A DNA stretch of 37,098 bases, from assembly GCA_913775525.1 (NCBI GenBank), contig CAJYLH010000011.1:1-37098 (forward strand), written 5' to 3'. Source of the DNA: an uncultured Chryseobacterium sp. GTDB taxonomy: Bacteria; Bacteroidota; Bacteroidia; Flavobacteriales; Weeksellaceae. Positions 1-37,098 of this stretch are shown here, one piece after another. Position numbers and translations under genes: made by a program. Position 1 is the stretch's first letter. The number at the start of each line of letters is the position of its first letter. The notes under the pieces were generated by a model. The model saw nothing but the letters and a program-made list of their open reading frames with translations. It was not told where the DNA came from and searched no databases.

Positions 1-369
1 ATTGTATCTTTGCTCAGTACTTTGTACAAGGGATGGGATTTTTTTTTGGTTTAGCGACACAAATTTCCTAATCCCTTTTTTTATTCCAAAATGTCAACAG
101 CTTTTTATCAAAAGTCAAGACGACTTCTATGAGAAAAAGTACAGTAACACCATAAAATATTGCTGATACACAATTCCCCGGAATAAAGGATATTAAAACC
201 AAAGTCCTGTAAGATGATTCATACCGGATCTGGTTTAAATAAAATAAAGGAAGACTATTATGGAAATAAATGGAAAAGTATTAAAAAGCTAGTCTTTATA
301 TGATCTCAAAACTGATGATGCTGTCGGATATCAACCGTATCATTTTTTTGATCAAAATACTCAACCGTT

Positions 370-1395
370 TCAATATCCTTTTTTTAGCCATAAGCTCACC
401 TTTACCAGTACGATCAGCACCGGAACTTCGATCAGCGGTCCGATGATGCCCACGAATGCCTGCTGGGAATGAATGCCAAAAACAGCAATAGACACCGCTA
501 TGGCCAATTCAAAATTATTGCCAGTAGCAGTAAATGATATGGATGCATTCTTGGCATAAGGGATATTCAGGTACTTGTTGACCACGAACGAAAGAAAAAA
601 CATCAGTACGAAATAAATTATTAGCGGTATGGCTACTTTCAGCACATCCATGGGCAATTCCAGGATCCGGTTGCCTTTCATGCTGAACATGATGACAATG
701 GTAAAAAGCAGGGCATACAAAGTAACAGGTGATATACTGGGAATAAATTTCCTGTTGTACCATTCGCTTCCTTTTGATCTGATGAGGAGATAACGGCTCG
801 TAAAGCCTGCCAGGAAAGGGATGCCCAGATAAATCATCACGCTTTCCGTAATCTCTTTTACGGACACCCTGACATTGAAATCGGCAAGGCCTAATTTTCG
901 CGGCAATACATTAATGAACAGCCAGACCAGAAAACTGTAAGTAATCACCTGGAAGATGCTGTTCAAAGCAATCAGGAGCGCAGCATATTCCCGGTCGCCT
1001 TTTGCCAGGTCGTTCCAGACAATGACCATGGCAATACATCTGGCAAGACCAATCAATATCAGGCCTGTCATATAACCGGGTTCATCCCGTAAAAACAGGA
1101 CAGCCAGCCCGAACATGAGCATTGTACCTACTACCCAATTGAGCATCAGCGATATTCCGATTGTTTTTTTGTCTTTCAGCACATCCGGCAGGAGCGTGTA
1201 ATCGACTTTTGCCAGCGGCGGATACATCATCAGGATCAGCCCTGCCGCCAAAGGAATATTGGTAGTCCCTACGGACAGGCTGGTGGTAAAGCCGGAGATA
1301 TCCGGAAATAGATAGCCCGATACAATCCCGGTGGCCATAGCCAGGAAGATCCATAAAGTCAGGTAGCGGTCGGTAAATTTCAGTCTTTGCTGCAT
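370..1395 (-). CDS. acr3: Acr3-family arsenite efflux permease
   Basis: The 341-residue protein is an inner-membrane carrier with about ten hydrophobic segments and should export As(III) (in some members also Sb(III)) using the proton motive force. It has the family's length and hallmark segments: the LNWVVG stretch near residue 85, the conserved Cys at 120 in GLARCIAMV, where Acr3 has its essential cysteine, and the acidic residue at 296 in NNFELAIAV. It is the last gene of the minus-strand arsenic operon; its ATG lies inside the end of the arsenate reductase-like gene (16-base overlap), so translation is probably coupled. Expression should follow the ArsR operators upstream. The assignment is firm; metal range is inferred from the family. 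Confidence 0.95.
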   Translation of the reverse strand: MQQRLKFTDRYLTLWIFLAMATGIVSGYLFPDISGFTTSLSVGTTNIPLAAGLILMMYPPLAKVDYTLLPDVLKDKKTIGISLMLNWVVGTMLMFGLAVLFLRDEPGYMTGLILIGLARCIAMVIVWNDLAKGDREYAALLIALNSIFQVITYSFLVWLFINVLPRKLGLADFNVRVSVKEITESVMIYLGIPFLAGFTSRYLLIRSKGSEWYNRKFIPSISPVTLYALLFTIVIMFSMKGNRILELPMDVLKVAIPLIIYFVLMFFLSFVVNKYLNIPYAKNASISFTATGNNFELAIAVSIAVFGIHSQQAFVGIIGPLIEVPVLIVLVKVSLWLKKGY

Positions 1396-2003
1396 GGGTT
1401 ATTTTTAATGGAGGAAAAAACGTGGAACATTTCCGAGGCGATCTGTAAGCTCCTTTCTGCATATGCTTCAGATTGCCATGAAGTATGGTCTGAATTTTTA
1501 GGGTCTTCAAAAGTTACCGGTATCCTTTCTTCGGCCCCTGCAATAAAAGGACAGCCATCGTCTGCCTGGGAACAGGTAAGCACAGCGGCAAACCCCGATA
1601 CAGGATTGAAAGGGTTGTCATATTTTTTGGAAAACCCGATGACAGGTAAAGCGTTGTCTGCATACTTTATGGCGTATACAGCATTGTCTGCGGACGTTAT
1701 TTTAATAACTTCGAATCCCTGACCGGCCAACGTTTCCGCAACTTTAGGGAATAACGCCGTTTCTTCTGTGCCGCCGGAATAACAGTAGACGTCGCGAATG
1801 CCGTAACAGGCTGCTGCTGCCTGTGCCCATACCTGCGCCAAATGGCTTCTCCGTGAATTGTGGGTGCATATGAAGTTAAGGATTACCTGCTCGCGGGTAT
1901 TTATTTTCTGCTGTATAAAGCGGATCAAGGGCTCCAATACAGTTTTACGTTCTTCTTTAACGTCCTGTAGTTGTCTTATGGTGTCTGATAATGCTGAGTA
2001 CAT
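1380..2003 (-). CDS. Arsenate reductase-like low-molecular-weight phosphatase
   Basis: A 207-residue cytoplasmic protein with the CX5R phosphate loop of low-molecular-weight tyrosine phosphatases and thioredoxin-type arsenate reductases at residues 46-52 (C-T-H-N-S-R-R). It probably reduces As(V) to As(III), which the adjoining Acr3 pump then exports. It is longer than the usual ~130-140-residue ArsC because of an N-terminal helical extension (about 40 residues) and a longer C-terminal half; Cys residues near 143 and 149 could serve the thiol relay. This longer form is common beside acr3 in Bacteroidota, where it is often annotated only as protein-tyrosine-phosphatase. The arsenate reductase role therefore rests on family and context rather than on a canonical ArsC sequence. 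Confidence 0.8.
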   Translation of the reverse strand: MYSALSDTIRQLQDVKEERKTVLEPLIRFIQQKINTREQVILNFICTHNSRRSHLAQVWAQAAAACYGIRDVYCYSGGTEETALFPKVAETLAGQGFEVIKITSADNAVYAIKYADNALPVIGFSKKYDNPFNPVSGFAAVLTCSQADDGCPFIAGAEERIPVTFEDPKNSDHTSWQSEAYAERSLQIASEMFHVFSSIKNNPCSKD

Positions 2004-2028
2004 GATAATTTTTAATTGAATACCCTGT

Positions 2029-2520
2029 TTAGTCTGTCCCTGTTATTTTGCTTCTGCGTTCCATCAGTACCGTATCTTTCCAGATGCCGTTTTTCTTTGC
2101 GATCCGCTCCCGGTAGCCAACTTGCCTGAAACCGCATTTCTCGTGCAGCCTGATGCTGCCTTTGTTCTCTGAAAATATACCGGATTGCAGCGTCCATATT
2201 CCGTTGGCTTCACTCTGCCCAATCAACGCATTCAATAGCATAGTACCTATGCCTTTTCCTCGTTCTCCCTCTGCAAGGTAAATGCTTACTTCAGCTACAC
2301 CTGCATATACGGTTCTGGCCGAGACCGGGGTTAAGGCGGCCCATCCCAGAATCTTGTTGTTTTCGCTTGCGGCCATCCTGCAAAAGGCAAGATGGGCCCT
2401 GTCCCACTCTTCCCACGACGGCACTTCGTTCTGAAAGGTAGCCATCCCGGTAGCCAGTCCCTGTCTGTAGATTTCCGCTACTTCGGAAAAATGGTCTTGG
2501 ATAATGGTCTGTATTTCCAT
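2029..2520 (-). CDS. GNAT N-acetyltransferase, ArsN1/phosphinothricin acetyltransferase-like
   Basis: A 163-residue acetyltransferase. The acetyl-CoA loop is seen in GERGKGIGTMLL (R-G-x-G-I/G-x), and the strings GMATFQNEVPSW and SIRLHEKCGFRQVGYRERIAKKNGIWKDTVLM are characteristic of the phosphinothricin/methionine-sulfoximine acetyltransferase group. Members inside ars operons are called ArsN1 and acetylate the organoarsenical antibiotic arsinothricin. The ATG at 2518-2520 is preferred; an upstream in-frame TTG would make it overlap the preceding gene. It lies 12 bases after the stop of the DUF6428-type gene, so both are on one transcript. Family is secure; the arsinothricin substrate is inferred from the operon. 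Confidence 0.85.
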   Translation of the reverse strand: MEIQTIIQDHFSEVAEIYRQGLATGMATFQNEVPSWEEWDRAHLAFCRMAASENNKILGWAALTPVSARTVYAGVAEVSIYLAEGERGKGIGTMLLNALIGQSEANGIWTLQSGIFSENKGSIRLHEKCGFRQVGYRERIAKKNGIWKDTVLMERRSKITGTD

Positions 2521-2531
2521 AGCAACATAGT

Positions 2532-3002
2532 TTAGCAACAGCCGGAATCCGGACGGCAGAGGGGTTTGCTCAGGTCTGATAATTTTACCCTCTGTTTTTC
2601 CGCAGGAACACCGCAGGTATCCCCGGCCAGGCAGGCCGTCTGCCTGTTTTTCAGCAGGAAATGCTTCCCATTGAATTCCAGATCGTATTTCCCGATGGTT
2701 TGGGTCTGGTATTCCACTTCTATTCCGGAGTCTTCAATGCCCAGCTTTTCTTCAGACAGCTGAATGATATCAAGGAGTTTACCCGGTTTTAGCCGGTGCT
2801 CGAAATCATCGGCATTCCACAACTGGAAATTGACTGATTTCTCAGTTCTGATTTTCCCTCCGCAGTCTATAAAATGTTTGCTAACCATGCCGACTTCTGT
2901 CACATGGAAATGCTCAGGAACATACATTCCGTTCTCCAGCTGGAACTCCACATGCTCCAGGGTAGGCAGAATGGCTTTGATTTCTGATAATGTCATAGTC
3001 AT
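2532..3002 (-). CDS. DUF6428-type ars-operon protein, function unknown
   Basis: A 156-residue soluble protein without signal peptide or membrane segment. Recognisable stretches are VEFQLENGMYVPEHFHVTEVG and FIDCGGKIRTEKSVNFQLWNADDFEHRLKPGKLL, which I recall from small flavobacterial proteins placed right after arsR and labelled DUF6428. His/Cys/Asp-rich patches (PEHFHVTEVG, HFIDCGG, and a C-terminal group of seven cysteines, among them TACLAGDTCGVP and RPDSGCC) could bind metal or As(III), but no chemistry is established. It sits between arsR and the acetyltransferase, with its own ArsR-type operator 35 bases upstream. The name is from memory of the family; the metal-binding idea is inference. 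Confidence 0.8.
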   Translation of the reverse strand: MTMTLSEIKAILPTLEHVEFQLENGMYVPEHFHVTEVGMVSKHFIDCGGKIRTEKSVNFQLWNADDFEHRLKPGKLLDIIQLSEEKLGIEDSGIEVEYQTQTIGKYDLEFNGKHFLLKNRQTACLAGDTCGVPAEKQRVKLSDLSKPLCRPDSGCC

Positions 3003-3036
3003 TGATATATTTATTGGTTATGTCTTATAATATGTC

Positions 3037-3057
3037 ATATTGCAATATAACGATATT
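3037..3057. promoter_or_regulatory. Second ArsR-type operator
   Basis: An imperfect palindrome ATATTGCAATATAACGATAT in the 74-base gap between arsR and the next gene. It matches the site upstream of arsR in spacing and in the GATAT/ATAT arms. It suggests that the downstream genes also have, or can be repressed at, an internal promoter. Binding is inferred from resemblance only. Confidence 0.55.
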
Positions 3058-3076
3058 AGCACGTAAAAAAATGCCC

Positions 3077-3406
3077 TTAACAGCATTGACTCACTTTAAC
3101 GTCCTGATTGAAAAAGGCATTGAATTCACTCTGGATCTCTTTCCATACTTTCTCATCAATGCAGTAGCAGACAGATTTGCCTTCAATAGCACCTTTGATG
3201 ATGCCCAGGTTTTTCAGCTCCTTCAGATGCTGTGATATGGTAGCCTGTGCCAATCCCAGTTCTTCCACAAGGTCATTGCAGATACATGCCTTCTGGCTGA
3301 TAATATACTGAAGGATGGCGATCCTGGCGGGATGCCCTAAAACTTTAAGGAGCGAAGCCAGCTTATTCTGCCCGTCCGTATAAATTTCTGTTTTAGTAAT
3401 TCCCAT
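3077..3406 (-). CDS. arsR: ArsR/SmtB-family arsenic-responsive repressor
   Basis: A 109-residue winged-helix repressor. The recognition helix lies in GLAQATISQHLKELKNLGII (residues 51-70), and the metal-sensing pair is visible at Cys41 and Cys43 (ACICNDLVEELG), corresponding to the classical ELCVCDL motif; a C-terminal CC pair (108-109) could add a third thiolate. In the absence of As(III)/Sb(III) it should repress its own operon, and metal binding releases it. It is the first gene of the minus-strand ars operon. An AT-rich palindrome sits 13 bases upstream of its ATG and a second copy lies just after its 3' flank in reading direction. Identification is firm. Confidence 0.95.
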   Translation of the reverse strand: MGITKTEIYTDGQNKLASLLKVLGHPARIAILQYIISQKACICNDLVEELGLAQATISQHLKELKNLGIIKGAIEGKSVCYCIDEKVWKEIQSEFNAFFNQDVKVSQCC

Positions 3407-3418
3407 AATGAATATTTT

Positions 3419-3440
3419 AATATCGCAATATTACGATATT
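3419..3440. promoter_or_regulatory. ArsR operator upstream of arsR
   Basis: A 22-base inverted repeat with arms AATATCG and CGATATT separated by eight bases, directly upstream of the arsR start and over the expected promoter (a near-consensus TAAATTTA box lies just beyond on the minus strand). Position and symmetry fit autorepression by ArsR. Confidence 0.7.
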
Positions 3441-4358
3441 AAATTTATATAAGCAAATGTTGTGGTTGTAATCTCAAGGCTATCTTCATGTGGGCAAAGG
3501 CAATTTAAGCATTCATACAATGCATTTCTGTATCCGAAACAATAAGAACTCTTATTGTTCGATGAAAGGGTTTGAAACATGATCTACAACTAGAAAAATA
3601 CCTGACCGGGTCACTTCAGAGCAATATTGATATGCCTGCAATATTAAATATTCTTTATTTTATTTTTAAGAAAAATAAAATTTTAAAGAGTTTATATCTT
3701 ATAAACCAAAAAAATATCTAAATTTGAATTATCACGATCTGCTGGTTGAGGACACCATAGCAAGATCAATAATTTAAAACTACGGTTAAAAGACGGACTG
3801 ACCACCCGAAATGATATAAAACAAATAACCACGGACCTTTGGTCCTGCCTGTGAAAGATATATTTACAGCAATATGTATAAAAACTATTACCCATGAAAA
3901 CAACACATTTAATCCCTCCTGTTTCCAACAGGTGCTTCCAAGATCCTTTGAGAATACCTCAACAGGAAATCCACCCGGCAACACAACTTCCGGAAATCAA
4001 TACCCGCCGCTATCTTTACCCAAGCCTATCCGGCTGCCAGCCTGTTCCACATCGCAACCCCGTAATCTGCCAGATGATACCCTGTACAGGTTTTGCGTGA
4101 ATAGCGAAAGGTGCTGTCCTTAAAAATGACAACTTTTAATTTTAATGGCAGACCTTTCTGGTCAGCTAATACCGGCATTTTAATACCGCAGAAAGTACAA
4201 TATAATCAGATCGCTGCATCATCGCTTCTTTAAGGCGGTGATGGTGGTTCACGGACAAACAAAAACAATTAACCATACGGTGGAGCAGCTCCCACTTTAA
4301 AAAACGGATCAACATTCCTGGAAAAAATTAAGAACAGGAATTAAAACATTACAAAATT
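3441..4358. other. Gene-poor spacer between arsR and the toxin genes
   Basis: About 900 bases with no convincing gene. It holds a nine-base-pair perfect hairpin at 3538-3559 (AACAATAAG arms, no T tract), an AT-only stretch around 3650-3690, and short open frames around 3839-4123 whose composition (Pro/Cys-rich) and lack of start signals do not look coding. The 5' leader and promoter of the aegerolysin gene must lie in its last part, but I see no clear TAnnTTTG box there. It may contain decayed coding DNA. Confidence 0.5.
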
Positions 4359-4763
4359 ATGGCATACGCACAATGGATTGAAGTTAAGATCGTATCAGAA
4401 AATATGACCTTACAAGTAAAAAATGCAACCTTACAATGGGGCAAATTCTATCAGGAGGGTGATAAGGATAAAGAAATCAGCACTGATGACATCAATAAGA
4501 TTACCGTGGATTCCGGCAAGAGCAAATCAATCTGCTCATGCGGAAGGTCAGACGCCTCTTCCGGCACGCAGGGAAGCTTCGAGCTTTATAACGGGGATAC
4601 CAAGATCGGGAAATTTGTATGGGAATGCCCGTGGGGCAAAAAAGACAACAGCTTCAACTGGACCCAGGATGCCAGTGACAAATCTTACTATTCGAACAGG
4701 GAGGGCGGCAACAAAAACTCCGGTGCCATCGGTAATGTGACCATCAGCTGTATCAAACTCTAG
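4359..4763 (+). CDS. Aegerolysin-family protein
   Basis: A 134-residue beta-sandwich protein. Aegerolysin hallmarks are clear: AYAQW at residues 3-7, an LQWGKF stretch, the CGRSDASSGTQGSFELYNGD segment, and FVWECPWGKKDNSFNW. These match fungal ostreolysin A/pleurotolysin A and Asp-hemolysin almost block for block, and also bacterial members such as AfIP-1A. Aegerolysins bind lipids (sphingomyelin, ceramide phosphoethanolamine, or other lipids depending on the member) and recruit a MACPF partner to form a pore. No signal peptide is visible, as is usual for the family. The MACPF gene starts 45 bases downstream, so the two are probably co-transcribed. Family assignment is very secure; the target lipid cannot be told from sequence. 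Confidence 0.95.
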   Translation: MAYAQWIEVKIVSENMTLQVKNATLQWGKFYQEGDKDKEISTDDINKITVDSGKSKSICSCGRSDASSGTQGSFELYNGDTKIGKFVWECPWGKKDNSFNWTQDASDKSYYSNREGGNKNSGAIGNVTISCIKL

Positions 4764-4808
4764 GTTCCTGCAAAAATCTATTTTCTAAAACGAATAACAA
4801 TAATAATC

Positions 4809-7022
4809 ATGAGCAATATAAAAAGTTCAAACGGGACCATCAATCCTTTTTACGCCGTTGAGATCGGAAGCATTGTAAAAAGTGATACCGGCCGTTTCCT
4901 CACCTCTGTCATCAAAGGGGACATCACCAAAATGGTTCCGGACAAGGAGGTAAAACAAACCATGACCGGAGGCAGCTCCTATGTCTATACAGACCGGCTG
5001 AACCAGGGTTCGGTAGGCGTATCCGGATCATACGGTATTTCCGGGCTCTCCAGCATTAACGCAGGTTTATCCGTCTATGCAGGTAATTCTGCCGCAGAAC
5101 TGACGAAGAAGGTAGCCATTAATTACAATGTACAGATGCTGTCCGGGGTAGAATACATTAATTTCAATGATTTAAAAGCGGAGGACCTGATCAATTCACT
5201 TCAGGCCAACCCTAAGCAGATGGCATTGCAGGCATTGGACAATTACAATGCCCTGATAAAGAAACTGGGATCCGATAATCTTTTAACCGTTATGCAGGCC
5301 CCGGCTGAGCATCCGGAAATTGTGAGCCTGGTCAATGCATGGGTAAAATCTGTCCAGCTGTTCTTCCAGAAACACGGCGACGGTATGGTGGTAGGCGTAG
5401 TCTGGGGAGGCATGGGAACCGTGTCCCTGGAAATGATCAGCTCATCGGGGGAAAGCAGTTGGAAATATGGCACCAAAGGAAACTTTACCTATTCGGGAGT
5501 CGGAAAGGCGATCACGGTGGAGGCAGCTTATGACGGAAGCAATTCCCGCAGGGAATCCAACGTGAATGTGACGACATCTTCCTGGTCAAGCGGCGGATGT
5601 GTGCAGCAGCAGATTAACGCGTGGAGCCAGGTGGTAGAAGGCAAGGCATTCAGCGACATCAGTTCTATCAGCCTGCTGGAAAAAGCACCGCCGGTAAGCT
5701 CGGTAGCCAATGCACCCAAAATACCCGAATTCAAAACACCGGAAAAGGATGCTAAAGTGACCGAGAAGGTCAACGAAATCAAGAACCTGACCAACCTGGA
5801 TGCCCTGGCGAAGACATCCGCTTTCGAGGAAGCGAAAAAGAAGGAAAAAGATCTGACCTTAGAGGAGTTTTTGAAACGCTCCGAGAAGAAAGCAGATCCG
5901 AAACCGGTTGATGATCTTAAAAAAGAAGTCGCCAACAACAATCTTGATGTCCTGAAAAAAAATGACGCTCCGAAAACACTGGCGCTCGACAACGAACTCA
6001 GGGTCATGAGGCCATCAGCGGCGGCGGCAGCCACCACAGAAAAAATCCAGCTGGGGAAAAAGGACGACAACTATACCGTGCTCGGCGTATGGATCAGCAA
6101 CTGGCCAGATCTCTTCCCATGGATGGCCACCGGGTACCTGAATGCCATAGATGACCTGAGCTCCACACAGGAACTGCTGAAAAAACAATCCATGATCCAG
6201 GATTTCCTTTCACTGGGGAAGACTTATTATATGCTGGATGCCAGCGGAATATCGGCTTCCAGTTTTAAGATGTCCCCGTTCAACCAGATTGCGGCTTCGT
6301 TCAGCCAGCAGGCAGGGTATATCAGGGATAATTTTGATGATGAAAGTGTTATCGAGAACGCCTATAACCAACTGAGCACGGATGCCCAGAAAATTTATAC
6401 GAAATGGAATGAAATCAAGTTCCTGCGCAGTGCAGAATTAGGGTTGGGAGTATTGTATCAGGGAGAAAAATCAATTGCGAATGACATTGTAAAAACAGAA
6501 TTCAACGCCGGGTATACCAACGTGTGGTACAAGACCGAAGACTGTTCGTTCTTACCGAATAATTACAGTGCCTTCAGCAGGTTTTTAAAAGTGCTTCCGT
6601 TCCTGACGCCTTCCGGGGATATTTATGCTTTCGGACCATCCCAGATGGTTCTGAACCAGATCAACAGCGACGGGGCCAAGTTTTCCAAAAACCCGTTAAT
6701 TGCGGCTAAGTTTGAAGTGGATATGGAGAAGCGCGTATTGAAAAAAGGCGATATCGTGTTGTATCCGGTGAAGTTCAGTGCGGCTAAGGATATCTCATCT
6801 ACGTGGGAGGGCCAGAGCATCAGTACCAATATCGCATCCATTAAGAATATTAATGAGCACCTGGATAATGCCGTAAAAAAGATGAAGGACCTGAACGTGT
6901 ACAGCTTCAGCAGCAGCAGCTGGCAGCCGGACTGGACGCCGGAAGACTATTACAGCATCAATTCCATCAAAAAGCAATACATTGGGATTGTAGATGAGCT
7001 GCATAATGTATTTGGCAACTAA
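4809..7022 (+). CDS. MACPF-type pore-forming partner of the aegerolysin
   Basis: A 737-residue protein without signal peptide or transmembrane helix. Residues 1-290 look like the MACPF fold: a Ser/Gly-rich amphipathic beta region (60-110), then FFQKHGDGMVVGVVWGG (185-201), which occupies the place of the Y/F-G-T-H-F/Y...GG signature but keeps only the Gly-containing frame, and a second Ser/Thr/Gly-rich hairpin region (206-265). Residues 300-415 form a Lys/Glu-rich, probably helical linker ending in an Ala run; residues 420-737 are a separate C-terminal domain that I do not recognise. Its place 45 bases after an aegerolysin gene matches the pleurotolysin A/B and AfIP-1A/1B pairs. The MACPF call therefore combines a weak motif with strong context. 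Confidence 0.8.
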   Translation: MSNIKSSNGTINPFYAVEIGSIVKSDTGRFLTSVIKGDITKMVPDKEVKQTMTGGSSYVYTDRLNQGSVGVSGSYGISGLSSINAGLSVYAGNSAAELTKKVAINYNVQMLSGVEYINFNDLKAEDLINSLQANPKQMALQALDNYNALIKKLGSDNLLTVMQAPAEHPEIVSLVNAWVKSVQLFFQKHGDGMVVGVVWGGMGTVSLEMISSSGESSWKYGTKGNFTYSGVGKAITVEAAYDGSNSRRESNVNVTTSSWSSGGCVQQQINAWSQVVEGKAFSDISSISLLEKAPPVSSVANAPKIPEFKTPEKDAKVTEKVNEIKNLTNLDALAKTSAFEEAKKKEKDLTLEEFLKRSEKKADPKPVDDLKKEVANNNLDVLKKNDAPKTLALDNELRVMRPSAAAAATTEKIQLGKKDDNYTVLGVWISNWPDLFPWMATGYLNAIDDLSSTQELLKKQSMIQDFLSLGKTYYMLDASGISASSFKMSPFNQIAASFSQQAGYIRDNFDDESVIENAYNQLSTDAQKIYTKWNEIKFLRSAELGLGVLYQGEKSIANDIVKTEFNAGYTNVWYKTEDCSFLPNNYSAFSRFLKVLPFLTPSGDIYAFGPSQMVLNQINSDGAKFSKNPLIAAKFEVDMEKRVLKKGDIVLYPVKFSAAKDISSTWEGQSISTNIASIKNINEHLDNAVKKMKDLNVYSFSSSSWQPDWTPEDYYSINSIKKQYIGIVDELHNVFGN

Positions 7023-7055
7023 TACAGGACAGTCATCAGAATGATAACAATACAG

Positions 7056-7092
7056 CCATCAGGAGGATTCATTTTCTCCTGATGGTTTTTTT
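7056..7092 (+). terminator. Rho-independent terminator after the MACPF gene
   Basis: A perfect ten-base-pair stem (CCATCAGGAG / CTCCTGATGG) with a ten-base loop, followed by seven T on the plus strand, 33 bases after the MACPF stop. It closes the two-gene toxin operon and overlaps the last bases of the convergent gene. Confidence 0.95.
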
Positions 7093-7624
7093 AATTGGGG
7101 TTAAGCAGATGCGTTATTTTCTGCATTGCATCCGGTTCCTGCTGTTCATAGTGCCTGTTTAGGATTAAATAGGAGCCTTGTTCAACGGAACAGGAATGAG
7201 TGAAACGTTCGGAATTAAAGAAAAATCCCGCAAAGTACCGATAGACGGACAGCCGCTTGTTCCTTACCCGGCCTGCTTTCCTTTGCTCATCAGCAGCCGG
7301 TCTTGCGATGAAAAAGAATGAGGCCAGCGGATGTTCCCGGTGGATCGATAACCCGATGGATGCGCACGTTACCAGGACCTTTTTTGCTACCGAAGGACCT
7401 ACATGGGCGAGCCGGTCAAATTTATCGTTGGTTTCACTGTTCTCTTCCAGGCAGAACTGAAGGACATAAACATGGTGCCGGTATTCCTCAAAAGTAGCCC
7501 GGTAACGGATGCCGTCAGCATTGAATTTGTAGACATGCACGGCTTTGAAATAATGGTCCGGATCATTGGACTTCAGGACTTCGCAAAATTCAACGGGATA
7601 GAATGGCAATTCAGCAAGCGACAT
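7091..7624 (-). CDS. Conserved hypothetical protein, 177 residues
   Basis: I do not recognise this soluble protein with certainty. It has no signal peptide or membrane segment. The middle (VGPSVAKKVLVTCASIGLSIHREHPLASFFFIARPA) and the following RNKRLSVYRYFAGFFFNSERF resemble, in layout, small Bacteroidota proteins (DUF6934-like) that carry a central helix and an R...LY motif, but the match is loose. It converges on the toxin operon and its stop codon lies in the T tract of that terminator. A TATATTTA box about 30-40 bases upstream on the minus strand may be its promoter. It appears to be a single-gene unit and there is no reason to link it to the toxin. Confidence 0.65.
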   Translation of the reverse strand: MSLAELPFYPVEFCEVLKSNDPDHYFKAVHVYKFNADGIRYRATFEEYRHHVYVLQFCLEENSETNDKFDRLAHVGPSVAKKVLVTCASIGLSIHREHPLASFFFIARPAADEQRKAGRVRNKRLSVYRYFAGFFFNSERFTHSCSVEQGSYLILNRHYEQQEPDAMQKITHLLNPN

Positions 7625-7928
7625 AAGAACGGTTTAAATCGGTAAGCATTGGATTAGTTTTTCATAAATATACAAAAAAAATGGGGCGGATCGAAGCTAT
7701 CTGCTTCTGATCTTACCTTGTGAAGCTTCTTTCCCATGCAGCCTTTGCCGCACTACCCCATTTCCGGTATTCCTTTTCGTTCCGGGTACAAAACTTTGGA
7801 TCAGAACCGGAACAAAGAAATCACAGTGAGATCAGGTTTAGGGACATCCGAAAACTATTTCAGAAAGCATCAGCGGAAAAAATACCGATGGCCAGGCATT
7901 ACAAAAAACTGAAAATCGCTCCTGCACT
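7625..7928. other. Intergenic region without a supported gene
   Basis: About 300 bases between the divergent-looking ends of two minus-strand genes. It holds the presumed promoter of the upstream gene near 7655-7670 and the 3' flank of the TetX-like gene. No hairpin with a T tract and no coding frame in keeping with the neighbours was seen. Confidence 0.5.
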
Positions 7929-9077
7929 TTATTTATCCTTGCCGGACTCCCTTTTCTCCCTCCGTATTTCAGCAAACCTTTTTTCAGAATGGATGCTGCT
8001 TTCTGCCTCCGCAGTATCTTCCTGGGCTTTTGAGGCATACGCAAACATCTGTGCTTCATACGCCTGTATGGCGGCATCAATGCTTGTACATGATTTGCTC
8101 AGCAGGTTTTCCGACAGGTATAATGCATCCAGCAGGCCGATGTTCACTCCAATTCCTGAAAACGGCGGCATCACATGCGCGGCATCGCCGATCAGCGTGA
8201 TGTTATAGTGCGGCTTCCATTTTTCCGGTCGCAGGCGGCGCATCGGCAGCAAGGTATATTCATCCGTCGCCGAAAACAATTGCCTGTACGCCGGGTTCCA
8301 GTCGGCAAACAGCTGGTCCAGATAGGCACTCACTGCTTTTTTATCGGTAAAATCCAGTCCGCATTCCCTGATCCACTGTTCCGGCCGGCGGAAAGAGATG
8401 TAGTAATTCAGCGCTCCGTTTGCTTTCGTCTGGGAAAAGACAAACATCTGCTCTGCAATGGCTGCCATATTTCCCTGTCCGCATAGTTGTTTAAAATCCG
8501 AGCAATGAAGATCAGGCTGCATCACTTCACCCTGGATCACTATCGTTCCCGTATATTCGGGATGGGCATCGGTAACCAGTTTCCGGACGTTGCTCATGCC
8601 GCCGTTCGCACCTACCACCATATCGGCAGCGACTGTATTCCCGCTTTCAAAATGCAGCAGAAAAGTTCCGTCCTGCTGTTGTTCCAGGGAGGTTAGTTTA
8701 CTGCCCCAGACTACCGTACCCGGATCCAAGTGTTCAAGAAGCATGGTCCGCAGATCGTTGCGGTCGATTTCCGGACGGTCGTACAGATGGCCTTCTGCCG
8801 GGTCATCTTCCTCCAGCAAAGTACCGTCCTGACCGGTCGAGCGTTCTGGTGTCGGCCTCGAATACCGGTAAAACTCATCTAAAAGCCCGGCCTTTTCCAG
8901 GGCTAACTGGCCGTAATCGTGATGGATGTCCAGGGTGCCGCCTTTGATCCGAGTGTGCTGGTTTCTATCCCGCTCATACACATGGACTTCCACCCCGGAT
9001 TGCTGCAATAATTTTGCAAAGGTTAAGCCTACCGGACCTGCTCCGATAACGGCTACCTTTTTATCTTGTAGTACCAT
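7929..9077 (-). CDS. TetX-like FAD-dependent monooxygenase
   Basis: A 382-residue class A flavin monooxygenase. The FAD fingerprint GAGPVG (residues 12-17), the R-x-x-G-G-T-L-D stretch (43-50), the DG-type motif around 154-164 (VVGANGGMSNVRK) and the GD motif LIGDAAHVMPPFSGIGVN (295-312) are all present and follow the tetracycline-inactivating enzyme TetX through the whole length. Of the residues that contact tetracycline in TetX, the Gln of the xQPDL segment is kept (187), but the His of GALHFG is Asn (224), the adjacent Gly is Tyr (226), the Arg after QLC is replaced, and GQG is GIG. So the substrate may differ. It is preceded by an AraC gene 25 bases upstream on the same strand, its likely regulator. 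Confidence 0.88.
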   Translation of the reverse strand: MVLQDKKVAVIGAGPVGLTFAKLLQQSGVEVHVYERDRNQHTRIKGGTLDIHHDYGQLALEKAGLLDEFYRYSRPTPERSTGQDGTLLEEDDPAEGHLYDRPEIDRNDLRTMLLEHLDPGTVVWGSKLTSLEQQQDGTFLLHFESGNTVAADMVVGANGGMSNVRKLVTDAHPEYTGTIVIQGEVMQPDLHCSDFKQLCGQGNMAAIAEQMFVFSQTKANGALNYYISFRRPEQWIRECGLDFTDKKAVSAYLDQLFADWNPAYRQLFSATDEYTLLPMRRLRPEKWKPHYNITLIGDAAHVMPPFSGIGVNIGLLDALYLSENLLSKSCTSIDAAIQAYEAQMFAYASKAQEDTAEAESSIHSEKRFAEIRREKRESGKDK

Positions 9078-9102
9078 AACCTCTATTTTAGTTAGGGCAA
9101 AA

Positions 9103-9849
9103 TTATTTCAGATGGCGTCCCGAAAATTGAATAAATCGGTCATTTTCGTTTTTCGACAGCTCTTTGGGAGAGACCCCCGATAATTTCTTCACTTCCCGGA
9201 TAAAATGCGCCTGGTCCGAAAAGTTCTGTTCCGGATATAGCCTCCCCTCTTTCAGCTGCCGGTAAGAAGACCTGAAACGCAAAAAAGTGCCGTATGATTT
9301 AAGCGAAACACCGAACTGCCGGTTGAAATACCGGTTGATCTGCCGGCTGCTCCAGCCCGTTTGCTCCGAAATTTCCGAAACCAAAACCGCACCGTTGGAT
9401 GCGTACAGGAGTTCAAACAGCTTTTTCTTTTTGGGATCGATCCCCTCCGGGATCAGCTGCCTGATCTTTTGCGTTGCCTTTTCTATCAGGCGTGCGGTAT
9501 CATACAAGTCGTCTTCACAGAATCCCCAGAAATCCTGAGGCAACGCCTGTGCCGAATCCACAATACCTGCAACGGGCTGCCCGAGAATGTATTCCGAAGC
9601 CATTAATTTAAAGCTGATCCCGAACATCCTGGTCACCGGCATTTCTATATCGGCTTCAAACCGGGTTCCCAGCCCAACCAGGGAAACCTCAAATGCACGG
9701 CCTTCCTCCTTCGATATGATCAGTTCAAAAAAAGCATCCGGAACAACCGTAACCGTAGTTCCCTCCACTGCATTTTCCACCGTCCAGTAACAGCTGACAA
9801 AATCGCTGATATCCGGATCGGGCTGATAATAGGTGGCGGTAAAGCTCAT
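9103..9849 (-). CDS. AraC-family transcriptional regulator
   Basis: A 248-residue regulator. The N-terminal ~130 residues (YYQPDPDISDFVSCYWTVEN...VVPDAFFELIIS) match the DUF6597-type sensory domain often found in Bacteroidota AraC proteins; the C-terminal part (about 150-240) carries the two helix-turn-helix units, with VSEISEQTGWSSRQINRYFNRQFGVSLKSY and FSDQAHFIREVKKLSGVSPKEL. It is transcribed just ahead of the TetX-like monooxygenase (25-base gap), so it probably controls that gene and itself in response to an unknown small molecule. Confidence 0.9.
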   Translation of the reverse strand: MSFTATYYQPDPDISDFVSCYWTVENAVEGTTVTVVPDAFFELIISKEEGRAFEVSLVGLGTRFEADIEMPVTRMFGISFKLMASEYILGQPVAGIVDSAQALPQDFWGFCEDDLYDTARLIEKATQKIRQLIPEGIDPKKKKLFELLYASNGAVLVSEISEQTGWSSRQINRYFNRQFGVSLKSYGTFLRFRSSYRQLKEGRLYPEQNFSDQAHFIREVKKLSGVSPKELSKNENDRFIQFSGRHLK

Positions 9850-9961
9850 AATGGATCTTTAAATGGGGCTGTAAAAATAAGCAATTCTAGTCTACCGCTA
9901 CTCTGAAACCTGCTTCATAAAAAATTGCTCCGGAAGGACTTGGCGGGAATGAGCCGATGGG

Positions 9962-10103
9962 GATGAATACGGACAGACCTATGACGTACTAAAGCGACAA
10001 CGCGTTTACCGAGCCGATTTTACCATGCATGGGGAAATATTTTGATGGGGATTATGCGGAAGTGAGAGTTTTATTTTGGTGGGATGATTACAAGATTGTT
10101 TGA
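9962..10103 (+). pseudogene. Frameshifted 3' remnant of an unknown gene
   Basis: On the plus strand one frame reads DEYGQTYDVLKRQRVYRADF-TMHGEIF and meets TGA at 10043-10045; one base further on, another frame reads FDGDYAEVRVLFWWDDYKIV and stops at 10101-10103. The two pieces read as one continuous protein C-terminus broken by a one-base shift near 10041-10044. No start or upstream part is present. I do not recognise the family. It lies exactly where the GC-balanced DNA gives way to the AT-rich island. Confidence 0.5.
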
Positions 10104-10226
10104 GATATTTTAAAATTTTATGTAAAACTTGAGATATATAATTTTTAGACAAATAGTACAAATGTAATTTTGACTAGATTGACGTATATCAATTATCAAT
10201 CTATCTTTAACATTAGATTCTACTAT

Positions 10227-12323
10227 CTACAGGCTTCTATAATTACATAATTCATCAAGTGTAAGTTGTTGTTTTTTGAACAACTCTTGGAATTCAGATT
10301 TTGTTATTCTAATTCTTATATTCCCAAATTTATCATAAGGATGAGCTTCAGTCTTTTGGTTTCTTTTCTCATTAATCTCTATCCAATGTTTATTACACAA
10401 AGGAAGTTGATTGTCAATTAGGTTTGCATTGAGATTAACACCATAATCTGTAGCTACTTTTATGATATTTAGTCTATTACAAATTTTATCAAATACTAAG
10501 TTGTTGAAAGTATTTAAGTTTAATAAAGATTTTGATGGATCATTAATTACTGACTTAATAAAAAGAAGAAAGGACATTCGCAATTCTTCGTATTCAGCAT
10601 CGTCATGCCAAATATTTCTATTAAAGAATGTTTCTGGAGTTTCAATTTTCCATTCATTTTTAAGAGTATGGACAATTATGTCTATTGGTTGCTTAATAAA
10701 TATGTATTTAATGAACTGGTTCTGTTCCTTTGTAATCTTAAAATTAAATAAATTTAAAGAATTGCTAAACAACAAATTCAATCCTTGGAGAGATAACATA
10801 CTATTTGAACTTTCAAGAAGTCGTGAAGCAAATATCTTTCTATACGATTTATCTGTCGAAATTGCATATTTGTAATTATTAAGTTCTCTTTGGATAAAAT
10901 AGTTTTCTGTTGAATTATCAGTTAATAATAATTCTTTTTTTTCATTAGCAAATAGCCAACCAACCATATAATAATTAACTAACCAATGTCTATGTTTTTC
11001 AAAAGTATAGAATTGATAAATTTTTTCATCGAATGGAAACTCTGGAAAGTATTTGAAACAAAGAGCAACAATATGACTAAATAATATATTTTCATCAGAA
11101 AGAATATTTTTCACAAATTGCTTAACGGCAATATCAGTGGAAAAGTGACTTTTTAAATAGAATAAAACACCTTCAAAATGTGTCAATATTAAATTATATT
11201 TCTCCAATAGCAATATCTTAATTTGTTCATCAGCGTTTAACTTATAGAGTGAAAAACCAATTACAGTTTTGTCCAAAAATCGCTCAGTAGAATTTTCATT
11301 AAAACAATTTAAGAATCTTTTTTTCAACTGCTTATGTGTCTTAGATTTTAGTCTTTTTGATACCTTCCCTTTTGTTTCTTCTTTGTATTCTTTTATAATA
11401 TCTGAGAATTTACTATTCTGAATTTTAAGCTCAGTATCAATATCCTCCACTTTTTTTATTAGAATTTTGCTTCCTTGTGGAATTAAGCCTATATCTCTTG
11501 AAATTAAATCAAGAGCTGCAATGAGTTTTTGAGAAGTCAAGTAATCTTTTGTAAGTATTCTGATATCATCAACATATCTCAAATACTTGTATTCTAATTT
11601 TTTAGTTGTTCGCTTTATTTCGCTATCAATATAGAAAAGATATAAATCTGCTAAGAATGGTGAACTTATAGGACCTTGTGGTATTCCATGTTTACTTTTG
11701 AAAGTCTTATGATTAGAGTCAGCGGTCCACGTTTCTAAACATTTTGATAAGAGTTCTAGCAATTCATCTTCTATGTTATAATTACTTTTAAGAAGTTCAC
11801 AAAGAATATTATGGTCAATAGTATCAAAAAATGACGCAATGTCAAATTCGCTTAAATAAATATACCCATTGACAAAATATTCTTTTGAGATTTCATTAAA
11901 TCGTTTCCATTTGCGCTTCCAAGATTTAAAAAAAAACTTTTGATTTACACCTTTGGCTGTTGATTTATTAATTACATTACCAAAAATTACCTTGCCGTAA
12001 TATGGAGAAATAGTGTCATATGCAGTATCTGCTATAATATTAACTATTGCTTGATAAACTAGCAAATCTATAAATGTCAACATTGATAGAGGCCTGACAA
12101 GATTATCTTTTTTAGGAATAAAAATTTTATGACATTTTTCTGGCTGATAAATACCTTGTCTGATATTTGTTATTACTGTCTCAATATTTTCATCAAGGTA
12201 TAAACCAAATATTCTGAGATCTTCATAATAAATACTCTTATATAAATTTCTTGATGCTGTTTTAAGTCTTTCATACGCGAGTTTAAAATTTTCTGACATC
12301 AAAAAACTATCGTACTGTATCAT
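10227..12323 (-). CDS. Unknown-group/Abi-type reverse transcriptase, candidate defence RT
   Basis: A 698-residue protein (from the ATG at 12321-12323; a TTG two codons earlier is possible). The N-terminal ~330 residues are a reverse transcriptase: RPLSMLTFIDLLVYQAI (motif 1 region), the catalytic FDIASFFDTIDH (Asp near 161), HGIPQGPISSPFLADLY, and the active-site YVDD (250-253) in LRYVDDIRIL. The remaining ~360 residues are Lys/Phe/Leu-rich, predicted helical, and lack maturase, endonuclease or integrase motifs, so it is not a group II intron or retroelement of the usual kind. RTs with such helical extensions belong to the unknown-group (UG)/AbiA/AbiK/DRT class, many of which defend against phage. 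I cannot assign a UG number. Codon use is far more AT-rich than in genes on either side. Confidence 0.88.
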   Translation of the reverse strand: MIQYDSFLMSENFKLAYERLKTASRNLYKSIYYEDLRIFGLYLDENIETVITNIRQGIYQPEKCHKIFIPKKDNLVRPLSMLTFIDLLVYQAIVNIIADTAYDTISPYYGKVIFGNVINKSTAKGVNQKFFFKSWKRKWKRFNEISKEYFVNGYIYLSEFDIASFFDTIDHNILCELLKSNYNIEDELLELLSKCLETWTADSNHKTFKSKHGIPQGPISSPFLADLYLFYIDSEIKRTTKKLEYKYLRYVDDIRILTKDYLTSQKLIAALDLISRDIGLIPQGSKILIKKVEDIDTELKIQNSKFSDIIKEYKEETKGKVSKRLKSKTHKQLKKRFLNCFNENSTERFLDKTVIGFSLYKLNADEQIKILLLEKYNLILTHFEGVLFYLKSHFSTDIAVKQFVKNILSDENILFSHIVALCFKYFPEFPFDEKIYQFYTFEKHRHWLVNYYMVGWLFANEKKELLLTDNSTENYFIQRELNNYKYAISTDKSYRKIFASRLLESSNSMLSLQGLNLLFSNSLNLFNFKITKEQNQFIKYIFIKQPIDIIVHTLKNEWKIETPETFFNRNIWHDDAEYEELRMSFLLFIKSVINDPSKSLLNLNTFNNLVFDKICNRLNIIKVATDYGVNLNANLIDNQLPLCNKHWIEINEKRNQKTEAHPYDKFGNIRIRITKSEFQELFKKQQLTLDELCNYRSL

Positions 12324-12357
12324 AATCAACTTTTTTTAATTGAGCAATAAATATCAT
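12307..12357 (-). CDS. Short leader ORF with strong Shine-Dalgarno, overlapping the RT start
   Basis: A 16-codon frame (MIFIAQLKKVDYDTVR) starting at 12357. It is preceded by a perfect AGGAGGTG (complement of 12364-12371) six bases before its ATG, which is unusual for a phylum that rarely uses Shine-Dalgarno. Its stop lies 14-16 bases inside the RT gene in another frame, so termination would release ribosomes right at the RT start, which has no such signal of its own. This arrangement suggests translational coupling or attenuation. Whether the peptide itself matters is unknown. Confidence 0.5.
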   Translation of the reverse strand: MIFIAQLKKVDYDTVR

Positions 12358-12422
12358 TGTCTTCACCTCCTAATATTTCACTTGTTTTGAAATTATTTTT
12401 TTTAATCATCAGATAACGTAAT

Positions 12423-12860
12423 TTAATAATGATTTTGTAACCTTTTAATTTCATCTAAAGTTGATTTTAATAGAGATGGAACTTTCTTATTAATTAATTC
12501 CAGATAAGATATTTTTGATGCATTAAAAGTATCTATTACAATACAATATTCTTCTGAAATTTTATACTGATCTAAATAATGTTTGTTTAAAAATTCATAC
12601 AATACCTCACAAAAAATACCAAGATTAGCTTTTGTAAAACCACCGAGTTGTGGAACTAGTAACAATGATCCAATAAAATCCTTTCCGTCTTGTTCAAAAT
12701 GATATACTAAATCAGGATTAATATAAATGGGAAAATTCTGTATTGTAATTACTTTTATAGATTTATGAGTTGTCTCAAACTTGATTATATTTGTTGGTCT
12801 TAGAGTTAAAATATCAAATTCTTTAAAACTTTTTAATATATCCAAATTTCTTTGATACAT
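12423..12860 (-). CDS. Unknown 145-residue partner of the RT
   Basis: I do not recognise this protein. It is soluble, acidic-basic mixed, with alternating beta-type segments (KVITIQNFPIYINPDLVYHF, DFIGSLLLVPQLGGF) and C-terminal helices (LGIFCEVLYEFLNKHYLDQY, VPSLLKSTLDEIKRLQNHY). The ATG has a moderate AAAAGGA signal eight bases upstream. The frame stays open without a stop for about 50 codons further upstream, into the slippery run of the membrane-protein gene, so a longer fusion form is possible. It is followed after 99 bases by the RT gene on the same strand and shares its AT-rich composition, so it is a candidate accessory component of the RT system. Confidence 0.65.
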   Translation of the reverse strand: MYQRNLDILKSFKEFDILTLRPTNIIKFETTHKSIKVITIQNFPIYINPDLVYHFEQDGKDFIGSLLLVPQLGGFTKANLGIFCEVLYEFLNKHYLDQYKISEEYCIVIDTFNASKISYLELINKKVPSLLKSTLDEIKRLQNHY

Positions 12861-12934
12861 AATTTGGTCCTTTTCAATATCAGTATTTTTTTGTCTATCT
12901 GATACATCTTTAATCTTCTTATCATAATATTCAT

Positions 12935-13123
12935 CTATACCATATTTAAAAGTATTATAAATACAACTATTACTAATACTCCAATAATTCCCACCACCAC
13001 TTTTCTCATCCTCTTTTTTTTTTTTTCCTTTCTTGTTTTGAGTTTTAATGCAAAGTTTAGTTTTGATTTTTCAGAGCCCTTTGTTCTAAATTCAACTAAT
13101 TCCTTAATTCTTATTTTCTCCAT
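12935..13123 (-). CDS. Small tail-anchored membrane protein
   Basis: A 62-residue protein: a Lys/Arg-rich soluble N-terminus (1-40), including a Lys4 stretch, then one hydrophobic helix (about 43-60, VVVGIIGVLVIVVFIILL) at the very C-terminus, i.e. tail-anchored topology. The Lys stretch is encoded in a 13-A homopolymer (complement of 13014-13026) containing the slippery heptamer A-AAA-AAG in frame. No family recognised. It lies between the lipoprotein and the 145-residue gene on the same strand. It could be an effector or anchor of the RT locus, but this is only inference from position. Confidence 0.55.
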   Translation of the reverse strand: MEKIRIKELVEFRTKGSEKSKLNFALKLKTRKEKKKKRMRKVVVGIIGVLVIVVFIILLNMV

Positions 13124-13208
13124 GATGATTAGTTTTCTAAAATTTGATAATATTAAATATATTTTGCTGTAAAATTAAATTTTAGATTTCATTTTACTTA
13201 ATTTTAGA

Positions 13209-13226
13209 TTTACGGTTTTCCGTAAA
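13209..13226. repeat. Short hairpin, copy 1
   Basis: Inverted repeat TTTACGG-TTTT-CCGTAAA about 85 bases upstream of the small membrane-protein gene. A near-identical hairpin occurs at 13846-13861 upstream of the lipoprotein gene, so this may be a shared regulatory element of the island. Confidence 0.55.
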
Positions 13227-13311
13227 AACAAAAATAAAAGCCATCATAAAATCTCCATTCAGTATTTTCACTGAATTTCATATTAAACAAGTAGACTTAT
13301 CCATCTAAAAA

Positions 13312-13339
13312 ACAAAAAATCTGACATAAGCCAGATTTT
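13312..13339 (-). terminator. Terminator after the lipoprotein gene
   Basis: Stem AAAATCTG/CAGATTTT with an eight-base loop; on the minus strand it is followed by a T-rich tract (complement of the A run at 13308-13319). It lies 28 bases after the lipoprotein stop, so the lipoprotein is probably a separate unit from the genes further downstream. Confidence 0.75.
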
Positions 13340-13367
13340 AAATTCCATTCATATTTAATTAGATGCA

Positions 13368-13769
13368 TTACCTTCTTCTTGGAGCACTTCTTGTGTGTGA
13401 ACTTACACGGGTTCCATCTTTTCTAGTGTAGCCTTTTACGTGAACCGTTCCACCGCTGCTCGTACTTGGCGTGTAATGATAGGAAGGTGCTGATGTAGTA
13501 TAGCTTTTGGCTGGTGAGTAGGAACTATAAGTAGTATAACTTGGATTATAAGCCAGACCATAATAATTTCCCCATTTTATTTTTTTGTAATTTTTTTTAT
13601 TTGCCTTAGTGGAAATGTAGACTTGGGTGTCTTTAGGTATTGTAGTTACAATACTTTCATTACTACTAGCTGCATATACATTGGTATCTTCTGTTAATAG
13701 TACTGTATAGTAATTTGTACAAGAAACCATTGATACAAGAATGATTAGAAAGAAAGCGATTTTTTTCAT
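13368..13769 (-). CDS. Small lipoprotein with SH3-like region
   Basis: A 133-residue exported lipoprotein: signal peptide MKKIAFFLIILVSMVSC with the lipobox Cys at 17. Residues 20-75 (YYTVLLTEDTNVYAASSNESIVTTIPKDTQVYIS...KIKWGNYYGLAYN) resemble a bacterial SH3-like domain, followed by a Tyr/Ser/Thr/Pro-rich linker and a C-terminal VKGYTRKDGTRVSSHTRSAP motif, a short module (KGYxRKDGTxVxxHxRS) widespread in bacterial envelope proteins. It probably sits in the envelope facing peptidoglycan. Its own terminator follows. Similar small proteins often appear in mobile islands; a link to the RT is not shown. Confidence 0.75.
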   Translation of the reverse strand: MKKIAFFLIILVSMVSCTNYYTVLLTEDTNVYAASSNESIVTTIPKDTQVYISTKANKKNYKKIKWGNYYGLAYNPSYTTYSSYSPAKSYTTSAPSYHYTPSTSSGGTVHVKGYTRKDGTRVSSHTRSAPRRR

Positions 13770-13845
13770 GGATTTATTATCTATTTATAATTAAGATTTC
13801 TTCATGTTTAATAGTGCAAACTTATTTTATTATTTATTTTAAATA

Positions 13846-13861
13846 TTACGGCTTTCCGTAA
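13846..13861. repeat. Short hairpin, copy 2
   Basis: Inverted repeat TTACGG-CTTT-CCGTAA about 77 bases upstream of the lipoprotein start and just after the xre terminator; same element as at 13209-13226. Confidence 0.5.
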
Positions 13862-13864
13862 AGC

Positions 13865-13901
13865 AAAAAAGAAATCCTACTTTCGTCAGGATTTCTTTTT
13901 T
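13865..13901. terminator. Symmetrical terminator at the end of the xre gene
   Basis: Stem GAAATCCT/AGGATTTC with a nine-base loop, flanked by six A on one side and six T on the other, so it can act on both strands. It includes the xre stop codon and ends the repressor transcript ahead of the lipoprotein gene. Confidence 0.85.
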
Positions 13902-14173
13902 GCTTCAAGCTCTTTTATAAAATCGTATTTCTTTTCGCGAATCGGATCATCAGGTAAAAAATCCTTTATAGAACATCCAAGTGCTATAGCAATCAAATTC
14001 AAACTTTTAATATTGTATTTAGCCGTTTTTGATTGCGCCTCTATGTCTGAAATATAACTTGTGCTTTTTCCAATAGCCAATGATAAAGAGGTCTGGCTTA
14101 TACCTTTTTCCTCCCTGATATCTTTAATTCTTTTGATAACATACTGTTCAATTTGGTCTAGAGAATTGTGCAT
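13886..14173 (-). CDS. Xre-family HTH repressor
   Basis: A 95-residue DNA-binding protein (ATG at 14171-14173; an upstream in-frame TTG at 14197 is less likely). The helix-turn-helix is clear: IREEKGISQTSLSLAIGKSTSYISDIEAQSKTAKYNIKSLNLIAIALGCSIKDFLP, the layout of phage-type Cro/C1 and restriction-modification controller proteins. A perfect 14-base palindrome lies 37 bases upstream, between this gene and the divergent RNA gene, and is the likely operator. It probably represses itself and perhaps the RNA promoter. It is the outermost protein gene of the AT-rich island. Confidence 0.88.
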   Translation of the reverse strand: MHNSLDQIEQYVIKRIKDIREEKGISQTSLSLAIGKSTSYISDIEAQSKTAKYNIKSLNLIAIALGCSIKDFLPDDPIREKKYDFIKELEAKKKS

Positions 14174-14209
14174 AAATACAAATTGATGCAAATTCAAATA
14201 AAAAAACTA

Positions 14210-14223
14210 AGGACTATAGTCCT
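14210..14223. promoter_or_regulatory. Perfect palindrome, likely Xre operator
   Basis: AGGACTATAGTCCT is a perfect 14-base palindrome in the divergent interval between xre and the structured RNA. Size and position fit a dimeric Xre-family repressor site. Confidence 0.65.
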
Positions 14224-14245
14224 GTATTTGTAAAAATTATTATAT

Positions 14246-14277
14246 TTGCATTATAAGTTACAGTAAACGTAACTTTG
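14246..14277 (+). promoter_or_regulatory. Plus-strand promoter of the structured RNA
   Basis: A perfect Bacteroidota -7 box TAACTTTG at 14270-14277, with a TTG at 14246-14248 about 21 bases upstream as -33 element. An inverted repeat (AGTTAC/GTAACT, 14256-14274) overlaps the -7 box and could be a second operator. Predicted start of transcription is near 14284. Confidence 0.55.
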
Positions 14278-14283
14278 CGATAC

Positions 14284-14463
14284 TTCAACGATTATTATTA
14301 GAAGCTATTGCTTAGATTCTTGTACTAGAAAACTGGTAATTTTCAAACGACCACAAGATGATAAGTAGTGAAGCTCACGACCTAGGCGTGAGTTCTCTTA
14401 TCTGTGGTCAGGTATACCAGTGCCTCTAGTACGGATATGTAGAGCTCTACGCCGTTTTTATTT
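14284..14463 (+). ncRNA. Candidate structured non-coding RNA
   Basis: No protein frame fits, but a long nested fold does. Stem 14322-14329/14425-14432 (GTACTAGA/TCTAGTAC) leads across a small internal loop into 14332-14338/14415-14421 (ACTGGTA/TACCAGT), then 14349-14359/14400-14409 (GACCAC/GTGGTC plus AGAT/ATCT with one bulge), and an apical hairpin CTCACG/CGTGAG (14374-14379/14387-14392) whose loop contains the self-complementary CCTAGG. It ends in a hairpin (ACGG...CCGT around GTAGAGCTCTAC, 14431-14455) followed by TTTTTATTT, an intrinsic terminator on the plus strand. A promoter lies upstream. I know no matching RNA family. Being beside a UG-type RT, it could be that enzyme's template or cofactor RNA, as in several DRT systems; that is inference. 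Confidence 0.65.
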
Positions 14464-14783
14464 CATGCAGTCCGCTACCTCTACAGAATTTCTAAGCCAA
14501 TCCTTCTCACCGATAAAGTGTTATGTAAGTGTGAGTGTTTTTTTGGATGTACCGGACATGATATCCGTGTATGTCTTCTGCTTTCCGGTGCCCGGCGGCC
14601 AATACTTTGATCCTTTTTTGGTTACCCGGTTCTTTTCCCCGCCAAAGGGCACCTGGAAAGCGTTTTAAAAACACCAAAAACCTTGCTTTTAAGCATACCA
14701 GTAAATTAGGACAGTCAACAAACAAACTGTTCCGGGAACCTGTAGGTTCAGCCGGAACCTCATCAACACAAAAAAACATCCGT
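14464..14783. other. Leader region of the 186-residue gene
   Basis: About 320 bases without a supported gene. Composition returns to that of the host. It has a TA-C-TTTG box near 14603-14611 that could be a promoter and a strong double hairpin at 14729-14758 just before the next start codon. Confidence 0.45.
14729..14758 (+). promoter_or_regulatory. Stacked leader hairpin before the 186-residue gene
   Basis: Outer arms GTTCCGG/CCGGAAC enclose inner arms GAACCT/AGGTTC, giving a 13-pair hairpin with a two-base bulge, ending 25 bases before the ATG at 14784. There is no T tract after it, so a translational or RNA-stability role is more likely than termination. Confidence 0.5.
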
Positions 14784-15344
14784 ATGAAAAAAGAAACCAT
14801 CAACGTAAAACACCGGCTGAAACCCAGCCACAAAAAGCACTCCAGCCTGAAAATGCTGGACACATTCTTCCGGTTCAACGGCCTGACCACCGCCAAAGAT
14901 ATGTTGAACACCATCATGCAGTACGCCGTACAGAAAAGAGGCTGGATAGACGAAGATTATTCCGCCATTGTCCACTTCCACCAGTCGATGCGGTCATTCA
15001 TCCGCGCCGGGTATTTTCTCCGCATGAAAAGCAAAAAATGGATGATTACCACCTCAGCTGAAACCATTTCCCCTCTGATGCAAGGCTCCCTTTCGGATGA
15101 AGAATACCACAATCCCCTGCTCGTTTTCCATACAGCTTTCACCGCCTACACCGTAAAGGAATTCGATTATTTCCTGGGCGGAATGGTTTATTTCTCTCTC
15201 GGCGCCTACCGCTGCGGCCCGGAAAAGAATATGGTAAGCCCGTATATTTATCTGACGAAAATGCTGGATGCAGGGTTTGTTATTCTGGAACGGAGGAAGG
15301 CTTTTTTAGAAACTAAAGAAAGTGAAGATTATCAAACAAGCTGA
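14784..15344 (+). CDS. Conserved hypothetical protein, 186 residues
   Basis: Not recognised as any named family. The ATG at 14784 is chosen over the longer open frame because residues before it (SSAFRCPAANTLILFW...) look like translated leader. The protein is basic at the N-terminus (KHRLKPSHKKHSSLK) and then mostly helical (MLDTFFRFNGLTTAKDMLNTIMQYAVQKRGWIDEDYSAIVHFHQSMRSFIRAGYFLRM) with no signal peptide or clear membrane helix. It reads like an orphan-gene family spread in Chryseobacterium. It is a single unit between the AT-rich island and a repeat cluster. Confidence 0.7.
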   Translation: MKKETINVKHRLKPSHKKHSSLKMLDTFFRFNGLTTAKDMLNTIMQYAVQKRGWIDEDYSAIVHFHQSMRSFIRAGYFLRMKSKKWMITTSAETISPLMQGSLSDEEYHNPLLVFHTAFTAYTVKEFDYFLGGMVYFSLGAYRCGPEKNMVSPYIYLTKMLDAGFVILERRKAFLETKESEDYQTS

Positions 15345-15415
15345 TCAAGCGAACGGTTAAGATTTGCGGATAGAAATGCCTTTTACTTGATCACTACAGG
15401 CTTGTGTTACAGTTA

Positions 15416-15680
15416 AAAACCTAACGGGTTTTGGAAACCCGTTAGGTTTAGAAACAGATGATCTCTGATGGAAACCTTCAAGGTTTTTAAAACCTTGAAG
15501 GTTTGGAAGTGGGAAAAAGATTCCCGGATGGAATGCTGATCCGATTATCTGATCTTCCAAAAGATTATCTTGCGCTGAGAAAAACCTCATAGGTTTTGAA
15601 AACCTATGAGGTTTGAATGCCTGCCAGAGTATTTTATTTTTTTGCTCGCGGCTTACAGATGGCGCAGGTTTTTATTGGCG
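15416..15680. repeat. Palindromic mosaic repeat, copy 1
   Basis: Three hairpins in a row with fixed spacers: arms around CCTAACGGG (15416-15449), CCTTCAAGG (15472-15504) and CCTCATAGG (15581-15614), then a unit ending in GCTCGCGG...GGCGCAGG. All hairpins share AAACCT...AGGTTT ends and differ only in the core. Further copies lie at 18085-18880. The copy sits directly after the 3' end of the outer-membrane gene. Confidence 0.85.
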
Positions 15681-15685
15681 TCCGG

Positions 15686-18007
15686 CTATAATCTGTTTGC
15701 GTTTTCATTGACCGTACTTTCTTTGTACGCAGATTTCATCAGTTTTCCGAAATTATACTTTACCGCGATGCTTACCGTTGGCGTATTCCCGAAGAAGGTA
15801 CCTGTAGAGGTCATTTGCCGGTAACTCATTTTCTGGATGTAATTCATCTGATTGAAAATATCATTATATCGAACCGTAAAATCAAAATTGGAAACAGAAG
15901 AAGTTACGCCGAGGTTCACCAGGCACATCGCATTGTAGTCATATAATCCCTCAACGCGTTTCGTGATGTAGGAGCCGTCCAGCAGGAAAGATAAATGCGT
16001 AAGTACAGCAAAAGTATTGTTTGTAGAAAAATAAAGGTACGGGGTGGATTTTTTGAGCACCGCTAAAGAGTCCTGTGTTGTATCGTAGTTCAGGGATAAG
16101 CTGTTCTGGGAAGTCCATTTTTTCCATTGGATGGGATAGTCTACGGATATACTGCTTCCGGATGCTTTATCAAAATTGACGGCTGTGAACTTTGAAATAT
16201 GGCTAGTTTCATCATACACCAAAGTATAGCCCATCGTATTTTTACTGGTGTATACGGATGCGTTGAAAGACCATTTTTTCAGATTCGTGCTGAAAGAAAC
16301 GGTATGGGTGTACGTTGGGATGAGGTTTGGGTTCCCGGTATATTCTACATAAGGGCTTCCGTATAATCCGCCGGAAGCCAGGTCACCGTAATTGGGCCGG
16401 GAAATGCTTTTCCGGAAATTGAGCGTGTACACTTGGTCTTCGTTCTGCTGAAAGCTGATCTCTGCATTGGGAAACCAATCAATATAGGCTCTTTTGATTT
16501 TGGTTTCACTGACCGTCTGATCAAAACCATTCGCAGACGTGGTTTCCATTCTCAGGCCCCCTTTTACTTTCCATTTTTCACCGTTGATTCCGAGGTTGAG
16601 GTATGCGGCAAGATTAGATTCCTTAAACAGATACTTATAATAAGTGATATCCTGGATGTTATGGTAACGGGTACTGTTATGGGTGCGGGTTTCTGCTTTC
16701 GTGTAGCTTCCCCCCGATTCTAAAATGATTTTCTTATCAAATTTCTTTTCAAAATCAATCCTTCCCGAATACACATTCCCGGCATAGCGCTGACGCCTGA
16801 ACTGGCTGAATTCATACGGTGCACTGTTGATGCTGTTGAAAAAATCGTACTCTACACCGTTACTTTCCCTGGTAAATTGCAATCCCGTAAAAATATTGGC
16901 ATCCCAGGCTGATATTTTTTTATTGTAATTAAAAATGGAATTCACCGTTGAGCGTTTCCTGTCCTGATGGTTCAAGGTTTTCACGTATGATGTGTTGCCG
17001 TCTTCAGAATACAGCGTATTGGTGGTATTATCCCCTTTATCCGGGCGGAAATTGCTGTTTAAAGATAATGTAATATAATCCCCGGTATCATTCAGTTCCC
17101 GGTACAGGCTTGCTCCGAAAATGGTTTGTGGGCGCCGGGTCACCGATTGGATCACGTAATCCGAATAGATATTTTCACTGGGAACAGAATATTCAAAGCC
17201 GTTGCTCTCCCAGTGATGGATAGGATTGAAGGCGGCATTCAGCTTCCACTCGGTTTTATTCTTTTTCTGCTGAAAGTTGGCCGCAAGGTAGTTGCTGAAC
17301 CGCTTCTGAAAACTGGCCGTTTCCAAAATGGTCAGTTTAGCACCATCCCTCCTGCTCTTTTTGAGGTTCACTTTAATCACGGCTTTTCCCTCAGCCTCAT
17401 ACTTTATGGAAGGGTTCCTGATGACTTCTACCGATTTAATATCATCAACCGCTACCGCGGACAGTGTTGAAAAATCCACCCTCTGGTTATCGATATACAG
17501 CAACGGCACTCCTTTTCCAATGAAAGATAATCCTTCCCCGTTGGTATCCATAGTGACAAAAGGCAGCTTGGATAATAATTCGGAGGAAGTCGGCAGCTTA
17601 TTTAATGGGGAATCAGCCACATCAATGGTCATATTTCCATTCTCGACTTTAAAATTCTTCTCCTTTCCTGTAATGGCAACTTCCTCAATCTGCTGTATTT
17701 TCGGTGTGTAAATGACGGTTAAACCTACATTGTTTTCCAGGAGGAATGGCTTTTCATTCTGAATGGTTTCATCGGAAGAGACCTGAAGATAATATGTTCC
17801 GGGTTTGATCCGGCTGAATGTAAATAGTCCATCCTGTGTATGGTCTGATCCTATCAGCTGGTTTCCCTGATCAAATAATTTAATATGAACAGGTCGGGTT
17901 ATTTTTTCTTTTTGTTCATTGACAATAGTCCCGGTAATATTAAACTTATCTTGTCCGTAATTGAATATGGAGACGAAGAATAAGATCAGAATAGAAACGT
18001 GCTTCAT
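15686..18007 (-). CDS. Outer-membrane beta-barrel protein, TonB-receptor-like
   Basis: A 773-residue protein with signal peptide (MKHVSILILFFVSIFNYG-Q). Residues ~22-95 form a carboxypeptidase-regulatory-like beta domain (FNITGTIVNEQKEK...GTYYLQVSS), ~110-225 a plug-like domain (VEEVAITGKEKNFKVENGNMTIDVADSPL...IDNQRVDFSTLSAVAVDDIKSVEVIRNP), and the rest a long antiparallel barrel ending KYNFGKL..., as in the outer_membrane_beta-barrel (PF14905) family. These resemble TonB-dependent receptors, but no clear TonB box is seen and no SusD partner follows, so the ligand is unknown. It is a single gene flanked on both sides by copies of the palindromic mosaic repeat. Confidence 0.9.
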   Translation of the reverse strand: MKHVSILILFFVSIFNYGQDKFNITGTIVNEQKEKITRPVHIKLFDQGNQLIGSDHTQDGLFTFSRIKPGTYYLQVSSDETIQNEKPFLLENNVGLTVIYTPKIQQIEEVAITGKEKNFKVENGNMTIDVADSPLNKLPTSSELLSKLPFVTMDTNGEGLSFIGKGVPLLYIDNQRVDFSTLSAVAVDDIKSVEVIRNPSIKYEAEGKAVIKVNLKKSRRDGAKLTILETASFQKRFSNYLAANFQQKKNKTEWKLNAAFNPIHHWESNGFEYSVPSENIYSDYVIQSVTRRPQTIFGASLYRELNDTGDYITLSLNSNFRPDKGDNTTNTLYSEDGNTSYVKTLNHQDRKRSTVNSIFNYNKKISAWDANIFTGLQFTRESNGVEYDFFNSINSAPYEFSQFRRQRYAGNVYSGRIDFEKKFDKKIILESGGSYTKAETRTHNSTRYHNIQDITYYKYLFKESNLAAYLNLGINGEKWKVKGGLRMETTSANGFDQTVSETKIKRAYIDWFPNAEISFQQNEDQVYTLNFRKSISRPNYGDLASGGLYGSPYVEYTGNPNLIPTYTHTVSFSTNLKKWSFNASVYTSKNTMGYTLVYDETSHISKFTAVNFDKASGSSISVDYPIQWKKWTSQNSLSLNYDTTQDSLAVLKKSTPYLYFSTNNTFAVLTHLSFLLDGSYITKRVEGLYDYNAMCLVNLGVTSSVSNFDFTVRYNDIFNQMNYIQKMSYRQMTSTGTFFGNTPTVSIAVKYNFGKLMKSAYKESTVNENANRL

Positions 18008-18084
18008 TATTGTTTTTCAGATACAACAATCAACAGTGAGTTTTTATTACATGTATTGATTGTTTACAAGCTTATTTGCAGTAA

Positions 18085-18424
18085 GAAAAACCTAACGGGT
18101 TTCAAAAACCCGTTAGGTTTAGAAACAGATGATCTCTGATAGAAACCTTCAAGGTTTGGAAGGGACAAAAGGTTTCCGGATGGAATGCTGATCCGATTAT
18201 CTGATTTTCCAAAAGATTATTTTGCGCTGAGAAAAACCTCATAGGTTTTGAAAACCTATGAGGTTTGAATGCCTGCCAGAGTATTTTATTTTTTCGCTCG
18301 CGGATTACAGATGGCACAGGTTTTTATTGGCAGTAAGACCTGCGTAATCTGCGAGCAAATTTATTTTCAAAGTTTCTTAATCAACAAGAAAACCCTAACA
18401 GGCTTTGAAAACCTGTTAGGGTTA
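18085..18424. repeat. Palindromic mosaic repeat, copy 2
   Basis: Same order as copy 1: CCTAACGGG hairpin (18085-18120), a half CCTTCAAGG unit whose second arm is missing, CCTCATAGG hairpin, GCTCGCGG...ACCTGCG...GCGAGC hairpin, closed by a CCTAACAGG hairpin (18391-18423). Lies upstream of the outer-membrane gene. Confidence 0.85.
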
Positions 18425-18474
18425 AAATAATAATTACCTTTCACAGATTTCCATATTAAGATCAGGATTGAATA

Positions 18475-18763
18475 GAACCTTCAAGGTTTTAAAAAACCTT
18501 GAAGGTTTGGAAGTGTGAAAAAGATTCCCAGATGAAATGCTGATCGCGTTATCTGATCTTCCAAAAGATTATCTTGCGCTGAGAAAAACCTCATAAGTTT
18601 TGAAAACCTATGAGGTTTGAATGCCTGCCAGAGTATTTTATTTTTTCGCTCGCGGATTACAGATGGCGCAGGTTTTTATTGGCAGTAAGACCTGCGTAAT
18701 CTGCGAGCAAATTTATTTTCAAAGTTTCTTAATCAACAAGAAAACCCTAACAGGCTTTGAAAA
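18475..18763. repeat. Palindromic mosaic repeat, copy 3
   Basis: Begins with the CCTTCAAGG hairpin (18475-18507), then the CCTCATAGG hairpin with one mismatch, the GCTCGCGG...GCGAGC hairpin, and the left arm of a CCTAACAGG hairpin, where it joins copy 4. Confidence 0.85.
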
Positions 18764-18880
18764 CCTATGAGGTTTGAATGCCTGCCAGAGTATTTTATTT
18801 TTTTGCTCGCGGCTTACAGATGGCGCAGGTTTTTATTGGCAGTAAGACCTGCGTCATCTGCGTGGTCTGTGAGCAAATTT
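18764..18880. repeat. Palindromic mosaic repeat, copy 4 (partial)
   Basis: Starts in the right arm of a CCTATGAGG hairpin and continues through the GCTCGCGG...ACCTGCG unit to about 18880. The junction with copy 3 makes a mismatched hairpin with a CTAACAGG left arm and a CCTATGAGG right arm. Confidence 0.8.
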
Positions 18881-18919
18881 AATTTACAGGTGAAGAGTCT
18901 AAAACATCAGCATGCAGAT

Positions 18920-19417
18920 TTACTCAGGTTTCGGGAAAAATTTTGCATTTTCATAGGAATAAATAACGCTCACGATTTTCCATTTCCCTTCCGCTTTGAT
19001 CAGGTGCCATGCCTCATCGCCCCAATTGGTGATGGTATTGTCTTCACGGAAAACGTAATCAAAAGTTACGCTTGCCGTAACATCGTCGTTGACGATGCGG
19101 ATGTTTTTAAATTCTTCCTCCTTCCTTCCCGGCTCCATAATGTAGCGGAAGAAATTATCATAGGTATCTTTGAAGTAATTTTTGGTGTTCCCCGGATGGG
19201 ACTGCAGCCGTTTTGCCTGCGACCTGTTTTTAACCACACCGATCCAGACGACAGGGTTTTCATGGAACAGGCGGTAAAAAGCTGCCGAATCTTTTCTGAT
19301 GATGCTTTCTTTAAACTGCCGGATAACGGTTTCGATTTCCTTTTTTTCCGTGGCGTAGTTCTGGGCTGCTGCAAAACCGGACAGCAGCATGCAGATAAGC
19401 AGAGGAATAGTTTTCAT
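18920..19417 (-). CDS. Secreted NTF2-like (SnoaL/DUF4440) protein
   Basis: A 165-residue protein with signal peptide MKTIPLLICMLLSGFAAA-Q. The mature part follows the NTF2-like cone fold: an opening helix EKKEIETVIRQFKESIIRKDSAAFYRLFHE, then beta strands VTASVTFDYVFREDN, AWHLIKAEGKWKIVSVIYS. Such DUF4440/SnoaL-like proteins bind or isomerise small ligands, but exported Bacteroidota members have no defined function. Its ATG overlaps the stop of the acyltransferase gene (ATGA at 19414-19417), so the two are translationally coupled. Confidence 0.85.
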   Translation of the reverse strand: MKTIPLLICMLLSGFAAAQNYATEKKEIETVIRQFKESIIRKDSAAFYRLFHENPVVWIGVVKNRSQAKRLQSHPGNTKNYFKDTYDNFFRYIMEPGRKEEEFKNIRIVNDDVTASVTFDYVFREDNTITNWGDEAWHLIKAEGKWKIVSVIYSYENAKFFPKPE

Positions 19418-20523
19418 ATAGGATATGTATTAAGGATTTTATTTTTGATCTTCGCCGATGGCCTTTCGATACCGTACCGGTACAGCAACCCGGCCAGGAT
19501 GCAGCTGATCAGGCAGATAACCAGCACAACAGTATCGGAAAACTGGATTGTATGCTGATCAAGAAATCGCTGAACCAGATGGATGATCCCTTTGTGGGAC
19601 AAATAAATGGCATACGAAAGGGCAGCCAGTTGTGACGTTATAACATTAGGTTTCCTGCCCATGAACGACGACTGCGAAATGGCTCCCGCTACCAGGATTC
19701 CGTAACTGAGCGCCACCAGGCTAAACCCGAAAACCGAAGCCTGGGCTGAGTACTGGTCTTTGCAGAACCAAAGGGAAAAAGCTACGGCCAGAATTCCGGT
19801 AATGGTCAGGAAGTTCCCATTCTCATGGATGATTGCTTTGAACCTGGACGAAAACCTGAACAGGTAACCGATCAGCACGCCGATGGCCAATCCGTCCAGC
19901 CTCGTATATGTAGGATAATACAGCTTCATGTACCATGCTTTCCAGAACCCAGGCGTTTCGAGAAGCGGAGCGACAGCATGCTCCCACACAAAAAGCCGTA
20001 GCAGCAGGGTAAGCAGGAGCACGAAAAAGATTCCATACGTCACGTATCTCGATGCTTTCAGCCGGATCAGAAGCAATAGGAACAATGGAAGCAACAGATA
20101 AAACTGCTCTTCGATGCACAAGGACCAGGCGTGAGAAAATGTCCCCTGGTCAATCACATCCAATCCATAATTCTGTGTGAAGGATACGAATTTCCACAAC
20201 GGCGGCAATGCTTCCCGCTCCCGGAATACCGGAAAACAGAAATATAGGAGCAGCGTCACCACATACGGTGGGATAATCCTGAAAACCCGTTTCGTAAAAA
20301 AGCTTTTCAGCCTGATGGTCCCGTGCTCGCTGATTTCCCGTAACAGCTGACCGGAGATCAGGAAGCCGCTCAGCACAAAAAACAGATCGACGCCGGTCCA
20401 GCCTATCCAGCCTACCGTATCAATCCAGGCCGGATGTTCAAACATCCGGTAATGATATACCAGCACCAAAAGAATGGCAACAGCTCTCAGGTGGTCCAGC
20501 CCGTGGAATTTTTCTCGCTCCAT
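19414..20523 (-). CDS. Membrane acyltransferase (acyltransferase 3 family)
   Basis: A 369-residue integral membrane protein with about ten helices. The family signature is present: LDHLRAVAILLVLVYHY (His of the catalytic region), a GVDLFFVLSGFLISGQLL block and SHAWSLCIEEQFYLLLPLFLLLL. Members O-acylate sugars of surface polysaccharides, lipids or small molecules in the inner membrane. It is co-transcribed with the secreted NTF2-like protein through a four-base overlap; the substrate cannot be told. Confidence 0.9.
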   Translation of the reverse strand: MEREKFHGLDHLRAVAILLVLVYHYRMFEHPAWIDTVGWIGWTGVDLFFVLSGFLISGQLLREISEHGTIRLKSFFTKRVFRIIPPYVVTLLLYFCFPVFREREALPPLWKFVSFTQNYGLDVIDQGTFSHAWSLCIEEQFYLLLPLFLLLLIRLKASRYVTYGIFFVLLLTLLLRLFVWEHAVAPLLETPGFWKAWYMKLYYPTYTRLDGLAIGVLIGYLFRFSSRFKAIIHENGNFLTITGILAVAFSLWFCKDQYSAQASVFGFSLVALSYGILVAGAISQSSFMGRKPNVITSQLAALSYAIYLSHKGIIHLVQRFLDQHTIQFSDTVVLVICLISCILAGLLYRYGIERPSAKIKNKILNTYPI

Positions 20524-20881
20524 TATTTTTTTTCAGCAAAAGTGCACTTATTTACCATGCAACGGGGAAGGCTGATGCAGAATATGCCCGACTGAATGCA
20601 GATGGCGGGATTTCCTGTACGAATGCAGAGGGTTGAGCATTGGTGACAGAAAAGAAATACCGTTTCATTCAACACGACTGAAATAAGAACCGTAACCGGC
20701 AGCCACTGTATTATTATTTTGTGGGTGACTTCCCAACCTGAGAAAGTAACAAGACTCTGTAGCTGGCTGTGTAACCAATAATCAACAGCATCCCTGAAAT
20801 GGGGGATGCTGCTTCATTGCATAAATTGATGCCTAAGAGATTATTTAAAGCTGCGGGCCGATTACTTTACCCGCTTCCTGC
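20524..20881. other. Intergenic region with a hairpin terminator
   Basis: About 360 bases without a gene. It contains the stem-loop at 20786-20811 that ends the beta-lactamase transcript and the (unidentified) promoter of the acyltransferase operon. Confidence 0.5.
20786..20811 (-). terminator. Stem-loop after the beta-lactamase gene
   Basis: CAGCATCCC/GGGATGCTG stem with an eight-base loop, 71 bases after the beta-lactamase stop on the minus strand. Only a weak T-rich tail (TTGATTATT) follows, so termination efficiency is uncertain. Confidence 0.55.
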
Positions 20882-21784
20882 CTATTTCTTCGTGTTGAAA
20901 TAATCCCAGGCTGCTTTTGAGATATCGGCAATGATTTTTTCATTGGTTTCGGCATTTTCCATGGATTTTGTGACAAAAACAGTGATGAAATAATGCTTTC
21001 CGTTCGGCAAAAAGACAATTCCCATATCATTAACAGCTGCAGTCAGGCCTTCTTTATTGGCACCTGAAGATCCGGTCTTATGGGCCACTACGGTTGTCTT
21101 AGGCAACTGGCCCCTGAGCCTGCTCTCTCCCGTTTCAGTTTCCCGCATCACCTTCCAGATGAAATCGTAACTTTTCTTGGAGAGCAGTTTGTTGGCATTG
21201 ACATAAAAGAGTTCCAGGATTTCGTTGCCTGCTTTCGGGGTGGTCCAGTTCAGGAATTGGAGGTCCCAGTTGGCCTGTTGTGTTTCTTCATTGATTTTAA
21301 TAGAAATATCCTTTACTCCGCTGTCCTTACAGTACTTTTCTACTACTTCCGGGCCGCCGATCATTTTCAGCAATAATTCACAGCCCACATTGTCGCTTTG
21401 TGAAACCGTGTATTCCAGTATTTTAGACAAAGGGAGCGTTACCCCGTTAGGATACCGGTCGCGGATCGGGCTGTACAGATCCGGCAATAAATCCTTCTTC
21501 CCGATCTTTATTTTCTGGTTGAGGCTGAATTTACCCTGATCAACCTGCGACAGGACCGCTAATGCAATATGAAACTTAAATACGCTTTGCAGCGGAAAAT
21601 GCAGGTTTCCATTAATGGATAGGGTATCCCTTCCGTCCTGGCTTTTAATAGCAACGCCTACTTCGGCATTCTTTGATGAAATCATCTGCTGTATTTTTTC
21701 TCTCAGGTGATCTGTGGTCTGGGCAAAAGCCTGGCAGCAGATCATAAAGGCAAACAGAACGGTGAGTCTGAAACGGTGTATCAT
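20882..21784 (-). CDS. bla: Class A beta-lactamase, CIA/CGA/PER-like (subclass A2)
   Basis: A 300-residue periplasmic serine beta-lactamase with signal peptide (cleavage near CQAFA-Q). Active-site motifs: S67-V-F-K70 (SxxK), S130-D-N (SDN loop), a Glu in NEETQQANW of the omega loop (166-167), and K236-T-G. The omega loop with QxxNWDLQFLNWTTP is typical of the extended-spectrum A2 group found as resident genes in Chryseobacterium (CIA, CGA) and of PER/CME enzymes. It hydrolyses penicillins and probably oxyimino-cephalosporins. A near-consensus TAACTTTA box lies about 20 bases upstream of the ATG on the minus strand. It is a single-gene unit, probably native rather than acquired. Confidence 0.95.
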   Translation of the reverse strand: MIHRFRLTVLFAFMICCQAFAQTTDHLREKIQQMISSKNAEVGVAIKSQDGRDTLSINGNLHFPLQSVFKFHIALAVLSQVDQGKFSLNQKIKIGKKDLLPDLYSPIRDRYPNGVTLPLSKILEYTVSQSDNVGCELLLKMIGGPEVVEKYCKDSGVKDISIKINEETQQANWDLQFLNWTTPKAGNEILELFYVNANKLLSKKSYDFIWKVMRETETGESRLRGQLPKTTVVAHKTGSSGANKEGLTAAVNDMGIVFLPNGKHYFITVFVTKSMENAETNEKIIADISKAAWDYFNTKK

Positions 21785-21934
21785 TATTGTATGGTTTTTA
21801 TTGTAAAGTTACTTTCCGGAAATAATTGTACCATATCCTGTCCGGACCAGGGATTGAAACAGTTTTCGAATATAAGCATTCCTACCTAAACCCGGTCTTT
21901 TCAAATGCAGACAACAACCTGAATATCCGCTACT

Positions 21935-22348
21935 TCATGATTCCGAATGCAGACCGATCCTGTTGCCCTCGCTGTCCATGATCACAGCAATGAATCCTAC
22001 AGGTCCAAAAAGCCGTTTCGCTTCTGTAATCTTTCCTCCGGCCGGCACTACCCTGTCCAGAACGACCTGAATACTCGGGCTGGCGTTCAGGTAAATGATG
22101 GTCCCCTGATCTGAAGGATGGTTTCCGGCAGATTTGGCCAGCACTCCGGTTACCCTTCCGGAAGTAGCCTGGACCACATCAGGATCAGCAGGAAAGAAAA
22201 TGCCTTCATCTTCACCGTCCCCTTTCCTGACCATTTTAATGTCTAAAATAGTTTCATAAAAATTTTTTGCCCGGTCCAGGTCTGAAACCGGGATTTCGAA
22301 CCAGGTGATCACATTGGTGTGCTCGTCGATCTCTCTTAATTTTTGCAT
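21935..22348 (-). CDS. VOC-family (glyoxalase/bleomycin-resistance-like) protein
   Basis: A 137-residue cytoplasmic protein with two beta-alpha-beta-beta-beta repeats: NVITWFEIPVSDLDRAKNFYETILDIKM and IIYLNASPSIQVVLDRVVPAGGKITEAKRLFGPVGFIAVIMDSEGNRIGLHS. These are vicinal-oxygen-chelate features; metal-binding His/Glu positions are mostly absent, as in many DUF-type members. Function unknown. It lies 70 bases downstream of the Crp/Fnr gene on the same strand and may be co-transcribed with it. Confidence 0.85.
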   Translation of the reverse strand: MQKLREIDEHTNVITWFEIPVSDLDRAKNFYETILDIKMVRKGDGEDEGIFFPADPDVVQATSGRVTGVLAKSAGNHPSDQGTIIYLNASPSIQVVLDRVVPAGGKITEAKRLFGPVGFIAVIMDSEGNRIGLHSES

Positions 22349-22418
22349 AATGACTTATTTTTTATACAAAGGAAAATCTTTTCGGGAAAAGCCCCCTGTG
22401 ACAATCGTCACATAATGG

Positions 22419-23003
22419 TCACCGCGAAACCCTGCGCCTCCTGATGCGGCTCAGGGTTTCCCTCCTGACGCCCAGGAATGAAGCAAGCTGGGAAAGCGGG
22501 ACCCGCTGCACCAGTTCCGGCCTGTTTTTTTCCAGGTAACCCAGCCGTTCTTCCGCAGAATATAGCTGAAAAACGGTCAGCAGTTCTTCCTGCCTCACGG
22601 CATACCTCCGGATGCAGCTCCTGCCCAACGTTTCGATCTCCGTCGAATGTTTTGAAATCTCAAACAGCCTTTCCCGGTCAAAAACAACAGCCGTTAGAGG
22701 TTCACAGGCCATGATATTGAATTCAGATTGCTCTCCCGAACCGAAACTGTTGATATTCGTTACGATTTCATTTTCAAAAAAGAACCCCGTGTTTTTAACC
22801 TCGCCTTCAATCTCATAATAAGCCTTACAGTAGCCTTTCACCACATAAAACAGGGAACGGCAGATTGCGCCCTGCTCCAGCAGGAAGTCATTCTTCCGGA
22901 ATTCACGGCTCATCAGTGCAGGCCTGAGCAGTTCCCAGCCCTGGTCTGAAAACGGCATTAGCGAACGGAGGAAATTCAGCACCTCTTTTTCTCCAATCAT
23001 CAT
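22419..23003 (-). CDS. Crp/Fnr-family transcriptional regulator
   Basis: A 194-residue regulator: cyclic-nucleotide-binding beta-roll (about 18-120, RKNDFLLEQGAICRSLFYVVKGYCKAYYEIEGE...) and a C-terminal helix-turn-helix (VPLSQLASFLGVRRETLSRIRRR). There are no Fnr-type iron-sulfur cysteines. Such short Crp-like proteins are common in Bacteroidota with unknown signals. It is divergent from the glycosidase operon (179-base gap) and upstream of the VOC gene; the latter is the likelier target. Confidence 0.9.
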   Translation of the reverse strand: MMIGEKEVLNFLRSLMPFSDQGWELLRPALMSREFRKNDFLLEQGAICRSLFYVVKGYCKAYYEIEGEVKNTGFFFENEIVTNINSFGSGEQSEFNIMACEPLTAVVFDRERLFEISKHSTEIETLGRSCIRRYAVRQEELLTVFQLYSAEERLGYLEKNRPELVQRVPLSQLASFLGVRRETLSRIRRRRVSR

Positions 23004-23182
23004 TAGAATTTATTTAAAAGTTAAATATAAAAAAAACCGGCTGGATGACCATCTGTACAGGTAGCTTTTATCGGTTTATGTCACATCCCGTTTTCATATT
23101 TGTTCCGGATCCGATAATATGAGTATATTGCTTTCCGGATTCCGGCCACTGATCCAGGCCGGACAATAGCCCATCAATCCTT

Positions 23183-25024
23183 ATGAACAGACTCATCCTT
23201 ATTCTCATCAGCCTCTTTTTTTGCTGTATTGTTGTGCCGTGTTACGGTCAACAGGCAAAACATACTTTCACCCTTGGAGATTCCGATTTTTTACTCGATG
23301 GCAAACCTTTGCAGATGATCTCCGGGGAAATGCATCATGCCCGGATCCCGCGTGAAGCCTGGCGCGACCGGATGAAAATGGCCAAAGCCATGGGACTGAA
23401 TACCATCGGCACCTACGTTTTCTGGAACGTGCATGAAGAGTTACCGGGAACCTATGATTTCAGCGGGAACAATGACATCGCCGCATTTGTAAAAACAGCC
23501 CGGGAAGAAGGTTTATGGGTTGTCCTGAGACCAAGCCCGTATGTCTGTGCGGAATGGGAGTTCGGCGGTTATCCGTGGTGGCTTTTGAAAGACCCTCAGA
23601 TGAAAGTACGGAGTACCGATCCTGCGTTTTTGGCGGCCTATACCCGGTACATCAATGCCCTGGCTAAGGAGCTTGCTCCTCTACAGGTGACCCATGGCGG
23701 CAACATCCTGATGGTGCAGATAGAAAATGAATACGGATCTTACAGCGATGATAAAACCTACCTGGACCTGAACCGGAAAATATTCCGGGAAGCCGGTTTT
23801 GACGGGATTCTGTTCACCTGCGACGGAGCAGACCAGATGCCGAAAGGATACCTGCCCGGCTATCTTCCGGCCGTCAACGGACTGGAAGATCCTGCAAAGG
23901 TGAAAGCACTGATCAATCAATACCACAATGGAAAAGGACCATATTATGTCGCAGAATGGTATCCCGGATGGTTTGATGACTGGGGGAAAAAACATGCGGA
24001 CGTTTCTGCGGAACAGTCTGCGAAGACGCTCGATGCGCTTTTGTCGGCCGGCATCTCCGTGAATATGTACATGTTCCATGGCGGTACTACCCGCGGATTT
24101 ATGAACGGAGCCAATATGAATGCACAAAACCACTATTCCCCGCAGGTTTCCAGCTATGATTATGATGCTCCCCTGGATGAGGCAGGAAATCCGACCGAAA
24201 AATTCTTTGCCTTCAGGAATATTATTAAAAAACACCTTCCAAAGGGACAGATTATTCCGGATGTCCCGGCAAAGAAACCTGCCGTTAAGATTGCCGACAT
24301 CAAGCTGGATGCCTATGCCGGTATTTTCAGTCAGCTTCCGCAACCGAAGCAATCCATGAAGCCACTGTCGTTCGAGGATCTGGGCCAGGCCTACGGTTTT
24401 GTGCTGTACCGTACCACCCTGAACAAAGGCGGAATGCTGAAAATCAGGGAACTCAGGGATTATGCCCTGATCTATGTCAACGGAAAATACATCACCACCC
24501 TGGACCGGCGGCTGAAACAGGATTCCGTAGCGTTATCCGGTATTCCCTCAGGCGCAACCTTGGATCTATGGGTAGAAAATAATGGCCGCATCAATTACGG
24601 TCCATACCTTGCCGATAACCGGCACGGCATCACAGAATCCGTATCGGTTGACGGAGAGGAGATCCCGGGATGGAAGATGTACCGTTTCCCTTTCCATACG
24701 GTGAACAACTTCTCTTTCAGCAAGACAACTGATCAAAAATACAGGCAGCCCGGCCTGTACAAAGGAACATTTAGCCTCAATCAGCCGGCAGATACATACC
24801 TGGATATGCGGGATTTCGGGAAAGGCTTTGTCTTCCTGAACGGACATAACCTGGGAAAATACTGGCAGATAGGCCCGCAGCAGACCATCTATGTGCCGGC
24901 TTCCTGGCTGAAGAAAGGTAAAAACGAAATCGTTGTTTTCGACGAACTGAAAAGCGGGCATACCCATATTTCTACGATAAATCATCCCATACTGGATCAG
25001 AATATAATCCCTAAAAACAGATGA
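23183..25024 (+). CDS. Glycoside hydrolase family 35 beta-galactosidase
   Basis: A 613-residue exported enzyme (signal peptide to about residue 22, CYG-QQ). The GH35 TIM barrel shows HHARIPREAWRDRMKMAKAMGLNTIGTYVFWNVHE, the acid/base Glu183 in QIENEYGSY and the nucleophile Glu258 in YYVAEWYPGW. The C-terminal part (about 400-600) holds beta-sandwich domains ending KGKNEIVVFDE. It removes terminal beta-galactose from glycans outside or in the periplasm. Its stop overlaps the fucosidase start (ATGA at 25021-25024), indicating a two-enzyme operon. Confidence 0.95.
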   Translation: MNRLILILISLFFCCIVVPCYGQQAKHTFTLGDSDFLLDGKPLQMISGEMHHARIPREAWRDRMKMAKAMGLNTIGTYVFWNVHEELPGTYDFSGNNDIAAFVKTAREEGLWVVLRPSPYVCAEWEFGGYPWWLLKDPQMKVRSTDPAFLAAYTRYINALAKELAPLQVTHGGNILMVQIENEYGSYSDDKTYLDLNRKIFREAGFDGILFTCDGADQMPKGYLPGYLPAVNGLEDPAKVKALINQYHNGKGPYYVAEWYPGWFDDWGKKHADVSAEQSAKTLDALLSAGISVNMYMFHGGTTRGFMNGANMNAQNHYSPQVSSYDYDAPLDEAGNPTEKFFAFRNIIKKHLPKGQIIPDVPAKKPAVKIADIKLDAYAGIFSQLPQPKQSMKPLSFEDLGQAYGFVLYRTTLNKGGMLKIRELRDYALIYVNGKYITTLDRRLKQDSVALSGIPSGATLDLWVENNGRINYGPYLADNRHGITESVSVDGEEIPGWKMYRFPFHTVNNFSFSKTTDQKYRQPGLYKGTFSLNQPADTYLDMRDFGKGFVFLNGHNLGKYWQIGPQQTIYVPASWLKKGKNEIVVFDELKSGHTHISTINHPILDQNIIPKNR

Positions 25025-27120
25025 AAAAGTGGATCTTCCTGAGCGGATTTATAGCGGGCATGCTTCCCTGTTCGGCACAAAATGCACCGCAGCCTTACGG
25101 AGCCCTTCCTACCCAGGCTCAGCTGGACTGGCATGAAATGGAAATGTACTGTATCATCCATTACGGCGTAGATACCTACACCGACCGCGAATGGGGTTAT
25201 GGGGATGAAGATCCGGCCCTCATCAATCCTGCTCGGTTCGATGCACACCAGATCGTAGCAGCAGCCAAAGCAGGCGGATTCAAAGGTGTGGTAGTCGTAG
25301 CCAAACATCATGACGGACTCTGCCTCTGGCCTACGGAAACCACTGAGCACAGCATCCGCAAGAGCCCCTGGAAAAACGGAAAAGGCGATATGATACAGGA
25401 ATACCGGGAAGCCTGTGACCGGCTGGACATGAAACTGGGCCTCTATTGCTCTCCCTGGGACCGTAACAGTGGCTATTACGGTAAACCGGAATACGTCGAT
25501 CTTTACCGCAGGCAGCTCAAAGAATTGTATGCGAATTACGGGAAACTCTTTATTTCCTGGCATGACGGTGCCAATGGCGGCGATGGCTATTACGGCGGCA
25601 GCCGCGAAACGCGGAAAATAGACCGTTCATCCTATTACGCCTGGGAAACTACCTGGGCACTCACGCGAAGCATGCAGCCCGGAGCAACCATCTTCGGTGA
25701 TGTGGGACCTGATGTCCGGTGGGTAGGCAATGAAGAAGGCCACGCCGGCGAAACCTGTTGGGCTACCTATGAACCCCAGGCTCCGGAACAAGGCCGGCTT
25801 CCCTCCAACGGCTTTACAAAATATGAACTGGGCACGGAAGGCACCCGGAACGGAAAATACTGGATGCCTGCGGAATGCGATGTCTCCCTCCGCCCGGGAT
25901 GGTTTTACCACGCCCGTGAAAACAGCCGCGTAAAAACACCCGATGAACTGCTCGACCTTTATTACAAAAGTGTAGGCCGCGGAGCCAACCTGGATCTCGG
26001 TTTATCTCCCAACCCTGATGGACAGCTGGATCATGAAGATGTGGCCTCGCTTCAGCAGTTCGGGTACCTCCTCCGTCAGACCTTTTCCAAAAACCTTGCG
26101 GCAGGTGCTTCTTTTTCCTCCTGCAATATCCGCGGGAATAATCATTCCCTGTACGGTCCGGAGAACCTGCTGGATGAGGACCGGTATTCTTATTGGGCAA
26201 CCGATGACCGGGTAACCACCCCGGAACTTACCCTGACGCTCCCTGCCGCAACCACTTTCAATGTAATCCGGCTGCGGGAAAATATCAGGCTGGGCCAGCG
26301 CATTGAAGCTTTCACCATCGAAGCTTTTTCCGGAGGAAAATGGGAAAAGATCGCTGCCGCGACAAGCATTGGTCCGAACCGGTTGATCCGATTGCAACAT
26401 CCGGTTACAGCTTCCCGCATCAGGCTTACTATCACCCAATCTCCTGTAGCCGTTGCACTGAGTGATTTCGGATTGTATTATGAGCCGGAACTGCTGATGA
26501 AGCCGGTAATTACAAGGAATCCCGAAGGAGAAATCAGTATCACATCTTCATCAAAGGGGTCAAAAATATATTACACGCTTGACAGCAGCGCACCTACTCC
26601 ATCCTCTTCATCCTACCGAAAGCCGTTCCGGTTACCTGAAGGCGGGCTGGTAAAGGCTTTGGTAGTAAAAGAAGGCCAGCAGAGCCAGACGGCTTCCCTG
26701 CAATCAGGCCCGGTGAAAACCGCATGGAAAATAGTACAGCCGAAATATCCTGGTACACGAAATCCAGCCGAATATGCGATTGATGACCGCCCGGAAACGT
26801 ATTACCAGTCTTCGTCCATGCCTTCTGAAATGGTGATCGATATGGGCAGGAAACAGAACATTAAGGCTTTTACTTATCTGCCCCGGCAGGACGGACACGA
26901 ATCCGGCACCATCACCCATTACCGTATCGAGACCAGTGAAGATGGCGTGCAGTGGCAGAAGACGGCAGACGGAGAATTTTCAAATATTAAAGCCAACCCG
27001 GTTGAACAGGTCGTTACTTTCCAAAAGCCGGTTTCAGTCCGTTTCATCCGCTTCAAAGCCATTGAAATTCTATCAGGATCCGGAATGACAGCCGCTGAAA
27101 TTGGTGTATGGCTCAAGTGA
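25021..27120 (+). CDS. Glycoside hydrolase family 29 alpha-L-fucosidase with binding domains
   Basis: A 699-residue exported enzyme (signal peptide MKKWIFLSGFIAGMLPCSA-Q). GH29 catalytic domain about 25-350: KHHDGLCLWPT (94-105), LYCSPWD (141-147), and the nucleophile Asp182 in FISWHDGANGGDG. The C-terminal half carries two discoidin (F5/8 type C)-like modules (about 365-495 and 580-699) around a chitobiase-type beta domain. This layout is that of GH29 subfamily B enzymes acting on alpha-1,3/1,4-fucose. Coupled translation with the beta-galactosidase suggests sequential trimming of fucosylated galactosides such as Lewis-type or plant glycans. The natural substrate is inferred. Confidence 0.93.
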   Translation: MKKWIFLSGFIAGMLPCSAQNAPQPYGALPTQAQLDWHEMEMYCIIHYGVDTYTDREWGYGDEDPALINPARFDAHQIVAAAKAGGFKGVVVVAKHHDGLCLWPTETTEHSIRKSPWKNGKGDMIQEYREACDRLDMKLGLYCSPWDRNSGYYGKPEYVDLYRRQLKELYANYGKLFISWHDGANGGDGYYGGSRETRKIDRSSYYAWETTWALTRSMQPGATIFGDVGPDVRWVGNEEGHAGETCWATYEPQAPEQGRLPSNGFTKYELGTEGTRNGKYWMPAECDVSLRPGWFYHARENSRVKTPDELLDLYYKSVGRGANLDLGLSPNPDGQLDHEDVASLQQFGYLLRQTFSKNLAAGASFSSCNIRGNNHSLYGPENLLDEDRYSYWATDDRVTTPELTLTLPAATTFNVIRLRENIRLGQRIEAFTIEAFSGGKWEKIAAATSIGPNRLIRLQHPVTASRIRLTITQSPVAVALSDFGLYYEPELLMKPVITRNPEGEISITSSSKGSKIYYTLDSSAPTPSSSSYRKPFRLPEGGLVKALVVKEGQQSQTASLQSGPVKTAWKIVQPKYPGTRNPAEYAIDDRPETYYQSSSMPSEMVIDMGRKQNIKAFTYLPRQDGHESGTITHYRIETSEDGVQWQKTADGEFSNIKANPVEQVVTFQKPVSVRFIRFKAIEILSGSGMTAAEIGVWLK

Positions 27121-27148
27121 CGTAAAATTTAAATACTTTTTAATATAT

Positions 27149-27176
27149 AAAAACTGCCCTAATCTCTTAAGGCAGT
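27149..27176 (-). terminator. Terminator after the orphan lipoprotein gene
   Basis: ACTGCC/GGCAGT stem with a loop of about twelve bases; on the minus strand it is followed by TTTTTATATATT. It lies 31 bases after the stop at 27207 and between the two converging genes. Confidence 0.65.
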
Positions 27177-27206
27177 CCCATGTATTTTTTCATTTTTAAA
27201 TACCTG

Positions 27207-28151
27207 TTAATCCTGGATCTGGAAGGTCTGGTTGCCCCAGCATCCTCCAATCGTAGCTTTTAAATTATAGGTTTTCAGAGCTTTCCATCCTTTATAAATA
27301 GTAAAAGATGCCCTGTTACCATTATGAATATACTGTGGCCCGAAATTCAGCGGATTTCCACTCCAACTCTGGGTATATCCGCATCTTTGGGTAAAAGTAT
27401 AGGATACGTAAGGAATTGTTGGGTACTGGCTGTAATCATTCCACCAGATGAACCATTTTTTCTGCGCCCTCGCTTCCGCTTTCAATTCAAAATAAATACC
27501 TGCATGCTGGTAAGACAACATCTTTCTGGTTCTTTTCCTGCTGTTGCAATAGGTATTGGTGGTAATATTTTTGTACAATGCCCAGCGGTCTTTACAGAAA
27601 ATAAGGTGGAAAAGATAGCTGATCATCTCCTCTTTGGTACTGAAAGGTTTAACCGCGCTGTTCCCAGGGTCGTTGAGAAGAATGCTTATCGCATTGGCAT
27701 TACCGGCATCTATCGCATATGCTTTTTCTGCCGGCACATCCACACGTACGATGTAACCGCCCATCTGCACCAGTTTCTCGCGGTTCAGGATCAGAGGTAA
27801 AAGCTCGAAGTCTTCATAGATGGTATCCTTTATTGCCGGATCCTGGTCTATGTCCACCGTATCGGCGGACTTAAATCTGGCATCGAATTCATCCAGCGAA
27901 CTTCTTAGCGAAGAATAATCGGTATTAGCTATTTTATCGTTCCTGAAATCCGTATTCGATAGAAAATTATCGTATTCGTCCACACTGCTGAATTTAAGCA
28001 TCTTCCTGGGATCGGATGCTGCTTTCATGGATGAGGCAGCTTGGTTTTGTGGGTCTTCTTTGGCAGGTTCTTCCAGATTCTGCTGACAGCTGTATAGGAA
28101 CAGCCCTGTCATCAATGCAAAAACTGCATTCATTACTGATGTTTTTCTCAT
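27207..28151 (-). CDS. Orphan lipoprotein of unknown function
   Basis: A 314-residue lipoprotein. The start at 28151 is chosen because it gives a proper signal peptide (MRKTSVMNAVFALMTGLFLYSC, lipobox Cys at 22); the open frame continues 36 codons upstream but that part looks non-coding. The first ~150 residues contain SSVDEYDNFLSN and Asp-rich stretches; the C-terminal ~140 residues are Trp/Tyr/Gly-rich (IYFELKAEARAQKKWFIWWNDYSQYPTIPYVSYTFTQRCGY, IGGCWGNQTFQIQD) and beta-like, possibly a small carbohydrate- or protein-binding domain with a Cys pair. I do not recognise the family. It converges on the fucosidase operon and is a single-gene unit. Confidence 0.75.
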   Translation of the reverse strand: MRKTSVMNAVFALMTGLFLYSCQQNLEEPAKEDPQNQAASSMKAASDPRKMLKFSSVDEYDNFLSNTDFRNDKIANTDYSSLRSSLDEFDARFKSADTVDIDQDPAIKDTIYEDFELLPLILNREKLVQMGGYIVRVDVPAEKAYAIDAGNANAISILLNDPGNSAVKPFSTKEEMISYLFHLIFCKDRWALYKNITTNTYCNSRKRTRKMLSYQHAGIYFELKAEARAQKKWFIWWNDYSQYPTIPYVSYTFTQRCGYTQSWSGNPLNFGPQYIHNGNRASFTIYKGWKALKTYNLKATIGGCWGNQTFQIQD

Positions 28152-28431
28152 GATATTAGTTTGTTTATGGTTGATGTACTGTGAAAAAATACATGTATTT
28201 AAATGTACGCAATAATACAACATCACAACAGGGAGATTTCTCATTATAGAAAAATTCATTCAACCTTATAAAATTGATTGAATAACCCTATAATATTCAA
28301 TACATTACAAGATATAAAAATCAAAGTCCCAAAGTATTTAATAAACATCCCGAAGCTGGTATAATACTTGACGGGAAACATTTCAGCATTAAAAAATTAA
28401 TCCCTAAGTCTTCGGATTTTATTTTATTTTT

Positions 28432-31044
28432 ATGCCTGGAAATAAGAACAGAAAAAAACTGTACATGAAAAAATTCAAACTGTCGGCCATGTTCAGGCAG
28501 ATCCGCTGGAAAGAGCTGCTGGCTTTTGTTGTTTTACTGCTTGCCTTTGTTTTCTTCAGGAGTGAAAGGCATGAGCTGGCCTCCATAGGACCACAGCTTA
28601 AAAATTCCAGGACAGAATGGATATTGGCGGGCATTGTTTTGTCCGTTATTTATATTATTCTTCAGGGCCTCATGTACGTGACCAGTTTCCGGAGTGCCGG
28701 ACTAGCCCTGAAACTACCGGAAGCAGTCAGCTTATTCCTGAAACGCAATTTCCTGAGTGTTTTCCTGCCTGCCGGAGGGGTAAGTTCCCTGGCTTATCTT
28801 CCGAGGAACATCAGGACCAAAGGGTATAATACAGCATCTATCCACCAGGCAAGTGCCGTGTATGGTTTTGTAGGATTACTAACTGTTCTGGTCGTTGGCC
28901 TTCCACTGATGGTCTACGCGCTGTTCATCAATAAAAATTTCAGCAGCAGCTGGTCCGGGATCGCGGTTCTGGGTATTTTGGTATTCGCATTATACGGTAT
29001 TTTTATTTCATTCAGGAAAAAAAATGTATTATACCGGTTTACGGAGCGGAAATTCCCTAAGCTGATCCGTTCTTCTGAGGAAATATTCAGCAGTGAAATA
29101 GACCGGAAAAGTTTCCGGCTGACCGTGCTCATTTCAGTAGCAATAGAATTCTGCGGGGTCTTTCACCTGCTGATTGCGATGTATGCGTTAGGCACGCCTG
29201 CCTCTTTTTCCGCAGCCGCCATTTCTTACATCGTATCAGTCGTGCTGATGATTATTTCACCTTTCCTGCGGGGCCTGGGTGCTGTAGAATTTTCGCTGAC
29301 CTATATCCTGGTCAGTTTCGGATATCAGCATGCGGATGGCCTGGGAATTACGTTGCTCTATCGGCTGTTTGAATTCTGGCTTCCTTTACTGGCCGGTATT
29401 GCAGCCTATCTCTGGAGCGGAAGGAAACTTTTGGCCCGGATGATCCCGGTGGTCATGATCTTTTTTCTCGGTATCATCAATATCCTGTCGGTGATCACGC
29501 CTGCCCTTACAGACCGGCTTCATATCATCAAAGGTTACCTGCCGCTGGATGTCATCCATCTCTCCAAGACGCTGACCCTGATCGCGGGGGTTCTTCTCCT
29601 GGTGACTTCCGCCCATCTGTTTAAAGGAACCCGCAGAGCCTGGTATTTCGCAGTGGCTTTTACGGTTATGTCTGTGGTCTTCAACCTGACCAAAGCCCTG
29701 GATTACGAAGAGGCCCTTTTTGCACTGGCTACGCTCGGACTGCTGGTTTACAGCCGCAAAGAATATATCCTGAGGACAAAAAGGATTTCACTTCAGCGCG
29801 GGTTCGGCTGGTTTACGGGCATTTTTACCGCTATTTTCATCTTCAATTACCTGAGCTTCTATTTTATCAGTAAATCCCATTTCGGAATCGATTTTACCAA
29901 AGAGGAAGCTTTTTATTATACCCTTCATACGTTCCTGCTGTTCAGTGATTCAGGATTGGTGGCCCGCACAGGCTTTGCCAGGGATTTCCAGAACCTGAAC
30001 TTTATCCTGGGTGCCTTTTCCTGGATGATCCTTATTTTTTCGCTGTACAGGAGCAACATCCATAAAAGTACGGATGACGGTACCGAAAAATACGAAGATG
30101 CCGAAAACCTGGTGGAAGAATATGGTGCTTCATCCCTGGATTATTTCAAACTGGCCCAGGATAAACAGTTCTTCTTTTCCGAAGATGCGGAGGGTTTTGT
30201 ATCATTCCGAACGGCCAACGGATTTGCCGTTGTGCTGGAAGAGCCGGTATGCGCTGCAGAGGATAAAGTGACCGTAATAGAAGAATTTGAAAGTTACTGC
30301 CGTAAGAACAGCCTTAAAACCTGCTATTACAGGATAGGCGAAGACGGCCTCTCCTATTTTCCGCCTGCCGGGAAACAGAAACTCTTTATCGGTCAGGATG
30401 CATTGCTGGATGCTGAAAATTTCAGCCTTTCCGGAAAAGAGCGGAAATCCATCAGGAATGGGGTCAACGGCCTTGAGAAAGCAGGATACCGTACGGAAAT
30501 CAGGTATGCGCCGCAATCAGATGCCACCATAGATCAGATACAGGCGGTTTCAGACGAGTGGCTGACAGAATCGGATAAGAAGGAAATTGTATTTGCAGAA
30601 GGGATGTTTGACCGTGAAGTGGTGAGAAACCAGGACCTGATCCTGATCCTTGATCCGGAAGGCTGCTGTGTCGCTTTCCTGAATATTATCCCGCACTGCG
30701 CCCCGGATGAGTGCAGCTATGACATGATCCGCAAAAAGGAGGATGCTCCTAACGGAAGCGTTGATTCGCTAATCATTAAGCTGGTAGAGTACGCCCGCGC
30801 CAAAGACCTTAAATTCATCAATATGGGAATGACCCCGATGGCCGGAGCCCGGCAACCCGATAATACGGCAGAACAGCTTTTACAGCTGGCTTATGAGAGG
30901 CTCGGAAGCTTTAAGCACTACCAGAGCCTGAGGAATTTTAAGGAAAAATATGCTGACCTCTGGGAAAACAAATACCTGGTGTACAATAATGACCTTGATC
31001 TTTTACTGCTTCCGGCTGCCTTAAACAAAGTAATGAAACCATGA
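28432..31044 (+). CDS. mprF: Bifunctional lysylphosphatidylglycerol synthase/flippase MprF
   Basis: An 870-residue membrane protein. The N-terminal ~540 residues hold about fourteen hydrophobic helices forming the flippase domain (including KRNFLSVFLPAGGVSSLAYLPR and ISPFLRGLGAVEFSLTYIL), and the C-terminal ~300 residues are the soluble GNAT-like (DUF2156) aminoacyl-transferase (SLDYFKLAQDKQFFFSED..., SVDSLIIKLVEYARAKDLKFINMGMTPMAGA). It transfers Lys (or another aminoacyl group) from tRNA to phosphatidylglycerol and flips the product outward, reducing negative surface charge and raising resistance to cationic peptides. Its stop overlaps the acvB start (ATGA, 31041-31044). A second ATG twelve codons in is an alternative start. 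Confidence 0.93.
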   Translation: MPGNKNRKKLYMKKFKLSAMFRQIRWKELLAFVVLLLAFVFFRSERHELASIGPQLKNSRTEWILAGIVLSVIYIILQGLMYVTSFRSAGLALKLPEAVSLFLKRNFLSVFLPAGGVSSLAYLPRNIRTKGYNTASIHQASAVYGFVGLLTVLVVGLPLMVYALFINKNFSSSWSGIAVLGILVFALYGIFISFRKKNVLYRFTERKFPKLIRSSEEIFSSEIDRKSFRLTVLISVAIEFCGVFHLLIAMYALGTPASFSAAAISYIVSVVLMIISPFLRGLGAVEFSLTYILVSFGYQHADGLGITLLYRLFEFWLPLLAGIAAYLWSGRKLLARMIPVVMIFFLGIINILSVITPALTDRLHIIKGYLPLDVIHLSKTLTLIAGVLLLVTSAHLFKGTRRAWYFAVAFTVMSVVFNLTKALDYEEALFALATLGLLVYSRKEYILRTKRISLQRGFGWFTGIFTAIFIFNYLSFYFISKSHFGIDFTKEEAFYYTLHTFLLFSDSGLVARTGFARDFQNLNFILGAFSWMILIFSLYRSNIHKSTDDGTEKYEDAENLVEEYGASSLDYFKLAQDKQFFFSEDAEGFVSFRTANGFAVVLEEPVCAAEDKVTVIEEFESYCRKNSLKTCYYRIGEDGLSYFPPAGKQKLFIGQDALLDAENFSLSGKERKSIRNGVNGLEKAGYRTEIRYAPQSDATIDQIQAVSDEWLTESDKKEIVFAEGMFDREVVRNQDLILILDPEGCCVAFLNIIPHCAPDECSYDMIRKKEDAPNGSVDSLIIKLVEYARAKDLKFINMGMTPMAGARQPDNTAEQLLQLAYERLGSFKHYQSLRNFKEKYADLWENKYLVYNNDLDLLLLPAALNKVMKP

Positions 31045-31739
31045 ACAGCGCATTGAAATTATTACGGTTAGCCCCATTCTTTTTTTTAATCTTTATGCTC
31101 TCCGGCTGCGGAAAAGGGAGTGATTTTAAAGTGACGGAATGGAATGACGACTATGACAGCCGCCCCATTATTTTTTACCTGAGCGGCGATGCCGGGTTCA
31201 ATACCTTTTCCAAAAACCTGGGCAGGGACCTCCATAATTTCGGCTACGATGTATTTGCCCTGGATACCAAATCGTATTTCTGGAGTAGGAAAACACCGGT
31301 GCAGACGTCTGCGGACGTAGAAAAATACATCAACCGCCATTTAAAAGGCCGTAAAAACAAGAAGGTTATCATTATCGGCTTTTCCTTCGGGGCAGATGTC
31401 ACGGCGTTTGTCTACAACCGCTTTACTCCGGACCTCAAAAATAAAATTGAAAAAGTGTTTATCATTGGGCCTTCCAAAAGCAACGATTTCAAAATCCATC
31501 TTACGGAATATTTCGGAGAGGAATTCAAAGGGAGCTTTGAAGTGATTCCCGAGATCAATAGAATGAAAGGCGTTCCGCTGATGCTGGTGCTGAGTGATTT
31601 TGAGTTTGCCCATTTTCCATACAATGAGATTACGCTCAATCCTGCAATGTATCAGATGGTCCACATCCATGGAGACCATCATTACGGAGGGAATACGGAA
31701 ATGCTTGCCGGTTTCCTCCATCAGCATATTCCGAAATAA
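31041..31739 (+). CDS. acvB: AcvB/VirJ-family lipoprotein, predicted aminoacyl-phosphatidylglycerol hydrolase
   Basis: A 232-residue exported alpha/beta-hydrolase with lipobox (FMLSGC, Cys23). FYLSGDAGFNTF corresponds to the VirJ LSGDGG signature, the nucleophile elbow is GFSFG (Ser115) and HIHGDHHYGG supplies the C-terminal His. In Agrobacterium and Rhizobium, AcvB is encoded next to the MprF homologue LpiA and hydrolyses lysyl-phosphatidylglycerol in the periplasm. Here it directly follows mprF with a four-base overlap, which strongly supports the same role. It is shorter than two-domain AcvB and has only the VirJ-like catalytic half. Confidence 0.88.
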   Translation: MNSALKLLRLAPFFFLIFMLSGCGKGSDFKVTEWNDDYDSRPIIFYLSGDAGFNTFSKNLGRDLHNFGYDVFALDTKSYFWSRKTPVQTSADVEKYINRHLKGRKNKKVIIIGFSFGADVTAFVYNRFTPDLKNKIEKVFIIGPSKSNDFKIHLTEYFGEEFKGSFEVIPEINRMKGVPLMLVLSDFEFAHFPYNEITLNPAMYQMVHIHGDHHYGGNTEMLAGFLHQHIPK

Positions 31740-31770
31740 AAATCTGCAAAAGATATTTTGATTCTATGAT

Positions 31771-31813
31771 AAAATGGTTTCGGCTGCCTCCGGCAGCCGA
31801 AACCATTTATTTT
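31771..31813. terminator. Bidirectional terminator between converging operons
   Basis: A perfect 17-base-pair stem (arms 31772-31788 and 31792-31808, loop TCC) with T-rich sequence on the plus side (TTTATTTT) and the complement of an A-rich tract on the other. It closes mprF-acvB and the opposing 598-residue gene. Confidence 0.9.
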
Positions 31814-31838
31814 CAAAACGTTATCATCTTTACCCAAC

Positions 31839-33635
31839 TTACGGGATGTCGATCTCAGAGAGCATATTCTTATAATCCCTGAGCTGCCTGTTGATTACAT
31901 TGATCTCTGTCCAGAAAAATCCGGTGTTGGCAAACATTTCCTCATAATAGGCGATGCCTTCATACAGATTGTCCCTGAACGTTTTCCACTTTTTCTGCTG
32001 AACGCTGGTAAGGCTTTCTCCACAGGCTGCAATGCCTTCCCGGAGATGCTGAACGTACATTTTAAGTTCATTGATGAACATATTCGGACGGTTGCGCACG
32101 GAAAGCACATCACCGTTGCCGTAAATATGCCGGACCATTTCCGACAGGGAAACTTCTTTATCAAAATAGGCCAGGTTAGGGCCCGGGCAGACCACCACCC
32201 CTTGTTCCTCGCCTTTGACTTCCATATCCTGCTCCATATAAGCGGCATTGACCAATCCTACGCACAGGCACGCTTTCTCGGTGATGGTTTTCTTTTTCCG
32301 CTCAAACTGTTCTATGCTGAGGTGCGGCTTTTCCGAATCCAGTTCGGCAAGCCGGATATCCTGGTACTTTTTGGATGCCGTGCAGGTGCCTTCAGGGGAA
32401 AATTCTTTGCTGAGGGCCAGCAGTTTTTTCGGACACGAGCTTCCATACCGGTTTGCAGTTGCTCTTCGCGCTCTGATAAGTTCATTGGAGGTACCTTTAA
32501 CGGTATTAAACAGTACGCCCAGCGGAGAAAGGTTGCTTACATAAAAGTCATGTTCTCCGGACTGCCTCAGCAGTTCCCTGGTTTCACGGTCTACGGAGGT
32601 CGCTTCCGGAACCAGCAGGAAAGGAGATCCCCATCCTACGCTGTCTACATGGAAATTTTCGAGCAGGAATGCATGCTCTTCGGAAGTGCCTACTCCACCC
32701 TGTACCGTAATCTTCATTTCCGGTGGACCGGACAGTCCGGGCTTACCCTTCTGCTCCAAAGCAGCGGACATCAGGGAATACGCAGAGCGGATCAACTCCT
32801 GTTTTTTCTGCATGAATTCCTCCAGGATAGGCCCCAGCAGCAAACCTTCGGTGGCAAAAGCATGGCCGCCGCAGTTGAGTCCGGATTCAATCCTGTATTC
32901 CGATACCCAGAGCCCTTTTTTAGCGAGGAAATTCCCCTGGATCATGGCAGACCTGAAATCACTGACCTTCAGGATAATTTTCTTCTTGATCTGTCCGTTC
33001 GCATCCGGAAAAAAATCATCAAAGGTTTCCATATAGCTGTACAGCCTCGGGTTCATGCCCGCAGACAGTACCACAGAAGCGGATAACCGGCTGTTGGCAA
33101 ATCCACGGAGTGAGGCATGGGCATCATTGTATATCACAGGGAGCTGTTCATGGTCCCTGTAATTGTCCTTGTCCACTTTGGTCATGATATTCACATCGAT
33201 GCTACCCGGTCTCAGGTGGGTTTCAATACACCGTCGTACAGCAGCGGTAAAATCACCGCTCTGCCCAAGAAAGCTCTGGAGGCTTTTCCGGAACTCCGAG
33301 GTGTTGGGAAGCATTTCGGTAAATCTTTTCAGAGTGGCCCTGTTCCTGACAAGGTCCTCTTTAAAGGCTCCGAACTTTTCCGTAACGATCTCGTCTACCA
33401 TATTCAGGTAGTCCGTAATCCTCCTGGCGCGGTAATCGTCTGCTTTCACAGGAATTTCAGCATACTTCAGGTTGAATTTCCTGCTGTAAAAATTTTTCAT
33501 TTTCTCTATAATCTCATCATCGATTATAGAAATGACGGAAGATATTCCGTACTGCGCCACACGGATAGGACTGTCTATCGTGTACGCCAATCCCATTACG
33601 GGAATATGGAAATTGTGCAAAGGTTTGTTGATCAT
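31839..33635 (-). CDS. Conserved large protein with FMN-type TIM-barrel features
   Basis: A 598-residue cytoplasmic protein (ATG at 33633-33635 chosen; an upstream ATG would add a leader-like AT-rich stretch). The opening PVMGLAYTIDSPIRVAQYGISSVISIID, the ESGLNCGGHAF region (around 265), IKITVQGGVGTSEEHAFLL and SVGWGSPFLLVPEATSVD resemble nitronate monooxygenase/PfaD-like flavin TIM barrels in which an FMN phosphate is held by a GGV/G-T loop. Four Cys clusters (SSCPKK, EGTCTASKKY, ACLCVG, VVCPGP) near the C-terminus could bind a metal or cluster. Such proteins are widespread in Bacteroidota and usually left as hypothetical. The fold is inferred from motifs; the reaction is unknown. It is a single-gene unit with a TACTTTTG promoter box 57-64 bases upstream. 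Confidence 0.75.
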   Translation of the reverse strand: MINKPLHNFHIPVMGLAYTIDSPIRVAQYGISSVISIIDDEIIEKMKNFYSRKFNLKYAEIPVKADDYRARRITDYLNMVDEIVTEKFGAFKEDLVRNRATLKRFTEMLPNTSEFRKSLQSFLGQSGDFTAAVRRCIETHLRPGSIDVNIMTKVDKDNYRDHEQLPVIYNDAHASLRGFANSRLSASVVLSAGMNPRLYSYMETFDDFFPDANGQIKKKIILKVSDFRSAMIQGNFLAKKGLWVSEYRIESGLNCGGHAFATEGLLLGPILEEFMQKKQELIRSAYSLMSAALEQKGKPGLSGPPEMKITVQGGVGTSEEHAFLLENFHVDSVGWGSPFLLVPEATSVDRETRELLRQSGEHDFYVSNLSPLGVLFNTVKGTSNELIRARRATANRYGSSCPKKLLALSKEFSPEGTCTASKKYQDIRLAELDSEKPHLSIEQFERKKKTITEKACLCVGLVNAAYMEQDMEVKGEEQGVVVCPGPNLAYFDKEVSLSEMVRHIYGNGDVLSVRNRPNMFINELKMYVQHLREGIAACGESLTSVQQKKWKTFRDNLYEGIAYYEEMFANTGFFWTEINVINRQLRDYKNMLSEIDIP

Positions 33636-33691
33636 TTTTATATTGAATAAAATAATTGTCCTTACCAATTCCCATCAACTATTCACTGGTG

Positions 33692-33699
33692 CAAAAGTA
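33692..33699 (-). promoter_or_regulatory. -7 promoter box of the 598-residue gene
   Basis: TACTTTTG on the minus strand, a perfect match to the Bacteroidota TAnnTTTG box; no clear -33 TTG is seen at the usual distance. Confidence 0.5.
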
Positions 33700-33929
33700 T
33701 CTGTTTCCTATGAATTATGCACTAAATAGCACACGAATTATTTTAAAGTCTGTATGAAATCATGCATTTCAGTTTTAAAAGCATAAAAAAAGCTGCCATC
33801 TCAGCAACCTATGTAATCCGGTCCGTACAACGATTCCGGTGCACAATTGATGTACAAATGGTAAAAATGTTCGTTCAACAGATACCACATTTTCATCCTC
33901 CGGCATAAAAGGCATAAAATATGCTATAA

Positions 33930-34130
<201 letters not shown>

Positions 34131-34201
34131 GCCAACTGAAACTTTAACAACACCACATCAGTCATTGTATCAATATGTCAATGATTTAAGCAAAAACAAC
34201 A

Positions 34202-34232
34202 CATAGTGTTACTTTTATACGGTAACACTATG
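34202..34232. promoter_or_regulatory. Eleven-base-pair inverted repeat between the lmo0937 and AlkB genes
   Basis: Perfect arms CATAGTGTTAC/GTAACACTATG with a nine-base loop, followed by ATTTATTT. It may be a weak terminator of the small membrane gene or an operator 34 bases ahead of the AlkB start. Confidence 0.6.
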
Positions 34233-34266
34233 ATTTATTTAGAACCTGTAACTCCTCTCTTTTGCA

Positions 34267-34878
34267 ATGCAACAGCTCAGCCTTTTTAATTCTGATGAAT
34301 TTTACCGTTTCCCCGATCAATTGCTGGACTATACGGAACAATTTTTAGCCAAGGAAGAAGCAGACCGGCTGATCAGATTACTGATCGATACCGTTCCGTG
34401 GGAGCAGACATTACAGAAAATACGGGATAAAACGGTAGTCACTCCGCGCCTGACCGCCTGGTACGGCGATCCGGACACCTCTTACCAGATCGGGAAAAAA
34501 GCAGTGACTGCCCATCCATGGCTGCCTGAGCTGCTGGACCTTAAAAAACGCATAGAAAATGAAACGGACTGCCGTTTTAATTCGGTATTGCTGAACCTGT
34601 ACCGGAACGGGAATGATTCCGTAGCGTGGCACCGCGACAAGACGCACGCTACCGAAACGCTGTCTTCCATTGCTTCACTGAGTTTGGGACAGGTAAGGAA
34701 TTTCGATTTCAGGAAACTGGATGACCACAGGCAGAAACACTCCATTTCCCTCGCTCATGGCTCATTACTGATTATGAAAGGGAATTTACAGACGGAATGG
34801 GAACACCGCATAGCCAAATCATCGGAGCTTATGCGTCCCCGCATCAATCTTACTTTCCGAATGATCCGTGAATTGTGA
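34267..34878 (+). CDS. AlkB-type 2-oxoglutarate/Fe(II) dioxygenase
   Basis: A 203-residue cytoplasmic dioxygenase. The iron ligands are His122 and Asp124 (WHRDK) and His180 (EWEHRIAK); Arg192 and Arg198 in RPRINLTFR bind 2-oxoglutarate. TPRLTAWYGDPDTSY and LNLYRNGNDSVAWHRD follow the ALKBH2/3-like short AlkB group. It oxidatively removes alkyl groups from DNA or RNA bases. The Lys after the HxD motif differs from the usual acidic residue. Its stop codon touches the stop of the converging Nudix gene without a single spacer base. Confidence 0.93.
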   Translation: MQQLSLFNSDEFYRFPDQLLDYTEQFLAKEEADRLIRLLIDTVPWEQTLQKIRDKTVVTPRLTAWYGDPDTSYQIGKKAVTAHPWLPELLDLKKRIENETDCRFNSVLLNLYRNGNDSVAWHRDKTHATETLSSIASLSLGQVRNFDFRKLDDHRQKHSISLAHGSLLIMKGNLQTEWEHRIAKSSELMRPRINLTFRMIREL

Positions 34879-35337
34879 TCATTGTATTGATTCTTCAATT
34901 TCATCAATGAAAGCGCATTGCGCCGGATTGATTTTAATCCGTGCTTCATCTGCTGAAAACCATTCCCATCGGTCTACTTCAGGAATCTCCATCATTTTCC
35001 CGGACCTGGGCGGCCATGCGATCATGATCGTATTGCTGGACAGCCCTGAAGGCTCGATTTCTCCTTCCACGGCCCAGCAATAAACGGTCTTCCCGCCCTT
35101 TTGGGTGATGGCTTTCAGAGGAATAAAATTTCCGTCAATCTCCTGCCCGGTCTCTTCATAAAATTCTATACGTGCCCGTTCCAGCGGATCTTCATCCTCC
35201 ATGATCTCCCCTTTCGGAACCGACCATGCTCCGGCATCTTTATTTTTCCAGAAAGGCCCGCCCGGATGCACCAGAAATACATATAGCTCCCCTTTCTGTT
35301 TTCTGAACAGTAAAATACCTGCACTCTTTTTTACCAT
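34879..35337 (-). CDS. Nudix hydrolase
   Basis: A 152-residue cytoplasmic protein. The Nudix box runs G43-x5-E49-x7-I57-E58-x2-E61-E62-x-G64; the usual Arg of the REUxEE core is Ile57, while the metal-binding Glu residues are kept. The N-terminus (KKSAGILLFRKQKGELYVFLVHPGGPFWKNKDAGAWSVPKGE) is typical of DUF-type Nudix proteins acting on diadenosine polyphosphates or similar nucleotides. Substrate unknown. It converges directly on the AlkB gene. Confidence 0.88.
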   Translation of the reverse strand: MVKKSAGILLFRKQKGELYVFLVHPGGPFWKNKDAGAWSVPKGEIMEDEDPLERARIEFYEETGQEIDGNFIPLKAITQKGGKTVYCWAVEGEIEPSGLSSNTIMIAWPPRSGKMMEIPEVDRWEWFSADEARIKINPAQCAFIDEIEESIQ

Positions 35338-35455
35338 AATGTAACCTTTAGTAAATTCGAACTAATTAATGATCCCGGATTTATGAACTCATAGGCTAAA
35401 GAAATAACCCGCCTACGCAAAGATAAATATTATTCTAAAATTTAAACTCCATAAT

Positions 35456-35491
35456 CTCTGTCTCTTATCCGTCTATCATCTCTCATCTAAA
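35456..35491. repeat. Low-complexity repeat unit
   Basis: A stretch reading CTCTGTCTCTTATCC...CTCTCATCTAAAA recurs at 35859-35898 and, in shortened form, near 35804-35836. It flanks the long direct repeats and has no coding content. Confidence 0.6.
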
Positions 35492-35553
35492 ATCTAAAAT
35501 CATCATATTCTTTACTTACTTTTCTTTTGCCTTGAAGCAAAAGAAACAAAAAT

Positions 35554-35760
35554 TCAAGACTGGAAAGAAAAGCTAAAAATAAAGCTTGTTCACTAAAAAT
35601 TCTAAACTTGCGCGGATCAACTATGGGCACTGTCTTTGAAGTTCTTGTGCCGCGCTTCGGACAGAAGAATTTTCTTAACGTTCACAGCCTTTATTTTCTT
35701 AACGCTTTTCTTTCCTAGGTCGTTTTTATATGTCTGTTAATAACCATCTGTCAAAATTCA
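35554..35760. repeat. Long direct repeat, copy A
   Basis: About 207 bases nearly identical to 35937-36143, 383 bases apart. Just before each copy is a short hairpin with CTTTTG/CAAAAG arms. No open frame of note lies in it. Similar blocks starting near a TTTTGC...GCAAAAG hairpin are a familiar dispersed intergenic repeat in Chryseobacterium. Confidence 0.85.
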
Positions 35761-35936
35761 ATATCTATAATCAAAAATTCAATATCCATCGTCTATTATA
35801 TATCCGTCTATCATCTTTCATCTAAAATTTAAAATCTATAATTTAAAATTCAAAGTCCTCTGTCTCTTATCTATCCGTCTATCATCTCTCATCTAAAAAC
35901 ATATTCCCCTCTTTTCTTTTGTTCTGATACAAAAGA

Positions 35937-36143
35937 TCAAGACTGGAAAGAAAAGCTAAAAATAAAGCTTGTTCACTAAAAATTCTAAACTTGCGCGGAT
36001 TAACTATGGCCACTGTCTTTGAAGTTCTTGTGCCGCGCTTCGGACAGAAGAATTTTCTTACCATTCACAGCCTTTATTTTCTTAACGCTTTTCTTTCCCA
36101 GGTCGTAGTTTAAAGTCTGTTAATCATCATCTGTCAAAATTCA
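35937..36143. repeat. Long direct repeat, copy B
   Basis: Second copy of the 35554-35760 repeat, with a handful of substitutions. Together with the low-complexity units it fills the 886-base gene-free interval between the Nudix gene and the next gene. Confidence 0.85.
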
Positions 36144-36223
36144 TAAATTAAAATCTATGATCATTGTGACCCTGCTCATAAAACAGTCTGCCCATTTCTT
36201 GTAATTTTAAACAAACAATCTAT

Positions 36224-36841
36224 ATGAAGCCTAAAAAGATATCGGGTGTTCCGGCACAACAACGGGGAGGCTTCCACGATACGGAAAGCCTGAAAGAATT
36301 CGACAGTCCGGAAAAAGCCGCTGAAAAATTCCAACTGCTGAAAGAGCGTTTCTTTGCTTTCAGCGAGTGGAAAAGTTATTGCGGCAAAGGTTCAGCAGAC
36401 TTCCGCCTCTACGACTCAGCCGGAAATCCGGTGCAGCGCATTCCCAAGATCGGAGATTTTATCAGGATCGACATTCCCGGACCACCGGACCAGGCGGGAA
36501 GAGGCTTTGACTGGGTACAGATCATCAAGATCGCGCATAAAGATGACGATCATGAAGAATGCATCCTGATCACATCCAGCCCGTGCCGTAACCCGCAGGA
36601 AAAAGAGTACCCTTATGTCGCCCACTTCTATTCGGAAAAGGCCACTTCCACATTTCTCATTTCCTATTCTGGATCTACGCTTAAAGCCGGAATTTACGGC
36701 CGCAACGAATCGCCCAACTTCAATGCGAAACTGATGGATAAGATCAGGAACCTGATGATTGCCTTCGGCGGCATCCTGGGGTTTTCAAAAATACAATGGA
36801 AATGTATTGCAGACGGACTGCTGGACTTCAACAGCCATTAG
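36224..36841 (+). CDS. Conserved hypothetical protein, 205 residues
   Basis: A soluble protein without signal peptide. Recognisable features are a charged N-terminal segment (MKPKKISGVPAQQRGGFHDTESLKEFDSPEKAAEKFQLLKERFFAFSEW), a beta-rich middle (IGDFIRIDIPGPPDQAGRGFDWVQIIKI) and a C-terminal KLMDKIRNLMIAFGGILGFSKIQWKCIADGLLDF helix pair. It looks like a flavobacterial family of unknown function. It is a single gene between the repeat cluster and a tRNA. Confidence 0.8.
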   Translation: MKPKKISGVPAQQRGGFHDTESLKEFDSPEKAAEKFQLLKERFFAFSEWKSYCGKGSADFRLYDSAGNPVQRIPKIGDFIRIDIPGPPDQAGRGFDWVQIIKIAHKDDDHEECILITSSPCRNPQEKEYPYVAHFYSEKATSTFLISYSGSTLKAGIYGRNESPNFNAKLMDKIRNLMIAFGGILGFSKIQWKCIADGLLDFNSH

Positions 36842-36984
36842 CATCTGCACATCAACGCATACTATATTGTATTGGATATCAGCCTATTTCGATTTAAAAG
36901 TCTTCAGTTGCCAAAAATATTTTTGTAATACAATAAATAATCCTATATTTGCACCACTGAAAACGGCAGTACGTCGGTATTTAG

Positions 36985-37072
36985 GGAGAGTTGGCAGAGT
37001 GGTCGATTGCGGCAGTCTTGAAAACTGTTGACTGTAACAGGTCCGGGGGTTCGAATCCCTCACTCTCCGCCA
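36985..37072 (+). tRNA. tRNA-Ser (anticodon UGA)
   Basis: Acceptor arms GGAGAGT (36985-36991) and ACTCTCC (37062-37068) pair fully; the anticodon loop CTTGAAA (37017-37023) gives TGA at 37019-37021; a long variable arm and the GGTTCGAATCC T-loop follow, and CCA is encoded at 37070-37072. The long variable arm confirms a serine tRNA. Confidence 0.97.
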
Positions 37073-37098
37073 GTTGGGAAACCAAAATAAGCTAAAAC

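What the first reader, a model, noticed from the sequence alone, without database searches (positions are those of the whole stretch)
10104..14463. Candidate undescribed reverse-transcriptase defence locus in an AT-rich island
The RT at 10227-12323 has all catalytic motifs (FDIASFFD, PQG, YVDD) and a ~360-residue helical extension but no maturase, endonuclease or integrase. Around it, within one block of sharply higher AT content, are a 145-residue unknown protein, a tail-anchored membrane protein, an Xre repressor and a structured RNA. RT plus small partner, membrane protein and RNA is the pattern of DRT/UG systems, yet I cannot match this set to DRT1-9, AbiA/K or retrons. Defence function is inferred from family and composition.
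Basis: partly seen in the sequence, partly recalled or inferred. Interest (0 to 1): 0.8.

Follow-up and report, generated by a model that had tools for sequence, protein, structure and literature searches.

The report
UG19 antiviral-type RT in RNA-led slot
The gene is a rare but already catalogued kind of bacterial reverse transcriptase linked to virus defence, and it sits beside an unnamed structured RNA that recurs in this genome next to other defence genes.

Summary
The RT is real (12323-10227, minus strand, 698 aa, YVDD) and belongs to a catalogued group: it matches PADLOC's RT_UG19 nearly end to end (1e-177) and forms a clade with three other UG19 RTs, apart from group II and CRISPR RTs. 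The 'tail-anchored membrane protein' is an off-frame reading of a ~230-aa gene (p230) that also contains the 145-aa ORF; the frame breaks at a 13-A run and relatives carry it intact. Four UG19 RTs have four different neighbourhoods. p230 relatives sit beside DRT2, UG5-nitrilase RT, Gabija, Hachiman and TIR genes. The structured RNA is real (11 of 37 pairs covary), is probably read away from the RT, and recurs in this genome (six full copies, one weak). Across from 8 of 9 strong chromosomal copies a small ORF starts at similar spacing; behind it lies variable cargo: UG19 here, a type III-A retron and Gabija elsewhere. Best reading: a UG19 defence RT carried as cargo in a repeated RNA-plus-regulator slot. 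Defence activity, DNA product and the RNA's role are untested.

The parts
10227..12323 (-). UG19-group reverse transcriptase, 698 aa, YVDD
   Evidence: RT_UG19 590.7 bits, protein 5-697, profile 2-560 of 562; start from homology to L002; differences from L002 by codon position 99, 64, 309
   Evidence: 11 intact relatives align across both ORFs
13014..13026 (-). run of 13 A on the minus strand where the p230 reading frame switches; the only A/T run of 10 or more in the window
   Evidence: alignment with L018
13368..13769 (-). 133-aa lipoprotein-like ORF, no family; not found in the other fetched loci outside this genome region
13886..14173 (-). Xre-type HTH regulator (start by eye; listed ORF begins at 14197)
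   Evidence: HTH_3 1e-9; 74% identical relative in L060
14210..14223 (.). palindrome AGGACTATAGTCCT in the HTH promoter region, candidate operator
   Evidence: near-copy before the related HTH of L060
14237..14241 (.). edge where homology between the own-genome backbone copies ends and copy-specific cargo begins
   Evidence: blast ends at 14237, 14241, 14237, 14239 in four copies, 14270 in a fifth
14300..14467 (+). conserved structured RNA (model R1)
   Evidence: 178.5 bits; 11 of 37 pairs with changes on both sides
14784..15344 (+). gene of about 187 codons of the repeated backbone (inside the listed 257-aa ORF)
   Evidence: relatives in C39, C40, C6, C23, L060 and L018, not found in L047, L061, L062

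Best explanation
The island is a UG19-type defence reverse transcriptase carried as cargo in a repeated chromosomal slot. The slot's common part is a structured RNA, in most copies with a gene of about 187 codons. Beyond a sharp edge (about 14237) comes a small regulator gene, here an Xre-type HTH with a palindrome in its promoter region, then interchangeable cargo: here a lipoprotein-like gene, p230 and the UG19 RT. Shown by sequence: the RT's family, selection on the RT, the covarying RNA, the repeated common part, the changing cargo. Inferred: the HTH represses cargo through the palindrome; on phage infection the RT makes DNA, untemplated or on an RNA not found here, that stops the phage or the cell, as studied DRTs do. 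p230 is taken as a general companion of defence loci rather than an RT subunit; here its frame is broken.
For: RT_UG19 full-length match, next group 200.8 bits; clade of four UG19 RTs 99/97; dN 0.11 with saturated dS against L002; common part at six further places in the own genome, one of them partial; covariation 11 of 37 pairs, 0 of 500 shuffles; small divergent ORF at similar spacing in 8 of 9 strong chromosomal copies; recognised defence cargo beside 4 of these 9: UG19, retron III-A (3e-125, 1.6e-153), Gabija (1e-283, 1.5e-242), PDC-S56 (1e-206).
Against: No defence cargo was recognised beside 5 of 9 strong copies: the 994-aa gene of L060 was scanned without a match, the genes beside C39, C40, C23 and L062 were not scanned. 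The 187-codon gene is missing beside 3 of 9. On the two plasmids the RNA stands near a lexA-type or a replication gene, and G061 and G537 have none. The HTH label was tested by profile only in the window. With strong RNA copies alone only one further RT lies near (P 0.03). The ten cargo proteins were chosen because they looked promising.
Confidence: 0.55

Rival explanations
1. Dedicated new DRT operon: RT, 145-aa partner, membrane protein, Xre and RNA act together.
For: The genes are adjacent in one AT-rich block on one strand; p230 lies within 300 bp of RT genes in three other genomes, expected 0.01.
Against: Membrane protein is an off-frame reading; the RTs beside p230 are DRT2 twice and UG5-nitrilase, not UG19; other UG19 RTs lack p230, Xre and RNA.
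Confidence: 0.08
2. The nearby structured RNA is the template or cofactor RNA of this RT, as in class 2 DRTs.
For: Class 2 DRTs use a cis ncRNA (passages of PMC13174585 and PMC12632851); the RNA is about 2 kb from RT domains here and at C6.
Against: The same RNA stands beside Gabija and beside copies without a recognised RT; no R1 match in L002, L005 or L030.
Confidence: 0.08
3. The conserved hairpin acts as DNA: a recombination site (comparable to integron attC sites) at which cargo is exchanged.
For: Homology ends sharply beside it and cargo differs between copies; the L002 RT is also flanked by long hairpins.
Against: 25 of 403 pair cells are G-U on the plus strand, which would be A-C on the other strand and favours an RNA; terminator-like end and promoter-like boxes by eye; no integrase gene noticed among the window's ORFs; L002's hairpins do not match R1.
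Confidence: 0.15
4. A decaying island: the RT is an inactive remnant.
For: p230 is frame-broken; among the sampled genomes of the family (296) and order (395) only the own genome has this RT.
Against: The RT frame is open with all motifs, and differences from L002 fall mainly on third positions. The break at a homopolymer may be an assembly error or slippage.
Confidence: 0.1

Closest known systems
UG19 reverse transcriptases (PADLOC PDLC03756, listed under DRT)
   Same: Full-length profile match, RT core plus long C-terminal part, clade with three other UG19 RTs
   Different: No feature of the RT itself sets it apart; its setting (p230, RNA-led slot) is not shared by the other three UG19 loci fetched
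Characterised DRT systems (DRT1-DRT3, DRT9, DRT10)
   Same: Same wide UG family; RT without intron, maturase or integrase parts
   Different: Profile scores to Drt1a, Drt2, Drt3a and Drt9 are only 47-60 bits; no SLATT partner and no RNA tied to the RT was found; no activity data
Defence islands and integration hotspots (for example the E. coli pan-genome study PMC10121019; listing and start of abstract seen)
   Same: Common surroundings with exchangeable defence cargo
   Different: Here the common part is a structured RNA, mostly with a 187-codon gene, at several places of one genome, with a small divergent ORF at similar spacing; no integrase noticed
Type III-A retron and Gabija (own-genome copies C6 and C14)
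   Same: They occupy the same kind of place beside the same RNA
   Different: Unrelated effectors; the UG19 RT is neither a retron RT nor part of Gabija

Membership tests
UG19 RT | Full-length match to the group profile, clearly above other groups | tested here: met
   590.7 bits, next UG21 200.8
UG19 RT | Clusters with other UG19 RTs in a tree | tested here: met
   Four rows 99/97 in an 11-row tree; few groups sampled, both DRT2 rows dropped by the motif filter
DRT (defence-associated RT) | Protects against phage, dependent on the catalytic site | not testable with these tools
   Needs a phage challenge
DRT class 2 | Own cis ncRNA beside the RT | tested here: inconclusive
   RT flanks fold no better than shuffles (z 1.14 and -0.10); the nearby RNA R1 is not specific to RTs
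DRT class 1 | C-terminal helical-repeat domain | tested here: inconclusive
   The C-terminal part is there, but the model is unusable (pLDDT 34)
Group II intron RT/maturase | Score above the curated cut-off, maturase domain | tested here: not met
   110 vs 300 bits; no maturase domain in Pfam
Retron | Retron RT above curated cut-off | tested here: not met
   57.4 vs 235 and 26.8 vs 600 bits
Known Rfam RNA (for R1) | Match to an Rfam family at 14300-14467 | tested here: not met
   No match there at gathering score or at E up to 1
Defence hotspot | Same common part, different defence cargo | tested here: met
   Four recognised systems beside 9 strong RNA copies; 5 of 9 without a recognised one

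The most novel reading that the evidence does not exclude
A so far unnamed structured RNA of Bacteroidota, often paired with a protein of about 187 residues and facing a small regulator gene, is a shared control or sensor module for unrelated anti-phage systems (UG19, type III-A retron, Gabija and others): cargo is plugged in behind one common RNA-led promoter region at several places per genome.
Probability: 0.25. Interest if true: 0.85.

Novelty: new variant of a known kind. Interest (0 to 1): 0.55.

Why it matters
In the library searched, UG19 turns up for bacterial RTs only as a label in one table, so a complete UG19 locus makes an untested group testable. More widely, the repeated RNA-led slot and the p230 family, which stands beside recognised defence genes in 6 of 13 other loci, would be handles for finding uncatalogued defence systems in Bacteroidota and for asking whether one RNA family controls several of them.

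Tried and rejected
The 62-aa protein as a membrane partner: rejected as an off-frame reading. R1 as a known RNA: no Rfam match at its place. RNAs directly flanking the RT: not structured beyond shuffles. AlphaFold models of the RT (pLDDT 34) and of the p230 fragment (pLDDT 42.5) were unusable, so no fold search was run. Viral-contig scans, two for the RT and two for p230, found no relative. No plasmid or phage record covers 80% of the RT (0 of 1340 and 0 of 21 matching records). L005's 232-aa neighbour shows no similarity to the p230 fragment. A 22-nt inverted repeat near both island ends (14219-14240, 10138-10159) was noted and not tested in other copies; in such AT-rich DNA it may be chance. 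The RT tree lost both DRT2 rows (13 given, 11 kept) because the YxDD filter missed them, and the UG5 row has a very long branch.
Full report
Observation. The AT-rich block is real: GC 0.25-0.29 in 1-kb windows inside 10001-14000 against 0.37-0.53 in windows of 4001-10000 and 14501-20000. Its candidate genes lie on the minus strand. The RT ORF has RVT_1 (1.2e-16) as its only Pfam match above cut-off. Its start is most likely the ATG at 12323: DNA homology with L002 runs from there to 10245, inside the last codons, and does not extend into the flanks.

What the RT is. PADLOC's RT_UG19 matches residues 5-697 at 590.7 bits (1e-177). The next group, UG21, has 200.8 bits; Drt8 has 75, Drt1a, Drt2, Drt3a and Drt9 have 47-60. 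Group II (110 bits, cut-off 300) and retron models (57.4 and 26.8, cut-offs 235 and 600) are not met. In an 11-row tree the window RT, L002, L005 and L030 form a clade (99/97) apart from two group II RTs, a CRISPR-associated RT, a phage RT, a type III-A retron RT and others. Each of the four has UG19 as its best profile by a wide margin. Against L002, differences fall 99, 64, 309 by codon position, dN 0.11, dS saturated at 3.3: the protein is under purifying selection.

How rare. Matches at the set thresholds: 1 of 296 genomes drawn from the family and 1 of 395 of the order, both times only the own genome; 2 of 395 of the phylum, own and G372; 2 of 294 of G372's class, G372 and G1048. The contig collection gave one locus, L002, 3164 bases, filed under a Woesearchaeota MAG; that it is a misplaced Bacteroidota contig is my guess. 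No plasmid or phage record covered 80% of the query.

Are neighbours conserved? Four UG19 RTs, four settings. The window has p230 upstream. L002 has the RT between two long hairpins that share a 14-base stretch, reminiscent of gene cassettes (no shuffle control was made for these folds). L005 has a 232-aa gene 62 bp downstream without a family and without similarity to the p230 fragment. L030 has an overlapping 211-aa gene that matches PADLOC's RTas1465 at 7e-12. Only the RT is common to the four.

The 'membrane protein' and the 145-aa protein. Homologues of the 145-aa ORF lie in 10 of 246 family genomes besides the own and on a Hymenobacter plasmid. flags one stop in two of these matches; the ORFs end there, and all 11 genes are intact. 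They encode about 223-237 aa and align across both window ORFs. All read GG(D/N)YW where the 62-aa ORF reads its hydrophobic stretch; the window has that peptide in the other frame. The switch lies at a run of 13 A (13014-13026), the only A/T run of ten or more in the window. Differences from the 84%-identical relative L018 fall 24, 16, 42 by codon position in the other frame, and 2, 2, 8 in its first 28 codons, which cover the disputed stretch. Whether this is an assembly error, slippage or loss cannot be told.

p230 as a defence companion. Neighbours tested by profile: DRT2 RTs in L018 and L024 (3e-123, 1.5e-127), a UG5-nitrilase RT in L027 (8e-210), GajA and GajB in L021 (1.6e-211, 2.6e-289), HamB in L022 (2.3e-80), a TIR protein in L019 (6.5e-20). 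That is 6 of the 13 non-window loci (10, Hymenobacter, two in G537). The Hymenobacter copy follows a DUF4041/T5orf172 gene. Restriction genes in L023, L026 and L027 were recognised by eye only; the tested neighbour in L025 had no match; L020, L034 and L035 showed nothing clear. The 12 genomes hold 13 RTs and 13 p230 genes; without the window pair, 3 pairs lie within 300 bp where 0.01 is expected by uniform placement. Defence genes cluster, so this overstates a specific link. No convincing family: nothing above cut-off in Pfam, one member of 11 with a weak NCBIfam match (0.007), best solved chain at 0.12.

The structured RNA. The stretch 14300-14463 folds at z -4.9. Searching the own genome with 14190-14570 gave six further places, one of them partial. 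At C39 and C40 the shared stretch is 1.4 kb at 91% and 89% and includes a neighbouring gene of about 187 codons; C6, C23 and C14 share shorter stretches. Relatives of that gene stand beside 6 of the 9 strong chromosomal RNA copies (own C11, C39, C40, C6, C23 and L060), not beside C14, L061 or L062. Homology ends at window 14237-14241 on the cargo side in four copies and at 14270 in C23. Model R1 finds 6 full own copies and a weak seventh (30 bits), and nothing in L002, L005, L018 or L030; 2 in G239; 7 in G103, one above 100 bits and six at 34-73; none in G061 and G537; and one each on plasmids of Chryseobacterium shandongense and Rhizosphaericola mali, the latter from another class, near a lexA-type and a replication gene. 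On 11 sequences aligned to the model, 11 of 37 pairs change on both sides and 96.8% of 403 cells pair; none of 500 shuffles reaches any of the five measures. The model alignment leans towards its structure; a MAFFT alignment folded on its own gives 10 of 41 such pairs. By my count, 25 cells are G-U on the plus strand, which speaks for an RNA read away from the RT. A terminator-like end (14439-14460) and TAnnTTTG boxes (14242-14249, 14270-14277) are by eye, the latter from a recalled Bacteroidota consensus; the terminator scan did not list that end.

What stands across from it. In 8 of 9 chromosomal copies above 100 bits a small ORF of 83-121 codons starts, divergent, 259-306 nt from the 3' end of the RNA match, that is about 97-137 nt from its 5' end; starts are mechanical. 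In the ninth (L061) a 109-aa MazG-like gene (by eye) starts at 333. Only the window's ORF was tested as HTH; for the others the label is by eye, and doubtful for C23. In 6 of the 9 the best palindrome of the promoter region begins 62-76 nt from the RNA; 7, 89, 0, 3, 48 and 1 of 300 shuffles do as well, so some are weak. The 74%-identical HTHs of the window and L060 share nearly the same palindrome, as expected of regulator and operator. Recognised cargo: UG19 (window), type III-A retron (C6: PRTase 3e-125, RT 1.6e-153), Gabija (C14: 1e-283, 1.5e-242), PDC-S56 1e-206 with an AbiO-like gene 2e-12 (L061). I scanned ten proteins there, nine of them cargo chosen because they looked promising; the 994-aa gene of L060, the 279-aa gene of C14, the 109-aa gene of L061 and the 187-codon gene gave nothing; cargo of C39, C40, C23 and L062 was not scanned. 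Of 8 RTs other than the window's in five genomes, 3 lie within 3 kb of an RNA copy against 0.05 expected (P 2.5e-5); two of these depend on weak copies in G103, and with strong copies alone it is 1 against 0.03 (P 0.03). In L018 a relative of the 187-codon gene, an HTH-like ORF, p230 and DRT2 stand together without the RNA.

Mechanism. Most likely the RT is a DRT-type enzyme whose DNA synthesis, triggered by phage, harms phage or cell. From passages seen of PMC13174585 and PMC12632851: class 1 UG RTs studied so far make untemplated, in cases protein-primed DNA; class 2 copy a cis ncRNA into repeats. Which applies to UG19 I could not settle: no structured flank beside the RT and no usable model. 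Repression by the HTH until infection is inference.

What is in print. 'UG19' with reverse transcriptase(s): one search lists five papers, of which only PMC8934634 is by title on bacterial RTs; passages of it show the name in one table row. The paper that defined the UG/Abi classes is not held; what I say of it is recalled. Three narrow searches for an RNA or slot of this kind listed nothing fitting; most subscription papers are not held.

Verdict. The repeated RNA-led slot and the p230 companion family are the new part: well supported as sequence features, their function inferred.

Noticed in passing
L018 7521-8210, L024 7642-8322, L027 8534-9226, L021 8261-8941, L022 7627-8313, L019 7976-8653: p230 family (about 230 aa, motif GG[DN]YW), without a convincing family name, stands beside DRT2 (twice), UG5-nitrilase RT, Gabija, Hachiman HamB and TIR genes.
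   Followed up: partly
L002 455-625 and 2718-2880: The 83%-identical UG19 RT is flanked on both sides by long hairpins sharing a 14-base stretch, like a single-gene cassette.
   Followed up: partly
L063 9544-9720 and L064 5679-5847: Weaker R1 copies in G103 lie within 3 kb of two more RT genes; in L063 the RNA faces an operon that ends in a 650-aa RT.
   Followed up: partly
L049 6003-6158 and L050 5980-6147: The same RNA family on plasmids of Chryseobacterium shandongense and Rhizosphaericola mali, near a lexA-type gene and a replication gene.
   Followed up: partly
window 13194-13238 and 13830-13874; L018 7407-7422: TTACGGNNNNCCGTAA palindrome before the lipoprotein-like ORF and before p230, and before p230 in L018.
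   Followed up: no
window 15395-15680, 18056-18840, 35434-36143: Families of dispersed repeats with short palindromes, also present at C39 and C40.
   Followed up: no
window 1-128: 99% identical to a stretch close to the end of contig C14, so the assembly probably breaks at a repeat there.
   Followed up: no
L060 2264-5248: 994-aa protein near the RNA and a relative of the window's HTH; looks like an HD plus GHKL-ATPase fusion by eye, no PADLOC match.
   Followed up: partly
L030 9270-9905: 211-aa gene overlapping a UG19 RT matches PADLOC's RTas1465 (7e-12), a possible true partner in that lineage.
   Followed up: no
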